Shown here in pieces: positions 1 through 64,000 of a stretch of 64,000 nucleotides of DNA. The notes below the pieces were generated by a model. It made no database searches. It saw nothing but the letters and a program-made list of their open reading frames with translations, and was not told the DNA's origin. The position numbers and the translations under genes are program-made. The stretch lies in assembly GCA_905182305.1 (NCBI GenBank), contig CAJJBB010000007.1:62001-126000 (forward strand), written 5' to 3'. Source of the stretch: Flavobacteria bacterium MS024-2A. GTDB taxonomy: Bacteria; Bacteroidota; Bacteroidia; Flavobacteriales; Flavobacteriaceae. Positions within the stretch are counted from its first letter, which is position 1; every line of letters begins with the position of its first letter.

Positions 1-191
1 ATATTGTTTTGATGAGTTTAATCGGACTAATGTTTATATTTAAAAGCTGGCTGGGAAGTCCATTGTCTTTTGGTTTGGCTTTTGCAATATCAATAATAGA
101 ATTATTAGTGGCTTTATTGCAAGCCTATATATTCACGATGCTATCTGCACTTTACTTTGGTTTTGCCGCAGAGGAACACGAGCATCATTAA
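1..191 (+). CDS. atpB: F0F1 ATP synthase subunit a, C-terminal part
   Basis: This is the last 62 or so codons of the membrane subunit a, cut by the window edge; the frame is open from position 3. Two hydrophobic helices are visible and the end (IELLVALLQAYIFTMLSALY, then an acidic/His tail EEHEHH) is typical of subunit a, whose C-terminal helices form the proton half-channels against the c-ring. It is followed at 54 bp by atpE, so it heads the ATP synthase operon. Identification rests on the C-terminal helix pattern plus the unmistakable downstream genes. Confidence 0.93.
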   Translation, partial: IVLMSLIGLMFIFKSWLGSPLSFGLAFAISIIELLVALLQAYIFTMLSALYFGFAAEEHEHH

Positions 192-244
192 CGTAAACAC
201 AATAATGTGTCAAAAAAAAGTATGTTTAATTTAAATTTATAATT

Positions 245-436
245 ATGGAAATTCCAGTAATGGTTGGAGCCGGATTAGTAGTAATCGGCGTAGGTATGGG
301 TATCGGTAGAATCGGTGGTTCTGCAATGGAGGCGATTGGTCGTCAACCAGATGCTTATGGTAAAATTCAAACAGCAATGTTAATTGCTGCTGCCCTTGTG
401 GAGGGAATTGGTTTTGCTGCACTTTTTGCAGTATAA
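245..436 (+). CDS. atpE: F0F1 ATP synthase subunit c
   Basis: This 63-residue proteolipid forms the rotating c-ring. Two transmembrane helices flank the polar loop GRQPDAYGKIQ (about residues 32-42). The ion-binding carboxylate is Glu53 in AAALVEGIGF. The surrounding residues lack the extra polar ligands of Na+-dependent c subunits, so proton coupling is the expected mode (inference). The length is slightly short, as is common in Bacteroidetes. It lies between atpB and atpF in the same direction, and the whole run looks like one transcript. Confidence 0.96.
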   Translation: MEIPVMVGAGLVVIGVGMGIGRIGGSAMEAIGRQPDAYGKIQTAMLIAAALVEGIGFAALFAV

Positions 437-481
437 TAAAACACGCCTTTCAGGGCGCTTTCAAACTTAAGGTTTTAAACT

Positions 482-982
482 ATGGAAAAATTAATAGGTG
501 AATTTTCTTTAGGGTTGTTTTTTTGGCAATCCCTAATTTTCATAGGCTTGTTATTCATGCTTCGTAAATTTGCGTGGAAGCCCATTTTAGATGCGGTTAA
601 TGATCGTGAAACTTCAATTAAAGATGCGCTTGCTTCTGCAGAAGCTGCTCGAGATGAGATGAAGAATTTACAATCTGACAATCAGCGGATTTTAAAAGAA
701 GCAAGAGCAGAAAAAGAGGTATTACTTAAAGAAGCTCGTGCCACTCGTTCTGAATTGATTAATGGTGCAAAAGAAGAAGCTCAAGAGGAAGCTCAAAAAA
801 TCTTATCACAAGCACAAGATGCTATTCAAAGTGAAAAGCGCGCAGCAGTTAAAGAGCTTAGAGAACAAGTGGGCTCTATAGCAATGGAGATTGCAGAAAA
901 AGTATTACAAAAGGAATTGGAAAATAAAGACCGACAACTTGAGTTGGTAGATCAATTATTGCAAGACACTAAACTTAAGTAA
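482..982 (+). CDS. atpF: F0F1 ATP synthase subunit b
   Basis: The 166-residue peripheral stalk subunit has one N-terminal transmembrane helix (about residues 8-27, followed by the conserved RKFAWKPI) and then a long charged Ala/Glu/Lys-rich coiled coil. It links the membrane sector to F1 as a stator with the delta subunit. Its stop codon abuts the atpH start with no gap, which suggests translational coupling. Length and architecture are normal for the family. Confidence 0.96.
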   Translation: MEKLIGEFSLGLFFWQSLIFIGLLFMLRKFAWKPILDAVNDRETSIKDALASAEAARDEMKNLQSDNQRILKEARAEKEVLLKEARATRSELINGAKEEAQEEAQKILSQAQDAIQSEKRAAVKELREQVGSIAMEIAEKVLQKELENKDRQLELVDQLLQDTKLK

Positions 983-1528
983 ATGAGAGGAACACGTGCT
1001 GCCCTTCGTTATGCTAAAGCCATGCTTTCATATGCTCAAGAGTCAAAAGCTGCTGAAGCTGTCGCTAACGACATGTATTCCTTAATTTCTTTACTGCAGG
1101 ATAACAACGAAGTTCAAACAATGCTTGAAAATCCAATTCTTCCTGTAGCTGAAAAAGAGGCTGTGTTGAAAGAATTATTTTCTCAGGCAAGCCCAGAAAC
1201 ATTTAAACTATTTTCTTTGTTAGCAGCAAAAAACCGTTTAGCGATACTTGCGGTTACTGGAGAACAATATGTTCGCCTTTATGCTCAAACCCAAGGAGAA
1301 GTGACAGCTATTGTCACCACGGCAATTGGGCTTACTCCCTCACTAAAACAAGCGGTTTTAGAGAAAGCAAAAGGACTTACTAAAGAGAACGTTCAACTTG
1401 AAAATAAAATCGATCCAGGAATTATAGGTGGATTTATTTTAAAGATTGGTGATTTACAATATGATGCGAGTGTTTCTCATCAATTAAAATCAATAAAAAC
1501 AACATTAATAAATACGAATTCGATCTAA
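983..1528 (+). CDS. atpH: F0F1 ATP synthase subunit delta
   Basis: The 181-residue delta subunit binds the N-terminus of alpha and the b stalk. An N-terminal helical domain (residues 1-110) is followed by the C-terminal signature region around DPGIIGGFILKIGD (about 142-156). The ATG follows directly on the atpF stop. Length is standard and no anomaly is visible. Confidence 0.95.
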   Translation: MRGTRAALRYAKAMLSYAQESKAAEAVANDMYSLISLLQDNNEVQTMLENPILPVAEKEAVLKELFSQASPETFKLFSLLAAKNRLAILAVTGEQYVRLYAQTQGEVTAIVTTAIGLTPSLKQAVLEKAKGLTKENVQLENKIDPGIIGGFILKIGDLQYDASVSHQLKSIKTTLINTNSI

Positions 1529-1539
1529 AATAAACGATC

Positions 1540-3117
1540 ATGGCAGATGTAAACCCCGCTGAAGTTTCAGCAATACTAAAAAAACAATTATCCGGCTTTA
1601 GCTCAGCATCCGCTTTGGATGAGGTAGGAACGGTATTAGAGGTGGGAGATGGTATTGCCCGCGTGTTTGGTCTTTCCAATGCACAATATGGCGAATTAGT
1701 TTCTTTCGATAAAGGCCTTGAAGGAATGGTGCTTAACCTAGAAGAAGACCACGTAGGGGTTGTACTATTAGGCCCATCAAAAGGTGTTAAAGAAGGCGAT
1801 ACCGTAAAAAGAACTCAACGAATTGCCTCTATAAAAGTAGGAGAAGGCGTTGTGGGTCGCGTTGTTAATACATTAGGGAACCCTATTGATGGAAAAGGAG
1901 ATTTACAAGGAGAACTTTATGAAATGCCTTTGGAGCGAAAAGCACCTGGGGTAATTTTTCGACAGCCAGTAAATGAACCCCTTCAAACAGGTATTAAATC
2001 TATTGACGCCATGATTCCTGTTGGTCGTGGTCAAAGAGAATTGGTTATTGGTGATCGCCAAACTGGAAAAACAACCGTTTGTATTGACACAATCTTGAAC
2101 CAAAAAGAATTTTATGATGCAGGTGAACCCGTTTATTGTGTTTACGTTGCCATTGGTCAAAAAGCATCTACAGTTGCAGGTATTGCAAAAACACTAGAAG
2201 ATAAGGGCGCAATGGCCTACACAACTATTGTAGCTGCAAATGCATCTGACCCTGCACCAATGCAAGTTTATGCTCCTTTCGCAGGAGCAGCAATTGGAGA
2301 ATATTTTAGAGACACAGGAAGGCCTGCATTAATTATTTATGATGACCTTTCAAAGCAAGCGGTAGCATACCGTGAAGTTTCTCTTTTATTACGCCGTCCT
2401 CCAGGAAGAGAGGCTTATCCTGGGGATGTTTTTTATCTTCACTCTCGTTTATTAGAGCGTGCAGCAAAAGTTATTGCAGATGACAATATTGCTAAGGAAA
2501 TGAATGATCTTCCAGCTTCATTAAAAGAAAAAGTAAAAGGAGGGGGCTCATTAACTGCACTTCCTATTATTGAAACTCAAGCAGGGGATGTTTCGGCATA
2601 TATTCCAACTAACGTAATTTCAATTACAGATGGACAAATTTTCTTGGAGTCTGATTTATTTAACTCTGGAGTTCGTCCTGCAATTAATGTGGGAATTTCA
2701 GTGTCTCGTGTAGGAGGGAATGCTCAGATTAAATCCATGAAAAAAGTATCTGGAACACTAAAGTTAGATCAAGCACAATTCCGTGAATTGGAAGCTTTTG
2801 CAAAATTTGGTTCTGATTTAGACGCAGTTACCTTAAATGTAATTGAAAAAGGAAGGCGTAATGTTGAAATACTAAAACAAGCTCAAAACGATCCCTTTAC
2901 TGTTGAAAATCAAACAGCTATTATCTATGCGGGTTCTAAAAATCTGTTACGTAATGTTCCGGTAAATCAAGTAAAAGCTTTTGAAAGAGCTTATTTAGAG
3001 GAATTAAATGTTAAACATCGTGACACATTAGACACCATCAAATCAGGAAAACTGACAGATGAGGTTTTGGACACATTAAATGCAGTTGCTAAAAGTATTT
3101 CAGCTCAATTCGAATAA
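1540..3117 (+). CDS. atpA: F0F1 ATP synthase subunit alpha
   Basis: The 525-residue non-catalytic nucleotide-binding subunit of F1 forms the alpha3beta3 hexamer. The P-loop GDRQTGKTT is at about residues 170-178, and the alpha-specific signature [14 protein letters not shown] is at about 380-393. It starts 11 bp after atpH and ends 6 bp before atpG. The length of about 525 is typical for Bacteroidetes. The partner atpD and atpC genes are not in the window; in this phylum they usually lie at a separate locus. Confidence 0.98.
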
Positions 3118-3123
3118 ATTACT

Positions 3124-3984
3124 ATGGCTAATTTAAAAGAAATACGCAATAGGATAGCATCGGTCTCATCGACAATGCAAATTACATCAGCCATGAAAAT
3201 GGTTTCGGCAGCAAAACTGAAGAAAGCCCAAGATGCTATTACAGCCATGCGGCCATATTCGGATAAGTTAACAGAGCTTATTCAAAACTTAAGTGGGTCA
3301 ATTTCTGGAGACACTCCGAATCCATATACACAAGAACGACCCACAAAAAAGACTCTTATTGTGGCTATTACATCTAACCGTGGATTATGTGGAGGATTTA
3401 ACTCTAACATTATTAAGGCAGTCACACAATATGTAAATGACCATAATAATGAGAAGGTTTTGGTGATGACTTTAGGAAAAAAAGGAGATGATGTTTTAGC
3501 CAAAACACAAACAATTGTTGCTAACAATAATAGTGTTTTTGATGATCTTAGTTTTACCAATAGCGGCTCAATAGCTCAAGGGTTTATGGATTCTTTTGCT
3601 GCTAAAGAATATGACAAGGTCGTAGTTCTATATAACCGTTTCAAAAACGCGGCTACCCAAATAGTTACTACAGAGACACTTCTTCCTATTATTCCAAAAA
3701 AAACAGAGATTGATATAAGTTCAACGGATTATATTTTTGAACCAACACAAGAAGAAATTGTCAATCAATTGTTACCAAAAAGCATTAAAATGCAGCTTTT
3801 CAAAGCCTTGAGAGATTCTTTTGCCAGTGAACACGGTGCCCGAATGACGGCCATGCACAAAGCAACAGACAACGCTACAGAAATGCGAGACCAACTTAAA
3901 TTGACATATAACAAGGCACGTCAGGCGTCAATTACAAATGAAATTTTAGAAATTGTAGGAGGTGCAGAGGCACTTAACAATTAA
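3124..3984 (+). CDS. atpG: F0F1 ATP synthase subunit gamma
   Basis: The 286-residue central rotor subunit. The N-terminal helix begins MANLKEIRNRIASV with the following TMQITSAMKMVSAAKL, the GLCGGFN segment lies near residue 86, and the C-terminal helix carries the gamma signature around KARQASITNEILEIVGGAEA. It is the last gene of the ATP synthase run here, followed by a probable terminator at 4006-4028. Length is normal. Confidence 0.97.
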   Translation: MANLKEIRNRIASVSSTMQITSAMKMVSAAKLKKAQDAITAMRPYSDKLTELIQNLSGSISGDTPNPYTQERPTKKTLIVAITSNRGLCGGFNSNIIKAVTQYVNDHNNEKVLVMTLGKKGDDVLAKTQTIVANNNSVFDDLSFTNSGSIAQGFMDSFAAKEYDKVVVLYNRFKNAATQIVTTETLLPIIPKKTEIDISSTDYIFEPTQEEIVNQLLPKSIKMQLFKALRDSFASEHGARMTAMHKATDNATEMRDQLKLTYNKARQASITNEILEIVGGAEALNN

Positions 3985-4005
3985 AATAACTCAAAGGCAA
4001 TATTT

Positions 4006-4028
4006 AAAGCTCTATTCGAGGCTTTTTT
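4006..4028 (+). terminator. Probable intrinsic terminator after atpG
   Basis: AAAGC and GCTTT arms with a short inner TC/GA pairing enclose a small loop and run into a T-rich tail. It sits 22 bp after the atpG stop, the right place to end the ATP synthase transcript. The stem is short and has a bulged G, so it is a modest candidate. Confidence 0.5.
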
Positions 4029-4180
4029 ATTTAATTATTGCATAACGGAGTTTTTCAATATTATTTTATGAAGACAGCCAACACTAGAAATGTTTTTATT
4101 AGAAAACAAAAAGAATATTAAATCGGATTTTAAATTAAGTAAAAGTTTCTTTTTTATATTTATCTTTTAAAATGATTACT

Positions 4181-4780
4181 ATGAAACACAAATCATCAAT
4201 TTGGTTACCAGTACTTTTTCTTTTAACCCTTATTTTTATTTCCTGTGAAAAAGATTCAACTGATTTGGAGCCAGAAGCTGAGGTGGAGGAAGAAGTAGCT
4301 GTTATAACAGACCCATTTTACGCTGATTTAAAAGAAGATAGTTCGTTGGAGGATTATTGGGAATTATTTGTGGCTGATGCAATTCGCTCTGGAAAAGCAG
4401 ACCCTGGAACAGGACGTAACGTTAGCATTTTTTTTGGAACTGAGCCTGACTTTGCCTCAGGGGTAACAGCAGACCACGCAGGAAGAGCATATAATATTTG
4501 TGATGCAGGGACGGTTAGTTTTGAAATAATTGAATCTTTTTGGGAAGATTTTTCAGTGGTACAGCGCCTTTACACTTTTTATCATGAAGCTGGACATGCA
4601 CGTTATAAATACCGTCACCCTTGTGAATCAAATGAATGCGCTTCAAACCCGGAAGACTTTCCTGTAATGTGGCTTTCAGTACTTCCAGCAAATACTCCTT
4701 TAGAGGAGTTTATAAAAGACAAGGATAATTTCTTTAAGCAAAGGTGGGAAGGAATACGCTATTTTAATTGCTCTTCTTAA
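4181..4780 (+). CDS. Lipoprotein with a metallopeptidase-like HExxH motif
   Basis: An exported lipoprotein of about 199 residues. The ATG at 4181 gives a clean signal (MKHKSS, hydrophobic stretch, lipobox FISC); an ATG three codons upstream at 4172 is also possible. An acidic linker follows the Cys. At about residue 134 the motif HEAGHARYKYRH resembles the zinc-binding HExxH of small flavobacterial lipoprotein metallopeptidases, and four Cys occur in the protein. Whether it is active is unknown. An AT-rich promoter-like stretch lies upstream and the gene appears separate from the atp operon. The specific family is not certain. Confidence 0.6.
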   Translation: MKHKSSIWLPVLFLLTLIFISCEKDSTDLEPEAEVEEEVAVITDPFYADLKEDSSLEDYWELFVADAIRSGKADPGTGRNVSIFFGTEPDFASGVTADHAGRAYNICDAGTVSFEIIESFWEDFSVVQRLYTFYHEAGHARYKYRHPCESNECASNPEDFPVMWLSVLPANTPLEEFIKDKDNFFKQRWEGIRYFNCSS

Positions 4781-4795
4781 TGAAAATAAATCTGG

Positions 4796-5179
4796 ATGAT
4801 AATAGATCAGATAACAAAGATTTTTAGCGATGATCAGATTAATCCTTTAACTTTAATTCTAGGAGTAACAGGACTAATTTTTTATGTTGCGGGTTATATT
4901 CAATTTAAACATCCGCCAAAAAAAATAAACTCTCTTTATGGTTACCGCACTAAAACATCTATGCGAAGTCAAGAAATCTGGGATTTTTCACAAACTTTTT
5001 CAGCTAAAAAAATTCAGCAGCTTGGTGTTTATTTATTTTTTGGCGGAATTCTTGCCTACTTTATGAATATTGATCAGTTTTTCGCGATGTGGACAGGAAT
5101 CTCCTTAATTACAACATTACCGATTCTTATGATTTTTCAAATTGAAAAAGAACTCAAAAGGCGCTTTCCCAAAACATAG
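4796..5179 (+). CDS. SdpI/YhfL-family membrane protein
   Basis: The 127-residue protein has three hydrophobic helices (about 17-37, 79-96 and 100-117). After the first comes [19 protein letters not shown] with the following QEIWDFSQ, the conserved motif of the SdpI/YhfL family; in Bacillus SdpI confers immunity to the SdpC toxin. The family is widespread in Bacteroidetes without known toxin partners, so immunity is not implied here. The ATG is 15 bp after the lipoprotein stop. Confidence 0.75.
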
Positions 5180-5270
5180 TTTTTGGTTGAAAAAACAAGG
5201 AAAGAATTTTCTTAAACCAAAAGAAGTAGACATTCAGTTTTGTATTTTTATAAGACATAAAACAAAACTA

Positions 5271-5705
5271 ATGATCCAGGTTCAAGTTCAAAACGAAAGC
5301 ACATATGAATTGCCGAGTTACGCTACGATTTCTTCGGCAGGAGTCGATTTAAAAGCGGTCTTAGAGGTGCCACTTGTTCTTAATCCTTTAGAGCGCAAAG
5401 TAGTAGGAACAGGGTTAAAAATTGCCTTACCTGAGGGCTTTGAAGCACAAGTAAGGCCTAGGAGTGGATTGGCAGCTAAGCATGGAGTTTCAGTGCTCAA
5501 TGCTCCAGGGACAATAGACGCCGATTACCGGGGAGAGATAGGGGTTATTTTAGTGAACCTATCCAATGATCCATTTACAATTGAGCCTGGCGAAAGAATT
5601 GCACAACTTGTTTTAGCACGTTATGAGCAAATAGAATGGAAACTCACTAATATTCTTTCTCAAACAAATCGAGGAAGTGGTGGTTTTGGAAGTACAGGAA
5701 AATAA
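5271..5705 (+). CDS. dut: dUTP diphosphatase
   Basis: Hydrolyses dUTP to dUMP and diphosphate, keeping uracil out of DNA and feeding dTMP synthesis. Started at the ATG at 5271 the protein has 144 residues, the usual size of trimeric dUTPases; the longer open frame from 5142 adds a segment that overlaps the previous gene and is not conserved. All motifs are present in order: [43 protein letters not shown] and the C-terminal P-loop-like [10 protein letters not shown]. The next gene starts 8 bp downstream, so the two are probably cotranscribed. Confidence 0.97.
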
Positions 5706-5712
5706 ATAGAAA

Positions 5713-6729
5713 ATGAAAATTATCGTACCCATGGCAGGACGAGGCTCCCGACTTCGCCCACATAGTTTAACTACTCCAAAACCACTTCTTCAAGTAGCGG
5801 GAACACCAATTGTTCATCAATTAGTTCGTGAAATCGCAAAAGTTGTTGATAGTCCCATTACAGATATTGGTTTTATTCTTGGTGATCCAGCTTTTTTTGG
5901 AGACGCTGTAGAAACTTCTTTAATTGCTCTTGCATCATCATTAGGGGCAACACCTCACATTTTCAGGCAATTGCAACCCTTAGGAACAGGACATGCTATA
6001 ATGTGTGCCGCTGAAATCCTAGAGGGCCCAACTGTAGTAGCATATGCGGACACACTTATTCGGGCAGATCTTTCCCTGAACCTTGATGCTGATGCAGTTA
6101 TTTGGGTAAAACAAGTTGCCCGACCAGAAGCCTTCGGAGTAGTTGAACTGAACGCAGAAAATACCATTATAAATTTGGTTGAAAAGCCAAAAGATTTCGT
6201 GTCTGATTTAGCAGTAATAGGCATCTATTATTTCAAGCAAATTGAATTTTTAAAAAAAGCACTAGAAGAGGTCGTAAAAAAACGTCTTCAACCCGGAGAA
6301 GAATATCAAATCAATCAAGGTATTTTAGCAATGATGCGAAGTGGAAAAATATTCAAGACAGGAACTGTAAAAGCTTGGATGGATTGTGGAAACCCGAAAG
6401 TTACTTTGAAAACAAATTCAGCAATGCTCGCTTTTAAAGAGGCTGAAGGAGAAAATTTGGTTGATTCTACAGCAATTATTGATAACAGTACAATTATTCC
6501 ACCATGCTTTGTTGGAAAAAATGTACATATAAAAAACAGTACGATTGGTCCTGGAGTTTCTATAGGGGAAGGCACCAAAATCATTAATAGCAGACTTAAA
6601 AATGCATTGATTCAGAACCATAGTCACCTAGAAAACATTCAATGTGACAAAGCAATGATTGGAAATCATGTACGTTATGATGGAAACCCTAACTTTGTAA
6701 GTCTAGGGGATTACTCGGAATTATATTAA
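5713..6729 (+). CDS. Sugar-1-phosphate nucleotidyltransferase with left-handed beta-helix
   Basis: The 338-residue NDP-sugar pyrophosphorylase-like enzyme has an N-terminal Rossmann-like domain starting MKIIVPMAGRGSRLRPHSL then TTPKPLL, which binds the nucleotide and phosphate. A C-terminal hexapeptide-repeat part (about 245-325) carries repeats such as IIDNSTIIPPCFVGKNV. It would activate a sugar-1-phosphate with dTTP or UTP for glycan synthesis; the substrate cannot be told from sequence. It sits between dut and a DUF4292 gene with tiny gaps, an arrangement common in Flavobacteriaceae. Confidence 0.88.
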   Translation: MKIIVPMAGRGSRLRPHSLTTPKPLLQVAGTPIVHQLVREIAKVVDSPITDIGFILGDPAFFGDAVETSLIALASSLGATPHIFRQLQPLGTGHAIMCAAEILEGPTVVAYADTLIRADLSLNLDADAVIWVKQVARPEAFGVVELNAENTIINLVEKPKDFVSDLAVIGIYYFKQIEFLKKALEEVVKKRLQPGEEYQINQGILAMMRSGKIFKTGTVKAWMDCGNPKVTLKTNSAMLAFKEAEGENLVDSTAIIDNSTIIPPCFVGKNVHIKNSTIGPGVSIGEGTKIINSRLKNALIQNHSHLENIQCDKAMIGNHVRYDGNPNFVSLGDYSELY

Positions 6730-6731
6730 TT

Positions 6732-7511
6732 ATGACTCAAAAGCTTCATCATCATGTTTTTATTTTAGGAATAATATTATTTTTTTCGGCCTGTAAAACA
6801 GTAGCTGTACTGCCTACAAATAAACCTCTTAAAAATGTAGATATTGCTGCATTGGTTTTAAAAACTAAAGCTAAATATCCTAAGATCGAAAAGCTTCGTT
6901 CTCGAATTAGAGCAACTTATGACGACGGAAAACGCAAGCAGCAATTAATAATCCAATTAAGATTAGAGAATAAAAAGAAAGTATGGCTAAGCGCCACTAT
7001 GATCATTCCTATAGCAAAACTGATGATTACTCCACAAGGAATTTCTTTTTATGAAAAATTCCAAAAAAATTATTTTGAAGGTGATTTTGATATTATTAAT
7101 ACCCCCCTTAACTCTTCTTTTAGTTATATTGATGTAGAAAATCTATTACTTGGAAAACCTTTTGTAGACCCATCAGTAGGGCGATGGAAGCAAATCTCAA
7201 ATCCACAATATTATATTTTACTACCTCAAGGAAAACGCTTGGGAATTACTCCAACTCTATTTTATGACCCTGCCACTTTTTTACTAAAAGAACAGCGATT
7301 ACTTATTCCTGGCACATCACGAACATTGACAATAAAATATTTAAACCACAGTCGTATAAACGGAGAAACTCTTCCTCAAAATATTGAGATAAGTCTTTTT
7401 GATGGGAAAAATTTTCAGCGATTAGATTTAGAATTTACTCGGACTGATTTTCCAAATGCCCTAAATTTCCCTTTTGAAATACCACAAGGGTATTCAAAAA
7501 TAAAGTTATAA
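6732..7511 (+). CDS. DUF4292 outer-membrane lipoprotein-like protein
   Basis: The 259-residue exported protein has a lipobox near residue 20 (FFSACK). The rest is beta-rich, with the feature KKVWLSATMIIPIAKLMITP expected of DUF4292 proteins, which resemble LolB-like lipid-binding folds. Function is not established. It begins 2 bp after the nucleotidyltransferase stop and ends 1 bp before the EnvC-like gene, so the three are probably cotranscribed and may act in envelope assembly (inference). Confidence 0.82.
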   Translation: MTQKLHHHVFILGIILFFSACKTVAVLPTNKPLKNVDIAALVLKTKAKYPKIEKLRSRIRATYDDGKRKQQLIIQLRLENKKKVWLSATMIIPIAKLMITPQGISFYEKFQKNYFEGDFDIINTPLNSSFSYIDVENLLLGKPFVDPSVGRWKQISNPQYYILLPQGKRLGITPTLFYDPATFLLKEQRLLIPGTSRTLTIKYLNHSRINGETLPQNIEISLFDGKNFQRLDLEFTRTDFPNALNFPFEIPQGYSKIKL

Positions 7512-7512
7512 G

Positions 7513-8730
7513 ATGAAAAGAGCCTTTGCTTTTATCGCTCTTTTTTTATTTATTTCAGAAGCTGTTCTGGCTCAAAACTCCAACAAACGACAACAAGAAC
7601 TAGAGGTGCAGCGCCTTCGTCTAAAAAAAGAAATTAAGCAAATCAACGCTCTGCTTTTTACTAACACTAAAACACGCAAAAATGCTCTTACAGAAGCAGA
7701 AGACTTGCAGGTTAAGCTAAACGTCCGATCAGAATTGATTAAAGTCACAAATGAACAGGCCAATCTTTTAACAAGACGCATCAGTCTAAACGAACGAAAC
7801 ATTGGCAAACAGAGAAATGAATTAAAGGCTTTAAAAAAGGACTATACTAAAATGATTCAAAAGTCTTATGCTGCTAAGTCCTTTCAAAATCGATTAATGT
7901 TCTTGTTTTCATCTGAAAACTTTTTACAGGCCTATAAAAGAGTTCAATACTTAAAACAATATGCAAGCTATCGAAGAAAACAAGGCATTGCAATTGGAGA
8001 CAAAACACAGCTGCTTCAAAAATTAAATAAAACTTTAATAGAAGAGAAGACAAAAAAAATCAGCCTTGTTGAAGACAATAGAGCAATACAGAAACAACTT
8101 TCAAAGGAGCGCAAAGAGCAAGAGGCCCTAATTAAAACTCTAAGGCGAAAAGAAAAGTCACTAAATACTCAAATATCTAAAAAAGAAAAGCAGACCACGG
8201 CCATAAATAAGGAGATTGATCGCTTAATCCGTGAAGCTATTCTAGCTTCCAATAAAGCCGCTGGGAAGAAAGGGAATAAAACGTTTGAGCTTACACCAGA
8301 AGCTAGATTAATTTCAGCTAATTTTCAAGCAAATAAAGGACGCCTGCCATGGCCTCTAGAAAAGGGCGTGGTTACACAACGTTTCGGTCGCCAACCACAT
8401 GCCGTTGTGAAAACAACAACAATACAAAGTAATGGTGTTACTATAGCAACTGAACCTTCTTCCCAAGTTCGCACTGTTTTCGAAGGTGTCGTAATGTCTG
8501 TGGTAACTTTTAGAGGAAGTAACCCCTCTGTTCTAATTAGACACGGAAATTACATTTCTGTATATAAAAATCTAGGAAAATTATATGTAAAAAAGGGAGA
8601 TAAAGTTCAAGCTAAACAAACTATAGGAGAAGTATTTACCAATAAACAGACAGGTAAAACACAATTACAATTTAGTATTTTTAGAAATGTAAACGCCTTA
8701 GACCCCAAAGGCTGGATCTATAAGATGTAA
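7513..8730 (+). CDS. EnvC-like murein hydrolase activator (degenerate M23 domain)
   Basis: The 405-residue periplasmic protein has a signal peptide (cleavage near VLAQ), a long Lys/Glu/Gln-rich coiled coil (about 25-250) and a C-terminal LytM/M23 domain (about 275-405). The zinc ligands of active M23 peptidases are missing: the usual HxGxD position reads NGVTI, and the HLHFE position reads QLQFSIF. That is the pattern of EnvC-type proteins, which activate amidases during cell separation instead of cutting peptidoglycan themselves. It ends 1 bp from a convergent gene. Confidence 0.87.
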   Translation: MKRAFAFIALFLFISEAVLAQNSNKRQQELEVQRLRLKKEIKQINALLFTNTKTRKNALTEAEDLQVKLNVRSELIKVTNEQANLLTRRISLNERNIGKQRNELKALKKDYTKMIQKSYAAKSFQNRLMFLFSSENFLQAYKRVQYLKQYASYRRKQGIAIGDKTQLLQKLNKTLIEEKTKKISLVEDNRAIQKQLSKERKEQEALIKTLRRKEKSLNTQISKKEKQTTAINKEIDRLIREAILASNKAAGKKGNKTFELTPEARLISANFQANKGRLPWPLEKGVVTQRFGRQPHAVVKTTTIQSNGVTIATEPSSQVRTVFEGVVMSVVTFRGSNPSVLIRHGNYISVYKNLGKLYVKKGDKVQAKQTIGEVFTNKQTGKTQLQFSIFRNVNALDPKGWIYKM

Positions 8731-8731
8731 T

Positions 8732-9697
8732 TTACTTTTCTTCTAAATACCAGGCATCTTCTTTAAGAGTATACTTTAAAAAATACAATAAGTTAATAGC
8801 CTCTTTTTTAGTGGCAAATCGGCCATAAGAAGCTCTGTATAAACCCTCTGGATTTACTTGAGCAAGTTCAGCAGTTTCATAACCTTCCTCCTTTAATGAT
8901 TCAATTTTGTTTTCAGCATTTTCTAAAGAGCGAAAAGACCCTGCGATAATACTATAATATATTTGGTCTAAAACGACTTTTTCAGGAGCTAATTCAGTCG
9001 TTACACTCACTTCTATAGCGTCAAGAGACCCTAAATCAAAAGTAGCTTCTTGCACATTTTTTTCAATCTGTTTTTGGGCCTTTTCTTGAGCTACTAAACG
9101 TTGATTAGAAACATATTGATCTCCAAAATAATAGGATGCACTAACTAAAGCAATTCCAATTATTCCTATAGCTGCATATCGAAGGATTCCTGATTTTTTA
9201 GTCCCATCGTTTTCGGGCGTAAACATTAAATCGTCTTTATTTTTATCTTCCATTAGAGAAATTATTTTTGGTTCTACAATAACTTTGAGTATTGGTTTGC
9301 GATGAAAAGAAGACAATCCAAAGGAGTTGATATTAAAATTAACACTTCCCAATGGGCTAAAAGTTATTTTACGATCAAGGTTTAATTGTATTTCTCCTAC
9401 TCCAGTAAAATGGAGGGTTTGTGTTTTCATGCGTTTTTTCCAATTACTTACTTCTTTTTCAATTAGACGCAACGCATGCTCATAAGACATCGATTCTTTT
9501 TGTGCATAATGATGTGCTAAAACCCCATCATTAGTCGTTAAAAGCTTATTAAAAGTAACTTCTTTGCGTGGCGGAAAAAAGGCTCCGCTCAAACTTACTT
9601 GAGCCGGTAAAGGCCGTGTTAAAAAGGCACCAAACTGAGGAATGGTTACACATTCATATTTATAAAGAAGTTCCTGTATGTATTTAGATAATTGCAT
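8732..9697 (-). CDS. HU-CCDC81 and SPOR domain protein
   Basis: The 321-residue envelope protein. The N-terminus (MQLSKYIQELLYKYECVTIP, about 1-130) is the bacterial CCDC81-like HU domain, a transmembrane helix follows near 174-192, and the C-terminal SPOR domain (about 245-318, beginning YYSIIAGSFRS) binds denuded peptidoglycan strands at division sites. This domain set is characteristic of Bacteroidetes. It is convergent with the EnvC-like gene, which also acts in septal wall remodelling, so a shared process is plausible. Confidence 0.88.
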   Translation of the reverse strand: MQLSKYIQELLYKYECVTIPQFGAFLTRPLPAQVSLSGAFFPPRKEVTFNKLLTTNDGVLAHHYAQKESMSYEHALRLIEKEVSNWKKRMKTQTLHFTGVGEIQLNLDRKITFSPLGSVNFNINSFGLSSFHRKPILKVIVEPKIISLMEDKNKDDLMFTPENDGTKKSGILRYAAIGIIGIALVSASYYFGDQYVSNQRLVAQEKAQKQIEKNVQEATFDLGSLDAIEVSVTTELAPEKVVLDQIYYSIIAGSFRSLENAENKIESLKEEGYETAELAQVNPEGLYRASYGRFATKKEAINLLYFLKYTLKEDAWYLEEK

Positions 9698-9789
9698 TGA
9701 ATCAAAAATAGTAAAATTAAACTACATGGATAAAAACGAATGTACAGAAGGATTAGGCAATAGTATTTTTCGCCAAAACTTGTAATGAT

Positions 9790-10758
9790 TTAATAGCCCA
9801 CCTTATCTCGAACACTAAGCAATACTTCACTTGCGACCTTCCGCGCTTTTTCCGCTCCTTTTGCAAGGGCTACATAAACTTCTTCAGGATGCTCAAAATA
9901 GTAATTAAATTGTGATCTCTCAGTTTCAAAGCGCTCTAAAATTAAATCTAAGAGGAGTTGTTTAGCATAACCATATCCCATTCCTCCAGATAAATATTTA
10001 CTGTGCAACGCCTGAATAGAAGACGGGGAAGCTAATAAAGAGTATATGGCAAATACATTACATGTTTCAGGATCTTTGGAGTCTTCAACAGCAATACTGT
10101 TCGTTTTAATGCTCATTACTTGTTTTTTTAACTCTTTTTCAGGCAAAAACACATTGATTGTATTTTCTTTCGATTTACTCATTTTTTCACCATCGGTACC
10201 TGGAACAAACTGACTTTTTTCTTGAATTTTTGCTTGTGGTAAGACAAAAGTATCTCCCATTTGATGATTAAATTTTGCTGCCACATCTCGCGTAATTTCA
10301 AGATGCTGTAATTGATCTTTTCCTACAGGAACAATTTCTGCATTATACAATAAGATATCAGCAGCCATAAGCATAGGATAAGAAAACAAACCGACATTGA
10401 CGTCTGCAAGCTGCTCAGATTTATCTTTAAATGAATGGGCTAATGTTAAGCGTTTATAGGGAAAAAAACAACTCAAATACCAGGCTAACTCGGTTACCTC
10501 ACTTACATCACTTTGGCGATAAAAGTGCGTATTGTCAAGGTCTAATCCACATGCCATCCATGTAGCAGCAGTTGCAAAAGTATTTTTGCGAAGAGTTTCT
10601 CCCTTCTTTATTTGTGTGAGTGAATGAAGATCAGCGATAAATAAAAAGGAATCATCTTTACTGGCTTTAGCCATTTCAATTGCAGGAAGTACTGCACCTA
10701 ATAAATTTCCTAAGTGGGGAGTTCCAGTTGACTGGACCCCAGTTAAAATACGTGCCAT
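9790..10758 (-). CDS. trpS: Tryptophanyl-tRNA synthetase
   Basis: The 322-residue class I synthetase charges tRNA-Trp. The HIGH-like motif appears as TGTPHLGNLLGA (about 11-22) and the KMSKS loop as EKMSKSKEN (about 191-199). Length and order of motifs are normal. It is transcribed alone on the minus strand; its upstream region is shared with the divergent plsC-like gene. Confidence 0.97.
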   Translation of the reverse strand: MARILTGVQSTGTPHLGNLLGAVLPAIEMAKASKDDSFLFIADLHSLTQIKKGETLRKNTFATAATWMACGLDLDNTHFYRQSDVSEVTELAWYLSCFFPYKRLTLAHSFKDKSEQLADVNVGLFSYPMLMAADILLYNAEIVPVGKDQLQHLEITRDVAAKFNHQMGDTFVLPQAKIQEKSQFVPGTDGEKMSKSKENTINVFLPEKELKKQVMSIKTNSIAVEDSKDPETCNVFAIYSLLASPSSIQALHSKYLSGGMGYGYAKQLLLDLILERFETERSQFNYYFEHPEEVYVALAKGAEKARKVASEVLLSVRDKVGY

Positions 10759-10888
10759 TTTAAACTATTTTCACAAAGGTACTATTACTAAAAGAGCAAC
10801 GCAACAATGCAGGATGAATTTTTATTGACTATTGATTAAAGAAAGGGACCTTAAAATGTGATAAATAAAAAATATATTTTGAAAAAAG

Positions 10889-10896
10889 TATCTTTG
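10889..10896 (+). promoter_or_regulatory. Bacteroidetes -7 box just ahead of plsC
   Basis: TATCTTTG matches the TAnnTTTG -7 consensus exactly and ends 4 bp before the GTG start of the acyltransferase gene. Transcription from it would begin at or almost at the start codon, predicting a leaderless or nearly leaderless mRNA. A convincing -33 TTTG at the expected spacing was not seen. Confidence 0.55.
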
Positions 10897-10900
10897 AATC

Positions 10901-11674
10901 GTGAAAAAGATATTATTGGTTTTATGGAGAATATGGTTTTATGTGCTTACAGCGATCCCCGTTATTTTATTATTCTTTCCACTCGCTTTTCTTTTAGCAA
11001 TTCCGAATGGATATAAATATTTGTTTTGGATTGCGCGTAATATTTGGGCCCCATTTGTATTATATGGTACAGGGTGTTGGGTTAAAAAAATAACTGCTTT
11101 TCCTTTAGAAGGCAAAAGCTTTATGCTGATTGCAAACCATACTAGTGTTATAGATGTGATGGTTATTTTAAGATTAAGAAAAACGCCTTTTGTTTTTGTA
11201 GGTAAGAAGGAATTGGTCCAAATACCTATTTTCGGATATTTATATAAACGTGCAGCCATTATGGTTGACCGAAGCAGCTCAAAAAGCCGTTATGGGGTAT
11301 ATGGTCGTGCTCAGAAAGTAATTGATAAAGGCTACAGTATTTGTATTTTTCCAGAAAAGGATTATACGGACGAAAGCATAGTTTTAAATCCCTTTAAAAA
11401 AGGAGCGTTTAAGCTTGCTGTTGAACATCAAATCCCAATCTTTCCTATGGTTTTTTTAGACTGTAAGCGAAAATTTCCTTGGAATACCAGCTATGGATAC
11501 CCCGGAGAATTACGTGTTAAGGCACTTTCTGTTATTCCCGTAGTAAACTTGTCAGAATCGGATATTCCTGTACTACAAAAACAAGCATATCAAGCCATAA
11601 AAAAAGAATTACTAAATGACCCAAAAGGGAATATAAAAAATGCAATTGAACTATGGAAAAAGCATTTATATTAG
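10901..11674 (+). CDS. plsC: 1-acyl-sn-glycerol-3-phosphate acyltransferase
   Basis: The 257-residue membrane acyltransferase makes phosphatidic acid from lysophosphatidic acid. An N-terminal hydrophobic hairpin (about 5-35) precedes the catalytic motif NHTSVID (about 80-86) and the substrate motif [10 protein letters not shown] (about 150), where the usual FPEG has Lys in place of Gly. The start is GTG at 10901, and no in-frame ATG lies near the N-terminus. The gene overlaps the end of the convergent recA by 4 bp. Confidence 0.9.
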
Positions 11675-12678
11675 GCGTCAACAGCTTTTAAAGTATCCAT
11701 TATTTTTTGCTCTAACTCTTCCATTAATTCGGGATTATCAATTAATAGTGTTTTAACGGAATCTCGTCCTTGACCAATTTTAGTATCCCCATAGCTGAAC
11801 CAAGATCCACTCTTTTTGATGATTTCATAATTTACACCCAAGTCAATTATTTCACCAATTTTAGAAATACCTTCGCCATAAATGATGTCAAATTCAGTAG
11901 TACGAAATGGAGGGGCAACTTTATTTTTAACCACTTTCACACGGGTTTTGTTTCCTAACACTTCAGATTCAATATTTTTGATTTGTGTTGATCTACGAAT
12001 ATCTAGACGTACAGAAGCATAAAACTTTAGAGCATTACCACCAGTAGTTGTTTCTGGGTTTCCAAACATTACACCAATTTTTTCACGCAATTGGTTAATG
12101 AAAAATACTGTACAATTAGTTTTACTAATTGAAGCAGTTAGCTTTCGCAAAGCTTGGGACATTAAACGTGCATGAAGCCCCATTTTAGAGTCACCCATTT
12201 CCCCTTCAATTTCACTTTTTGGAGTTAAGGCTGCAACGGAGTCAATTACAACAATGTCAATTGCTCCAGATCGAATAAGGTTATCAGCAATTTCTAAAGC
12301 TTGTTCACCATGGTCTGGTTGTGAAATGATGAGTTCACCGACATCAATACCTAAATTTTCAGCATAAAAACGATCAAAAGCATGTTCTGCATCAATAAAT
12401 GCAGCAATACCTCCTGCTTTTTGACATTCTGCGATTGCATGAAGGGTAAGCGTTGTTTTACCAGAAGACTCAGGACCATATATTTCAATAACACGTCCGC
12501 GGGGATAACCACCAACTCCTAAAGCAATATCTAGCCCAATAGATCCAGAGGAGATAGATTCAACTTCAACAATTGCTTGATCTCCCATTTTCATAACCGC
12601 ACCTTTTCCATAGGTTTTGTCTAATTTGTCTAGGGTAAGTTGAAGGGCTTTTTGTTTAGCACTCTTTTGATCTGACAT
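11671..12678 (-). CDS. recA: Recombinase RecA
   Basis: ATP-dependent strand-exchange protein that also drives the SOS response. Started at the ATG at 12678 ([19 protein letters not shown]) it has 335 residues, the usual size; the open frame extends 15 codons further upstream to 12723 but that extension is not family-like. Walker [10 protein letters not shown] is at about residues 66-74, and the loops around [20 protein letters not shown] and the Gly-rich [15 protein letters not shown] are present. It is convergent with plsC. Confidence 0.97.
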
Positions 12679-12785
12679 AACTCGCTTTTTAGCTAAAATA
12701 CATTTTCTTTTATTTCCCTCCAAGCCGAATATTCATGCATTATTAACAATTTTTCGTAGGTTTAAACTTTAAAGAACCTTCCATT

Positions 12786-14105
12786 ATGAAATACCATATT
12801 TTATTCTTAGTGTTTATTACTCAATTGCTTTTCAGTCAAGATATTTTATCGCTTAGAGATCGTGCATCTCTTATTGATGAGATTCAGAAAGATAGAATTG
12901 AAAACTTATTACCTAAACTTATGGAGGAACAAAACATTGATCTTTGGGTGCTGATTACTCGAGAATACAATGAAGATCCAGTTGTCAAAACATTATTACC
13001 TCCTACCTGGCTTAATGCCAGGAGAAGAACGATCATAGTTTTTTCAAAAACCAAAAAAGCAGTAGATGCAGTTGCTATTACCCGCTATAATTTTGGAAAT
13101 AATATAAGATCTATTTGGGATAAAGAGAAACAACCTGATCAGTGGGAAGCATTATCTGATTATATTACAAGTAAAAATCCAAAAAGAATTGGAATCAACA
13201 CCTCAGAAGCCTATGGATTGGCAGACGGTTTGGTGAAAACAGATTATGACGGGATGATGAAAGCTCTTCCAAAAGCGTATCATAATCGAGTTGTTTCTGC
13301 AGAAAAATTGGCAGTACGTTGGATTGAAACCCGAACCGATATGGAGATGATTCTTTTCAGTCAATTAGTAGAAATTACCCACAATATTATTGCAGAGGCA
13401 TTTTCTTTAACGGTTATTACACCAGGTACTACAACCACAGAAGAAGTGGTGTGGTGGCTTCGAGAAAAAGTGCAAAAGCTAGGGTTGAAAACTTGGTTTC
13501 ACCCAACTGTAGATGTGCAACGCTCAGGGAAAAGTGATTTATATGCCTTTGATGGGAAATCCAAATACGATGTAATTTATCCAGGAGATCTTCTGCATTG
13601 TGATTTTGGAATTAGCTACCTTACATTAAATACAGACTGTCAAGAATTAGCTTATGTCTTAAAACCAGAAGAGACAAAAGCTCCTTTATTCTTAGAAAAT
13701 GCTTTAGCAGAGGGAAATGCAGTACAAGATCATCTTACTCAAAATTATGTAGCAGGAAAAACAGGAAATGAAATTTTAAAAAATGCATTATCTGATAGTA
13801 AAGCAGCTGGATTAATACCACAAATCTATACTCATCCTTTAGGACTTTTCGGACACTCTGCAGGAACAACCATTGGAATGTGGGATGCACAAGAAGGGGT
13901 GCCAGGATCAGGGGACCATCCTCTTCAAGTCGATACCGTTTATGCAATTGAACTTAATGCCAAGGTCTATGTCCCGGACTGGGAAAAGGAAGTCAGAATT
14001 ATGTTAGAGGAAGCAGGTTATTTTGGCAAAAAAGGATTTAGGTATGTAAATGGCCGTCAAAAAAAACTCCTCTTGTTGGGTAAAAAACAATCTCATTTAG
14101 AATAA
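12786..14105 (+). CDS. Secreted M24-family (Xaa-Pro peptidase-like) metallopeptidase
   Basis: The 439-residue protein has a signal peptide (cleavage near LLFSQ), a creatinase-like N-terminal domain (about 20-180) and a pita-bread M24 domain. Likely metal ligands lie in LLHCDFGI and LTLNTDCQE (two Asp), in HPLGLFGHSAG (His) and in YAIELNAKV and WEKEVRIMLEE (two Glu), so the site looks complete. Related flavobacterial proteins are annotated as Xaa-Pro aminopeptidases; the substrate is unknown. It is a stand-alone gene downstream of the recA promoter region. Confidence 0.87.
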   Translation: MKYHILFLVFITQLLFSQDILSLRDRASLIDEIQKDRIENLLPKLMEEQNIDLWVLITREYNEDPVVKTLLPPTWLNARRRTIIVFSKTKKAVDAVAITRYNFGNNIRSIWDKEKQPDQWEALSDYITSKNPKRIGINTSEAYGLADGLVKTDYDGMMKALPKAYHNRVVSAEKLAVRWIETRTDMEMILFSQLVEITHNIIAEAFSLTVITPGTTTTEEVVWWLREKVQKLGLKTWFHPTVDVQRSGKSDLYAFDGKSKYDVIYPGDLLHCDFGISYLTLNTDCQELAYVLKPEETKAPLFLENALAEGNAVQDHLTQNYVAGKTGNEILKNALSDSKAAGLIPQIYTHPLGLFGHSAGTTIGMWDAQEGVPGSGDHPLQVDTVYAIELNAKVYVPDWEKEVRIMLEEAGYFGKKGFRYVNGRQKKLLLLGKKQSHLE

Positions 14106-14220
14106 TTAACCAGCTTTATCCAGCAGGGTTGATAAAACTTTTCTAGATCCAAATGGTTTGAGCTATTTTAAACCCAATTTCATTACCTTTATAATATCTT
14201 TTAATCTTAATAAGTATAGC

Positions 14221-15252
14221 ATGCAACTGTACAATACCTTAAGCGCAAAAGAGCGTGCGCATCTTATAGAAGAAGCCGGACAAGAAAGGCTAACACTCTC
14301 TTTTTATCAATATACCCAGCTGGGAAATCCACAATTATTCAGAGATTTTTTATTTATTCATTGGAATCCTTTGGAAGTTTTAGGGAGAATTTATGTCGCG
14401 AATGAAGGAATAAACGCTCAACTTTCTGTTCCTGCAAAACAATTTGACGCTTTTAAAGCTTCGCTGGACGCAATCACTTTTTTAGAAGGGGTACGATTAA
14501 ACATAGCGATTGAACAGGATAATAAATCATTTTTAAAACTTACGGTTAAAGTCCGTAGCAAAATTGTTTCAGATGGATTGAAAGATCAAAAATTCGATGT
14601 TACTCAAAAAGGGATTCATGTTAATGCTCAAGAGTTTAATGATTTATTAGATGATAAAAACACTCTTTGTGTGGACATGCGAAACCATTATGAAAGCGAG
14701 ATTGGTCATTTTGATATGGCGATTACTCCAGACGTTGACACTTTTCGTGACTCGTTACCAATAATAGAAAAAGAATTGGAGGCTTATAAAGAAGACAGGA
14801 AAATAGTTATGTATTGTACTGGCGGAATTCGATGTGAAAAGGCTTCCGCATATTTTAAACATAAAGGATTTAAAGAAGTATATCAATTAGAAGGAGGCAT
14901 TATAGAATATGCACGACAGGTTAAAGCCCAATCGCTAGCAAATAAATTTATTGGTAAAAACTTTGTTTTTGATGAACGTCGTAGCGAACGTATTTCGGAA
15001 GATGTGATTGCCCAATGCCACCAATGTGGCGCCCCTTGTGATTCACATGTAAACTGTATCAATGAAGCATGTCATCTACTCTTCATTCAATGTGCCGATT
15101 GTCAAAAAAAAATGAATAAGTGTTGCTCGATAAGCTGTAAAGAGATATCTGGCCTTCCATCTGAAGAACAAAAAGAACTTCGTAAAGGTCATCACAATAG
15201 CAATAAAATTTTTAAAAAGGGGCGTTCAAAAGTCCTTAAATTTAAACAGTAA
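14221..15252 (+). CDS. trhO: tRNA uridine-34 hydroxylase TrhO (rhodanese family)
   Basis: The 343-residue protein starts at the ATG at 14221 (MQLYNTLSAKERAHL); an open extension to 14158 looks non-coding. An N-terminal acylphosphatase-like domain is followed by a rhodanese domain with the catalytic loop CTGGIRCEK (about residue 200) and a Cys-rich C-terminal tail (CHQCGAPCDSHVNC, later CADCQKKMNKCC) likely to bind zinc. The family performs oxygen-dependent hydroxylation of U34 in tRNA (YceA/TrhO of E. coli). The next sequence downstream is the ricT remnant. Confidence 0.88.
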   Translation: MQLYNTLSAKERAHLIEEAGQERLTLSFYQYTQLGNPQLFRDFLFIHWNPLEVLGRIYVANEGINAQLSVPAKQFDAFKASLDAITFLEGVRLNIAIEQDNKSFLKLTVKVRSKIVSDGLKDQKFDVTQKGIHVNAQEFNDLLDDKNTLCVDMRNHYESEIGHFDMAITPDVDTFRDSLPIIEKELEAYKEDRKIVMYCTGGIRCEKASAYFKHKGFKEVYQLEGGIIEYARQVKAQSLANKFIGKNFVFDERRSERISEDVIAQCHQCGAPCDSHVNCINEACHLLFIQCADCQKKMNKCCSISCKEISGLPSEEQKELRKGHHNSNKIFKKGRSKVLKFKQ

Positions 15253-15309
15253 TTTAAGATTTAATTAAGTTGTGATTGTTTGAATTCCCTTTATCTTTAA
15301 AATAAAAAC

Positions 15310-15417
15310 ATGATCTGTTCAAGTTGTTCTACCGGTAACTTATTCAACCCAAGGGGATGCAGGAGTAATGGTACTTGTGGAAGCGACAGTTTTAATAAAC
15401 TTAAAATCTCAGGATGA
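15310..15417 (+). pseudogene. N-terminal remnant of ricT (PSP1-domain protein)
   Basis: A 35-codon open frame, MICSSCSTG, later PRGCRSNGTCGSDSFNKL, matches the Cys-rich start of flavobacterial RicT, which normally continues for about 400 residues with the PSP1 domain. Here it stops with a TGA overlapping the gldH ATG. In other Flavobacteriaceae (from memory) full-length ricT sits directly upstream of gldH, so this looks like an almost complete internal deletion leaving the 5' end. The last conserved Cys is replaced by Phe, consistent with decay. A short functional Cys-rich peptide is the alternative. A promoter-like TTATCTTTA lies just upstream and may still serve gldH. Confidence 0.6.
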
Positions 15418-15905
15418 ATTTAAATAAAATTAAAATAGGAATTATCCTTGTTTTAATATGCACAATATCTTGTATATCTCAAGGAGGTTTTACTCATTAT
15501 GAATCTATTGCAAAAGAAGGACTTTCTCCAAGACCAATTATTTTTAGCATTCCACCTTCAGCCGTTAAGGAGAATCCACAAAATTTGTTTATTCGCTTAA
15601 GAAACAACACAGAATACGAATTTTCAAATATCTTTTTGATCGCAACTTTAAAAGCAGGGGATCAACTAGTATTTCAAGACACTTTAGAATATGCTATGGC
15701 AGCTCCTGACGGTTCATGGCTAGGGGACGGATTTACAGAATTAAAAGAGAGTAAGTTATGGTGGAAAAAAGGTATTAAAATACCCGCTAAAAGACCACTG
15801 CAAATAGAAATTTCACAAGCTATTAGGGTTAATGGAAGTGCAAATGGCATAACAGAACTAAAAGGAATTGTTTCAGTCGGAATATCCATAGAAGATCAAG
15901 AATAA
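15414..15905 (+). CDS. gldH: Gliding motility lipoprotein GldH
   Basis: The 163-residue lipoprotein has a lipobox near residue 19 (CTISC). Its core matches GldH: LFIRLRNNTEYEFSNIFLIA, then DTLEYAMAAPDGSWLGDGF, then ESKLWWKKGI. GldH is one of the lipoproteins required for gliding and the type IX secretion system in Flavobacterium. It is followed 5 bp later by the class A PBP, the usual order. The immediate 5' neighbour, ricT, has been reduced to a remnant whose stop overlaps this start. Confidence 0.87.
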   Translation: MNLNKIKIGIILVLICTISCISQGGFTHYESIAKEGLSPRPIIFSIPPSAVKENPQNLFIRLRNNTEYEFSNIFLIATLKAGDQLVFQDTLEYAMAAPDGSWLGDGFTELKESKLWWKKGIKIPAKRPLQIEISQAIRVNGSANGITELKGIVSVGISIEDQE

Positions 15906-15910
15906 ATACA

Positions 15911-18235
15911 ATGAGGAAAAATAAAAAACGCATAAAAAAACGCATTTATAGAAAACCGATTCTATTTATTTGGGGAATTTTTTTAATAGGCGTTCTCTGC
16001 TTATTCTTTCTTTTTGGGGGAGCGGCTTTTGGGTTATTTGGACCTATGCCAGATTTACGACAGCTAGAAAATCCTAGAACCAATTTAGCCTCTCAAATTT
16101 TTTCATCAGATGGAGAAATCTTAGGGAAGTATTATTTAAAAGATAATCGTACCCCAATTAGTTTTGAGCAACTGCCTACGAACATGGTAGAGGCTCTAAT
16201 TGCTACTGAAGACGAACGGTTTTATGAGCATTCTGGAATTGACTGGAGAGGAACTCTTAGAGCTTTTGTTTATATGGGTAAACGTGGTGGTGCAAGCACA
16301 ATTACTCAGCAGCTCGCTAGACAAATTTTCGTTGGTGTGCGTTCTCGAAATATATTAAAAACAGTACTTCAAAAGGCACAAGAATGGGTAATTTCTGTTC
16401 AATTAGAACAACGGTATACTAAAAAGGAAATACTGGCAATGTACTTAAACAATTATGATTTTGGTTATCAAGCAGATGGGGTTCAATCTGCCGCAAAAAT
16501 ATTTTTTGATAAAACACCCCAAGCCTTAAGTACAGAAGAATCTGCCACCTTAGTTGGAATGCTTAAAAACTCTTCTTATTACAATCCCATTAGAAGATCG
16601 AACTTGGTAAGTAAGAGAAGAAATATAGTATTTCGGCAAATGGTTCGAAATAATGTAATCACTCAAAGAGTATGTGACTCTCTTTCTAAACTTCCTCTAG
16701 TAATAACCTATACACCTCAATCTCATAGAGAAGGTTTGGCAACTTATTTTAGGGCATATTTAAAAGAATTTATGGATGGTTGGATTCGTGAAAATCCAAA
16801 GCCAGATGGAAGTAAGCATGATTTATACGGAGACGGTCTTCAAATTTTCACTACCATAGACTCTCGTATGCAAAGTGCTGGTGAGGATGCAGTTTCAGCA
16901 CACATGAAAAATTTGCAAAAAGAGTTCTTCCTTCAAAACAATAAAGACCGAAACCCAACAGCGCCTTTCTTAGATTTAAGAAGCGGAGAAATTGATACAC
17001 TTATGCTTCGAACAGCATACCGCTCTGAACGTTGGCGAAAAATGAGGCTAGCAGAAATTCCAGAAGAAGAAATAAAAAAATCATTTTATGTAAAGGTTCC
17101 AATGCGTGTTTTTAGCTGGAAAGGGGAAAGAGATACTATTATGACGCCAATGGATTCAATCCGATATTACAAATACTTTCTGAAAGCAGCAATGATGTCA
17201 ATGGAGCCAGAGTCAGGCCATGTAAAAGCTTGGGTTGGAGGCTTTAATTATAAACATTTTCAATATGATCAAGTAAAACAAGGGCGCAGACAAATTGGTT
17301 CAACATTTAAGCCTTTTTTATATGCTACAGCAATTGATCAATTAAAGCTATCCCCCTGTGATTCATTGCCAGATGCTTTGTATTGTATTGATCCCATGAA
17401 GCACGGAAATATAGATGCTTGGTGCCCAAAAAATTCAGGAAATAAATATGGTCAAACACGAACATTAAAAAATGCTTTAGCAAATTCCGTTAATACTGTT
17501 AGCGCACGCCTAATGGATCTTGTAGGCCCTCGACCCGTCATTAACCTAGCACGCAAAATGGGAATTACGTCAACACTTCCGGCAGTTCCATCCATAGCTC
17601 TTGGAACACCAGACATAAGTCTTTTTGAAATGGTTGGTGCATATAGTACTTTTGCAAACCGGGGGATTTATGTTAAACCCGTTATGATTACAAGGATAGA
17701 AGATAAAAATGGCAGTGCATTATTTGAGGTCGTTCCCAAAACACGAGATGTTTTAAGTGAAGAGGTTGCCTATGTGACTGTTAATTTGATGCAAGGGGTC
17801 ACCAAATATGGTTCAGGCGCTCGTCTTCGTCATTCAGGACTTGAAAAGACAAATTATATCTATGAAAAAGTAGTAACGGGTTATCCCTATGTTTTTGACA
17901 ATCCTATTGCAGGAAAAACAGGAACTACTCAAAATCAGAGTGATGGTTGGTTTATGGGAATGGTGCCTAATTTAGCTACAGGGGTATGGGTTGGAGGAGA
18001 TGACCGCTCCATACATTTTGAAGAAATAGGTTTTGGACAAGGAGCAACAATGGCACTTCCTATTTGGGGGAGTTATATGAAGGCCTTGTATCAAAACCCA
18101 GACTTAGGAGTTTCAATAGGAGAGTTTATTCCGCCTAAAAAACAGAGCATTTCTGTTGACTGTGATGATATTATTGATTCCAAAAAAAAGAAAAAACCTA
18201 AGCTAAAAGCAGATTTAGACGCTTTAGGGTTTTAA
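15911..18235 (+). CDS. Class A penicillin-binding protein (PBP1A family)
   Basis: The 774-residue bifunctional peptidoglycan synthase has a cytosolic Lys/Arg-rich start and a transmembrane helix (about 17-40). A GT51 glycosyltransferase domain (about 60-235) carries EDERFYEHSGID and STITQQLAR. The transpeptidase domain has SxxK in GSTFKPF (about 463), SxN in SVNTV (about 526) and KTG in GKTGTT (about 666). The basic C-terminus is short. It is probably cotranscribed with gldH, 5 bp upstream, and convergent with queD. Confidence 0.95.
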   Translation: MRKNKKRIKKRIYRKPILFIWGIFLIGVLCLFFLFGGAAFGLFGPMPDLRQLENPRTNLASQIFSSDGEILGKYYLKDNRTPISFEQLPTNMVEALIATEDERFYEHSGIDWRGTLRAFVYMGKRGGASTITQQLARQIFVGVRSRNILKTVLQKAQEWVISVQLEQRYTKKEILAMYLNNYDFGYQADGVQSAAKIFFDKTPQALSTEESATLVGMLKNSSYYNPIRRSNLVSKRRNIVFRQMVRNNVITQRVCDSLSKLPLVITYTPQSHREGLATYFRAYLKEFMDGWIRENPKPDGSKHDLYGDGLQIFTTIDSRMQSAGEDAVSAHMKNLQKEFFLQNNKDRNPTAPFLDLRSGEIDTLMLRTAYRSERWRKMRLAEIPEEEIKKSFYVKVPMRVFSWKGERDTIMTPMDSIRYYKYFLKAAMMSMEPESGHVKAWVGGFNYKHFQYDQVKQGRRQIGSTFKPFLYATAIDQLKLSPCDSLPDALYCIDPMKHGNIDAWCPKNSGNKYGQTRTLKNALANSVNTVSARLMDLVGPRPVINLARKMGITSTLPAVPSIALGTPDISLFEMVGAYSTFANRGIYVKPVMITRIEDKNGSALFEVVPKTRDVLSEEVAYVTVNLMQGVTKYGSGARLRHSGLEKTNYIYEKVVTGYPYVFDNPIAGKTGTTQNQSDGWFMGMVPNLATGVWVGGDDRSIHFEEIGFGQGATMALPIWGSYMKALYQNPDLGVSIGEFIPPKKQSISVDCDDIIDSKKKKKPKLKADLDALGF

Positions 18236-18242
18236 TGAAATT

Positions 18243-18695
18243 TTATTGATCTGATGCATACCACTCTGCAAAAGAGGTTTCTGTTTCTCTTAACATGAGG
18301 TGATGTAATGTTGTGTTTTTTGGAAGAGCAGCTGAAATTTTTTGAGCAAAATCAGTTATCATCATTTCACTAGTGGGCTGATAACTGACACGAACAATTT
18401 TATGCCCTCTAGATTCCATGGCCTCCGCCAATTCTTTGTGTGGTGAATTTATATTAAGAACAGTTGCATGATCAAATAGAGTTACTACACATTCATTCAC
18501 AATTTTCTTCAAATCACTAAAATCTATAACCATTCCGAACTTAACATGTTTATTGTCTAAAATAGGGGTCCCTACCAGGGTAACAGCAAGCTTATAGCTA
18601 TGGCCATGCACATTTTTACAAAGGCCATCATAGCCGTATAAAGCATGTCCCGTTTCAAACTTAAACTCCTTAGAGACTCTAATTTTATTATTCAT
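18243..18695 (-). CDS. queD: 6-carboxy-5,6,7,8-tetrahydropterin synthase
   Basis: The 150-residue QueD/PTPS-like enzyme converts dihydroneopterin triphosphate towards queuosine precursors. Zinc ligands are His in TGHAL and in NVHGHSY, and the catalytic Cys lies in DGLCKNVHGH (about residues 24-33). An acidic residue in the C-terminal LRETETS completes the pattern. It lies 6 bp downstream of the enoyl-CoA hydratase gene and may be cotranscribed with it. Confidence 0.88.
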   Translation of the reverse strand: MNNKIRVSKEFKFETGHALYGYDGLCKNVHGHSYKLAVTLVGTPILDNKHVKFGMVIDFSDLKKIVNECVVTLFDHATVLNINSPHKELAEAMESRGHKIVRVSYQPTSEMMITDFAQKISAALPKNTTLHHLMLRETETSFAEWYASDQ

Positions 18696-18700
18696 TTGAA

Positions 18701-19447
18701 TTATAATGTTTTAAGAATATTTTGTGTCGTTGATTCAAGAGCTAATTCAGCTGTAATTTCCGCATTCTTAGCGAGTAGTATATCCCAATGATCAGTCTGT
18801 TTCCAGTGAAGTTTGCGTAATGTTTTCACTGCCTTTTCAGGATAGCTGGCTAAACGCTCTGCATGAAATTTAACCGTTTGGTTAAGATCGTCACCACTAG
18901 AACAAACGGAAGTATACAGTCCTTTTTCAAGGGCCCACTCAGCACTTTTCCATATGTGAGCGTCTAATGAAAGTTGTGAAAAGGCAGTTATTCCAATTTT
19001 TCTTGAAACGACGGGTTCAATAACGTAAGGCCCTATGCCAATTGATAACTCAGAAAGTTTTATTTCTGCTTTAGAATGGGCGACAACATAATCACAAGCA
19101 GCCACTAATCCAACACCACCACCAACAACCTTTCCTTGTACACGGGCTACTACAAATTTACTTAATGAGCGAATTGTATTGATCAAATCTGCAATTCCCA
19201 TAAAAAATTTTGTCGCTTCTTTTAACGTTTTTAAGGTTTTCATTTCAACAAGGGAAGCACCACCACAAAAAGCCCTCATTCCATGACTTTGAATGATGAT
19301 TACCCTAACCTTGGGGTTTTTGTCTAAAGCTATTAAATGAGTTTTAAATTCATTTAATAAAGGTGAAGGAAGAGAATTTCCCGCAGGATTTCCAAACTCC
19401 AATACACCGCATGTACCCTCTCTATATTGTTTTAAATATGCATTCAT
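18701..19447 (-). CDS. Enoyl-CoA hydratase/isomerase family protein
   Basis: The 248-residue crotonase-fold protein. The oxyanion-hole segments are AFCGGASLVEM (about 59-69) and VVGGGVGLVAACD (about 106-118). The glutamates typical of hydratases are not clearly placed, so the reaction (hydration, isomerisation or ring opening) cannot be set from sequence. It is the first gene of a minus-strand pair with queD. Confidence 0.85.
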   Translation of the reverse strand: MNAYLKQYREGTCGVLEFGNPAGNSLPSPLLNEFKTHLIALDKNPKVRVIIIQSHGMRAFCGGASLVEMKTLKTLKEATKFFMGIADLINTIRSLSKFVVARVQGKVVGGGVGLVAACDYVVAHSKAEIKLSELSIGIGPYVIEPVVSRKIGITAFSQLSLDAHIWKSAEWALEKGLYTSVCSSGDDLNQTVKFHAERLASYPEKAVKTLRKLHWKQTDHWDILLAKNAEITAELALESTTQNILKTL

Positions 19448-19677
19448 ATTCTTGTAAAAGTAAACAATCTATCAGGGTTCTAAAAACTTTTTATACCAAT
19501 GAAAGACAAAAGCACGTCATTTTTTCTAAAAGAATAGCAGATTATACACCTCTATTTTTTAAATCTATCTTATTATCAGTTTTTCCATAACTATTTTACT
19601 TTTTTGTCGTGTCTCTTTTTTTTTAGTTTAATTAAACATTCTTATTTTAGACTTAGTATTTTTGTATAAAATTTATC

Positions 19678-20472
19678 ATGCAAAATATCCTTGTACCTAT
19701 TGGAGTTTCTAAGTATGCAAAGACCACTTTATCTTATGCCATTGATTTAGCAGCACACTTTAAATGCAATGTTTATATTATTGATGCATATCCGGCTCAC
19801 TCCTCTTTAACAACCTTATCGAACGTAAATGCACGCTTAGAGGTTGAAAATGTGCAAAGAATAAAAAAAATGGTGGCTTCTATTACTACCAAAAAAGACA
19901 AAGTAAAGATTGTAAGTAGTGAGCAAGATTTAGTAGGAACAATTCAAAAATTAGATCAAGATTTAGGATTAGATTTAATTGTTACGGGGCCTTTAAATAA
20001 CGAAATTAATGAAGCGGTTTTTCTTGGGAAAATAGCAGGAAGTATGATCAAAAGAACCCAAGTGCCTGTAATTATAGCTCCATTAGACAAAGCATTTAAA
20101 CCATCAAAAAAGATGCTTTTAGCATTCAAGACAGGTGAAGTAAAATCCTCAAACACTTTAAGGGTATTGATAGATTTTCAAGACTCTTTTATGGCGTCGC
20201 TTAAACTATTATTAGTTAAGGTTCCTGGCTTTGCCAATCGAAACCATCAACTTGATGATGAGCTAATGCAACGATCAGATCAAATGCTTTTCTCTGAAAA
20301 TGCTACTGTTTATCAGGGTGTTTTAGAACATTTTCAGGCAAATCAACCTGACATGTTGGTTGTTTTTAAGCGAGAAAGAGGTTTTTTTGAAAAATTATGG
20401 GAAACCGATATTGTTTTTAAAAAAGACTTTTATTGTACTATACCGTTGCTAATCTTAAAAAATAAAGATTAA
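19678..20472 (+). CDS. Universal stress protein, tandem USP domains
   Basis: The 264-residue cytosolic protein begins MQNILVPIGVSKYAKTTLSY, a standard USP start. The first domain runs to about 140 and ends in VTGPLN, then GKIAGSMIKRTQVPVIIAP. A shorter, diverged second domain follows. Flavobacterial USPs of this size are common and bind ATP or act as stress regulators; no specific role can be read here. A 230 bp AT-rich upstream gap holds its promoter, and the LpxR-like gene starts 3 bp after its stop. Confidence 0.85.
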   Translation: MQNILVPIGVSKYAKTTLSYAIDLAAHFKCNVYIIDAYPAHSSLTTLSNVNARLEVENVQRIKKMVASITTKKDKVKIVSSEQDLVGTIQKLDQDLGLDLIVTGPLNNEINEAVFLGKIAGSMIKRTQVPVIIAPLDKAFKPSKKMLLAFKTGEVKSSNTLRVLIDFQDSFMASLKLLLVKVPGFANRNHQLDDELMQRSDQMLFSENATVYQGVLEHFQANQPDMLVVFKRERGFFEKLWETDIVFKKDFYCTIPLLILKNKD

Positions 20473-20475
20473 TCC

Positions 20476-21393
20476 TTGATAGATGTATTGATTAAAAAAC
20501 AGTTGCTTATCCTCTTTTTTGGGTGTTTATGTGGCAGTATAGCCGCCCAGAATTATTTAGGACTTAATATAGATAATGATCTATATTTTGGAAGTGATAG
20601 ATATTATAGCAGTGGTATATTTTTAGAATATGGTTTTCATAGAAAAGTAAAATCAGATTCAATCGATAATAAACACTTTTTATCCAAACATTGGACTTTA
20701 GGTCAAGAAATAAACACACCTTCTCTACACAAGACAACTTATAAAAAAGATATGGATTACCCATATAGTGGTTGGTTATTTTTAAGGTATGTGGAAGAAC
20801 GGTATAAAAACCCTGATTTTGGCTTTGGATGGGGGGTTACTTTTGGAATTTCTGGAGCAGAAGCTTCTTTGGCAAAAAAAATGCAAAACACATATCACAT
20901 AGTTGTTTTAAATCTAGAGGAGCTGTCATGGTCTTTTTCTATTCCACAGGCTTTTCATATTAACGCACAAACTTCATTTTCGTCCGGCATTAATATAAGA
21001 CAAAACATAAAATTTGTTCAACACTCTTATTTTGAACTTGGCACATTTAGAACAGGGGCAAAAACAAGATTTGGATTTCAATGGGGTAATTTACAAGGAC
21101 TACCTTTTTTTGGTCACAGACTAGAAAAAATTATGCGAGGCTTCGCTCTATTTACTGGCACTATTTTGGAATATAAATATCACGACTATTCTTTAACAGG
21201 AAGTCTATTTAAAAATAACAGTCCTTTTGATTTTGAAATGAAACGATTCACAAATACTCTTCAGGCAGGAATTATAATTCATCAGAATCCATGGAGGCTT
21301 CAACTTCTTTTTAATTCTATATCTAAAAATATCGATGAGCAACAATATAAACGCCATCCTTTTTTAAATATCACATTAAGTAGAGTATTTTAG
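20476..21393 (+). CDS. LpxR-family (DUF2219) outer-membrane protein
   Basis: A protein of about 305 residues with a signal peptide (ILFFGCLCGSIAAQ) and a beta-barrel body starting NYLGLNIDNDLYFGSDRYYS. The latter matches lipid A deacylase LpxR-like proteins, which have Asn and Asp in this first strand. No ATG exists in frame near the signal; the start must be TTG at 20476 or, more likely, TTG at 20488, which gives MIKKQLLILFF. If active it would remove 3'-acyl chains from lipid A in the outer membrane. It is probably cotranscribed with the USP gene. Confidence 0.75.
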   Translation: MIDVLIKKQLLILFFGCLCGSIAAQNYLGLNIDNDLYFGSDRYYSSGIFLEYGFHRKVKSDSIDNKHFLSKHWTLGQEINTPSLHKTTYKKDMDYPYSGWLFLRYVEERYKNPDFGFGWGVTFGISGAEASLAKKMQNTYHIVVLNLEELSWSFSIPQAFHINAQTSFSSGINIRQNIKFVQHSYFELGTFRTGAKTRFGFQWGNLQGLPFFGHRLEKIMRGFALFTGTILEYKYHDYSLTGSLFKNNSPFDFEMKRFTNTLQAGIIIHQNPWRLQLLFNSISKNIDEQQYKRHPFLNITLSRVF

Positions 21394-21403
21394 TAAAAAA
21401 AGC

Positions 21404-21883
21404 ATGAGATATTTTTTTATTACCTTAGTTTTAATATGTTTTTCTTCTTGTTTGGTTGTTAAAATATACGAAAATCCTGAAGCAAATTCAGATCACACTT
21501 CAGACGCTGTTAGTTCTCAACGTCAGATGATAGGGTCTGGAAAAAAGATTGATTTAGGGAAGCAAGGAGAACGTGAAATACTTTTTATTGGGAAGTATAA
21601 CAAACCAAAAAATGTTTTCCATCAGACAGATAGTATTTTTCCTGCTTCAGAAACTTGGATATCTCACGACAACTCGAATATTAAATTCATTATTGCCAAA
21701 AATGAAGAGACAAAGCCATTAATTGTTGTGGATGGTAAAATATCGAGTAATTCAGAAGCCTTAAAAGAAATTAACCCGAATGAAATTGAAAGTGTAAATA
21801 TTTTAAGGGGAGAAGCGGCAATAAAAAAATATGGTAAAGAAGCCCAGAGAGGAGTGATAGAAATCATTACTAAAAAAAATTAG
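21404..21883 (+). CDS. Stand-alone TonB-plug-like lipoprotein
   Basis: The 159-residue lipoprotein (lipobox FSSC near residue 16) has a C-terminal part PLIVVDGKI then NPNEIESVNILRGEAAIKKY and GVIEIITKK, which is the plug domain pattern of TonB-dependent receptors without any beta-barrel. The middle segment is unrelated and charged. Such barrel-less plugs occur in Bacteroidetes, but their role is unclear. It follows the LpxR-like gene by 10 bp and is convergent with an outer-membrane protein gene 1 bp away. A second one lies at 53835. Confidence 0.65.
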   Translation: MRYFFITLVLICFSSCLVVKIYENPEANSDHTSDAVSSQRQMIGSGKKIDLGKQGEREILFIGKYNKPKNVFHQTDSIFPASETWISHDNSNIKFIIAKNEETKPLIVVDGKISSNSEALKEINPNEIESVNILRGEAAIKKYGKEAQRGVIEIITKKN

Positions 21884-21884
21884 T

Positions 21885-22544
21885 TTACGGCATTTTTACA
21901 GATTGTAATAAAGTATAAGTAAGACTCACTTGTAGTCCTTTAGAATTATTACTTTGAGGCTGAGTAACAGGACTAGATTTTTTAGCCCAACGATAGTTTA
22001 TAGTTGCATTAAAGCGGTCCCAAAAATGATAGCTTATTTGGGCACTAAATCCAAATGAATTAGAAAAAATCCCTTCGGGATATTCAGTAATTATATTAGT
22101 ATCTTCAAATTTTAAAATTCTTTGTCCTTTTTTATAATGATTGTAAAGGACGCCTAATCCAAAACTTATTTTTTTAGAAGGATTTAATTTTAGAGTCAAG
22201 GGGATTGTCAAATATTGTAGGCGGTCTTTTCCAAGAGAATTTCCTGACATATAACGATAAGATATTGGCACAAATTCTAGCCCAGTTACAAAACCAACAG
22301 TTTTTGAAAAACGATATTCTATATTGACCATTCCTCCAACGGTTATGGTGGGAGAAGCGGTGTTTAGATCAGAATTAATACGGTTAACTTCAGGACCAAT
22401 TGAAAAGCTCCACTTCGAATACTTTTGATTTAATTCAGGGCCTTTACTGTATTGCTGAATAAGAATATTTCCTCCTTGAGAAAAAATATTTAGCCCCCAT
22501 AGAAGGGCAATTAAAAGATAAAGGCGGAAATGGGAGAAAAACAT
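21885..22544 (-). CDS. Outer-membrane beta-barrel protein
   Basis: The 219-residue protein has a signal peptide (LYLLIALLWGLNIFSQG) and alternating aromatic/polar strands such as FSIGPEVNRI and YRFSKTVGFVTGLEF, ending QVSLTYTLLQ. It resembles the PorT/OmpW-like small barrel proteins common in Flavobacteriia. Function is unknown. It is transcribed alone on the minus strand. Confidence 0.7.
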   Translation of the reverse strand: MFFSHFRLYLLIALLWGLNIFSQGGNILIQQYSKGPELNQKYSKWSFSIGPEVNRINSDLNTASPTITVGGMVNIEYRFSKTVGFVTGLEFVPISYRYMSGNSLGKDRLQYLTIPLTLKLNPSKKISFGLGVLYNHYKKGQRILKFEDTNIITEYPEGIFSNSFGFSAQISYHFWDRFNATINYRWAKKSSPVTQPQSNNSKGLQVSLTYTLLQSVKMP

Positions 22545-22619
22545 CTCTAACTTTTTACTTTACAAGCTTTAACATTAATCATAAATAAATTTAATTGAAA
22601 AGTAAATAAAGCAAGTGCT

Positions 22620-22703
22620 TTATTTAGAATTTTTAATATCAACTAAAATAACAATTAAGGTTATAATAGTGGTAATAACTACGGTTACTGCAACAAGTGT
22701 CAT
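22620..22703 (-). CDS. Possible 27-residue single-pass membrane peptide
   Basis: Within the 270 bp gap before the AlkB gene, a minus-strand ATG at 22703 opens a short frame MTLVAVTVVITTIITLIVIL followed by VDIKNSK and a stop. It is one strongly hydrophobic helix with a short basic tail. A TAnnTTT-like box (TACCTTTA) lies about 20 bp upstream. It could be a real small membrane protein or chance; conservation is the test. Confidence 0.35.
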   Translation of the reverse strand: MTLVAVTVVITTIITLIVILVDIKNSK

Positions 22704-22814
22704 TATGTTATTTTTTATTATATGATAAAGGTACTAAATCTGAGCAATTCATATTAATTTCACCTCTAAAACCCTAAAGATAACAAGTTTAATTTATTTG
22801 TTTAGATTTAACCC

Positions 22815-23873
22815 ATGAGTGATCTTAAATATCTTTTTGCATACACCATTCCTATGGCCACACTTTTGTCGCTTCTTTCTTCAGGTATGTTCACATATAG
22901 TGCACCAATTTATGCTTTTATAATAATCCCTTTATTGGAGCTTTTATTAAAAGATTTTAATACCCACTATTCTGATGCTCAAAAAGAAAAAAGATTAAAT
23001 AATATTCTTTTTGATCTTCTTTTATATCTTAATATTCCTTTTGTTTTCGGAATCTTAGGCTATGGTTTCTACATCCTGAATAACAAGGTATTATTGAACT
23101 ATGAAACGATTGGGATTATATTGTCCTTAGGAATTTTATTGGCAACAAATGCCATTAATGTAGCACATGAATTGGGGCATAGAACTTCCCAAAGCGAGAG
23201 AATACTTTCTAAATTATTACTCTTGCCGTGTTTATACATGCATTTTTATTTAGAGCATAATTTTGGCCACCATAAAAATGTTGCAACTCCTGAAGATCCA
23301 GCAACTTCAAAGCTAAATCAATCCGTCTATCATTTTTGGATGACGTCAGTATTTAATCAGTATTTAAATGCTTGGCGAATCCAAAGTAGATTACTAAAAA
23401 AAGAAAATAAAGGTTTTTTATCTTTTAAAAACGACATGATGTGGTACACACTTTTTCAAACCACGTATTTAGCGATGTGGGCTATTACTTTTGGAACGAT
23501 GGGTCTTTTCTTTGCCATTATAGTGGGGATCCTTTCTTTTGTTTTTTTAGAAACAATTAACTACATAGAACACTATGGGTTAGTGAGAAAAAAACTACCA
23601 TCAGGAAGATACGAAAGAGTACAAACGCATCATTCTTGGAATTCCAATCACATTATTGGACGAATTGTTTTATATGAATTAACACGACATAGCGATCATC
23701 ATTTTAAGGCATCTAAAAAATATCAAATTTTGGAAAACAAAAAAGAAAGTCCACAACTTCCCTTTGGTTATCCAACCTCTATTTTATTATCATTAGTTCC
23801 ACCTCTCTGGTTCTGGATAATGAATTCTAGAATTCCTGATAATAAATCCACTTCAATTTCTGCTTTAAGCTAG
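22815..23873 (+). CDS. alkB: AlkB-type alkane 1-monooxygenase (membrane di-iron hydroxylase)
   Basis: The 352-residue integral membrane enzyme has the full AlkB motif set: HELGHR (about 117-122), EHNFGHH (about 146-152), the diagnostic NYIEHYGL (about 248-255) and RHSDHH (about 291-296), with four to six hydrophobic helices between. The NYxEHYG motif separates it from ordinary desaturases and points to terminal hydroxylation of alkanes or fatty chains, with electrons from a rubredoxin not seen nearby. Its stop codon lies inside a long hairpin shared with the convergent GMC gene. Confidence 0.85.
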   Translation: MSDLKYLFAYTIPMATLLSLLSSGMFTYSAPIYAFIIIPLLELLLKDFNTHYSDAQKEKRLNNILFDLLLYLNIPFVFGILGYGFYILNNKVLLNYETIGIILSLGILLATNAINVAHELGHRTSQSERILSKLLLLPCLYMHFYLEHNFGHHKNVATPEDPATSKLNQSVYHFWMTSVFNQYLNAWRIQSRLLKKENKGFLSFKNDMMWYTLFQTTYLAMWAITFGTMGLFFAIIVGILSFVFLETINYIEHYGLVRKKLPSGRYERVQTHHSWNSNHIIGRIVLYELTRHSDHHFKASKKYQILENKKESPQLPFGYPTSILLSLVPPLWFWIMNSRIPDNKSTSISALS

Positions 23874-23911
23874 GTTTTTTTCTTGTTGATAAGAAAAAAA
23901 CCTAGCTTAAA
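23864..23911. terminator. Bidirectional terminator between alkB and the GMC gene
   Basis: A perfect 21 bp inverted repeat: the left arm at 23864-23884 and right arm at 23891-23911 enclose a 6-base loop. The arms contain runs of T and A, so a terminator forms on either strand. Both convergent coding regions end inside it: the alkB TAG is in the left arm and the GMC stop is in the right arm. Confidence 0.85.
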
Positions 23912-25598
23912 TTAATCCTTTTTTCATTTGTTTGATAGCATAATTAGCAGCTCTTGCTGTAATTGCCATAAAGGTTAAAGAAGGGTTTTGTGTACTTGTA
24001 GATGTCATACAAGCGCCATCTGTTACAAAAACGTTTTTACATTCATGTAACTGATTCCAGCTGTTTAGTAATGATGTTTTAGGATCTTTTCCCATTCTAA
24101 CACCACCCATTTCATGAATGTCATTTCCAGGCATTCTTTTATTGTCGTTTGTTTTAATATTAACAAAGCCAGCTTTTTTAAACATCTCAGTAAATTGCTC
24201 AAAAAAGTCTTGAATCATTTTTTCATCATTCTCATCATAATCTACATTTATATTTAAAAGTGGAATTCCCCAAGAATCAACCTTTTCTTTATCTAAGGTT
24301 ACTTGATTACTTTCTTTAGGAATTGTTTCTCCCATCATATGAGAATTTACATTCCAAACACCTGTTTCTTTGGTTTCGAGGAGTTGTTTTTTTAGCGTTG
24401 CACCAAAGCCTCTAAGATCAGTTTCTCTAGCTGGTGAAGCACCAAAACCAGCAGCATATCCTCTCAAAAAGTCTGTCTCCTGTTTATGTATATTTCTGAA
24501 ACGCGGAACATAATGGGATGTTGGTTTCGCTCCTTCGATAGTTTTGTCCGGAAACCCTTCACACTGGGCATTGATTGTAGCCCTATAATTGTGAAAGGCA
24601 ATGTATTTGCCCATCAACCCATTATCATTTCCTAAGCCGTTTGGGAAACGGTTAGATTTAGAGTTTAATAAAATAAGATTAGTGTTAAGTGTAGCTGCAG
24701 TTACAAATACAACTTTAGCAAAGTAATCTGTTGTTTCTTTTGTTTTTGAGTCAATAACACGAACACCAGTTGCTTTTTGTTGTGCTTCGTCATACAATAC
24801 AGATTGAACTACAGAATTTGGCTTAAGAGTCATGTTTCCGGTTTTTAAAGCCCATGGAATCAGAGTAGAATTAACATTAAAATAACCCCCCAAAGGGCAG
24901 CCTCTTTGGCATATTTTTCTGCTCATGCACAGACCTCTTCCTTGTTCGATGAATTGAGGTTTGCTTTCAGTTAGATGTGCACAACGACCATAAATAACAT
25001 GCCGATCTTTATAGTGTTTTTTCATTTCTTTACTGAAATAATTTTCAACCACGTTAGATTCCCATGGCTTTAAAAAATCACCATCTGGTAAGGTGTCTAA
25101 ACCATCTTTATTTCCACTTACACCCACAAATTTCTCAACATAAGTGTACCATGCCTTCAAGTCTTTATATCTAATGGGCCAATCTACTGCAAAACCATCT
25201 CGTTTAGGACCTTCAAAATCGTATTTACTCCAGCGTTGAACTTGGCGTGCCCACATTATTGATTTTCCACCTACTTGATAACCTCTTAGCCAGTCAAAAG
25301 GTTTCTTTTGGACATAGGGATGCTCATCATCTTTAACAAAAAAGTGTTTGGCATCCTCTTTGAAAGCATAACATCTACTGGCTATAGGATTTTCCTTCTT
25401 TTCTTTTGCAGTAAGCCTACCACGGTGCTTAAATTCCCATGGCTGTGTGTTGGTTGTTGGGTAGTCTTTTAAATGCTCCACATTGGGGCCACGTTCCAAT
25501 AAAAGGGTTTTAAATCCTTGTTCACTAAACTCTTTGGCAGCCCATCCCCCTGACATTCCTGCCCCAATTACGATGGTATCAAAAGTATTTGATTTCAT
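23907..25598 (-). CDS. GMC-family oxidoreductase
   Basis: The 563-residue FAD enzyme has a dinucleotide-binding motif near residues 11-18 (VIGAGMSGG). A Cys-rich segment lies around CMSRKICQRGC, and the C-terminal GMC signature HEMGGVRMG is followed by FVTDGACM and the Asn-containing TQNPSLT. It resembles the large subunit of gluconate/glucoside-type membrane dehydrogenases, which oxidise sugars or alcohols in the periplasm. The gene just upstream (25611-26120) encodes the matching small subunit, so the two probably form a complex and an operon. Confidence 0.9.
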   Translation of the reverse strand: MKSNTFDTIVIGAGMSGGWAAKEFSEQGFKTLLLERGPNVEHLKDYPTTNTQPWEFKHRGRLTAKEKKENPIASRCYAFKEDAKHFFVKDDEHPYVQKKPFDWLRGYQVGGKSIMWARQVQRWSKYDFEGPKRDGFAVDWPIRYKDLKAWYTYVEKFVGVSGNKDGLDTLPDGDFLKPWESNVVENYFSKEMKKHYKDRHVIYGRCAHLTESKPQFIEQGRGLCMSRKICQRGCPLGGYFNVNSTLIPWALKTGNMTLKPNSVVQSVLYDEAQQKATGVRVIDSKTKETTDYFAKVVFVTAATLNTNLILLNSKSNRFPNGLGNDNGLMGKYIAFHNYRATINAQCEGFPDKTIEGAKPTSHYVPRFRNIHKQETDFLRGYAAGFGASPARETDLRGFGATLKKQLLETKETGVWNVNSHMMGETIPKESNQVTLDKEKVDSWGIPLLNINVDYDENDEKMIQDFFEQFTEMFKKAGFVNIKTNDNKRMPGNDIHEMGGVRMGKDPKTSLLNSWNQLHECKNVFVTDGACMTSTSTQNPSLTFMAITARAANYAIKQMKKGLI

Positions 25599-25610
25599 AA
25601 TATAATGTGT

Positions 25611-26120
25611 TTAAACAGTCACGTCACCTATATAACGTCCTGGCATAAATTCAAAGTCTAAATAGTTTTTCATATAATTTTCGGATGTTTCAAAATGCAA
25701 AAGAGAGTAATTTTTTAACATTTCTAAGAATATTTTAATGGCACCTTTCTTCTCAAATTGTAGACTTAAAAAAACAAATTGTTCTTCTGGAGTTAGCCAA
25801 TCAATTTTTATTTCTTTAGTAGGAGATAAGGCTAGCTGAAAAGACTCAAGACCTTTTAAAAAGCGAAGAATTATTGCCGTGTTTTCGCAATCATTAATTT
25901 GAGTTAACACAAAAAGCTGCCGACTTTCAGGCGTAGGAAAGTTTTCTAGATCTTCCGGAAGAATACAATTACAAACCCACCCAATCAAATCTTGTTGCTC
26001 TTTTTTAACATTGGCTAAGCGTTTAAATACAAGCTCAGGGTTTAGGGAACATGAATAGGGAATAAGGGTTAACCCTCCGGTCAAGAGCCCCATGTTTTTT
26101 AATGCATTTCTTCTATTCAT
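25611..26120 (-). CDS. Gluconate 2-dehydrogenase subunit 3 family protein
   Basis: The 169-residue small subunit has a Tat-like N-terminus (MNRRNALKNMG, then a hydrophobic stretch ending in a Cys). The central region has QLFVLTQINDCE and EEQFVFLSLQFEKK. Subunit 3 proteins pair with GMC-type dehydrogenases and help their export through the Tat system, carrying the large subunit that lacks its own signal. That fits the GMC gene 12 bp downstream, which has no signal peptide. Confidence 0.8.
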   Translation of the reverse strand: MNRRNALKNMGLLTGGLTLIPYSCSLNPELVFKRLANVKKEQQDLIGWVCNCILPEDLENFPTPESRQLFVLTQINDCENTAIILRFLKGLESFQLALSPTKEIKIDWLTPEEQFVFLSLQFEKKGAIKIFLEMLKNYSLLHFETSENYMKNYLDFEFMPGRYIGDVTV

Positions 26121-26256
26121 AAAACCATCTATTTTAATGAATAATTAAATTTTAATTCGATTATAAAAATAGTGAATTAAGCTAAATATTTTTGCCTTAA
26201 TTTAATAAAACAAATCCTCTATTTATTGAGTACTTTTATCATAAATTAAAAACATA

Positions 26257-26670
26257 ATGGAATTAGATCTTGGTGAAAAAGTTGAGCTTATTATTGGACG
26301 AGAAACGGATCTGGGCTTTAATGTAGTAATCAATGGCTCTTTAGAAGGGTTACTCTACAAAAATGAAGTTTTTGAGCTGCTAGAAAGAAACACCAAAAAA
26401 ATCGGATATATTAAAAAAATAAGAGAGGATGGGAAGTATGATATTTCTCTTCAGCCACAGGGTTTTTTGAATGTGATTGACACACATTGTGCAACTATTT
26501 TAAAGAAACTTGATCATTCTGAAGTATTGCATCTTTCTGATAAGAGTAGTCCAAATGATATTATGCAACAGCTTCACTTAAGTAAAAAGGCTTTTAAAAA
26601 AGCACTTGGGGTGCTTTATAAAAAAAAGAAAATTCTTATTGAAAAAGACAAAATCATTTTAGTAAAGTAA
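26257..26670 (+). CDS. Half-length CvfB-like S1/winged-helix RNA-binding protein
   Basis: The 137-residue protein matches only the C-terminal half of CvfB/S1-like RNA-binding proteins: one S1-type domain (DLGFNVVINGSLEGLLYKNE, then IGYIKKIREDGKYDISLQPQ) and the final winged helix (SDKSSPNDIMQQLHLSKKAF onward). The usual protein is near 280 residues with further S1 modules in front. The ATG at 26257 fits the conserved segment and no coding sequence continues upstream, so this is a stand-alone short version. The LLM gene starts 18 bp downstream. Confidence 0.75.
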   Translation: MELDLGEKVELIIGRETDLGFNVVINGSLEGLLYKNEVFELLERNTKKIGYIKKIREDGKYDISLQPQGFLNVIDTHCATILKKLDHSEVLHLSDKSSPNDIMQQLHLSKKAFKKALGVLYKKKKILIEKDKIILVK

Positions 26671-26688
26671 CCACTTAATTAGTGTTTC

Positions 26689-27717
26689 ATGGAAATAGGA
26701 ATTGACAGTTTTGCTGCAGTAGACATTTCAAAAGGGAAACCCTCTTCTGAGGATCGTGTTCAGGCAATAAAGGATCTCATTGACAGAATTGTTTATGCTG
26801 ATGAAGTGGGCATTGATTTATTTGGGATTGGGGAACACCATAGAGAAGAGTTTTTAGATGCCGCACCCCACATTATTTTGGCGGCAGCGGCAGCGCTAAC
26901 AAAGAAGATAAAATTGAGTAGTGCTGTTGCTGTTCTTAGCGCTGCAGATCCAGTACGAGTTTTTCAAAATTATGCTACTCTCGATCTAATTACCTCAGGG
27001 CGAGCAGAAATGGTTGTTGGTCGGGGCTCTTTTTCAGAGTCATTTCCATTGTTTGGATTTCAATTTGAAGATTATGATGCACTTTTTAAAGAAAAATTAG
27101 ATTTACTACTACAAATTCGTGATTCTGAAGTAATTACCTGGTCTGGAAAATATCGCGCTCCTTTAAATCAACAGCTTATAACACCTAGGCCTTTTCAAGA
27201 AAAAATGCCTATTTGGCTTGGTGTTGGAGGAACACCATCTTCTTTTGCTCGAGCAGGGAGTATGGGACTGCCGCTTATGATTGCCATTATAGGTGGTGAA
27301 ACTCATCGTTTTCGTCCTTTAGTTGACTTATATCGCAAGGCTGGAGCTGAAGCAGGTTTTACTCCCAATGAATTAAGTGTAGGCATCCATTCCTTAGGTT
27401 ATGTCGCAGAGACAAAAGATGAGGCCGTATCAAATTATTTTCCAGGCTATGCAAAAAACTTTACCCGTATAGGCCGAGAACGTGGATGGCCACCGGTTAC
27501 AAAACAAGGGTTTGACACACAAAATGGTCCAAGAGGAGCTTTGTTAGTGGGGAGTGCTGAAGAGGTTGCCGAAAAGATCCTACAACACAGTGCTGCTTTG
27601 GGAGGAATTTCTCGTTTTACCTTTCAATTAGACAATGCTAATTTAACGCATGATCAACTAAAAATCACCATGGGATTGATTGCTCAAAAAGTAAAACCCA
27701 TAATCAATCAAAATTAA
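26689..27717 (+). CDS. LLM-class flavin-dependent oxidoreductase
   Basis: The 342-residue luciferase-like monooxygenase fold enzyme. Recognisable parts are FGIGEHHREEF (about 45), KIKLSSAVAVLSAADPVRVF (about 73-92) and RAEMVVGRGSFSESFPLFGF (about 105), typical of the flavobacterial group with FMN or F420-type binding; FMN is expected here. The substrate is unknown. It may be cotranscribed with the half-length CvfB gene. About 180 bp without a clear gene follow. Confidence 0.87.
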   Translation: MEIGIDSFAAVDISKGKPSSEDRVQAIKDLIDRIVYADEVGIDLFGIGEHHREEFLDAAPHIILAAAAALTKKIKLSSAVAVLSAADPVRVFQNYATLDLITSGRAEMVVGRGSFSESFPLFGFQFEDYDALFKEKLDLLLQIRDSEVITWSGKYRAPLNQQLITPRPFQEKMPIWLGVGGTPSSFARAGSMGLPLMIAIIGGETHRFRPLVDLYRKAGAEAGFTPNELSVGIHSLGYVAETKDEAVSNYFPGYAKNFTRIGRERGWPPVTKQGFDTQNGPRGALLVGSAEEVAEKILQHSAALGGISRFTFQLDNANLTHDQLKITMGLIAQKVKPIINQN

Positions 27718-27895
27718 TATTTATTTAGTAATTGGTAAAGTTGCACAAGAGGCCATAGAAACATCTCAACAAATGGCTATTTTAAGATTACCCATTCAAT
27801 TTCTTTTTATAGCAACGGCACATTGACACTTAAAAGAGAAGTAGAACAAGAGAAACACTTTAAACAGAGAAATATTTTTAAAATCATTTATGAGC

Positions 27896-29632
27896 CTACA
27901 TTCTTGTTTGATAGGTATATAATTCATGATACCTTCCCTTTGTCTTTATAAGTTCTTCGTGTTTTCCTCGCTCCACTATATCACCCTCTTCTATGACTAA
28001 TATTTGATCTGCTTTTTGGATTGTGCTTAGACGATGAGCGATAACAAATGTAGTTCTGTTACGCATTAATATTGCTAAACTTTTCTGAATAAAAGCTTCA
28101 CTTTGAGTGTCTAAATTAGATGTGGCCTCATCTAAAATAACAATTTTAGGTTTTGCTAGTAAGGCTCTTGCAATTGAAATCCGCTGGCGTTGCCCACCTG
28201 ATAATTTAACCCCTCGTTCACCGATAACCGTGTCTAAGCCATTCTCAAAACGATCTGTGAATTCATTAACATAGGCTCCTTCAACTGCCTCTAAAAGATC
28301 TTCTTCTGAAGCTTTTGGTCGTGGGAAAAGTATGTTTTCTCGAATGGTTCCTTCATACAAAAAATCATCTTGAAGTACAACGCCTAATTGACTTCTAAAG
28401 CTTTTTAAGTCTACTTTTGATAGATCAATTTCATCTATAAGCACTTGTCCAGAATTAGGATTTAAAAATGCAGTCACTAAGCCTGCAATAGTTGATTTTC
28501 CTGATCCTGAAGATCCAACAAGTGCGGTTACGCTTCCTTGTGGCGCTTTAAAAGAAATATTTCGAAGTACTTCTGTGGTATCATCATAACTAAAAGAAAT
28601 ATTATTAAATGTGATATTCCCCTTAATTTTATCAAGTGATATGGTTCTTATTTTTAAGTTATTTTCTTCATCTATACCCATTAATTCTTGGGTTCTATCC
28701 AAACCTGCAAAGGCTTCTGTTAATTGACTCCCAATGTTACTCATTTGAACAATGGGGGCAATCATAAAACCCAGAAAAAGTGTAAAGGACACAAATTCAC
28801 CATAAGTCATAGAATTATTCATAATAAAATACCCTCCCATTCCCATAATACCAGCAGAAGCTAAACCCAACAAAAATGTTGAAGAACTAGTCATAAATGC
28901 AGTAGCCGTTAAACTTTTTTTAACATTTTGGTATAAATCTTCTACCCCTTTTTCAAATACTTTTTGTTCTTGAGCTTCAGCATTAAAACCCTTAATTACC
29001 CTAATTCCATTGAGGGTTTCTGTAAGACGTCCCGTGACTTCAGCATTTATTTTACCGCGAGCCCTAAAAATTGGGCGAATATATCCAAAGGCCTTTAATG
29101 CAATTACAGCAAATATTAGTACAGGTACAAGAACAAATAAGGTCATTTGAGCATTTATACGAATTAAAATAATAAGTGATATAATGGCAGTTACACTTCC
29201 ACCTATTAATTGCACTAATCCAGTTCCCACTAAATTTCTTACACCCTCAACGTCTGTCATGACCCTAGAAACTAATGCACCTGATTTGTTATTGTCAAAA
29301 AAACTAATAGGGAGGGTAAGTAGTTTTTGTTGCACTTTGGCCCGTAGAATTGAAATTAAATGTTGTGCCTCAACACTTAAAAGCCTGGTTAGTGAGAATG
29401 CACTAACTGATTGAAACAATAAAGCGATGCATACTACTACTAATAAAAATGTGAGGGAATGAGTGTCTTTTGAGGGAATAACTTCATCGATTAATGATTT
29501 ACTTGCATATGGAAGAACTAATCCAGACAAACTGCGAACCAAGATTAAAAAAAGGCCTAAAAAAAGGATTTTTCTTCTTGGCCATATAAATTCTTTAAAG
29601 GCCCATTTAAAGGAAACGTTGTTTTTATTCAT
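27896..29632 (-). CDS. ABC transporter, fused permease and ATPase (lipid/drug exporter type)
   Basis: The 578-residue half-transporter has six transmembrane helices (about 20-310) followed by the ATPase domain: Walker A GSSGSGKST (about 371), Q-loop QDDFLYEG, signature KLSGGQRQR (about 476) and Walker B IVILDEATS (about 498). It would work as a homodimer, exporting lipid, peptide or drug. No partner gene is near. It is transcribed alone on the minus strand. Confidence 0.92.
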   Translation of the reverse strand: MNKNNVSFKWAFKEFIWPRRKILFLGLFLILVRSLSGLVLPYASKSLIDEVIPSKDTHSLTFLLVVVCIALLFQSVSAFSLTRLLSVEAQHLISILRAKVQQKLLTLPISFFDNNKSGALVSRVMTDVEGVRNLVGTGLVQLIGGSVTAIISLIILIRINAQMTLFVLVPVLIFAVIALKAFGYIRPIFRARGKINAEVTGRLTETLNGIRVIKGFNAEAQEQKVFEKGVEDLYQNVKKSLTATAFMTSSSTFLLGLASAGIMGMGGYFIMNNSMTYGEFVSFTLFLGFMIAPIVQMSNIGSQLTEAFAGLDRTQELMGIDEENNLKIRTISLDKIKGNITFNNISFSYDDTTEVLRNISFKAPQGSVTALVGSSGSGKSTIAGLVTAFLNPNSGQVLIDEIDLSKVDLKSFRSQLGVVLQDDFLYEGTIRENILFPRPKASEEDLLEAVEGAYVNEFTDRFENGLDTVIGERGVKLSGGQRQRISIARALLAKPKIVILDEATSNLDTQSEAFIQKSLAILMRNRTTFVIAHRLSTIQKADQILVIEEGDIVERGKHEELIKTKGRYHELYTYQTRM

Positions 29633-29779
29633 GCGATAAAAGTAGAGAATTCTTTTAGTTCTTTTTAGCTAGATTTTAGAAGCTTTATTTTATCAAAAAG
29701 CATAAAGAAAACTTTATTAAATCAGGTTTAAATCATACACACAATTTCTCTAACTTGAAAGACTCTTTGAAAACTATTT

Positions 29780-30226
29780 ATGATAAAAGAAAAGTTGTTT
29801 TTTCATTGCAAAAACTATCTTCAAAAAAGAAAGAATTTATTGGAACAAAGAAAAAACGAGTTACAACTAGCATTGACTTCTGAAACTAAAAGCAGTGCTG
29901 GAGATAAGCATGAAACAGGAAGGGCAATGATCCAGATTGAACGCGAAAAACTCGGAAACCAACTATTGGCATTGGAACTGGAGGTTCAAAAGTTACGATC
30001 ACTTAAAAACCATCATAACACAGGCATAGTTAGTTTGGGTTCAGTTGTTCACACAAACAATGGAAATTATTATATTGCATTGGCCGCAGAATCTTGTGAT
30101 ATTGAAATCCATAAGTATTATTGTATTTCTCCTATAAGTCCAATTGGTAAATTATTACTTGGAAAAAAAGCAAAAGAATATATAAAGTTTAATAGTACCA
30201 TAAGTATGATTATTGAAATTCTATAA
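29780..30226 (+). CDS. GreA/GreB C-terminal-like protein
   Basis: The 148-residue protein has an N-terminal coiled coil (about 10-75, with ETKSSAGDKHETGRAMIQIE) and a C-terminal domain like that of GreA/GreB (SLGSVVHTNNGNYYIALAAE, then SPIGKLLLGKKAKE). Flavobacterial members are often mislabelled 3-oxoacyl-ACP synthase. The segment KSSAGDKHETGRA is conserved in this family. An RNA polymerase-linked role is likely but unproven. It is a stand-alone gene. Confidence 0.75.
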   Translation: MIKEKLFFHCKNYLQKRKNLLEQRKNELQLALTSETKSSAGDKHETGRAMIQIEREKLGNQLLALELEVQKLRSLKNHHNTGIVSLGSVVHTNNGNYYIALAAESCDIEIHKYYCISPISPIGKLLLGKKAKEYIKFNSTISMIIEIL

Positions 30227-30312
30227 TAGCAATTCTTCAATTGAATATTCAGTGAAACACCTCACATTAAATTTTATAAACAAGAGGATTGGTTTTGTGG
30301 TATCTTTATGTG

Positions 30313-30441
30313 ATGGAAGAAAAAAAAGCTAAAAACAAAAAAACCAATTTAGGGGGGTCATATAAATTTAAAATTGCCAAAAAGTATAACAAGCCAAGAA
30401 CAAAAGGAGATAAAATTGCAAACAGAAGAAATAAAAAGTAG
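30313..30441 (+). CDS. Small strongly basic protein, 42 residues
   Basis: ATG at 30313 opens a 42-codon frame rich in Lys and Arg (starts MEEKKAKNKKTNLGGSYKFK, ends KGDKIANRRNKK). Composition, size and the GGSY element recall small ribosome-associated proteins such as THX, but the match is too weak to name it. A -7-like TATCTTTA box lies about 8 bp upstream of the ATG, which supports expression. Confidence 0.5.
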   Translation: MEEKKAKNKKTNLGGSYKFKIAKKYNKPRTKGDKIANRRNKK

Positions 30442-30565
30442 GTAATTTTTTTTAAGGATGACAAGACTAGCCATTATTCCAATTTTAATTAATCATAAAA
30501 TAATTTATAATCAACATTAGAGTTTCATCAGTTTTTTTTTAAATTTATGTGAGAAATTGAACCCT

Positions 30566-30946
30566 CTAAGATTTTTCTTTTTTATTAAGGTATAAGATTG
30601 CTAAACTAAAAACAAAAAGTAGTCCAGCAGGTAGAAATTTAATAGCTTCATCATCTATTTTGAAATGCATTATGATGGCGCCAAGCATTAAAGTAAGCAT
30701 TAAAGATGCCGCTGGGAGTATAATTTTTTTAATTACAAGCCCTAACAAAAGTCCAAATGCCGCCAAAACCTTCAATCCCCCAATTATATAGACTACCGTT
30801 TCACTAAGACCATAAGCAGCAAATTCCTCAATCATATTAGTAGCATTTCCCCCTCTGTATATAGTAAAAGTGTTAAAGCGGAAGAACCACACATTCAATA
30901 CAATTAATGAAATGGTTAACATTAAAAGATATTTAAGATTTTTCAT
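30566..30946 (-). CDS. DoxX-like four-helix membrane protein
   Basis: Started at the ATG at 30946 (MKNLKYLLMLTISLIV) the protein has 126 residues and four hydrophobic helices, with a short basic tail (LNKKEKS). The pattern, including VYIIGGLKVLAAFGLLLGLV, is that of DoxX-like proteins. Function is unknown. Its ATG overlaps the stop of the upstream gene by 4 bp (ATGA), so the pair is translationally coupled. Confidence 0.65.
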   Translation of the reverse strand: MKNLKYLLMLTISLIVLNVWFFRFNTFTIYRGGNATNMIEEFAAYGLSETVVYIIGGLKVLAAFGLLLGLVIKKIILPAASLMLTLMLGAIIMHFKIDDEAIKFLPAGLLFVFSLAILYLNKKEKS

Positions 30947-31287
30947 TTTGATATTTTTATGCTTTTTATAAAGATAAAAGAATTTATTAATAAGTAGCCT
31001 AAAGCGGGCAAACACTGTATTAAATCATCATTAATTATGATTCTAGTGATAAGTGCTCCCGCCATCATAATTGTCAATATCCCTGAACTAATCTCGACTA
31101 ATTTAATTTTATGAAAGCTAACCAGAAGACCTATACCCCCAAAAACTTGACAAAGGGCAATTAAAAGTCTAAAATCAGAAAATCCAAATCTTTCAAATTC
31201 ATCTATGTAAAACGGATCATATAATGCAAAAATGCCATAAAATAAATGTGAAAGGCCAGAAAATATTCGAAACACTTTTAAAATCAT
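30943..31287 (-). CDS. DoxX-like membrane protein, upstream partner
   Basis: The 114-residue protein has four hydrophobic helices and the segment ALCQVFGGIGLLVSFHKIKL, similar in layout to the gene it overlaps. Two tandem DoxX-like proteins with a 4 bp overlap suggest a heteromeric membrane pair (inference). The promoter is probably in the 40 bp upstream of 31287. Confidence 0.6.
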   Translation of the reverse strand: MILKVFRIFSGLSHLFYGIFALYDPFYIDEFERFGFSDFRLLIALCQVFGGIGLLVSFHKIKLVEISSGILTIMMAGALITRIIINDDLIQCLPALGYLLINSFIFIKSIKISK

Positions 31288-31684
31288 AACGCGAAACTAA
31301 ATCTTCTATTTTGATTATTTCACAGAAATGTTTTTTATAACAAGAAACAATAATATTTTATTGGTTATTTCTGCTGAAGACATAAGTGAAATAGGAAAAT
31401 TCAGGGTTAAGGATCTAGATTCTAAAGAAATTTTTGCTAATAATAATGGTGGTTCAAAAATCTCTACAGCGATATATAATAAATTTCAAATCAAATTTTC
31501 AAAATTTTGCTAGTTTTATGAACATAAATCGTTAAAAAACATAAATTTTAACGATATTGAAAAATCTGATAAAAACTGTGTTTAAAAGACAAATTATATC
31601 TAACCTTGGTCTAATTGGGCATCTTTTTTTAAAAGATTAAAACGGAAAAGTTAAAAGAATACAACAGAATAAATTAAAATAAGA
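31288..31684. other. Intergenic stretch, no supported gene
   Basis: About 400 bp of AT-rich sequence between divergent genes. It should hold the promoters of both sides. A 61-codon plus-strand open frame at 31328 has no family-like features and was not accepted. Confidence 0.5.
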
Positions 31685-31846
31685 ATGAAAAAAAAAGAAT
31701 GCGAAAAGTGTAAAAAAAGTTTTAGAATGGCTTTTCGCGCATCATACAAGCCAGTTAAAGAATGGGTTTTTCTATGTAATGATTGCCTTATAGAAGTAAG
31801 AAGAGATAATGAACATTATCGCTATGGAGGAACATTTAAAGGATAA
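31685..31846 (+). CDS. 53-residue zinc-ribbon-like protein
   Basis: A short ATG frame with two Cys pairs: CEKC at residues 5-8 and CNDC about 30 residues later (WVFLCNDCL). This spacing is typical of a zinc ribbon. The C-terminus RRDNEHYRYGGTFKG is Tyr/Gly rich. Near-identical small proteins are recalled in other marine flavobacteria, but no function is known. It stands alone between intergenic regions of about 300-400 bp. Confidence 0.65.
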   Translation: MKKKECEKCKKSFRMAFRASYKPVKEWVFLCNDCLIEVRRDNEHYRYGGTFKG

Positions 31847-32127
31847 CTTCAAATTAATCACTATTGATCTATTTAATATAAAACGATTTATTTTTAAGCT
31901 AAATTTGTTATCCTAATCTCTAGGGAAAGACCTTTATTTTTCATTACCACTATCTTCTATTCCAAAAAACTAATAAAAGGTTTAAATAGACAAGACTCAG
32001 TTTAACAATATAGTCAAACCAAAACTGTTTTTATCTCCAAGATCATTAATAAGCCAGATCAATTTTATTCTTTAGACTATAAAATTTTAACGTTATTTGT
32101 TGAAAATAAAATTTATATTTTTTAATA

Positions 32128-32415
32128 ATGGAACGACAAGAGTTGATAAATGAGTTTCTTTTAGAGTTTAAGCCCAAAAAAGATCAGAGCTGGAAAAGCT
32201 GCTATTTTTTCTCTCACCACTTAAATAAGAAACACAAAATATCTGTCGAATTACTTGAGGGAATTTCTAAAATCAATAAAGTTGATTATTGGGTAGTACG
32301 CTTTAATAATGAAGACCTCGATATTCACGCATTAGCAATGGGCAATCCTTTAGACTTTATTGAAAATCCAGAAGTGATATGGAGTTTAAAAGAGTTTGAA
32401 AAAGATAATTTTTAG
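32128..32415 (+). CDS. Hypothetical 95-residue cytosolic protein
   Basis: The frame starts MERQELINEFLLEFKPKKDQ and has no signal or transmembrane segment. It is acidic with several aromatic residues. Codon use looks genuine and a promoter-like AT-rich leader precedes the ATG. The family is not recognised. It lies 60 bp upstream of a secreted DUF4468-like protein. Confidence 0.55.
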   Translation: MERQELINEFLLEFKPKKDQSWKSCYFFSHHLNKKHKISVELLEGISKINKVDYWVVRFNNEDLDIHALAMGNPLDFIENPEVIWSLKEFEKDNF

Positions 32416-32478
32416 ATTTTTTCGAGTAACCAATTTCCCCAATTTTGTATATTTAGTATCATTAACGCATTTTTTAAG

Positions 32479-33126
32479 ATGAAAATCAATCATATAATTA
32501 TTCTATTATTTTTAGTAAGTGTAAAATCTTTTTCTCAGGAAATTGATGGCAATAAAGTTTCACAGATTTATGAGGTTAGAGGGCTTACAGCGGCCCAAGT
32601 TTTCTCAAAGATAAATTTTGCCATAGCTCTTATTTATCAAAATGCCAATGATGTAATTGTTTTTAACGATCCAGATTCTAAACGAATCGTAATAAAAGCA
32701 ATGGCAATGGTGCCAGTTATCAATTCATATAAGTTAATAAATCCAAAAGATCCAAGTCTTTTAGATTATGTTGATTATAACCACGACTATACTATTATTT
32801 TAGAGGCAAGGGACGATAAGTTTCGAATTGAAATGCAGTATCAGGACGGGAAATATTATGATTCAGACGGAACAGATTTTAAACTACCCTTTCCCGCTAA
32901 AATGGATTTTTTAGCATCAGACCTTGAGCGTTTTAAGCAAAAAGCTATTGAAGAAATGAATCAAGATTATTTTGAATCGACGAGTAAAAAGAAAAAGGAA
33001 CTTTACATCCAGTCTCAACCTAGGGTTATAAATAATTATCAAAAGACATTAAAGGAGTATGCTACTATTCTATTTCAATCTATCTACAAAAAAATATTAG
33101 ATGACCTTAATGAAGACGAGTGGTAA
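32479..33126 (+). CDS. Secreted DUF4468-like protein
   Basis: The 215-residue protein has a signal peptide (IILLFLVSVKSFSQ). The segment around VRGLTAAQVFSKINFAIALI, then DPDSKRIVIKAMA, and later YTIILEARDDKFRIEM recalls the DUF4468 TBP-like fold of Bacteroidetes. Function is unknown. It ends about 40 bp before a strong terminator at 33166-33196. Confidence 0.6.
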   Translation: MKINHIIILLFLVSVKSFSQEIDGNKVSQIYEVRGLTAAQVFSKINFAIALIYQNANDVIVFNDPDSKRIVIKAMAMVPVINSYKLINPKDPSLLDYVDYNHDYTIILEARDDKFRIEMQYQDGKYYDSDGTDFKLPFPAKMDFLASDLERFKQKAIEEMNQDYFESTSKKKKELYIQSQPRVINNYQKTLKEYATILFQSIYKKILDDLNEDEW

Positions 33127-33165
33127 CTAGACTCCAAACAATGAAAAATTTATAATTAAAGAGAA

Positions 33166-33196
33166 ATAAGAACCCTCCCTCCCGGAGGGTTCTTAT
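33166..33196 (+). terminator. Strong intrinsic terminator
   Basis: A 13 bp perfect stem (ATAAGAACCCTCC with GGAGGGTTCTTAT) with a short loop, followed by a T/A-rich tail. It ends the DUF4468-like transcript. Confidence 0.85.
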
Positions 33197-33254
33197 TTAT
33201 TTTGTTGCTGAAACAACCTTCATAATATATCTATTTCCCCAATCTATTATTTTA

Positions 33255-33926
33255 CTAAATTTTTAAAAGGGGGTGATCTTTCATTACTCCATAGACTGCT
33301 AAGCGCTTCATTACATTTGAAAGATCATTATATGAATCCCAGGTCATCATAGAAGAATATTCTTTTCCTTGAGGGGTGATTTTCGTGGTAAAACTCCATC
33401 CAACCATTCCAAATTTTTTCATATTTTTTTTGAAATGTGAGATTACATACTTTTCTGTTTCAGTCATATGAATTGAAACATCATTTGGGCGAGCAAAGTT
33501 TAAGATAACATAACTTGCCTGTTGGGTATTGGGGATTTGTTGTTTTACAGCATAAAAATATTTCCTGTCAAATTCTAAACCAGAATAAACATCTAATAAA
33601 ATATTTGTATTTACACCAATAACTTCTTCGGAATTATTCCACCAATTTGCTTTTGGAGAGGTTGCAGCGTCAAAATCTTTATAAATATTGACAAACGTAT
33701 AATTAAAATCATCAGAGCCAGGGTTAAAAGTTTCTAACAAGCTCTATCCTAATAAGTCTCGACTTTCAACTGCTTTTTGAGCATTTTTTTTTATGTGGTT
33801 AGTCTTTATATCAAGAAAATTTTCCAGTTGATTAGCACTTACCTTAACAGGATGAAAAGAAACAACTTGTGAGGATATTCTAGTTGAAAACAATAGTGAG
33901 ATTAATAAAAGTAAAAGTTTTGTCAT
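33255..33926 (-). pseudogene. Secreted two-domain protein with in-frame amber stop
   Basis: The frame opens at 33926 with a signal peptide (LLLLLISLLFSTRISSQ) and reaches a TAG at codon 61 (33744-33746), between DLLG and SLLETFNPG. The same frame then continues without interruption for 162 codons to 33255. The second part has no ATG start at the break. A single G to A change of TGG would explain the stop. The intact protein would be about 223 residues with two alpha/beta-barrel-like halves, similar in layout to the genes at 40600, 44342 and 45257. Its leader resembles the promoter module of the accessory region. Confidence 0.7.
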
Positions 33927-34050
33927 TTTAATTGATTAATAATTCTCAAAACATAACTTAATTAAGCAAATAATTGCCATAAAAAATCACAGTTTATCAA
34001 GTTAGCTTATTTTTTATTTAATAAAGACACCAAAGGTGGGTAAGGGTTCA

Positions 34051-34707
34051 TTATAAATCTTTCACCATTTCTTTATTATAAATCACATGATTTCCTAGCT
34101 GTTTAGTTTTAGAAATTTTAAGCATTGATTTTACAACAGAAGTTGCTTTTATAGGCTTATAATTATCGGGAAATAAAAAAGAGAATAAAGACATTAAAAT
34201 TTGTGCAATCTTTTCACCAAAACGAAATTCATTTCTTTTTCCTAACAATAAAGAGGGTCTAAAAACAATGGCCGAAGGTAATTTTAAATCAAATACAGCT
34301 ACTTCTATTTCCCCCTTTAATTTTAAGTAAAAGTTTTTGCTTAACCTATCTGCACCTCCTGAGGAGACAAGCTGAAACTGGTCAACTTTCATTTTTAGGC
34401 AAGATTCAGCAATGGAAAGGTTAATGTCAAAATCTATTTTTCTGTAGGCATTTTCATCTCCGTTTACCTTGGCTTTTGTGGTACCAATTGTTGAGAAAAC
34501 AACTATACTATTAGCAACACTTTTCTCAAGTTCTTTTTCATCAGAAAAAGACATTTGAAAAAAAATTATTTTTTTGTGTTCATATTCAATAGGCCTTCTT
34601 GAAACAACTATTATTTTTGAAATGGAAGGATCTTCTATAAGTTGTTTCATCAAAATACCCCCAATTAAGCCTGATGCTCCAAAAAGCGTAACCTGTTTAT
34701 TTTTCAT
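34051..34707 (-). CDS. NAD(P)-binding atypical SDR family protein
   Basis: The 218-residue Rossmann-fold protein starts MKNKQVTLFGASGLIGGILM, with the glycine motif GASGLIGG. The segments QLVSSGGADRLSKNFYLKLK and VFRPSLLLGKRNE match the HTATIP2/YbjT-like atypical short-chain dehydrogenases. The substrate is unknown. It is transcribed alone. Confidence 0.8.
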   Translation of the reverse strand: MKNKQVTLFGASGLIGGILMKQLIEDPSISKIIVVSRRPIEYEHKKIIFFQMSFSDEKELEKSVANSIVVFSTIGTTKAKVNGDENAYRKIDFDINLSIAESCLKMKVDQFQLVSSGGADRLSKNFYLKLKGEIEVAVFDLKLPSAIVFRPSLLLGKRNEFRFGEKIAQILMSLFSFLFPDNYKPIKATSVVKSMLKISKTKQLGNHVIYNKEMVKDL

Positions 34708-34785
34708 GACTATAAAGGTAACATTAGTTAAAGTGTTTTAATAAACAATAGGTTCTGGAAAGTTTAAACAGTAAATCAATTTAAT

Positions 34786-34983
34786 TTATTCATACTGATA
34801 CACATCGCCATTTTTAAGAATATATTTTTTTTCGTCTAACAAATAGATTCTACCTTCTTTTTTGTCTAATATTTGTTTCCCTTCTATATGTGAATACCTA
34901 TTTACTGAATGTCCAAAATAAAGGGAAAGACTAATAAACACGGAACCAATGATAATTGCATATGGGATAGATAATTTTTTCAT
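34786..34983 (-). CDS. Hypothetical 65-residue membrane-anchored protein
   Basis: One N-terminal transmembrane helix (IPYAIIIGSVFISLSLYFG) is followed by a short soluble tail ending KNGDVYQYE. No family is recognised. The downstream gap to the SDR gene is 78 bp, so cotranscription is possible. Confidence 0.5.
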   Translation of the reverse strand: MKKLSIPYAIIIGSVFISLSLYFGHSVNRYSHIEGKQILDKKEGRIYLLDEKKYILKNGDVYQYE

Positions 34984-35206
34984 TATTTTTATTTTCAGTT
35001 ATTTATAATCAATATATCTAGTCAATTGACTTTTAAGGATATTATTTTTTCATTCATTAGTAAAGTTATCAAAAAAACGAATACTTTTTCCTTCAGCAAA
35101 AAAAACATAATTTAACAATAAGAATATTTTCGAAGAATTTGAGCAAGAAAATTTTAATAAAAATTAAACCAAATTCATATTAAGAGGGGTAGGCTTTAAG
35201 ATTTAT

Positions 35207-35214
35207 TATATTTG
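35207..35214 (+). promoter_or_regulatory. -7 box upstream of a small lipoprotein gene
   Basis: TATATTTG matches the Bacteroidetes TAnnTTTG consensus exactly, 17 bp before the ATG at 35232. The preceding GATTTATTA is shared with the repeated promoter module found from 39 to 50 kb. Confidence 0.65.
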
Positions 35215-35231
35215 ATTAAATTAATGAATTA

Positions 35232-35453
35232 ATGAAAAAATCACTCATATTTTTAATATTAGTAATCGCCTGTTGTTCTAAAGAAACAGGATGTGTTGAA
35301 ATTAAAGATAAGGGATCAGGGGGAGGTAAATATTTCTTCTATTGGAATGAAAAACTAACAAATGTTCAAAATCAAATAGTTATTATGTCTGGGAGTGTCT
35401 CAGAAGAAGTTTATAATTCTTTTGAAATAGGAGATGAATATTGTGTAGAATAA
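35232..35453 (+). CDS. Small lipoprotein, 73 residues
   Basis: The lipobox lies at about residue 14 (VIACC). The mature part is about 58 residues with GSGGGKYFFYWNEKL and a C-terminal EEVYNSFEIGDEYC. No function is recognised. Its stop codon is immediately followed, in the same frame, by the open frame of the Stealth-type gene. Confidence 0.6.
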   Translation: MKKSLIFLILVIACCSKETGCVEIKDKGSGGGKYFFYWNEKLTNVQNQIVIMSGSVSEEVYNSFEIGDEYCVE

Positions 35454-35534
35454 ATATCCATCATTTATTTTAAACTAAAGAAAGTTTATCATAACCATAA
35501 GTTTGACCAAATTATAAAGTATATCAAAAAAGAA

Positions 35535-36524
35535 ATTCCAATAGATGTAGTAATAACATGGGTAAATGGAAGTGATCCTGATTTAAAAAAAAAGAGAGCT
35601 TTTTTTTTGGAAAAAGAAAAATCATATTCATTACATAGTTCTTTGAATACTCGATTCGAATCCAAAAATGAAATCGAATATTGTGTTGGCTCAATCTTAA
35701 AATTTGCTCCTTTTGTAAGAAATATTTTTATTATAACTGACGGGCAAACACCAAAATTTTCAGATATTTTTAAAATTTTTTTCCCAAAATGGGCTAATTC
35801 CATTAAAATAATTGATCATAAAGAAATATTTAAAGGGAACGAATTTTTTTTACCCAGCTTTAATAGTCGATCAATTGAGAGTTTGCTTTGGAGAATAAAT
35901 TCTCTTTCTGATAATTTTGTTTATTTTAATGATGATTTTTTCCTGATTCGTCCTGTGAAACAAACAGATTGGTTTGTAAACGGAAGTCCTGTTTTAAGAG
36001 GTAAATGGAAATCCAAACCAAAAATTAAATTAGCCTCTAATACTTTTAAAAAATATATCAAAACAACTATCTTAAATAGCAAGAGTTTTTTGCTTCGTCC
36101 AAATTATTACATCGGACAGTGGAACGCAGCAAATAAGCTTGGATATATTAAAAATTTTTTTAGAGTAGAACACACACCTCACCCAATAAACAAAAAGACA
36201 ATAAAAAATTTTTTAAGCAATAATGATGAACTATTAAAAATAAATATCTCTTATCGTTTTAGAAATTACGATCAATTTAATACGGTATCACTGGCAAATA
36301 ATTTAGAGCTTCAAAAGCAAAACATTTATAGAGCCCCGATAGATGGAGTTTATATATACCCCGTAAATAGAAATAAAAAATATGTTGAGAAAAAATTGAA
36401 TTATTGTATTTCACATGACAATGTAAAATTTCTTTGTGTTCAAAGTTTAGATAGGGCGAACATCAAAGATGAAAAGCTTATTAAAGCTTGGTTAAAAAGC
36501 ACCATTTTTGAAAAAAAATCTTAA
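35535..36524 (+). CDS. Stealth-type sugar phosphotransferase, no conventional start
   Basis: The protein has the Stealth conserved regions: CR1 PIDVVITWVNGSDPDL, CR2 SKNEIEYCVGSILKFAPFVR followed by NIFIITDGQTPKF, and CR3-like NFVYFNDDFFLI. Stealth proteins transfer sugar-1-phosphates for capsule-like or glycan polymers. CR1 starts at codons around 35535, but the first ATG/GTG/TTG in frame is TTG at 35607, after CR1. The frame is open from 35454, directly behind the previous stop. An ATT at 35535 sits exactly where family members usually begin (M-x-IDVV). Either ATT is used, or the start was lost and the gene is dead. Confidence 0.7.
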   Translation: MPIDVVITWVNGSDPDLKKKRAFFLEKEKSYSLHSSLNTRFESKNEIEYCVGSILKFAPFVRNIFIITDGQTPKFSDIFKIFFPKWANSIKIIDHKEIFKGNEFFLPSFNSRSIESLLWRINSLSDNFVYFNDDFFLIRPVKQTDWFVNGSPVLRGKWKSKPKIKLASNTFKKYIKTTILNSKSFLLRPNYYIGQWNAANKLGYIKNFFRVEHTPHPINKKTIKNFLSNNDELLKINISYRFRNYDQFNTVSLANNLELQKQNIYRAPIDGVYIYPVNRNKKYVEKKLNYCISHDNVKFLCVQSLDRANIKDEKLIKAWLKSTIFEKKS

Positions 36525-36944
36525 ATACTATGATTGTTAATAGCTCAATAAATTCTTTATAAATCCACACTAATTAAGTCTAATATTATATTAAGTAAAT
36601 TATAATAACAAAAAAATAAAATTACTGCAATTAATCCTACTCACCGCGAAAAATTTTTATTTATCTTTTTCACAATCCATTCAATGGATGGGTTAGCACC
36701 TTTAGTAATAACAAACAATCCAAATAATTATAAAGTATAGGCAAATAGTTTTATAACCAAACATAAAGACTATCTATAACAAGTAAATATCTGCTTATTT
36801 AATGGATAGCTTTTAATTATATAAATCATTAATACAATGAAAAATAATTGATGCCTGACATATTATGTATGCCATGATAATTCTGACTAACTTTAGTAAA
36901 GATTTTAAATTAGCAGCAACATTAATACAACCATTATTAATTAT
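36525..36944. other. Intergenic stretch without a gene
   Basis: About 420 bp of very AT-rich sequence after the Stealth gene. Only frames of a few codons were found. A TAACTTTA box near 36890 could be a -7 element for the small gene at 36945. Confidence 0.5.
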
Positions 36945-37163
36945 ATGGATTATTACCAAAAGAGAAAAAGAGAAATTGTTGAGGCAATATTATCAACCAT
37001 AAGTACCATTAGAGATAATGAATATAGCACTATAGAAAATGCTTTTGACAGATTTGAGCTAGAAGGAGCAAAACATGTAACAAACATTGGACAAAATACT
37101 TTCAACGAAGTAATTATCGATGCTCTTGATGAAGTGAAAATAACAGTAGAAAAAAGTTTATGA
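36945..37163 (+). CDS. Hypothetical 72-residue protein
   Basis: A soluble, charged, helical frame starting MDYYQKRKREIVEAILSTIS, with no signal or membrane segment. No family is recognised. It stands alone in the accessory region and codon use looks coding. Confidence 0.45.
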   Translation: MDYYQKRKREIVEAILSTISTIRDNEYSTIENAFDRFELEGAKHVTNIGQNTFNEVIIDALDEVKITVEKSL

Positions 37164-37261
37164 AACTAAACAATTTTATAACATGGTGTTAGTTCTAAAA
37201 TAATTTAACATTATCGAATAAAGAGATTTATCTCATTGCTTCTTATAGTCATATTAGTTAA

Positions 37262-37390
37262 TTAGAGACGACCTAAAATATAACCAACTAAAAAAGCAAT
37301 TAGAACTAAAACTCTCAGTTCAACTCCTAGACTTTTAGCAATTGAATCGACTATTTTAAGCACTGTAATTTTTATTTTTTCTAGATCCAT
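37262..37390 (-). CDS. Possible 42-residue membrane protein
   Basis: The minus-strand ATG at 37390 opens MDLEKIKITVLKIVDSIAKS, then an acidic/basic hinge and a hydrophobic C-terminal helix VLVLIAFLVGYILGRL. An amphipathic helix plus one transmembrane helix is a common small-protein design. It lies just downstream of another small membrane protein gene on the same strand. Confidence 0.45.
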   Translation of the reverse strand: MDLEKIKITVLKIVDSIAKSLGVELRVLVLIAFLVGYILGRL

Positions 37391-37455
37391 ATGATTAGTT
37401 TTTTAAGCTTAAAGTTTTAATTACACCTCCTTTTTAGTCTTCCAGTTATAGGCTC

Positions 37456-37626
37456 TTATTTAAGAACATATTGGATTATTAATGTCGCGATTACACCCCA
37501 TAAAAACGCAAATAGAGCAAAGCCAAACAAGCCTAATTTTTCAAGCAACCACAAATTAATTTTAAACCTTAAGGGTATGGCTCTATCAAACCATTTTTTC
37601 TTAAATGTCACTGAATTTGTTTCCAT
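37456..37626 (-). CDS. Small membrane protein, 56 residues
   Basis: Started at the ATG at 37626 (METNSVTFKKKWFDRAIPLR) it has a basic N-terminal part and one long hydrophobic helix (LFGFALFAFLWGVIATLIIQ). A start seven codons upstream at 37647 is also possible. Function is unknown. It probably belongs with the next small minus-strand frame. Confidence 0.5.
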   Translation of the reverse strand: METNSVTFKKKWFDRAIPLRFKINLWLLEKLGLFGFALFAFLWGVIATLIIQYVLK

Positions 37627-37755
37627 TGTGTTAGTTTTTTCAAACACTTAAATGTAATGATACTTATTTATAATTCAAAAATCACATCTCTAATAGCCTT
37701 ATTTTAACTTACCGTAGAGATGATATACCAGTAGTTTAAATAAGGCTGAGTATGT

Positions 37756-38289
37756 TTAATATGGAAATTCTCCAACAAAATTACCTTGAGGACTATATCT
37801 AGCTACTACATATGTCTTGCCTGAGTCTGAAACAGCCATAGCGATTCCAACTTCAGTAGTGCTATTCCAAACCATTTGGGTGTAATGCCCTATTTCGTAA
37901 AAATCATTTTCTCCTGATAGAATTGGTGAATAGGTGTATAATTTAATTTCTTCATACCAAAGTTGAGATCCATTTCTAGCAGATGTTAGTGAATCTGTTG
38001 CAGATGTAAAATATAAATTTTCTCCTTGTCCAGTGCGCGTATCATTTTCAGAATGATACATTCTATCTTCTTTGGCCATTTGTAGTGCCCATTTTGACGC
38101 ATCTTTCGACAATGAAGATGACCACTTAAGATTTTCAACCCCCACTTCGGAACGTGCATTATTATGAATGATCAAGGCTTGGTCTATATCGTCTTGTGTT
38201 AGACCATAAAGATTTATAGTCAGTTCATCAGAATCCTTAGAACAGTTTATTAAAAAAAGAAGTAGAAGAGGGACAATAATTCCTTTCAT
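37756..38289 (-). CDS. CAP/SCP-domain lipoprotein
   Basis: The 177-residue lipoprotein (lipobox FLINC near residue 16) has a CAP domain with all key blocks: IIHNNARSEVG, GQGENLY, then HYTQMVWNSTTEVGIAM and YSPQGNFVGE. The two His and two Glu expected in the CAP cavity are present. Bacterial CAP proteins are secreted and of mixed or unknown function. Its promoter lies at 38312-38319 on the minus strand. Confidence 0.85.
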   Translation of the reverse strand: MKGIIVPLLLLFLINCSKDSDELTINLYGLTQDDIDQALIIHNNARSEVGVENLKWSSSLSKDASKWALQMAKEDRMYHSENDTRTGQGENLYFTSATDSLTSARNGSQLWYEEIKLYTYSPILSGENDFYEIGHYTQMVWNSTTEVGIAMAVSDSGKTYVVARYSPQGNFVGEFPY

Positions 38290-38311
38290 TTTATGTATGA
38301 TTAATGATCAC

Positions 38312-38319
38312 CAAATATA
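38312..38319 (-). promoter_or_regulatory. -7 box of the CAP gene
   Basis: On the minus strand the sequence reads GGATTTGTTATATTTGGTG, with the exact -7 box TATATTTG 22 bp before the ATG. The GGATTTGTTATATTTG core and the following ATTAATCAT leader are the same as in the repeated modules on the plus strand. Confidence 0.65.
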
Positions 38320-38454
38320 ACAAATCCTGAATAAACAATAATTTATCATTAGTAAGAACCGGGATATCTTATTACGGATCATTTAATAACCTTTAATTTA
38401 CTTCAAAGTCACCTATAAAAGAAATAAGGTTTTTATAATTATTATATTCATGCT

Positions 38455-39075
38455 ATGAAAAAACTAATTCTATTATTATTTATTCCACTTCTTTCTTTTG
38501 GACAATATAACAACCAAAGATTAGAATTATTAAAAACTCGTTTTATGGAAGTGAGCATGAAAGAAAATAAAGCTCTTTCTGAAATGTTGAAATCTAAAAG
38601 AATTAAACCAAATGAATATAAAGTTAGACTCGAAAAACTTAAGATTCAATTTTCTAAAACAAAATTTAGATTAAACAAAATTGCACCAAATATGTCAAAT
38701 CTAAACAAAATTTTATTAGACCCAGAAATAAGATTTAAAAACAATAAATTTCAATTCAAGACAAAAAATAAGTGGTATTCAGATGTTGAATTGATCTCAT
38801 TTTTGATTAAAAATAAAGAAGCCAATTATTTAAATAAAAAGGACTCAAAGCAAATTACTGGTGATTTATATAACTCCAATTTGAAGTATTATTTTAAAAA
38901 TAAAAATTATCTGATATTTGAAAAACCAATTTCAACATCAAGAGTTATTCATAGAATTCAAGGGGGGTATTCTTTTCGAATTTTAGACAGAAGTAATTCA
39001 GATTATTTTTTCATTCAAACTGAAAAAAGAGAATTAGGGTATATTTTAAAAAACAAACTACCTGAAATAAATTAA
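38455..39075 (+). CDS. Hypothetical secreted protein, 206 residues
   Basis: A signal peptide (LILLLFIPLLSFGQ) is followed by a Lys-rich helical segment (about 20-80) and a mixed C-terminal part. No domain is recognised. The C-terminal stretch YSFRILDRSNSDYFFIQTEK could be an SH3-like fold (weak). It is divergent from the CAP gene. Confidence 0.5.
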   Translation: MKKLILLLFIPLLSFGQYNNQRLELLKTRFMEVSMKENKALSEMLKSKRIKPNEYKVRLEKLKIQFSKTKFRLNKIAPNMSNLNKILLDPEIRFKNNKFQFKTKNKWYSDVELISFLIKNKEANYLNKKDSKQITGDLYNSNLKYYFKNKNYLIFEKPISTSRVIHRIQGGYSFRILDRSNSDYFFIQTEKRELGYILKNKLPEIN

Positions 39076-39187
39076 ATCTTACTCTCTTAAAACAAACAAA
39101 CCAAAAGCATATTCTATTAAGCTAGTTATAGAATTCATTATGTTTTAGTATTATTTAATAACACAAATATTTTATGTAGATTAGCTT

Positions 39188-39220
39188 GAAACCAAAAGTA
39201 TATCATCTTCAGCAAGTTCA
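39188..39220 (+). repeat. Partial copy of the accessory-region module
   Basis: The sequence matches the 5' part of the module (AAACCA, then TATATCATCTTCAGCAAGTTC) but lacks the promoter half. It lies in the 245 bp gap before the gene at 39321, in which no gene was seen. Confidence 0.5.
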
Positions 39221-39320
39221 TGAAAAATACTATTTTAAAATTCTTTAGGTGATTATGTTTATTTGTAAATATTGATTTAAGGGGTTGTAACTTTACAACT
39301 AATCATTAATAATAAACAAC

Positions 39321-39545
39321 ATGGATAGCGAAACCTTTCATAAAATGGAGAAGTTTAAAAATCAGATAGATTTAAAAGTCAAAAGTGGAAAATATTCTCA
39401 TTATGTTTTAGAACAGTTTGATACTATAGGAGAATTATTTGGATTAAGCGAAAATTTATTGATAGAAGATTCTAATGAAGAGCATTATGATGAATTGAGT
39501 ATATATTTAATTAATAGCTTAGTCAAAGAAGTTTATAAAAAGTAG
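39321..39545 (+). CDS. Hypothetical 74-residue acidic protein
   Basis: A soluble, Glu/Asp-rich frame starting MDSETFHKMEKFKNQIDLKV, with no signal peptide. No family is recognised. The 5' region has a truncated repeat module. Confidence 0.45.
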   Translation: MDSETFHKMEKFKNQIDLKVKSGKYSHYVLEQFDTIGELFGLSENLLIEDSNEEHYDELSIYLINSLVKEVYKK

Positions 39546-39614
39546 AAAAACTCACAGAATGCAGATCTTATCGATTTTCATTATATTTAGATATTAACCA
39601 ATAAAAAAATTAAG

Positions 39615-40019
39615 ATGAAAAAGCTTCTTATATCCTTTGTTCTTGGGTTCATTACTTTTAGCATACTTGGTGGAATATTTGCATATTTAGTGTTCCTACC
39701 TGAATTTGCTATTTGGTATGAACTTCACCCTGACACCGTGAGAGGAACACCTGAATTAATTTCAGGAACTACTTTAGCGGTCATTCAATTAATTGCATTA
39801 GTTATTCTAATGGATAAACTTAAAATAGACACATTAAAAGGCGGTGCAATTTTCGGGATTATTTTTTCTGCTGTTTTATGGCTAATCATTGACCTTCAAA
39901 TGATATCTATGACTAATATTTTCTCTTATGATTATTTGTTAAAAGACACACTCCTTTCAGGAGTTCTTGGAGCATTTGGTGGACTAGTAATAGCTTGGTC
40001 TCAAAAAAAATATTCATAA
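39615..40019 (+). CDS. Four-helix membrane protein, 134 residues
   Basis: Four hydrophobic helices (about 4-30, 47-66, 77-95 and 110-128) with short loops, and PEFAIWYELHPDTVRGTPEL between the first two. It resembles small uncharacterised flavobacterial membrane proteins. A TATATTTA -7-like box lies about 30 bp upstream of the ATG. Confidence 0.55.
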   Translation: MKKLLISFVLGFITFSILGGIFAYLVFLPEFAIWYELHPDTVRGTPELISGTTLAVIQLIALVILMDKLKIDTLKGGAIFGIIFSAVLWLIIDLQMISMTNIFSYDYLLKDTLLSGVLGAFGGLVIAWSQKKYS

Positions 40020-40217
40020 AACGTATGTCATACTTATATAGTCTTTAGTAAGTTTTGAAATCTCTTATCTTTAATAAAACAAACTTTTTTTCGAATGAGT
40101 AGAAAAGTAAAACTATTTAGAAATTCATTTAGCCTATTGAAAGGACTTGTAAAAGTTCTTCGTTTTTCATCTTCAAAAACAAGGAGAGAAACTATGAAAG
40201 AAAGAAGAAGTAATAAC

Positions 40218-40505
40218 ATGAAAAAGCTAATCCTTATTTTTGTTTTTTGTTATCCATTTATGGGAATGAGTCAAAAGGCTTGTAATGTTTATGGGAAAAT
40301 AAAGTTTGTGGATTATGGAGAAGATTATAAAGTCAAATTTGTAAAATATGGGGAAGATTTGAGTATTAAATACGTTAACTATGGTGAGAAAAAAGGTGGT
40401 ACTTGGAAAGTGGTTGATTACGGGGAGGACTATAAGCTAAAGATTGTTAAGTATGGTGAAGATTTCACAGCTAAAGAAGTTGATTACGGAGAAGGGTGTA
40501 ACTAA
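40218..40505 (+). CDS. Secreted YGED-repeat protein
   Basis: Started at the ATG at 40218 it has 95 residues: a signal peptide (ILIFVFCYPFMGMSQ) and six copies of an 11-residue beta-strand-like repeat with YGED or YGEK at its core (VDYGEDYKVKF, VKYGEDLSIKY and so on). Two Cys, one near each end, could close the structure. The frame is open 41 codons further upstream to an ATG at 40095 (MSRKVKLFRNSFSLLKG), and the -7 box near 40065 fits that ATG better. Function is unknown. Confidence 0.65.
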   Translation: MKKLILIFVFCYPFMGMSQKACNVYGKIKFVDYGEDYKVKFVKYGEDLSIKYVNYGEKKGGTWKVVDYGEDYKLKIVKYGEDFTAKEVDYGEGCN

Positions 40506-40599
40506 ACCATAGGTATATCCTATTTATTAAGTTTTAGAATTTGTGGTTCTTTAACAATATTTATATGTTTGAGTATTATTAATCATAAACCAATTTAAA
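40505..40599 (+). repeat. Terminator-promoter module, copy D
   Basis: The copy runs from AAACCATAGGTATATC to the -7 box TATGTTTG (40564-40571), then GAGTATTATTAATCATAAAC, directly to the ATG of the gene at 40600. It is diverged in the middle compared with other copies but keeps the start, the -7 box and the leader. Confidence 0.6.
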
Positions 40600-41283
40600 A
40601 TGAAAAAAACACTTTTATTATTACTATTAATTTCTACTATGTCATTTGGACAGACTAGATATTGGACTTCCTATAACGTTACTATAGAGCCTCAAAATGT
40701 TAAAGCGGTATACAATCTTTTCGATGATTATTTTAAATCGAACCCCACTTCAGAGGATGTTAATGCTTATTTGTATGAAAATCATTTTAGAGATAATGAT
40801 AATAATTATACTCATTCATTTATTTGGGCGGGGAGCCTTGAAGGAATGGGAGCACAATATGCACCAAAAGAAAATAATTCTTGGGAATTGCTTATAACAA
40901 AAGCAAGCCAATTAATTAAAGAAACTCATAGTGCTACTATGGGAAACACCGTTGTAAATGTTGGTGAAAATAAGCCAATTCAAAGATATTTTTATTTAGA
41001 TGTTGAAGACCCTGAAAAATATTTAGTGGCTTTTAAAAAATCTCTTAAATACAGGTCTAAAGATCGTCAAACATTATTAGGAGGTTTTTCTGCTGGTCTA
41101 TCTCCAGATGGAGAAACTCATTGGGTTATTGTCGGATTTGATGACATGAAATCTGCAATGGATTCAGGTGCTTACAGAAGAAGCAATCCAGAAGCACAAA
41201 AGTCTTGGGAGGAATACCGAAAGAATAGAGGTAACACCCGCTTAGTAAGATCAGGACTACGTCTCTTAATGGGAAGCTGGTAA
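40600..41283 (+). CDS. Secreted two-domain alpha/beta-barrel-like protein
   Basis: The 227-residue protein has a signal peptide (LLLLLLISTMSFGQ) and two halves that each look like a ferredoxin-like alpha/beta unit: a strand (RYWTSYNVTI), a helix and later strand pair in the first, then RYFYLDVEDPEKYLVAFKKS and HWVIVGFDDMKSAMDSG in the second. It has the same size and layout as the genes at 44342 and 45257 and the broken gene at 33255. The family is recalled from marine flavobacteria but has no known function. Confidence 0.6.
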   Translation: MKKTLLLLLLISTMSFGQTRYWTSYNVTIEPQNVKAVYNLFDDYFKSNPTSEDVNAYLYENHFRDNDNNYTHSFIWAGSLEGMGAQYAPKENNSWELLITKASQLIKETHSATMGNTVVNVGENKPIQRYFYLDVEDPEKYLVAFKKSLKYRSKDRQTLLGGFSAGLSPDGETHWVIVGFDDMKSAMDSGAYRRSNPEAQKSWEEYRKNRGNTRLVRSGLRLLMGSW

Positions 41284-41308
41284 GTAAAAATTAATTTTAC
41301 GACTTTTC

Positions 41309-41335
41309 AACCCTCCCAAGCGGAGGGTTTTTCTT
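41309..41335 (+). terminator. Intrinsic terminator
   Basis: AACCCTCC and GGAGGGTT form an 8 bp stem with a 5-base loop followed by TTTCTTTT. It ends the transcript from 40600. The stem is nearly the same as the terminator at 33166. Confidence 0.85.
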
Positions 41336-41336
41336 T

Positions 41337-41399
41337 TAAACTACAGGCATATTATTTTCAGTAAAATTTGAGTTTTATATATTTGATTTAATGCTTTTT
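41337..41399 (+). repeat. Terminator-promoter module, copy E
   Basis: Starts AAACTACAGGCATATTATTTTC and ends in the -7 box TATATTTG just before the ATG of the ruined methyltransferase at 41400. The leader after the -7 box is short and lacks the ATTATTAATCAT element. Confidence 0.6.
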
Positions 41400-42346
41400 A
41401 TGAGAAAAATAATTGGCTTAATTATCTATGTTATTGTTCAAATACTTTTTATCCCATTTAGAATAATTGGAGCAGTAATTATATATTACAAACAAACATG
41501 TGTAATCAAGAAGTTAGGGGTCTCTTCAACGGTAATTGAGATAATCAATGGATAAATTTGGTTTAAGAAAAGACCAAGCAACAGTTAAATTATTTGATGC
41601 TTTACTCAGCACATCCGGATTTGGAATTTGGCTTACTCTTTTTCCGCTATATGTTTTAAAAAAAACAGCAGGTGAAAACCTTATATACTCAAAAATAAAA
41701 AAAGAAGGGAATGAGTCTTTAGCAAATCTAGTCACTTCAAGAACGGTTTATTTTGATGAATTATTAAACAAGTCTTTTAAAACAACGTCTCAATTAGTAG
41801 TAATGGGTTCAAGATTTGACACAAGGTGTTATGGTTCCATTGCTGAAAACGATATTGCTCTTTTTGAGTAAGATAAAAAAGAAACTCAAGAGCTTAAAAG
41901 AAAATATTTAAATCAAGCAAAAATAGACACATCTAAAGTTCATTTTACCAATGAAAACTGGAGTGAACAATTATATAAAGCAGGCTATGATAAAACTAGA
42001 AAAACAACTTTTTTGTGGGAAGGAGTTACTCTTTACCTTTCGAAAAAAGAGACACAAAAAAACCTAAAACAAATCAAAAAAAATGCTGCTGCTAGTAGTA
42101 TAATTATCGCAGATTTTTATGTTAATCAATTTGTTAATGGAGATGTTATTTCTAGTAAGAAAAAGTTAAAAAATACTAGAAAAAACGAATGAAGAACTTG
42201 GTTTTGGGATTGCTTTTGAGGGCAATGACTCAAAAGATCTTAAAGCCTTATTTAATATTGAAGAAATTACACCTGGGAAAATTTTCTATATAGGATACAA
42301 AACAAAAACAAGTACTTAGATGGCAGTAGTTAAATTAAAAATATAA
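41400..42346 (+). pseudogene. Broken LCMT-type SAM methyltransferase
   Basis: The pieces together match the flavobacterial class I methyltransferase of the leucine carboxyl methyltransferase family: an N-terminal membrane segment (MRKIIGLIIYVIVQILFIPF), then MDKFGLRKDQATVKL, LVTSRTVYFDELL, the SAM-loop VVMGSRFDTRCYG, KTTFLWEGVTLYLSKKE and a C-terminal FYIGYKTK. At least four lesions break it: a frame change near 41550, TAA at 41869-41871, a frame change near 42170-42188 and TAG at 42317-42319. All pieces keep family order, so this is a decayed gene and not chance. Confidence 0.8.
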
Positions 42347-42560
42347 CAACAGTAGAAATTATAAAATCTGAAGGTTGTCCTTTTTATTAAAATCATTTTA
42401 GGTATTGCCAAAAAAAATAGTTTTAGAAATGAAAAATGTAAATGGCACTAATTGAATTTAGCAACGTTTTCTATTAACTCTTTTGCTTAATCTTAATTAT
42501 AGTAGAAGAAAACCAAATTAAAAAAGTATTTACTAATTAAATTTCCTGAAAAGCAAGCAA

Positions 42561-42755
42561 TTAACGCGCTCTATTTTTCACATCTTTATTTGGTACTCTA
42601 CCTTGATTTCCTATTCCGTCAAAATCACTTGAATCATATGAATTCATATTTTCTTTACGCTGAATTTTATGTTGTTTTCTGACGATTGTCAGGAGAAAAT
42701 AAACGTAAACAACAAATATTATTACTCCTATGATAAACATAATTTGGTTTTTCAT
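42561..42755 (-). CDS. Small membrane protein, 64 residues
   Basis: One N-terminal transmembrane helix (IMFIIGVIIFVVYVYFLLTI) is followed by a basic then mixed tail. Its ATG overlaps the stop of the upstream small membrane protein by 4 bp, so the two are translationally coupled. Function is unknown. The 200 bp between here and the methyltransferase remnant show nothing recognisable. Confidence 0.5.
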   Translation of the reverse strand: MKNQIMFIIGVIIFVVYVYFLLTIVRKQHKIQRKENMNSYDSSDFDGIGNQGRVPNKDVKNRAR

Positions 42756-42937
42756 TGCCCGGAATTTTTATCATCACTTCTTCTTTGTCTTATAACAAAT
42801 GCAAAAGCAAGAATAGTTACTGGCCATAGACCTACATATACGCCTTCAAGCTGATTGCCTGAAAACCACAAATAAATTGAATATAAAAAACTTAAAAAAG
42901 CAAGTATTACAGGGTAGTATTTTTCTACAAAAATCAT
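42752..42937 (-). CDS. Small membrane protein, 61 residues
   Basis: Two hydrophobic helices (VILAFLSFLYSIYLWFSG and VYVGLWPVTILAFAFVI) with a charged C-terminus. It forms a coupled pair with the downstream 64-residue protein. Function is unknown. Confidence 0.5.
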   Translation of the reverse strand: MIFVEKYYPVILAFLSFLYSIYLWFSGNQLEGVYVGLWPVTILAFAFVIRQRRSDDKNSGQ

Positions 42938-42978
42938 TTTTATTGAAAGTTAATAAAATTAATTATAATAAATGTTTT

Positions 42979-43047
42979 TAACCACGGGGATATTATCCTG
43001 AATAGGTTTTAGGATTTGTTATATTTGAATGTTATTAATTTATTTTA
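42979..43047 (+). repeat. Terminator-promoter module, copy F
   Basis: Runs from ACCACGGGGATATTATCC through GGATTTGTTATATTTGAATG (exact -7 box at 43020-43027) to the ATG at 43048. A further degenerate 5' half of the module (AAGCCACAGGTC) sits at about 43384, after that gene. Confidence 0.65.
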
Positions 43048-43368
43048 ATGAATTCTCCTTTTATTGCAGTTTTAATTTCAGATATAATTTTTATGGCAAT
43101 TGCTTTAGGCTTAAATAAAGAAAATGCTAAATATCTTTTGAGCGGTTATAACACTATGTCAAAAAAGGAAAGAGAAAATTTTGATATTGCAAACTATCTA
43201 ATACTTTTTAAAAAGTTTTTTTTAATACTCGCAGCATCTTCAACTATTGTATTTACTATTTTAATTAATTTACTGAATGCAAAAATTGCAGTGATATCTT
43301 ATTCTTCATATTTAATTATTATGCTAATTTGGTTTGTGTTTAAGGGAAATAAGTTTAAAATAAAATAG
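43048..43368 (+). CDS. Membrane protein, 106 residues
   Basis: Three hydrophobic helices (about 3-20, 52-70 and 78-98) with a charged loop KKERENFDIANYLILFKKFF. This resembles small DUF3784-like proteins, but the match is loose. It is driven by module copy F. Confidence 0.5.
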   Translation: MNSPFIAVLISDIIFMAIALGLNKENAKYLLSGYNTMSKKERENFDIANYLILFKKFFLILAASSTIVFTILINLLNAKIAVISYSSYLIIMLIWFVFKGNKFKIK

Positions 43369-43430
43369 TTATAATTTTCATTTAAGCCACAGGTCTAACA
43401 TCTTTAATGATTATATCTTATTCAATAAGA

Positions 43431-44168
43431 TTACTTTCTTGAGTTTAGTTTTGTAAGTAATCTCAATATTTCAAGATACAACCAAATAAGGGTAACTAAT
43501 AAACCGAAAGCTCCATACCATTCCATATATTTTGGAGCACCTTTTTCAGCACCCTCCTCTATAAAATCAAAATCTAAAACTAAATTTAGAGCAGCTATTA
43601 CTACTACAACAATACTAAATCCAATACTAAATGGAGATGCATTATTTATGCTCATAACACCAAGACCTGAACCAAAAAAGCCCATTATAAAGTTTACCAT
43701 GTATATTATAGCAATACCTCCTGTTGCAGCAAATATTCCAAGTTTAAAATTTTCAGTAGCTTTTATATAGCCAGACCGATAAACAATTAATAATGAAACT
43801 AATATCCCAACCGTTAAAAGGATAGCATTTGTTACAATGCCATCATATAAAGAGTTGTACATATAAGATATCCCTCCCAACATAGCACCCTCCAGTATTG
43901 CATAAATAGGGACAGTAACTGGAGCCCATTCTTTTTTAAAAAAAGTAATAATAGCAAAAACAAAACCCCCTATTCCACATCCAATTAGCAAGACGGGATT
44001 GATTGTATTAAAAGTTAAATAGCCTGCACCTATAAGCAGGAAAAGACTTATTGCTGTTTTATTTACAGTCCCCTCAATAGTCATTTTATTATCACCAGAA
44101 ATGGTGTTATTGAAAGTTTTTTTTGAAAGAACAGGATTACCTGACCTTATGGATAGATGGCTATTCAT
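43431..44168 (-). CDS. Bax inhibitor-1/YccA family membrane protein
   Basis: The 245-residue protein has seven hydrophobic helices after a soluble N-terminus. The segments FKKEWAPVTVPIYAILEGAM then LGGISYMYN, and the C-terminal ALNLVLDFDFIEEGAEKGAP then KYMEWYGAFGLLVTLIWLYL, are signatures of the YccA-like BI-1 family, including the acidic pair thought to sense pH or calcium in BsYetJ. Its role here is unknown. It is a core-type gene sitting inside the accessory region. Confidence 0.88.
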   Translation of the reverse strand: MNSHLSIRSGNPVLSKKTFNNTISGDNKMTIEGTVNKTAISLFLLIGAGYLTFNTINPVLLIGCGIGGFVFAIITFFKKEWAPVTVPIYAILEGAMLGGISYMYNSLYDGIVTNAILLTVGILVSLLIVYRSGYIKATENFKLGIFAATGGIAIIYMVNFIMGFFGSGLGVMSINNASPFSIGFSIVVVVIAALNLVLDFDFIEEGAEKGAPKYMEWYGAFGLLVTLIWLYLEILRLLTKLNSRK

Positions 44169-44262
44169 AATAAGTTTTTAATAGTAAAATTTGAATAGCA
44201 AAGATATTAGGTTCAAACAAATTAGACTCTAATTGGTGCATTAAGATTTAAACGGGATTTCT

Positions 44263-44341
44263 TAAATCAAAGTCATATCATCTTTAGTGAATTTCGGGAT
44301 TTATTATATTTGAATATTATTAATCATAAATTAATTTAAAA
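44263..44341 (+). repeat. Terminator-promoter module, copy H
   Basis: Starts AAATCAAAGTCATATCATC, continues with the -7 box TATATTTG at 44305-44312 and the leader ATTATTAATCATAAATTA, and ends at the ATG at 44342. This is a well preserved copy. Confidence 0.7.
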
Positions 44342-45109
44342 ATGAAAAAATTATTATTTGTATTTACTTTTATTATTGGACTTCATTCTTATGGACAGTC
44401 AACAGTAATTTTGGCAATGGTTCTTGAAGAAGGAAAAGAAGACGCTTATTTAAAAATGGAAGCGAATTGGCAAAAAGTAAATGAAGCTGCGGTTGCTCGA
44501 GGACTCATTACACAATGGTCAGTATGGAAAAGAACGCCTAGAGAAGGAGATGAAGGTTGGGCTGAGTACTTCGTAATGATAAGAAGTAATGCTGAACAAG
44601 AAAAGATGGCAATGTCAGTATCTGATTGGGAAAAACTATCTTATAAAGTTTTCAAAGGAAAAAGTAAAAAATCAACAGATAAGAGACTTTCAAGCAAAGG
44701 AATTGTTAAAGAAATGAGAAGTAGAACCTATAAACTTGTAACCACTACGGGCTGGAGAGGACTTGAATGGGAATTGGGAGACAAAGCCTATTTTCATTAT
44801 ATGACTAAAAAAAATGATGACTTTATTGCTTATGAAACTGCAGTATGGAAACCAATAGCTCAACAAAGAATTCTTGATGGATATCTAAAATATTGGGGAA
44901 TTAGTGAACTAGTTTATTCGAATGATATCACAAAAGAATTGAAATCAACCTCAACTCATATAGCATTTAATTTTCCTACTAAAAAGAAAAATCAAGAAGT
45001 CTTTAAATCACCTGAAGACTTTCTTAGTAAAAAAGCTGAAGAAGCACTTTTGAGTTCAAGAGATATGTTACCGGCTGAAGAATTAACTTTAATTTATTCA
45101 ACATTCTAA
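44342..45109 (+). CDS. Secreted two-domain alpha/beta-barrel-like protein
   Basis: The 255-residue protein has a signal peptide (FTFIIGLHSYGQ). The first half (VILAMVLEEGKEDAYLKMEA, then TQWSVWKRTPREGDEGWAEY) and the second half (AYFHYMTKKNDDFIAYETAV, then YLKYWGISELVYSND) each look like an antibiotic-biosynthesis-monooxygenase or stress-responsive alpha/beta barrel unit. It is paralogous in layout to 40600 and 45257. It is preceded by module H and followed by a terminator of the CGTCACT type. Confidence 0.6.
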   Translation: MKKLLFVFTFIIGLHSYGQSTVILAMVLEEGKEDAYLKMEANWQKVNEAAVARGLITQWSVWKRTPREGDEGWAEYFVMIRSNAEQEKMAMSVSDWEKLSYKVFKGKSKKSTDKRLSSKGIVKEMRSRTYKLVTTTGWRGLEWELGDKAYFHYMTKKNDDFIAYETAVWKPIAQQRILDGYLKYWGISELVYSNDITKELKSTSTHIAFNFPTKKKNQEVFKSPEDFLSKKAEEALLSSRDMLPAEELTLIYSTF

Positions 45110-45134
45110 ATAAACACTTTTTTAAGTAACCCTT

Positions 45135-45166
45135 ACGTCACTAATTAACTTAAGTGGCGTTTTTTT
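45135..45166 (+). terminator. Intrinsic terminator, CGTCACT type
   Basis: ACGTCACT and AGTGGCGT pair around a loop that contains TTAA-rich sequence, followed by seven T. The same stem recurs at 46971 and 47621, each time directly ahead of a repeat module. Confidence 0.8.
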
Positions 45167-45256
45167 AAACCACAGACATATCAGCTATAGTAAGTTTTGG
45201 GATTTGTGATTCCAATGAAATTCTATATGGTTGAGTATTATTAATCATAAATTAAA
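45165..45256 (+). repeat. Terminator-promoter module, copy I
   Basis: Starts AAACCACAGACATATCAGC, has an insertion in the middle, and its -7 region reads TATGGTTG in place of TATATTTG, a mismatch. The leader GAGTATTATTAATCATAAATT is intact and leads to the lost start of the gene at 45257. Confidence 0.7.
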
Positions 45257-46051
45257 ATAAAAAATATTTTTACAGTTTTAGGGTTGTTCCTTGTAAGCTT
45301 TTTAATGGCACAGTTTATCGCTAGCATTGCTTATTATAAAGTTCCAAGACAAGAAGCAGCTCAATTTATTCGCTTGTATCAAAAGTTTACTGACCTTTCA
45401 TCCTCTGAAGATTGCTTATTACGTGGAGGAGGGGTTTTTGCTCATGTCCATGCTTATAATTACACCTATGTTTCCTACGATTTTTATGATAGTGTTTCAG
45501 ATCTTGAAAAAGATGGGCCAACTGCCTCGGCAGCACTTAAGAAAAATATCGATGCATTAAAACTTTCCAAAAAAGATAAAGAAGCATTGACTAAGTAATA
45601 CCGAAAGTACAGTAGGATGATTTATTATAATCATCATGACCAAATAAGGATGGCAAATCCTGAGATGGGTTGGAATGTTCAATCAGCTGATTGGACTAAG
45701 AAAAAAATCACAGCACTTTCTAAATTTAAAATTAAAGAAGGGATGCAAGATCAGTTTTTTGATGGTTGGAAAAAAGGTGAATTTAAAAACAAAAAAGAAA
45801 GTGGCTTTGTAGAAGCCATTACAGGATCTTGGCATTTGTATGGGGAAGGTGATTATATTCATGTTTACACCTTTTTCGACAGCTGGGATAACTTTGCTTC
45901 TTTCGAAAAAGCATGCAGCTATGATGTGACCAAGGATATGGGTGAAAACGAGAAGAAATTTTGGTCTACTGTCGAAACACATGAAGATGAAATATTAATG
46001 TTCATAGGAGGAATAGACCAAACAACAGGAAAGTTTTACTTCGCGAAGTAA
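45257..46051 (+). pseudogene. Secreted two-domain protein with lost start and in-frame stop
   Basis: The frame starts at an ATA (45257-45259) where the paralogues have ATG, followed in frame by a perfect signal peptide (KNIFTVLGLFLVSFLMAQ). The only conventional start left is a TTG at 45284 inside the signal. At codon 114 a TAA (45596-45598) interrupts the frame, which then continues for 150 codons with clearly coding sequence (FKIKEGMQDQFFDGWKKGEF, then HVYTFFDSWDNFASFEKA). Both halves resemble the alpha/beta units of 40600 and 44342. Start loss, stop and a weakened -7 box together indicate a dead gene. Confidence 0.75.
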
Positions 46052-46093
46052 AAATATAGTTAAACGAGACGTATTTTAAAGGACTATCTGAAG

Positions 46094-46119
46094 ACCCCTT
46101 TTAATCGAGGGGTTTTTTT
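46094..46119 (+). terminator. Intrinsic terminator
   Basis: ACCCCT and AGGGGT form the stem, followed by seven T. It lies about 40 bp after the end of the broken gene and 14 bp before a short gene. Confidence 0.8.
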
Positions 46120-46132
46120 GTAACTTTGGGGC

Positions 46133-46234
46133 ATGAAAAAGTGGAGTACGCCAGGTCAGATTATTTTTCAAGGCTTTCTTATTATTGTTGTATTAGTTGC
46201 ATACAACCTTTATACGGGTAGACTTTCATTCTAA
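46133..46234 (+). CDS. 33-residue single-pass membrane protein
   Basis: MKKWSTPGQIIFQGFLIIVV then LVAYNLYTGRLSF: a basic N-terminus, one hydrophobic helix and a short tail. An exact -7 box TAACTTTG (46121-46128) ends 4 bp before the ATG, so the mRNA would be nearly leaderless. The size, helix and promoter make it a likely real small gene. Confidence 0.55.
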   Translation: MKKWSTPGQIIFQGFLIIVVLVAYNLYTGRLSF

Positions 46235-46272
46235 TATTGTGAGAACAAAAATAATTCCTAATGGAAGTTTTC

Positions 46273-46315
46273 TTTTAAACCACAGGGACATCACCTTCAG
46301 TAAGGTTCTGGCATA
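46273..46315 (+). repeat. Terminator-promoter module, partial copy J
   Basis: The 5' half (AAACCACAGGGACATCACC then TTCAGTAAGGTTCTGG) is well kept, but the promoter half is replaced by unrelated sequence before the gene at 46419. Confidence 0.6.
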
Positions 46316-46418
46316 CAATATACTTTTCCAAGAATCAAACAAGCTACTAATTAAGTAAGTTAAGACTTGCCTTTGTGATAGTTTGAGTTGTATATTTAAC
46401 TTTCTTAAAATCAACACA

Positions 46419-46925
46419 ATGAAAAAAATATTTTTATTATGTCTTCCATTTTTAACAGTTATTCTGTTTTCCTGTCAAGGCACGGACAATGATCCAAAAC
46501 CTAATCTTAAATACCAAAAGAATTTATCAACAGCAAAAAAGTTTTTTGAACTTTTTTTAACTGAAGACCTTGATGCTCAAATACCTTTAATATGTCCTGG
46601 AGTAACACATTATCCTCCATTTTATGGTTCTGAGCCTGGAAATTATGATGCTTTTGTAGCAGCAGGAAAAGGATGGATGGACAATTTTGATGAAATAACA
46701 TACAATGCGGAAGTTTGGTTAGCAGGTACTGATTCATTAGGTGTTTTTGATGGAAGCGTAAGAACATATGGCTCCTGGAGTGCTAAAAACTCAAATACAG
46801 GAAATATGATACAAAATAGAGCGTATCATTCTTTTGAATTTAATGATGCAGGGCAAATCCACGAATTAAGAGACTATTTTGATGCTAGTGGAGCAATGAA
46901 TGCAGCGTTGGTTTCAGAAGAATAA
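46419..46925 (+). CDS. SnoaL/NTF2-like lipoprotein
   Basis: The ATG at 46419 gives a lipoprotein signal (FLTVILFSC) and a mature part of about 150 residues with the SnoaL-like pattern: helix FFELFLTEDLDAQIPLIC, then GSEPGNYDAFVAAGKGWMDN, DGSVRTYGSWSAKNS and YHSFEFNDAGQIHELRDYFD then ASGAM. The upstream open frame to 46383 is not part of the protein. It is closely similar in plan to the next gene at 47080. Function is unknown; the fold often binds small hydrophobic ligands. Confidence 0.7.
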   Translation: MKKIFLLCLPFLTVILFSCQGTDNDPKPNLKYQKNLSTAKKFFELFLTEDLDAQIPLICPGVTHYPPFYGSEPGNYDAFVAAGKGWMDNFDEITYNAEVWLAGTDSLGVFDGSVRTYGSWSAKNSNTGNMIQNRAYHSFEFNDAGQIHELRDYFDASGAMNAALVSEE

Positions 46926-46970
46926 TTTACTAAATAGAGTTTTAAATAATTACTATTTATTAAACCAATA

Positions 46971-47004
46971 ACGTCACTAGTTAGTTTTAGTGACGTTTTA
47001 TTTT
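46971..47004 (+). terminator. Intrinsic terminator, CGTCACT type
   Basis: ACGTCACTA and TAGTGACGT form a perfect 9 bp stem, followed by TTTATTTT. It ends the SnoaL-like transcript and directly abuts module copy K. Confidence 0.85.
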
Positions 47005-47079
47005 AAACCAAGTACTATTATCTTCAGTAAGTTCTAAGGTTTGTTATATTTGAGTACTATTAATCCTAAATTAATTAAA
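47001..47079 (+). repeat. Terminator-promoter module, copy K
   Basis: Starts TTTTAAACCAAGTACTATTA, continues TCTTCAGTAAGTTC, then the -7 box TATATTTG (47045-47052) and the leader ATTAATCCTAAATTAATT, and ends at the ATG at 47080. Confidence 0.7.
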
Positions 47080-47583
47080 ATGAAAAAATATTTAATTATT
47101 GCATTAGCAATGACAACACTTATTTCTTGTAATTCAAATGCCGATATGTCATTATTTAAAGAGAATAAAGAAATAGCTAAAAAATATCTCGCTTCTTATG
47201 AATCGCCAACAGACTATGAAAATTTTGTTTCTATGACCGATGAAAAAATTGAGCATCAATCCCCAATGTATGGATCTGGAATGGTCGGATACAAAAAAGT
47301 TTTGGATCAAGGGAATTTCTATATGTCAAATTTTTCGGATGTTTCTTTTAATGACGCGAGATGGCTTCCGGGTGTTGATGAAGAAACCCTTAAGGCAGAT
47401 GGTAGCGTTAGAGTTTATGGTACTTGGAAGGGAGTTAGTAATGCTTCTGGTAAAAGTTTTTCTATTGACAGTTATCACTATTTTGTGATTAAAGAAGGTA
47501 AAATTGTTCAATCTGGAGATTTTATGGATGCTACGGGAATGGTTATGGCTGTAGAACCAGATTCTCAAGAAGAAATTGAATAA
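47080..47583 (+). CDS. SnoaL/NTF2-like lipoprotein, second copy
   Basis: The ATG at 47080 gives a lipoprotein signal (LAMTTLISC) and a body paralogous to the preceding gene: EHQSPMYGSGMVGYKKVLDQ, DGSVRVYGTWKGVS, SYHYFVIKEGKIVQSGDFMD then ATGMV. The 167-residue length matches its neighbour. Tandem duplication followed by divergence is the simplest history. A terminator of the same CGTCACT type follows. Confidence 0.7.
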   Translation: MKKYLIIALAMTTLISCNSNADMSLFKENKEIAKKYLASYESPTDYENFVSMTDEKIEHQSPMYGSGMVGYKKVLDQGNFYMSNFSDVSFNDARWLPGVDEETLKADGSVRVYGTWKGVSNASGKSFSIDSYHYFVIKEGKIVQSGDFMDATGMVMAVEPDSQEEIE

Positions 47584-47620
47584 TTTCACTTTTTAAAGAA
47601 GTAGATATATTATAATTATC

Positions 47621-47652
47621 AACGTCACTAATTAACTTTGGTGGCGTTTTCT
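47621..47652 (+). terminator. Intrinsic terminator, CGTCACT type
   Basis: AACGTCAC and GTGGCGTT form an 8 bp stem with one G-T pair, followed by TTTCTTTT. It abuts module copy L. Confidence 0.8.
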
Positions 47653-47700
47653 TTTAAACCACAGGCATATCATCTTCATTAAGTTCTGGGATTTATTGTT
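47652..47700 (+). repeat. Module copy L, left border of a 2.1 kb segment
   Basis: TTTTAAACCACAGGCATATC then ATCTTCATTAAGTTCTGGG. Together with the preceding GGCGTTTTC it is identical over about 35 bases to copy M at 49784, and the two copies enclose the 47.7-49.78 kb segment in direct orientation. The promoter half is lost: the sequence turns into a T run at 47700. Confidence 0.7.
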
Positions 47701-47837
47701 TTTTTTACCTTTATAAGGCATCAAGAACGCATAATCCGTACCAACCGATCTTCTCGAGACACGGTGGTTTAGAATACGAGACGCTCGTCTAAAACAATCG
47801 AGAAATCATACTCATCTTGGTCATAAATGACGTTTAA
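47701..47837. other. Stretch with unusual composition, no gene
   Basis: From about 47715 to 47790 the sequence is richer in G and C than its neighbours and contains small inverted repeats (ACGAG/CTCGT). A short plus-strand frame reads NPYQPIFSRHGGLEYETLV before a stop. It looks like a fragment of foreign coding sequence, not identified. Confidence 0.35.
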
Positions 47838-48119
47838 TTAAAAAAACTCTTCTTCGATTTTTTTAAAATCAAGACTACTTATATCTATTTTTTGTCCTTT
47901 TTTTGGATTAATTTTTATGACCAGGTTTAAATAGTCTACCTTATAAAATATAATTATGGATTGGAAAAAATCCTTAGTCACTTCTTTCAATTTGATGTAA
48001 CATAAAAATTTCTTAAAAGAGTATTTTTTGGCTATTAAAAAAATTTTATCCTTTTTGTTTTGAACAATATTTTACGCTCCATAAGTTTTTTTTACAATGC
48101 CTTCAGCTATTTTTTACAT
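47838..48119 (-). pseudogene. Dead small gene with two in-frame TAA codons
   Basis: On the minus strand an ATG at 48119 is followed at once by TAA, then KIAEGIVKKTYGA, another TAA (48072-48074), and then 77 codons of coding-like, Lys-rich sequence (IFLIAKKYSFKKFLCYIKLK, later NPKKGQKIDISSLDF) to a stop at 47838. Replacing each TAA by AAA (Lys) would give an intact protein of 93 residues starting MKKIAEG. Two single-base changes of the same kind suggest gene death. The family is not recognised. Confidence 0.55.
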
Positions 48120-48144
48120 CAAGGTATTACTTAAATTATAAATT

Positions 48145-49287
48145 ATGTTAATATCAAAAATGGGTGTTATAGGTACTTCCAGAAAAGAAGATGAACGTCG
48201 TGTTCCCATTCATCCAGAACATTTAAAAAGACTTCCAGATGACATTCGAAAACATCTTATATTCGAAGAGGGCTACGGTCTTCCGTTTAATGTTTCTGAT
48301 GAAGAAATTATTGGGCAGACTGGCGGTATGGCTCCAAGAGGATCTCTATTGTCAGATATTGGTAATGTTATTATTGCAAAACCATTAGCATCAGATTTAA
48401 GAGCTGTTAAATTAGGAGGAGTAGTTTGGGGCTATCCTCATTGCACACAACAAGTAGAAATTACGCAAATAGCCATTGACCGTAAACTTACGTTAATAGC
48501 ATTTGAAGATATGTTTGTTTGGAAACCTGATGGAACTATGGGTCGCCATACCTTTTATAAAAACAATGAAATGGCAGGTTATAGTGCTGTTATTCATGCC
48601 CTTCAACTTAAGGGTATTGACGGACACTATGGCAATCAAAGAAAAGTAATCATCTTTAGTTTTGGTGCCGTTAGTAGGGGTGCTATATACGCTTTAAAGG
48701 CTCACGGTTTTAGAGATATTACAATTTGTATTCAAAGACCTGATCATGAAGTAAGAGAAGAGGTATTGGATGTAAATTATACTCGAATTGAAAAAGGAGG
48801 CTTAAACGAATCTAGGTTAAAGGTAGTAGAGCACGACGGGAAAGAACGACCACTTATAGATTTGATTGGAGAGTCTGACATTATCATCAATGGAACTTAT
48901 CAAGATACTAACGACCCGATAGATTTTGTTATTGAAGATGAAAAAGATAGGATGAAACCTGGCGCCTTAATAATTGATGTAAGTTGTGACCAAGGAATGG
49001 GTTTTTATTTTGCTACTCCCACTACTTTTAAAGAACCTATTCTTAAAATTGAACAAATTGATTATTATGCTGTAGATCATACCCCAAGTTATTTTTGGGA
49101 AAGTGCTTCTAGATCAATTTCTGCAGCATTAATCGTTCATCTAAAAGCTGTTATGCAAGGCCATATAGGATGGCAAAAAAATATTACTATTAAAAATGCG
49201 ATTAACGTTTCCAATGGAGTTGTGTTGAAAGATGAAATTTTAGATTTTCAATATCGTCAAAAAAAATATCCTCATCTATTTCTTTAA
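48145..49287 (+). CDS. N5-(carboxyethyl)ornithine synthase-like NAD(P) oxidoreductase
   Basis: The 380-residue protein of the alanine dehydrogenase/pyridine nucleotide transhydrogenase superfamily starts KMGVIGTSRKEDERRVPIHP (substrate-binding domain), then VWGYPHCTQQVEITQ, FYKNNEMAGYSAVIHALQLK, a Rossmann segment FSFGAVSRGAIYAL and DVSCDQGMGFYFATPTTF with YYAVDHTPSYFWESAS. This order matches enzymes annotated as N5-(carboxyethyl)ornithine synthase, which join pyruvate to ornithine reductively. The substrate here is inferred only. An internal ATG at 48160 is an alternative start. It lies inside the segment bounded by modules L and M. Confidence 0.75.
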   Translation: MLISKMGVIGTSRKEDERRVPIHPEHLKRLPDDIRKHLIFEEGYGLPFNVSDEEIIGQTGGMAPRGSLLSDIGNVIIAKPLASDLRAVKLGGVVWGYPHCTQQVEITQIAIDRKLTLIAFEDMFVWKPDGTMGRHTFYKNNEMAGYSAVIHALQLKGIDGHYGNQRKVIIFSFGAVSRGAIYALKAHGFRDITICIQRPDHEVREEVLDVNYTRIEKGGLNESRLKVVEHDGKERPLIDLIGESDIIINGTYQDTNDPIDFVIEDEKDRMKPGALIIDVSCDQGMGFYFATPTTFKEPILKIEQIDYYAVDHTPSYFWESASRSISAALIVHLKAVMQGHIGWQKNITIKNAINVSNGVVLKDEILDFQYRQKKYPHLFL

Positions 49288-49291
49288 AAAA

Positions 49292-49537
49292 ACTCTATTT
49301 ACTGGATTCGAACATGCATTATTTGTATCAGAAAGAGACAAGGGAGATTACAATAACCTGCATGTACATATGCTTATTGACACTAATACAGACATGACCT
49401 ATCAAGAAGTTAAGTATGGACTTGGTAATGTTTCTGTTGGAGACTATCAACCAGTCTATGATAAAGAAGAGGTTTGAAAATATGTTTCTAAACATATAGG
49501 TAAAGATGTGGATTATGACATTGTATTTAAAAGCTAA
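49292..49537 (+). pseudogene. Fragment of an HUH-type rolling-circle replication protein
   Basis: A frame with one internal TGA (49475-49477) and no start encodes FEHALFVSERDKGDYNNLHV then HMLIDTNTDMTYQEV, and after the TGA KYVSKHIGKDVDYD. NLHVHMLI is an HUH metal-binding motif and YVSKHIGK resembles the catalytic Tyr motif of Rep endonucleases from small plasmids and phages. Only about 82 codons remain, so the gene is truncated as well as interrupted. It begins 5 bp after the synthase-like gene. Confidence 0.6.
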
Positions 49538-49783
49538 AAACTTCTAAGGCATCTTTAATCCAAAAACAGGGGCATGGGTTTTCTAGAATCGTTTTTTATT
49601 TAGATACGGCTTCTTCTATCTAGTATATAACCTAAAACCTTAGCATATAAGACACTACATACGTTGAATTTTAAATATTCTATCTAATGTGATTACAAAC
49701 AGATTATTAGAGATTTATTAAGTGGGGTTTTCCTTAGTATGTTTTTTTATGTAGGGGTGTAATCCAAACTCTCTTAGTTAGGG
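49538..49783. other. Intergenic stretch without a gene
   Basis: AT-rich sequence between the Rep fragment and module copy M. No coding frame of note was seen. The last 25 bases (CTCTTAGTTAGGGGCG) are the right half of a decayed CGTCACT-type terminator. Confidence 0.4.
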
Positions 49784-49880
49784 GCGTTTTCTTTTAAACC
49801 ACAGGCATATCATCTTCTGTAAGTTCACAGATTTGTGATTTTTCAATTAATTTTTTATGTTTAAAGTATTATTAATCAAA
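49784..49880 (+). repeat. Module copy M, right border of the 2.1 kb segment
   Basis: GGCGTTTTC then TTTTAAACCACAGGCATATC and ATCTTCTGTAAGTTC are shared with copy L. A decayed promoter part and the leader AAGTATTATTAATCAAAAT follow, ahead of a short gene at 49918. Confidence 0.7.
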
Positions 49881-49917
49881 ATATAATTACGGTGAGACAA
49901 GTTAAATTAATAAACCA

Positions 49918-50061
49918 ATGAAAAAATTAATTGCAGAACCAATATTTATTTTTTTAAGTTTTTTAGCTTTACTTTGGATTGATGGCTATTCAGCTGAGCT
50001 AAATCCCCAAGTCAATAAACACAGTATTCTTCTTGTGCTAAAAGTAAGTAATTCGCATTAA
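49918..50061 (+). CDS. Possible 47-residue membrane or exported peptide
   Basis: ATG at 49918 opens MKKLIAEPIFIFLSFLALLW then IDGYSAELNPQVNKHS and a hydrophobic end. A basic start plus one helix suggest membrane insertion. It follows module M at the same distance as other genes follow theirs, which is the main support. Confidence 0.4.
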   Translation: MKKLIAEPIFIFLSFLALLWIDGYSAELNPQVNKHSILLVLKVSNSH

Positions 50062-50187
50062 TCTAGAACAGATTTACATCCTTGTTGTAAGATGTATTTT
50101 ATTTAAGTTCTTAAAAGTCTAAAGATTGGGTAGATACTTTCTGACTTATATATTTTAACTATATTTAAGTGTCTTTAAAGCAACATA

Positions 50188-50646
50188 TTGAAAAAACAAA
50201 TAATTGTATTTATTTTGATTCCATTTCTAACATTCGCTCAATGGAATTATGGTAATTTAAACAATGAAATTGGTACTTATGCTTCTGGGAATATTGTTTT
50301 TTTAGGATTTGATGATTTTGAATTTAAATTAATTAAATCAAAGAATAAAGATTTAGTATTATCAATAAATAGCGAATATTTCATTGAAGATTACTATTAT
50401 GTAGTTATATCGGTTTTTAACAAACATTTTAGAGTATCAGAATTTGAAATATTTGAAAGAAAATTTAATATTATAGAATTACAAGATTTAGCTAAAAATG
50501 ATAAATATACAGTTGCTGAATTTTTAAAGTTTCTAAAAAGTGACGATGAATGTATTCTGACTATAAAAAATGATAATAAAATAATTCAAGGTTTTAGTTC
50601 ATTAAAAGAAAGTTCTTTAGCAATTAATTATGTCTTAAGACGATAA
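50188..50646 (+). CDS. Hypothetical secreted protein, 152 residues, TTG start
   Basis: TTG at 50188 begins a good signal peptide (KKQIIVFILIPFLTFAQ) and no ATG is near. The mature part is rich in Asp, Lys and aromatic residues (DFEFKLIKSKNKDLVLSINS). No domain is recognised. A TATATTTA box lies about 25 bp upstream. Confidence 0.5.
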   Translation: MKKQIIVFILIPFLTFAQWNYGNLNNEIGTYASGNIVFLGFDDFEFKLIKSKNKDLVLSINSEYFIEDYYYVVISVFNKHFRVSEFEIFERKFNIIELQDLAKNDKYTVAEFLKFLKSDDECILTIKNDNKIIQGFSSLKESSLAINYVLRR

Positions 50647-50704
50647 CTTTAACTTTATAATTAAACATTTTAAAGTATTCTCTTTTACTTTCTAAAAAAC
50701 GATA

Positions 50705-51751
50705 ATGAGATTAATTTCTACTCTTTTCAATTACAAAAGTTTCTTTCAATTTTTTCTGATATCTGTAATGGCATGCACCTCACAAACAAGCAAAAAAGAA
50801 CCCCATAACGCGATTCCACAAGAGATGGTTTTAATTCCTTCGGGAAATTTCATGATGGGAGGGCGTTCTTCTCAAGCTTATGCTGATGAATTTCCTCAGC
50901 ACGAGGTTTCGGTAAATTCTTTTTATATGGACCAAGGAGAAGTAACTAACCAGGCTTTTAAAAACTTTGTTCAGGCTACAGGTTATACAACGATTGCAGA
51001 AAGAGATATTGATTGGGAGGAAATGAAAAAAATGGTCCCACCGGGCACCCCTAAACCAAACGATAGCTTACTTAAAGCAGGATCTTTAGTATTTAAACTT
51101 ACTCAAGAACCTGTTAATCTTCAAGATTATTCTCAGTGGTGGCAATGGACAACTGGCGCAAATTGGCAGCATCCAGAGGGACCCAAAAGCAATATAAAAA
51201 AGCGAATGAACCATCCTGTAATTCATATAGCCTGGGAGGATGCAAATGCCTATGCAGCTTGGGCGAATAAAAGGCTTCCCACAGAAGCTGAATGGGAATG
51301 GGCTGCGCTAGGAGGAAATGCTGATCATAAATACCCTTGGGGAAATTCATCCATTGAAACGGCTTTTGATAAGGCTAATTTTTGGCAAGGTGTATTTCCT
51401 TTTAGTAATAGAACATTAGACGGATTTTATGGAACAGCTCCTATAGCTTCTTTTGCTGCAAATAATTATGGGCTATACGATATGGCTGGCAATGTTTGGG
51501 AATGGTGTCAAGACAAGTATAATGTCAATACCTATTCAAACGATGCTCAACTAGGAAAGGTAGAAAACCCCAAAGGGTCTGTAAATTATAATGATCCTAG
51601 AGAGCCATTATCTCCTAACCACATAATGCGGGGGGGCTCTTTTTTATGTAATGATTCATACTGTAGCGGTTACAGAACCTCAAGAAGAATTAGCGCTAGT
51701 AGAGATTCTAGTTTTAACCATACAGGTTTTCGTTGTGTTCAAGACTTATAA
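50705..51751 (+). CDS. Formylglycine-generating enzyme (sulfatase-maturing), lipoprotein
   Basis: The 348-residue protein has a lipoprotein signal (FFLISVMAC) and an FGE-sulfatase fold: EMVLIPSGNFMMGG, RLPTEAEWEWAALGG (about 195-210), YDMAGNVWEWCQD, and the C-terminal block GGSFLCNDSYCSGYRTSRR then NHTGFRC. The two Cys in CNDSYC (about residues 316 and 321) match the active-site pair of true FGEs, which oxidise a sulfatase Cys to formylglycine. Most flavobacterial SUMF1-like proteins (such as GldJ) lack this pair. A Cys-type sulfatase gene is 4.5 kb downstream, though it is frameshifted. Confidence 0.88.
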   Translation: MRLISTLFNYKSFFQFFLISVMACTSQTSKKEPHNAIPQEMVLIPSGNFMMGGRSSQAYADEFPQHEVSVNSFYMDQGEVTNQAFKNFVQATGYTTIAERDIDWEEMKKMVPPGTPKPNDSLLKAGSLVFKLTQEPVNLQDYSQWWQWTTGANWQHPEGPKSNIKKRMNHPVIHIAWEDANAYAAWANKRLPTEAEWEWAALGGNADHKYPWGNSSIETAFDKANFWQGVFPFSNRTLDGFYGTAPIASFAANNYGLYDMAGNVWEWCQDKYNVNTYSNDAQLGKVENPKGSVNYNDPREPLSPNHIMRGGSFLCNDSYCSGYRTSRRISASRDSSFNHTGFRCVQDL

Positions 51752-51839
51752 GAAGCCAATATGATTTGTTTTGAAAAGAACCTTTATAAAAAAATCAAGT
51801 CTAAAATGTCATAACGACATACTTTAAATTAAGTTTTAA

Positions 51840-53810
51840 ATGAAAACATTATCAAAGTTATTTAAAAGGTTAGCATATGTAATCTTAACTATTCTGGGGA
51901 TATTAGTTTTAATCTACTTTGGATTTTCCATAAAATGGATGAATAACACTTCTGATATTGAGGCATTATTAGGAGAAGTAGCCCCAAGTTTATTAATTGA
52001 TGGAAATAGTCTCCGTGATTTAAATAAAAATGGAATTCTAGATGTTTATGAAAATCCAAATGAATCAATCCATGACAGAGTTGAAAACCTTATTTCTCAG
52101 ATGACTATTGAGGAAAAGTCTGGGGCGATGTTTATTAATATGATTGGAGTAAACGAGGACGGTTCCATAATGGAGCATCCTAATTTTTCAGATCCATTCA
52201 GTTTTTTAATGGGATCATCTTTAGAAAAGTTAGTAATTAAAAAAATGAATCATTTTAATATTCGAGCTTCTTATGATAAAGATAAAATGTTATCCTGGTA
52301 TAATGCCATTCAAAAAGTAGCAGAGCGATCAAGATTGGGTATTCCGATTACCATAGCCTCTGATCCACGCCACGGTGTTCCTGAGACTTTTGGAGCGTCA
52401 ATTTATACTCCTTATTTTTCCAAATGGCCATCAGCCCTTGGAATGGGTGCTACACGAGATAGTTTATTAGTTTATGAGCATGCTAAAATTGTTAGAGAAG
52501 AATATAAAGCTCTTGGCATTAGAGTTGCATTAGGACCTATGGCAGATATAGCAACAGAACCCAGATGGGCTAGAATAAATGGTACTTTTGGTGAAGATGC
52601 AGAATTGAATTCAAAACTTATTACAGCATACATTAATGGCATTCAAGGAGATTCTATTGATGTAAATTCTGTAGCAGCTATGGTAAAACATTTTCCTGGA
52701 TCAGGACCCTTAGATAATGGAAAAGACAGTCATTTTCCTCCTGGCATTCAATCCTACAGAGGTAATAATTTTGAACATCACCTTAAGCCATTTGAAGCCG
52801 CTTTTAAAGCTGGTGTTTCTTCTGTAATGCCATTTTATAGTATTCCAAAAGGAATTACTTCGGAAGATGTAGGAGCAGGATATAATAAAGATGTTATTAC
52901 TGGTCTTTTGAGAGAACGTTACAATTTTAAAGGGATTATTTGCACAGATTGGGCGATTATTTCAGATTTAGAACCACTGGGAATTAAATTTAAACCCGCT
53001 TCTGCTCATGGGGTTGAAAAACTCGACACAAATGAAAGATTAGTAAAAATAATTACTGCAGGGGTAGATATGATTGGTGGAGAATCACTCAGTCTTGAGC
53101 TAGCTGAATTAATTAAATCTGGAAAAATAGATGAAAGTAGAATTGATGAATCACTTCGTAGAATTATGGATCAGAAATTTAGACTCGGAATTTTTGATTC
53201 CCCTTATCTTAACTCAGAGGCATTAAATAGTTTAAATAATCCTGAATCTATTTCTAAAGGAATTGAAGCTCAAAAAAAATCTCTAGTGCTCTTAAAAAAC
53301 ATAAAAAATTTTTTGCCCTTACAAAAACGAACAAAAGTATTCTTGCATGGCTTTGATACCAGTCCATCAAGTGAATTAGAAGTAACAAGTTTGGAAAACG
53401 CTGAGGTAATAATTGCTAAGGTAAAGACTCCAAATGAAGGAGTAGAGTCAGAGTATATAATGGAAAAGCTTATGGGGGGAGGAACTTTAGATTTTTCAAA
53501 AGAAGTAATCGAAGAATTACTTCCTCTATTTAATTCAAAGCCCACAATACTAGTAATGAATCTTCAAAGATCAGCTGTCTTAACAAAAATTGAAGGTTTG
53601 TCAAAAGCAATCATTGCTGATTTTGATGTAGATGAAAAAATCATTTTAGAACTTATTCAAGGTAATTTCTCACCCACAGGAAAACTCCCCATAGAACTCC
53701 CGTCTTCCATAAAAGCAGTTGAAGAACAAATTGAAGATCTTCCTTTTGATTCAAAAAATCCTTTATATAAATTTGGTCATGGACTGAGCTATAGAAATAA
53801 AAAAGACTAA
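51840..53810 (+). CDS. Glycoside hydrolase family 3 protein
   Basis: The 656-residue enzyme has an N-terminal membrane anchor or signal (VILTILGILVLIYFGFSI), a dockerin-like acidic loop (DLNKNGILDVYENP), then the GH3 barrel with DRVENLISQMTIEEKSG, ASDPRHGVPETFGAS, FGEDAELNSKL and AMVKHFPGSGP. The nucleophile Asp lies in GIICTDW (about residue 370). The second alpha/beta domain follows from about 475 and ends FGHGLSY. A beta-glucosidase-type activity on oligosaccharides is likely; the exact substrate is unknown. The plug-domain gene starts 24 bp downstream. Confidence 0.9.
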   Translation: MKTLSKLFKRLAYVILTILGILVLIYFGFSIKWMNNTSDIEALLGEVAPSLLIDGNSLRDLNKNGILDVYENPNESIHDRVENLISQMTIEEKSGAMFINMIGVNEDGSIMEHPNFSDPFSFLMGSSLEKLVIKKMNHFNIRASYDKDKMLSWYNAIQKVAERSRLGIPITIASDPRHGVPETFGASIYTPYFSKWPSALGMGATRDSLLVYEHAKIVREEYKALGIRVALGPMADIATEPRWARINGTFGEDAELNSKLITAYINGIQGDSIDVNSVAAMVKHFPGSGPLDNGKDSHFPPGIQSYRGNNFEHHLKPFEAAFKAGVSSVMPFYSIPKGITSEDVGAGYNKDVITGLLRERYNFKGIICTDWAIISDLEPLGIKFKPASAHGVEKLDTNERLVKIITAGVDMIGGESLSLELAELIKSGKIDESRIDESLRRIMDQKFRLGIFDSPYLNSEALNSLNNPESISKGIEAQKKSLVLLKNIKNFLPLQKRTKVFLHGFDTSPSSELEVTSLENAEVIIAKVKTPNEGVESEYIMEKLMGGGTLDFSKEVIEELLPLFNSKPTILVMNLQRSAVLTKIEGLSKAIIADFDVDEKIILELIQGNFSPTGKLPIELPSSIKAVEEQIEDLPFDSKNPLYKFGHGLSYRNKKD

Positions 53811-53834
53811 TTTTAATGAGTTAAAAACCCAATT

Positions 53835-54236
53835 ATGTTTGATTTAAAGAAAATAATAACATTGTTTACCCTTCTATTAATATTTTCATCTTCTGGATGT
53901 TCGGCTACCAAAACCACAACAAATGAAAAAGTAAAAGTTGAAACTCCCTCAAATGCAAATATTAGTTTACTCGATCAATTAAGAAGATCTCCCGGACTTA
54001 TTATTCGTGGTAGCGGTCAAAATGCTCAAATATTTTTGAGAGGAATTTCAAGTATAAATAGTCCGAAAGAAGTACTTTTTATTATAAACGGAACCCAAGT
54101 TGGTAGTTTTTCTAGAGGAGCTTCTTCACTGAGTCCACAAGAAATAAAACGTGTAGAAGTTTTAAAAAATCCTTCTGATATCGCAGCTTATGGAATTATG
54201 GGATCAGGTGGTGTAGTTCTAGTAACTACATTATAA
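53835..54236 (+). CDS. Stand-alone TonB-plug-domain lipoprotein
   Basis: The 133-residue lipoprotein (lipobox SSGC near residue 20) has a plug domain: LLDQLRRSPGLIIRGSGQ, then IFLRGISSINSPKEVLFIIN, EIKRVEVLKNPSDIAAYGIM and GGVVLVTTL. No barrel follows. It lies between the GH3 and DAO genes in the same direction. It is similar in plan to the gene at 21404. Confidence 0.72.
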   Translation: MFDLKKIITLFTLLLIFSSSGCSATKTTTNEKVKVETPSNANISLLDQLRRSPGLIIRGSGQNAQIFLRGISSINSPKEVLFIINGTQVGSFSRGASSLSPQEIKRVEVLKNPSDIAAYGIMGSGGVVLVTTL

Positions 54237-54266
54237 TTTTTTAAAAATTTATATAGTAAAGAAATC

Positions 54267-55394
54267 ATGATTAGTTATTGGGAAAAATCATCCTTACTTA
54301 ATTATGATCTCATTGTTATAGGGGGAGGAATCACAGGTATGTTCTGCGCTCTATCATACCGTGAAATTTATCCAAAAGCAAAAATAGCAATACTAGAGCG
54401 TGGTCTTTTTTCTTCAGGAGCAAGCACTAAAAATGCTGGCTTTGCTTGTTTTGGTTCTTTATCTGAACTCCAAGACGATTCCACAAAAATGACTGAAAAA
54501 GAATTGTTAACTGTCTTAAAGCTTAGGCTAGAGGGTTTACAACTTTTACGTGAAACTCTAGGGGATAAAAATATTGACTATCAGCCAAATGGTGGGTTTG
54601 AATTGTTTTTTGAGGAACATCCAAAATCACTAAACTCTTTATCTTGTTTTAACGAATTGTTATATCCTATTTTTAAAAAAGAGGTTTATACCCTTAAGAA
54701 TTCAAAAATTAGAGATTTCGGTTTAGATAAAACCCATGTAAAACATTTGGTAGAAAACTCCTTTGAGGGACAACTAAACACGGGTCTGATGATGCAGACT
54801 CTTAGGGCAAAAATTAATACTGAAAATATTTCTTTTTTATCTAAGGTAGAAGTATCAAGTTTTGAGGAGTCTAAAGAGAAAAGCACACTTCTTGTTTCAA
54901 TTCAAGGGCAACAGATTAAATTAGAAACACGTAAAATAGCAGTTTGTAATAATGCATTTGCCAAACGTTTTTTTCCAGCACTAGAACTAAATCCTGGCAG
55001 AGGCCTTATTCTCATTACAAAACCCATCAAAGACCTTAAATTAAAAGGATCTTTTCACTATAATGAAGGCTATTATTACTTCCGTAATATAGATAATCGT
55101 GTTCTCTTTGGAGGAGGAAGGGATTTAGACATTAAAACAGAAACCACCACCTCTTTCGGGGTCAATAGTCAAATTAAACAAAAACTTTTAGAGGATTTAG
55201 AAACCTTTATTCTTCCGGGCCAGTCGGTACCAATTGAAATGGAGTGGTCAGGAATTATGGGTTTTGGTTCTAAAAAAATACCTCTTCTTCAAAAAGTCGG
55301 AGATCATATCGCTATGGGAGTTCGTCTAGGAGGAATGGGAATTGCCATTGGGAGTAAAATTGGAAAGGCAACAGCTGAATTATTGCAAGAATAA
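54267..55394 (+). CDS. DAO-family FAD-dependent oxidoreductase
   Basis: The 375-residue enzyme has an N-terminal FAD motif (LIVIGGGITGMFCALSYRE), SSGASTKNAGFACFGS, a central substrate domain, and the C-terminal GVRLGGMGIAIGSKIG. The layout matches glycine/D-amino acid oxidase-like deaminases. The substrate is unknown. It starts 31 bp after the plug gene and may share its transcript. Confidence 0.85.
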   Translation: MISYWEKSSLLNYDLIVIGGGITGMFCALSYREIYPKAKIAILERGLFSSGASTKNAGFACFGSLSELQDDSTKMTEKELLTVLKLRLEGLQLLRETLGDKNIDYQPNGGFELFFEEHPKSLNSLSCFNELLYPIFKKEVYTLKNSKIRDFGLDKTHVKHLVENSFEGQLNTGLMMQTLRAKINTENISFLSKVEVSSFEESKEKSTLLVSIQGQQIKLETRKIAVCNNAFAKRFFPALELNPGRGLILITKPIKDLKLKGSFHYNEGYYYFRNIDNRVLFGGGRDLDIKTETTTSFGVNSQIKQKLLEDLETFILPGQSVPIEMEWSGIMGFGSKKIPLLQKVGDHIAMGVRLGGMGIAIGSKIGKATAELLQE

Positions 55395-55451
55395 AATCTT
55401 CATTTATACTTTAATTAGCCTAAAAAAGATTTGTTTTTATACCTTTATCTA

Positions 55452-55742
55452 ATGCGAAATATTTTCTATTATTTTGGTTTTTCATTTTTAAAACCAACAC
55501 AATATTGGCCAATAAGAATTATAGTTGCACTATATTTTATAGTTGTTTATGTAGGTCTTATTTATGATCTCACAACAGCGAAACCCATATACTATTCTAA
55601 TAACAGTCAATATTTAAATATTCTTCTATCAGACGATTATTTCTATTTTATTTATATTATCCCCGTTGTTTTAGTTTTTGTTGTCTCATATTTATGGGAA
55701 TTTTTCTTAACGGTAGATAGAAAAAAGATTAACAACAAATAA
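55452..55742 (+). CDS. Small membrane protein, 96 residues
   Basis: The ATG at 55452 gives MRNIFYYFGFSFLKPTQYWP and two hydrophobic helices (about 22-42 and 67-87) with a charged tail. An upstream TTG at 55431 is less likely. Function is unknown. A hairpin follows at 55759. Confidence 0.5.
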   Translation: MRNIFYYFGFSFLKPTQYWPIRIIVALYFIVVYVGLIYDLTTAKPIYYSNNSQYLNILLSDDYFYFIYIIPVVLVFVVSYLWEFFLTVDRKKINNK

Positions 55743-55758
55743 AATATTTAATAAAAAA

Positions 55759-55781
55759 ACCGCCCTTAGACTGAGGGCGGT
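55759..55781. terminator. GC-rich hairpin after the small membrane gene
   Basis: ACCGCCCT and AGGGCGGT form a strong stem with a 7-base loop. On the plus strand it lacks a T tail, while on the minus strand it is followed by seven T, so it looks like a minus-strand terminator even though no minus-strand gene is seen upstream. Confidence 0.6.
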
Positions 55782-56162
55782 CAAACAAATAATTAACTTT
55801 TTATTAATGCATATTTCTTTTTGGGTAACTAAGCCTTAAGAAATCTATTCAGCATTTATAAATAAACAAAATTTAATAAAATTGTATTTTCATTAAATTT
55901 TCATCAAAGATATATTCAAATTAGTAATTATATCATTAATAAAATTGCCCTAAGCTCATTTTTATTAAGAATTCAATAAAGAATATTTTATTTTACATAT
56001 TATTTAAAAAAAAGAATGTAAAATGGAATAAATATATTTTTTCTCCATCTGGATTGAAATAATTAAATGTGTCAATCAATAATTTCTCTACTCCTCATTA
56101 ATTTAATATTAGCTTAAAGTTAAGCAGGGTTTATAGAGTCTTTTTTAATCCCTCCGAACCAT
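55782..56162. other. Intergenic stretch without a gene
   Basis: About 380 bp of very AT-rich sequence. No coding frame was accepted. It precedes a clear promoter. Confidence 0.5.
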
Positions 56163-56194
56163 CTTTGATTTACCGTCAAGAATCCCTAAGTTTG
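56163..56194 (+). promoter_or_regulatory. Bacteroidetes promoter of the sulfatase gene
   Basis: A -33 TTTG (56164-56167) and an exact -7 TAAGTTTG (56187-56194) are separated by 19 bp, close to the ideal for this phylum. The ATG is 22 bp further on. Confidence 0.7.
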
Positions 56195-56216
56195 AATAGC
56201 AGCTAATTCCCATTTT

Positions 56217-57631
56217 ATGAAACCTTTTTTTCTTTTTTGTAGTATATTGTTTTTTGGCGCATGTGTTTTTAATAAAGAAATAACGCCTCCAAACATTATT
56301 TTTATTTTAACAGATGATCAAGGATATGGGGATTTGGGAATTTATGGAGCTACCGACATTGAAACTCCACACATAGATCAACTGGCTTCAGAGGGCGCAA
56401 TGTTTACTTCCTATTACGCTACTCAACCGGTATGTTCTGCATCAAGAGCTTCAATTCTAACAGGATGTTATTCAGACCGTATTGGCATTCATAATGCCTA
56501 TAGTCCAGGGTCAAAAGTTGGTCTTAATCCTGAGGAGACGACCATAGCTGAACTACTGAAAGAGAAAGGGTATGCTACTGGAATATTTGGTAAATGGCAT
56601 TTAGGAGATGCCCCTGAATTTTTACCACGGAAACATGGTTTTGATGAATTTTTCGGGATTTTATATTCAAATGATATGTGGCCAAAACATCCACAACAAG
56701 GAACCGTTTTTAATTTTCCAGACATTGAATTATATGAAAATGAAACTCCGCTATATATTTTAGAAGATCAAGCTTTTTTGACCAAAGCATTAACTGATCG
56801 CGCTATCAATTTTATTCAACGAAACAAGGAACAACCTTTCTTTGTTTATCTACCTCATCCACAACCTCATGTACCTCTTTTTGCAGCCGATCCTTTTAAA
56901 GACACCAAGATCGAGGACTTTATGGAGATGTAATACATGAAATTGACGCCTCTGTAGGAAGAATCTTAGCTAGCCTAGAAGAAGAAGGGCTTGAAGAAAA
57001 CACCATTGTTATATTTACTTCAGACAATGGTCCTTGGTTATCTTACGGTGGTCATTCTGGATCTTCTGGAATTTTTAGAGAAGGAAAAGGAACTAATTGG
57101 GAAGGAGGCCACCGAGTGCCAGGAATTATTCGCTACCCAAATAAAATTGAGCCTAATACACTTATAGATGCCCCTGCAATGGGAATTGATTGGCTACCCA
57201 CCCTAGCTGAATTCGCTGCTACTAAAATGCCTAAACTAAAAATTGATGGTGCTTCTTTGGTTCCACTTTTGACTGGAGCCACTAACTCTTCTCCTCATGA
57301 TAATTTTTTTTTCTATTACCGAACTAATGAATTACATGCAGTTCGTCATAAAGATTGGAAACTGTATGTTCCTCATACCTATCGTTCCCTAAATGGAAGA
57401 GAAGGAACCAATGATGGTTTTCCTGTTCCTTATCAGATGAATGAAATTAATACTCCGACTCTATTTGACCTCACTAATGATCGAAGCGAACAGTATAATA
57501 TTGCTTTTCAACACCCTGAAATAGTGAAGAAAATTTCTAAAATAGCTGATTCAATCCGCCTTATTTTAGGAGATCAACTTTCGGGAATTAAAGGAAAAGA
57601 GGTGCGTCCAGTGGGTCGAATTGAAAACTAG
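56217..57631 (+). pseudogene. Cys-type sulfatase broken by one frameshift
   Basis: The gene encodes a lipoprotein sulfatase: lipobox FFGAC, metal-binding NIIFILTDDQGYGDLG, the modification site CSASR (about residue 73) followed by SILTG, and KWHLG. Near 56909-56912 one base is missing: the frame runs into a stop at 56931-56933, while the continuing frame reads RGLYGDVIHEIDASVGRILA and then FTSDNGPW and the rest of the C-terminal domain to 57631. All catalytic parts are otherwise kept. The protein would be about 470 residues. It overlaps the end of gnd by 4 bp. Either a recent mutation or a sequencing error. Confidence 0.85.
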
Positions 57632-59043
57632 TTTTTATCTGCCCAAGGACCATGATATTTTTTATCATGGTTTTTATCTTTTCGCTCAAATCCGTGGGCT
57701 CCAAAAAAATCTCGTTGGGCTTGAATTATATTAGCATTACTATTTTCTTGTGTTATTGCTAAAAAATAATTCCATGCCGCATTATGGCAAGAAAAAGGAA
57801 TACGTTTTTGGATTGCAGTTGTAATTGAAATTTCCCACGAGGCAATACCATTATTAAAAAATTCCATAAACGCAGCTGCATTCAGCAGCGTGTCATTTGA
57901 TTTAAGAACATCTACAAGAGTATCCATTAATCTTGATTTAATAATACAACCCTCAGACCAAAGACTTGCAATAGTAGCCAACTTTATTTTCCAATTATTT
58001 TTAATAGCGGCTTCTCGAATCATTTCAAAACCCTGATGATGATTGATAATACGTGAGAGATCATATGAAACTTTTAAAGCGCTTAGCGAGAGCGAAGTTG
58101 AAGTAGGTTTGCCCTTAAAAGTCTTACTTAACAGAGAGCGTTGCTTTTTATTGGATGAGGTAAATCGAGCATGTAATGCTGAAGCCATTAATGAATTAGC
58201 ACTTCCAAGCTCTGCACCCTCAGCAGTTGCCCAAGCTCCAGTTCCCTTGTTAGAGGCTTCATCTTTTATTAAATCAATAAAAGGACGTCCTGACTCTTGG
58301 AAGCCCAGAAGTGATGCTGTAATATCTAAGAGATAGCTTTCACTTTTGGTTTTTTGCCAATCTTGGAGCATCTTTTGAATGGTTTTAATGCTGTTAGATT
58401 GATCTGAAAGTGCTAGCGAAACCACCTCTGCAAGTAATTGCATCTCCGCATATTCAATACCGTTATGTACCATTTTAACAAAATGACCTGCACCTCCAGA
58501 ACCTACAAAATCGCAACAAGGGACTCCTTTAGAGTTTTTTGCAGCTATTGCACTTAGGTCGTTTTTAACAAGCATATAGGCCTCTTTAACACCCCCTATC
58601 ATTAAAGCAGGTCCTTTTAGCGCCCCTTCTTCTCCTCCAGAAACTCCCATGCCTAGAAAATGTATACCAGCTGCTGAAAGTTGTTTTGCTCTTTTTTCGG
58701 TGTCTTTAAAATGAGAATTTCCACCTTCAATAATAACGTCTCCTTGAGTTAGTAATGGGATTAATTTTTCAATAACCGTATCTGTGGGACTTCCAGCAGG
58801 AAGCATCAATAAAATTTTTCGAGGGTTTTTTATTGATTCAACAAAAGAGGGTAATGAATTAAAAGGAAGGGCATTTTTAAGTTCAGAATACTGTTTGGTA
58901 TGAGACAAAGCAACTCCTTCTTCGGAACCTTTTACCTCTCTATTATAAAGTGAAAGGGAGGTGCCTTTATTGGCAAAATTTCTACTTAGACTCGTGCCCA
59001 TTATACCGAGTCCAACAATACCCCAAGTGGCTTGATTTATCAT
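57628..59043 (-). CDS. gnd: 6-phosphogluconate dehydrogenase, decarboxylating
   Basis: The 471-residue enzyme of the oxidative pentose phosphate pathway. The cofactor motif is VGLGIMG (about 10-16), GGNSHFKDTEKRAK and GMGVSGGEEGALKGPALMIG lie in the N-terminal domain, and the catalytic segment is KMVHNGIEYAEMQLLAE (about 184-200). The C-terminal tail FFGAHGFERKDKN is typical. Upstream gntK overlaps its start by 4 bp, so the two form an operon that turns gluconate into ribulose-5-phosphate. Confidence 0.96.
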   Translation of the reverse strand: MINQATWGIVGLGIMGTSLSRNFANKGTSLSLYNREVKGSEEGVALSHTKQYSELKNALPFNSLPSFVESIKNPRKILLMLPAGSPTDTVIEKLIPLLTQGDVIIEGGNSHFKDTEKRAKQLSAAGIHFLGMGVSGGEEGALKGPALMIGGVKEAYMLVKNDLSAIAAKNSKGVPCCDFVGSGGAGHFVKMVHNGIEYAEMQLLAEVVSLALSDQSNSIKTIQKMLQDWQKTKSESYLLDITASLLGFQESGRPFIDLIKDEASNKGTGAWATAEGAELGSANSLMASALHARFTSSNKKQRSLLSKTFKGKPTSTSLSLSALKVSYDLSRIINHHQGFEMIREAAIKNNWKIKLATIASLWSEGCIIKSRLMDTLVDVLKSNDTLLNAAAFMEFFNNGIASWEISITTAIQKRIPFSCHNAAWNYFLAITQENSNANIIQAQRDFFGAHGFERKDKNHDKKYHGPWADKN

Positions 59044-59525
59044 CTTAAATAAGGTTTAAGTTGATTGATTTGTTCTTTAGTAGTTTGCGCTGCTTCCAAA
59101 TGAATTGCGTTACCGGGAACTTCTAGTATTTCTAGTTGACTTTCAAGAAGTGAGACTGGCATAAAGTGCGCACGTTTTTCCAGTCTTTTTTTTAAGGTAT
59201 TAAGATCAGAATGTAAATATACCCATAGTATCTTTTCTAAGATTATTCCTTTACTCAAATCAGATCGATACCTCTCTTTTAATGCAGAACAAGCAACAAC
59301 TACTCCAGTTTTCCCAGATGCCAAAATCTCTTTATTTAACCTTACTAACCAAGGTATTCTATCGTAATCATTTAAGGGAGTCCCTCTCTTCATCTTTTCT
59401 ATATTTTCCTTTGAATGAAATGCATCTCCTTCTAAAAAAAAATATTCTAAAAAGTCTGCAAGTGCTTTTCCAAGAGTAGTTTTTCCACAACCACTGACGC
59501 CCATAATAATAATAATTTTTGACAC
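59040..59525 (-). CDS. gntK: Gluconokinase
   Basis: The 161-residue P-loop kinase phosphorylates gluconate to 6-phosphogluconate. The Walker A motif is GVSGCGKTT (residues 9-17), and FLEGDAFHSKENIEKMKRGT matches the gluconate-binding region. CSALKERYRSDL is the conserved lid-side segment. It overlaps gnd by 4 bp, so product and substrate enzymes are coupled. Confidence 0.93.
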   Translation of the reverse strand: MSKIIIIMGVSGCGKTTLGKALADFLEYFFLEGDAFHSKENIEKMKRGTPLNDYDRIPWLVRLNKEILASGKTGVVVACSALKERYRSDLSKGIILEKILWVYLHSDLNTLKKRLEKRAHFMPVSLLESQLEILEVPGNAIHLEAAQTTKEQINQLKPYLR

Positions 59526-59575
59526 CCTTTAAAGGTATAAAAATGAACGTATGTATAAAGACTCTTTCGAATGCC

Positions 59576-60710
59576 TTAAAGAGTATCCCATGGAATTGAT
59601 TGTTTTTTTTCTGCGGCTAGTGTTGCTAGCGTTAATATTTTAGAAACAATTAAGTTATTTTCAACACTATACAATCCGTTTGGTTCTATAATTCTATTTT
59701 CGTGAACAACCTCATAGAGCAGTCTAAATGGATCTTTTTGATAGTCACTAATGGGAGCAGGCTAGGTGTGTCTTAACACCTTCTTTTTCTGTTGTCATAA
59801 GCTCCATTTGATTAGCGCTAACACAGTTAATATAGCCTTGAGATCCATAAATTTGCATGTCTTTACGGTTATGCGACCAGTTCCATGATGCCTGAATAAT
59901 GACTTGGATTTTTTCGTATTCTAAAACAATGGTAGTGTCATCATCTACTTTTGGATAAAGTTTAGGTTTACTTTGTTTAGCGATACAACTAACATGCAAT
60001 GGAGTTTCTCCCTCCAGCATCCATGTAGCAATGTTAGCCCCGTAACAACCAAAATCTGTAAGTGCACCTCCCCCATTTAAAACCGGATCTGTAAGCCAAG
60101 ATAAAAATTCTGAGGAACACCCAATTTCAACAGGACCAGGGTGTCCAGTATTAAAAACCATTTTTGTAAGATTTCCCACCATATTTTGAGTCATTATTTT
60201 TTTTGCTTCATAGGTACTTTCATACCAAGATGTTTCATAATTTATAAGCAAAGGGACTTCGTGTTTTTTAGAAAGTCTAGCCATTTCTAGTGCTTCATTA
60301 TAAGTGGTTGCCATTGGTTTTTCAACCATAATAGGAATTCCTCTAGGAGCAAAAAACTTAACTACTTCAAGGTGTTCTTTTGTTTCGTTAAAGGCAGATA
60401 CGGCATCTGGATTTACTTTAGAATATAAAGCTTTATATGTTTCAAAAAATAAAGAATCATGAAGTTTATATTGCTTTTGATATTTAGCAATCGCTGTTTT
60501 ATTAGTTTCAACAATTCCAACAATACTTACATCTTCTTTTTTTCGATTTAAAATCCAACTTACATGGTCATGAACTAATCCAATCACTCCCAAACGAAGT
60601 TGTTTTTTTGAGATGTTTGCTTTTTGAGAGATTACAGATGAAGGAAATGTTATTAGTGTAATAAAAAATAAGAGTAGTAGCCGAGTATACTTTGTAAAGT
60701 ATGTCTTCAT
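59576..60710 (-). pseudogene. Gfo/Idh/MocA oxidoreductase broken by a frameshift
   Basis: The ATG at 60710 starts a signal peptide (LLLLFFITLITFPSSVISQ). The NAD domain then begins LRLGVIGLVHDHVSW, and VEKPMATTYNEALEMARL is the family signature. Near 59755-59762 one base is missing; the frame stops at 59748, but the continuing frame adds about 60 family-like residues (APISDYQKDPFRLLYEVVHE then SIPWDTL) to a stop at 59576. The enzyme would oxidise a sugar or inositol-like substrate in the periplasm. It is divergent from the PIG-L gene. Confidence 0.75.
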
Positions 60711-60751
60711 AATTTTTGTAAATTGAAGTATTAATATACTCAATTTTCTCA

Positions 60752-61531
60752 ATGACTTCATTTAAACCATTTTTAATTTGCTTGATACTTTCTTCTTTTC
60801 TATACGCTCAAGAGGGACCCAAAAAACTGTTAGCTATTTTTGCTCATCCAGATGATGAGCAATCTGTAGGACCTCTTTTAGTCAAATATGTAGAGGAAGG
60901 TGCTGAGGTAACTTTGGTCATAGCAACAGATGGGCGCCTAGGGGTTAATCAATATAATAACTATGAAGCAGGAGATGCTTTGGCAGATATCCGTAGAAAA
61001 GAAATGCGTTGTGCAGCCCAAGTTTTGGGTGTTAACTTGAGACATTTAACCTATCACGATCAGCTTAAGGCAGCAGAAGGATTTGACGGACATATTCCAC
61101 ATGTTCAACAATTAATACTTGATATAAAAGATATTGTTACAGAAATTCAGCCAGATGCCATTATAACCTGGGGGCCAGATGGTGTGACTACTCATATGGA
61201 CCATCGACTTATTGGGGCTTCGGTAACTCAAGTTTTTGTCTCTCAAACTTGGCAATTACCAATGGATTTATATTATTTTGGAGTTCCTTCAGACTTTATA
61301 TCAACCGCCAAAGAAAAAACATTACGAGGTCAAGACCGTAAGTATTTGACAGCTCAAATTCCATTTACTCAAGCCCATTATGACAAGGCTTTTCAGGCAT
61401 TATTATGCCATGAAAGTCAGTATCCCGCAACTGTTATAGCTAAAATTAAAGAGGAACGTTCTCAAATGGGAAAGATTCTCTTTTTAAGGCAATTTCAAGC
61501 ACCTAATTCAATAAAAAAGACTCTCTTTTAG
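60752..61531 (+). CDS. Secreted PIG-L (LmbE) family deacetylase
   Basis: The 259-residue protein has a signal peptide (LICLILSSFLYAQ) and a LmbE-like metal site: AHPDDE (residues 31-36), MDHRLIG with the third ligand, and DQLKAAEGFDG. Family members remove N-acetyl groups from glucosamine-type sugars. The substrate is unknown. It is divergent from the Gfo/Idh gene, with a 40 bp gap between starts that must hold both promoters. Confidence 0.88.
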   Translation: MTSFKPFLICLILSSFLYAQEGPKKLLAIFAHPDDEQSVGPLLVKYVEEGAEVTLVIATDGRLGVNQYNNYEAGDALADIRRKEMRCAAQVLGVNLRHLTYHDQLKAAEGFDGHIPHVQQLILDIKDIVTEIQPDAIITWGPDGVTTHMDHRLIGASVTQVFVSQTWQLPMDLYYFGVPSDFISTAKEKTLRGQDRKYLTAQIPFTQAHYDKAFQALLCHESQYPATVIAKIKEERSQMGKILFLRQFQAPNSIKKTLF

Positions 61532-61543
61532 ATTGTAAAATTA

Positions 61544-62890
61544 TCACTCTAGAAAAGGGAAAGTAGTTTTATTTTCTTCAACTGCTTTCAAAGGAATTTT
61601 AGTGTTCCAAAGGAAGACTCTTTTTAAACTGGGAATTTCTTTTAGGATTTGAAAAATTTCTTTATTTACTTGGGTACTATGTAAATTCAAAATCTCTAAG
61701 TGTGTTAGTGAGACCAATCCTTTTAGATCAATTGTTTTTACATTTGACTTTTGAAGGTTCAAACGGGTTAGGTTTTCCATTTCGCTTAAAATATTTAATT
61801 CTCTACTAGTAAAGTCACAGCTGCTCAAATTGAGCCATGTTATATAGGGTGCATACATCACTAAAGTGGCAAGTGATTTTTTTGTAAGCTTTTTACCGTC
61901 ATATTTTAGATCTAAAAGAGGATTGTCTTTTGAAAGATTTCTCCAAGCAAAATTAGCATTTTCTAATGTTTCATAATCAGTTTCAGATAAGGGGCTAAGT
62001 GAGACTTTTTCAACCCAAGGTTTTTCTCTAATATCCATTCCATAATAAGATAAAAGTAGTTTTTGAATGCTACTTTTTGAATTGATTTCTGCTAGTGTTT
62101 GTGAGTAGGATGAACCTTCTTCTATCCACCATTCCATTAATTGAATTTCTTGATAGGTAAAAGGTACTCCTGATGGAGGCATGAATTTAGTATCGTTTTG
62201 GGAACGAGTAATTCGTTCAAAAATTAAACTCTTATCGAGATTAGCTCCAATAATTCCAGCTCCACTTTGCCCTCCTTTTGTTAACCCTTCAATGGAGGTC
62301 ATATCTAACCCTCCACTATTAAGATCATTATTGTGGCAAGCAATGCATTTTGTGGTCAATATGGGCTCAATGATATCTTTAAAAACAGTGATAGAGTCTA
62401 AGGATACATTTTCAAAATCAACAACGATCTCTTGGCTTTTAAATTTTAGTTTAAGCGACTCGGGGACATGCTCATATAAATAATAAGGTCCATGTGTTAA
62501 GCTTCCTCCCAAATGTCCTACCAATATCAAAAGACCAAGGATGGTAAAATTATTTATTTTTTTTATCGTTGATGGAAAAGAGAAATTCCGAAGTCTAATA
62601 AACCAACCAAGACCGCTAAATAAAACTAGTAGAATCCCAGAAACCTGATGCGGTTTTAAATCAGCTTCAATATAGTAACCGTTTTGAGCTAATAACCATC
62701 CCATAAAAGCACTTATTGCAGCAGAAATAAATGCTAAAAACCATGTAATGGAATATACATTATAGTATTGTTTATTTTTCTGAAACCACTTTAAATCGTA
62801 AAGAAGAGCTAGCAGTATAAATCCAATGGGCAAATGAACTAATAGGGGATGAAAACGACCAAAAAAAGTTGCAAGATCTAAGCTTATCAT
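61544..62890 (-). CDS. Membrane c-type cytochrome with leucine-rich repeats
   Basis: The 448-residue protein starts with a DUF2231-like membrane region (FFGRFHPLLVHLPIGFILLA, four helices to about 140). A heme-binding CIACH at about residue 182 sits in a planctomycete-type cytochrome domain with KFMPPSG. Leucine-rich repeats follow from about 335 (MENLTRLNLQKSNVKTIDLK). Such proteins are linked to carbohydrate or amine degradation clusters in marine Bacteroidetes. It starts 2 bp after the propeller gene. Confidence 0.8.
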   Translation of the reverse strand: MISLDLATFFGRFHPLLVHLPIGFILLALLYDLKWFQKNKQYYNVYSITWFLAFISAAISAFMGWLLAQNGYYIEADLKPHQVSGILLVLFSGLGWFIRLRNFSFPSTIKKINNFTILGLLILVGHLGGSLTHGPYYLYEHVPESLKLKFKSQEIVVDFENVSLDSITVFKDIIEPILTTKCIACHNNDLNSGGLDMTSIEGLTKGGQSGAGIIGANLDKSLIFERITRSQNDTKFMPPSGVPFTYQEIQLMEWWIEEGSSYSQTLAEINSKSSIQKLLLSYYGMDIREKPWVEKVSLSPLSETDYETLENANFAWRNLSKDNPLLDLKYDGKKLTKKSLATLVMYAPYITWLNLSSCDFTSRELNILSEMENLTRLNLQKSNVKTIDLKGLVSLTHLEILNLHSTQVNKEIFQILKEIPSLKRVFLWNTKIPLKAVEENKTTFPFLE

Positions 62891-62891
62891 G

Positions 62892-63941
62892 TTAAACCCT
62901 TGTTAATTTAAGTGGGTAGGTTTTTCCAGAATTCCATTGAGGGACATAAATATTTTCATCATCATCTATGCAAACATCATGTGGGTTAAAGAATGTTTTT
63001 TGATCATATTCTGGAGCCAAAAAAGCATTGTTATTGTATGTTGGAATACTTCCACCTGGAAGTGAAACCACCTCGTTTTTTTTGTTAAGTACAGCTAACA
63101 TCCCATCGTATTTGCCCCAATCTTTAGTGACAATTACAGCAAAATAAAGCATACCATTTTTTAGGACAGGTCTACAAATATAACAGCCCGGTAACAAAAT
63201 GGTCTCTAGGTAGTTACCGTCCATTGTAAATCGTTTAAATTCATTGGCGCTACGAGATGTAATTAATAAAGTAGGTGGTTTACCCTCACGCGTATCAATT
63301 GTAATACCATGGCAACAGTCAAATTGGTGAGCTTCAGTTCCTTTGCCACCAAAATACCTTATGAAGTTTCCTTTGGCATCATATTGCATAATATAATCTA
63401 AACCATAACCATCTGCAATGTAGATGTCCCCATTAGGAGCGATGGCTGTTTCTGTAGGTTTGAATTGAGTATCTTCTTTATAGGCGGCCACTTCTTTTGG
63501 CATAGAAAACTCAAGAAGCTTTTCTCCTTTAAGAGTGGTTTTACAAACTTTATGCGTTTCAGGATCTGTAATAAATAAAAATTCCTCCCCCCCTTGTTCA
63601 ATTAAGGTTAGACCATGTGCTCCAGGATAATCGGTTCCCCATGCATCTAGAATTTTACCTGATTGATTATATATCAGAATATTATTTTTTGGATGGGTAG
63701 TGGTCATAAAAAGTCTTTTCTTTTTATCCATCACCATCTCGTGACAATCATTTACAGGAAATTGAGAAGGGTCTTGAATCCCCCATGATTTATCCACTTT
63801 ATATTTATATTCCCCATGACCAATAACAGGATTATCTTCTTTTGCGGGCTTTGTAATCACAAATATATTTTCAAAGGGCATTACAGTAATTCCAGCAGCA
63901 ATTCCTGTGTTTTTGATAAAATTTCTTCTACTTTTTTTCAT
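62892..63941 (-). CDS. Tat-exported NHL-type beta-propeller protein
   Basis: The 349-residue protein starts with a Tat-like signal (KKSRRNFIKNTGIAAGI). Repeats of the form IAPNGDIYIADGYG and ITIDTREGKPPTLLITSRSA, with VCIDDDENIYVPQ near the end, match NHL/6-bladed propellers. A catalytic role is uncertain; relatives include peptidylamidoglycolate lyase-like proteins. It probably forms an operon with the cytochrome gene downstream. Confidence 0.78.
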   Translation of the reverse strand: MKKSRRNFIKNTGIAAGITVMPFENIFVITKPAKEDNPVIGHGEYKYKVDKSWGIQDPSQFPVNDCHEMVMDKKKRLFMTTTHPKNNILIYNQSGKILDAWGTDYPGAHGLTLIEQGGEEFLFITDPETHKVCKTTLKGEKLLEFSMPKEVAAYKEDTQFKPTETAIAPNGDIYIADGYGLDYIMQYDAKGNFIRYFGGKGTEAHQFDCCHGITIDTREGKPPTLLITSRSANEFKRFTMDGNYLETILLPGCYICRPVLKNGMLYFAVIVTKDWGKYDGMLAVLNKKNEVVSLPGGSIPTYNNNAFLAPEYDQKTFFNPHDVCIDDDENIYVPQWNSGKTYPLKLTRV

Positions 63942-63955
63942 AATTATAACATGAG

Positions 63956-64000
63956 TTAGGCTAAAATATCATTTACAACACTACCATGAACATCCGTAAG
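63956..64000 (-). CDS. C-terminal end of an upstream minus-strand gene
   Basis: The last 14 codons of a frame that enters from beyond the window, ending VHGSVVNDILA before a TAA at 63956. It lies 14 bp upstream of the propeller gene, so it is probably part of the same operon. The product cannot be told from so little. Confidence 0.4.
   Translation of the reverse strand, partial: LTDVHGSVVNDILA

Follow-up and report, generated by a model that had tools for sequence, protein, structure and literature searches.

A 31-bp repeat in a marine Flavobacteriales genome: probable attachment site of an integron-like gene-cassette system

Introduction

A short sequence recurs in front of a series of different genes in a 64,000 nucleotide stretch of DNA from Flavobacteria bacterium MS024-2A (the window). 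What is this sequence, and how did it come to stand beside these genes? The first-pass annotation described it as a terminator-promoter module and proposed gene gain or shuffling by recombination in the repeat, or tandem duplication with gene replacement. Integrons are the standard bacterial gene-cassette platform. The analysis given here suggests that the module is probably the attachment site of an integron-like gene-cassette system driven by a tyrosine recombinase.

Results

The repeat unit

The nine full copies of the module and the partial one are all present, each within 12 bp of where the first-pass annotation had placed it. The shared core is 31 bp in length, AAACCACAGGCATATCATCTTCAGTAAGTTC, and past it conservation falls to background within a few bases. 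The repeat is real, yet "terminator-promoter module" does not describe its main part. The promoter and leader are a separate part that is carried by many cassettes, and the common part is the core, not the terminator-promoter-leader whole. The ATTATTAATCATAAATT leader follows many copies but is absent after those at 41338, 46277 and 47656. The CGTCACT-stem terminator precedes the copies at 45167, 47004 and 47656; the others have a different terminator or, at 40504, directly follow a stop codon. There is shared sequence outside of the −7 box, thus the copies are not just ordinary Bacteroidetes promoters.

A weight matrix search of the window displays ten core copies (scores 12.5 to 51.5) and one doubtful copy, all on the plus strand (Table 1), and none in the reversed window. 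No core is found on the minus strand of the window at a score of 4 or more. The two additional plus-strand matches are at 39098 (14.5) and 40025 (5.8, discounted). The copy at 39098 is considered doubtful because it is 91 bp before the 39189 core and its conservation elsewhere was not found. A 19-mer pattern with up to 3 mismatches has 8 matches in the window (0.01 expected), of which the one at 37719 is on the minus strand. Genome-wide there are 48 matches, compared with 0 for the reversed pattern. These are spread over several contigs, and thus the window represents one array among several.

Table 1. Sites and cassette genes of the array in the window (positions are those of the window).
Feature	Position	Strand	Score or similarity
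Site (31-bp core), 5′ end of array	39189–39219	+	score 35.7
Site, starts at stop codon of upstream gene	40504–40534	+	score 32.0; next-gene homology with G007 from 40503
Site after terminator with TTTTTCTTTT	41338–41368	+	score 25.6
Degenerate site before DUF3784 gene	42979–43009	+	score 12.5 (lowest accepted); recurs at equivalent position in G007 (L088 3464)
Site; G007 syntenic block stops just before, at 44260	44264–44294	+	score 26.6
Site after CGTCACT-stem terminator	45167–45197	+	score 29.1
Long-form site (core 46277–46307)	46277–46376	+	score 34.8; 90% identity to 102-bp long form
Degenerate site, apparently indel-shifted, after CGTCACT-stem terminator	47004–47034	+	score 14.3
Near-perfect consensus site; upstream-cassette homology with G006 ends at 47687	47656–47686	+	score 51.5
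Near-perfect consensus site	49796–49826	+	score 50.9
Doubtful degenerate site copy	39098–39128	+	score 14.5
Cassette gene, 136 aa, no Pfam family	40095–40505	+	G007 homolog on another contig
Cassette gene, 227 aa, signal-peptide-like start	40600–41283	+	in G007 located behind BaxI gene
DUF3784 protein	43048–43368	+	PF12650, E = 2e-13
Bax inhibitor-1-like gene, opposite to array	43431–44168	−	PF12811; between sites in G007 and G021 also
Cassette gene, 255 aa	44342–45109	+	homologs in G008, G023 and at another place in G000
One cassette, two adjacent ORFs (104 + 144 aa)	45284–46051	+	–
Cassette gene, weak SnoaL-like match below Pfam cut-off	46413–46925	+	PF12680, E = 0.0011
Cassette gene, weak SnoaL-like match below Pfam cut-off	47080–47583	+	PF07366, E = 0.00019
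Alanine dehydrogenase/PNT-like gene, between last two sites	48145–49287	+	PF01262, E = 2e-12

The short site showed no strong inverted arms. For eighty site windows of 43 nt taken at random, folding was no better than for their mononucleotide-shuffled versions (mean z 0.39), and on this measure an attC-like hairpin was rejected for the short site. The long form (102 bp) consists of the site and about 65 bp that resemble the 3′ end of a small open reading frame, for which there is no Pfam or PHROG match. The ends of the long form are weakly alike in inverted order (the score is reached by 4 and 5 of 2000 shuffles), and thus the hairpin rejection covers the short site, not the long form. A MITE with terminal inverted repeats is disfavoured as a reading of the long form, whose right-hand portion belongs to the end of the small open reading frame. 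A search of the window against Rfam gave no family for the repeat; the sole hit above threshold is a SAM-I/IV riboswitch.

Distribution of the site

A 23-bp part of the core has 359 matches in 35 of the 38 genomes of the genus, compared with 1 for the reversed pattern. At a score of 12 the weight matrix, which was trained on the same 154 partly overlapping loci (1.135 Mb), gives 273 sites in these loci and 1 in the reversed control. The data are mostly metagenome bins in which chimeras are possible, and several contigs end at sites.

Outside the genus, 6 of the 21 recombinase-bearing genomes have any 23-mer match and three have at least three (G076, G142 and G336). At the 3-mismatch level, three or more matches are also found in at least five recombinase-free genomes (G231, G357, G309, G299 and G084). 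The link between recombinase and site outside the genus is loose. In favour of a link, among the matches listed outside the genus those at 0 or 1 mismatch are only in G076, G336 and G212.

Cassette content and exchange

Most intervals between sites are short units. Exactly one same-strand gene of at least 60 aa is found in 107 of 152 site-to-site intervals (the median of the longest is 176 aa), and 18 of the 152 have no same-strand open reading frame of that length. Among the 225 non-redundant sites, 120 have 1.5 kb on each side, and at 91 of these the upstream neighbour is co-oriented with the site; the comparable figure for random intergenic points is 117 of 280. A scan of 114 cassette proteins shows matches to 38 different Pfam families. 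This argues against tandem duplication with gene replacement as the main pattern, and a single precise duplicate was seen, a cassette that is present twice in G001. None of the 114 proteins matches a PADLOC defence model at 1e-5.

Homologous cassettes are found in different contexts in different species, with ends at sites, and this directly established site-to-site homology gives good support to the proposal of gene gain or shuffling by recombination in the repeat. The earlier interpretation is thus partly supported overall. There are 46 homologous interval pairs, and 21 of these align over 85% of both members. Both outer flanks are at background in 13 of the 21, and at least one is in 19 (background is 0.66 or less; random 60-mers give 0.51). 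These 13 clean pairs do not count as independent cases, as five come from one cassette family and two from another. Their right sites are more alike than their left sites in 10 pairs and less alike in 2. Like attC, the site tends to stay with the gene upstream of it. A 338-bp cassette is 97% identical in G050 and G049 and has unrelated flanks. A cassette common to G055 and G001 has right sites that agree at 30 of 31 positions and left sites that differ at 9, and the cassette bodies match from the first base after the left site. The window cassette at 47080–47583 is also found in G042 (87.6%), in another context.

Relatives do not keep a fixed gene order: of ten genomes compared, G007 is the closest, and its order is not that of the window. 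Not all differences are at sites. The cassette gene at 44342 and its homologs show differences in the promoter region just 3′ of the site, and the window and G007 differ over a stretch of 2.9 kb whose ends, at 39558 and 42449, are away from sites.

A tyrosine recombinase with the site at its 3′ end

In reverse complement, the core corresponds to the final codons of a gene that is found in relatives and encodes a tyrosine recombinase of about 350 aa. The site forms the 3′ end of the gene in all nine array-type genes examined (eight full-length and one split). Conservation here is directly seen at the DNA level: where two genes encode the same amino acid, they use the same codon in 163 of 200 pairs (82%) within the final 11 codons, in 412 of 603 within the preceding 24, and in 2096 of 4266 (49%) in the remainder of the gene.

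The cassette row runs into the recombinase 3′ end in L154, L156 and L157, and sites are found on both sides of the gene in L153, L155 and L159. Where an array meets the gene, the two are convergent. With sites that had been chosen for similarity, all 17 in L154, L155 and L156 match their own recombinase, but only 3 of 11 in L153, L157 and L159 do so.

The protein is assigned to the tyrosine recombinase family from a PF00589 match (E = 8e-11) on a 234-aa part. It displays invariant Arg, Lys, Arg, His, His and Tyr columns (A1), which we take to be the catalytic residues. The structure prediction is weak (pLDDT 72, pTM 0.43) and gives the general fold only. Of four array-type recombinases, three score 19.7–28.3 bits with the IntI model TIGR02249 (cut-off 265) and the fourth is not listed. 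None of the 38 genus genomes has an IntI above the curated cut-off, and the matches found are weaker ones.

Any piece of the recombinase (E ≤ 1e-4) is present in 16 of the 38 genus genomes, and open frames of at least 348 aa are found in five. The assembly of the window's genome (86.5% complete) has no full recombinase gene and keeps one remnant (L011 14886). The arrays of this genome may therefore be inactive, either in need of the missing gene or fossils. Among eight recombinases of other families, four have a 3′-end site at a score of at least 8; those of family f7 (L192, L193, L194 and L195) have no site at that score in the 3′ end.

Discussion

Proposed cassette system

In the system proposed here a cassette would consist of a promoter, a gene, an optional terminator and the 31-bp site at the 3′ end of the gene, and cassettes would stand head to tail in arrays. 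In relatives the array can meet the convergent recombinase gene, whose last codons, as a copy of the site, would be in an attI-like position. The recombinase is the putative driver of cassette movement. It would exchange two sites near their 3′ end, and by such exchange cassettes may be excised as circles and then reinserted.

The chances appear about even that this is an independently evolved integron analogue of streamlined marine Flavobacteriales, with a recombinase other than IntI or XerCD and an insertion site in the last codons of the recombinase. Each insertion beside the gene would then need to keep the C-terminus of the enzyme intact. A second such platform, unrelated in its site and its recombinase, would mean that the design arose more than once. 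It would also hint at how small ocean bacteria maintain a shifting repertoire of accessory proteins, often secreted ones, and the site would be a marker for cassettes in marine metagenomes. No description of such a system was found in the literature searched, which was one collection of open papers; a description may exist elsewhere.

Other explanations

The arrays may instead be relics of accretion, in which a small recombinase-bearing element inserted repeatedly at its own end sequence and most copies left only the recombinase 3′ end. The arrays would then be CIME-like scars, and the single genes cargo or trapped host genes. This appears unlikely. Several sites do keep about 30–75 recombinase codons (e.g. 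L042 1480, 2769 and 6013; L105 333; L106 8937), and one recombinase remnant is present in the window's genome. Recombinases of other families with few or no surrounding sites, and a recombinase near genes read as type I restriction-modification in L190 and L195, are also consistent with such an element. However, most copies in the window's genome retain only about 31–39 bp of the recombinase gene, and the intervals are short, mostly single-gene, and recur in unrelated contexts with site-to-site boundaries.

Homologous or illegitimate recombination between intergenic repeats, by natural DNA uptake and with no dedicated enzyme, is improbable. A site of just 31 bp that is the recombinase 3′ end throughout the array-type genes and is conserved at the codon level argues against it, as do the differing left sites of the G055 and G001 cassettes, whose bodies match immediately beyond. 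In its favour, terminator stems and promoter leaders are also common to cassettes, some breakpoints fall within the promoter region or outside the sites, and the window's genome assembly has no full recombinase gene. The repeat could also be a regulatory element, the operator or leader of a secreted-protein regulon, given that a TAnnTTTG promoter and leader follow many copies and precede genes with signal-peptide-like starts. This is very improbable, since in clean pairs it is the upstream gene that the site tends to accompany, the next open reading frame is on the opposite strand at 27 of 119 sites, and the sequence encodes the recombinase C-terminus in relatives.

Comparison with known systems

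Several known agents of gene movement were rejected. The XerC and XerD models give 21–33 bits on the array-type recombinases (cut-offs about 330), which on the recombinase side argues against a Xer/dif system. A serine resolvase as the mover was rejected because only 2 of 38 genomes have one. A phage origin had no support from IMG/VR scans or phage records: neither the site nor the long form, searched in exact form, has a match in IMG/VR, none of 8 pattern matches from the IMG/VR recombinase scan was confirmed, and phage records display only about 24% identity to the recombinase.

Neighbouring pdif sites are inversely oriented, whereas the sites here are direct repeats, and a dedicated recombinase has the matching sequence at the 3′ end of its gene. 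Small modules bounded by short tyrosine-recombinase sites are common to both. In Acinetobacter, small gene modules between short XerCD sites are reported to be rearranged there, with inversions as well as deletions; these dif modules are described mainly on plasmids and use the host XerCD (PMC13141974).

GInts are likewise a case in which tyrosine recombinases move varied cargo to specific sites, with direct repeats at either end. They differ in having an operon of four genes, ginABCD, which includes three putative integrases, and a cargo of 2.5 to at least 70 kb (PMC5385486).

The arrays share their tandem segments between sites, and their recombinase remnants, with CIMEs. CIMEs are products of accretion in which the segments are bounded by att sites of one integrase. 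Here, the units are mostly single-gene and there are dozens of sites per genome (G000 and G007).

By the tests made, the system is not an integron. The recombinase is not IntI, its TIGR02249 scores being far below 265, the short site has no hairpin, and many cassettes have a promoter of their own. The recombinase gene is convergent with the cassettes and has the array site within the 3′ end of its coding sequence. Integron-type arrays that have no integrase are known as CALINs. As in integrons, the cassettes are in head-to-tail order, most of them have a single gene, and each has its site at the 3′ end; the arrays stand beside a tyrosine recombinase gene or occur without one, and cassettes are common to several species.

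The repeat and its 31-bp site

The repeat reported by the first-pass annotation is present in the window, where a 19-mer taken from it has eight copies (up to three mismatches) against 0.01 expected; genome-wide there are 48 copies and none of the reversed pattern. The shared part of the aligned copies, termed here the site, is 31 bp in length. Conservation is at background level within a few bases 3′ of it, and a T-run on its 5′ side is common to the copies only partly. The annotation had placed a promoter box and leader within the shared unit; the 31-bp core is indeed common, but promoter and leader are distinct from it and are present in many, not all, of the downstream units. A weight matrix, trained on the extracted loci themselves, gives 273 sites at score 12 versus 1 in reversed sequence (154 partly overlapping loci, 1.135 Mb). 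At a score of 4 or more there are 12 sites in the window, all on the plus strand, and none in the reversed window. Position 40025 (score 5.8) was discounted as a site, and 39098 (score 14.5) is doubtful as a copy.

A long form of about 102 bp is also found, with many copies in the window's genome and in relatives; 16 of 41 matches in the own genome are near full length by hand count. It consists of the site followed by about 65 bp that match the 3′ end of a 70-aa open reading frame, which has no match in Pfam or PHROG. The end of the long form weakly resembles the site in inverted order (4 and 5 of 2000 shuffles reach the score).

Features located in the window and in loci of the genus
Feature	Location	Observation
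19-mer match	window 37719–37737, minus strand	three mismatches, under matrix threshold; directly 3′ of the stop of minus-strand gene 37756–38289; perhaps a decayed site in opposite orientation
Gene fragments	window 41548–42320	between two sites; resemble a broken methyltransferase gene
Long form	window 46277–46376	
SAM-I/IV riboswitch	window 47713–47807	Rfam RF01725, 43.9 bits (gathering score 41.1); a little way past a site, ~340 bp 5′ of an alanine dehydrogenase/PNT-like gene; a regulatory RNA within a cassette-like unit
70-aa ORF, complete copy	L009 12780–12992	
Recombinase remnant, 40 bp	L011 14886	adjoins a site; the one remnant in the window's genome
Cassette gene pair	L156 1081–3996	adjacent genes (505 and 442 aa) beside the recombinase; C-terminal sequences almost identical; look like a duplication
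Serine resolvase gene	L010 (G000:C5:187898–188323)	PF00239, 98 bits; close to cassette sites; family detected in no more than 2 of the 38 genomes of the genus

Cassettes and arrays

Neighbor strands were counted at 120 of 225 non-redundant sites, those with enough context. The upstream neighbor is on the same strand at 91 of 120 sites (117 of 280 random intergenic points) and the downstream neighbor at 92 of 119 (155 of 280). In the chosen loci, 152 site-to-site intervals of 200–2000 bp contain one same-strand gene of at least 60 aa in 107 cases, two in 25, three in 2 and none in 18. Of 134 cassette proteins 114 were scanned, the 20 left out being mostly short. These represent 38 Pfam families, the most frequent having five members; none matches PADLOC, and 79 display a secretion-like N-terminus by a simple in-house hydrophobicity rule.

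The recombinase gene ends in the site

In several relatives the opposite strand of a site copy runs on into an open frame ending in MGHSSINVSLTYLRGLEIPELTEEDMPVV and a stop codon, or similar. The frame encodes the C-terminal end of a tyrosine recombinase (PF00589) of about 350 aa. Full-length genes occur in G017, G021, G045, G049, G015, G053 (two) and G057, and G010 has a split one. In each of these nine genes the site makes up the 3′ end. Eight aligned sequences show 49%–79% identity to the first and are almost invariant in the C-terminal part. Where residues are the same, codons are most often identical over the last 11 (163/200), compared with 412/603 over the preceding 24 and 2096/4266 in the remainder, which fits selection acting on the DNA. 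Eight more distant recombinases of other families, retrieved with the profile of this one, were examined as well: the site (score 8 or more) is in the 3′ end of four (L190, L191, L197, L199) and is not found there in the other four, all of family f7.

Sites of one orientation follow each other up to the recombinase 3′ end at L154, L156 and L157; none was seen past the gene, although the contig stops shortly after it in L156 and L157. At L153, L155 and L159 sites flank the recombinase on both sides. The assembly of the window's genome has no gene for this recombinase. A weak predicted model of the protein has a tyrosine-recombinase fold; its N-terminal strand-strand-strand-helix part, which is given no weight, may be an arm-binding domain, a domain associated with phage and ICE recombinases in PMC8138268.

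Probable movement of cassettes

Among ten genomes that were compared with the window's, G007 is the nearest, one core gene being 95% identical in DNA. Window blocks 36634–39558 and 42449–44260 are in the same order there, and the latter stops just 5′ of site 44264; the inner block ends, 39558 and 42449, show no recognizable sites. The gene 40600 (227 aa) is also present in G007, located there behind a Bax inhibitor-1-like (BaxI) gene, with homology starting at 40503, one base ahead of the site. This difference in gene order, together with the recurrence of cassettes between unrelated flanks, gives good support to the suggested shuffling of genes at the repeat.

A hand count of the table gives 46 homologous interval pairs among the selected loci, 25 of which were set aside since the aligned part was below 85% of either interval. 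Among the remaining 21, both outer flanks are at background in 13 and at least one flank in 19; the 13 clean pairs are not independent, five being of the 44342 family (a 255-aa cassette gene) and two of the BaxI interval. The clearest cases include a 338-bp unit (97% identity, G050 versus G049) and a 273–279-bp unit (95%, G049 versus G046), both with unrelated flanks. G001 has one unit in two copies, 98.6% identical over 629 bp, where the match runs to the final base of the right site and the sequences are unrelated from there on. In a cassette shared by G055 and G001 the left sites have nine differences, the bodies agree from the following base onward, and the right sites are equal at 30 of 31 positions. 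Among the clean pairs, 10 have greater similarity between their right sites than between their left ones and 2 have less, which suggests that a site is as a rule part of the cassette of the gene upstream of it. The stretch just 3′ of the left site diverges in the 44342 family (inner identity 0.45–0.72), pointing to exchange in or near the promoter as well.

Distribution

A 23-mer of the site has 359 matches (table sum) in 35 of the 38 genomes of the genus, which we infer to be MS024-2A-like; the control has 1. For a 30-base form, 14 named stretches are from bins labelled Flavobacteriaceae, Flavobacteriales, Cryomorphaceae and once MS024-2A. Across the order, 135 of 391 genomes have a 23-mer match, mostly one or two each and at three mismatches, a search in which the reversed control also yields matches. 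The recombinase (E ≤ 1e-30) is found in 21 of 395 genomes; the 23-mer matches in six of these, at three or more places in G076, G142 and G336. A count of three is also reached by at least five genomes that lack the recombinase. Outside the genus, places with 0 or 1 mismatch are in G076, G336 and G212 only, among the matches listed, and all three have the recombinase. In G034 and G420 (L190, L195) the recombinase is without an array and near genes read as type I restriction-modification; thus an island integrase may have been the origin of the family.

Proposed mechanism and comparison with known systems

Beside the observed sites, arrays, cassette boundaries and site-ended recombinase gene, the mechanism would be one where the recombinase exchanges two sites, thereby excising or inserting single cassettes, and the site copy inside its own gene would serve as insertion platform.

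Tyrosine recombinases at G018:C55, G047:C66 and G006:C46 (L109, L110, L111) are nearer the integron-integrase model than is the array recombinase; their best stretches score 113–131 bits, under the cut-off of 265.

The proposed cassette system would work like an integron, and its site, like attC, goes mostly with the gene upstream. However, two defining features of integrons that were tested are absent: the recombinase is not over the IntI model cut-off and, unlike attC, which folds, the short site fails the attC folding test. The system is therefore regarded as another variant among gene-cassette systems rather than an integron. The dif modules, as described in PMC13141974, likewise have short sites; in contrast to these, the system here has its own recombinase and direct-repeat sites.
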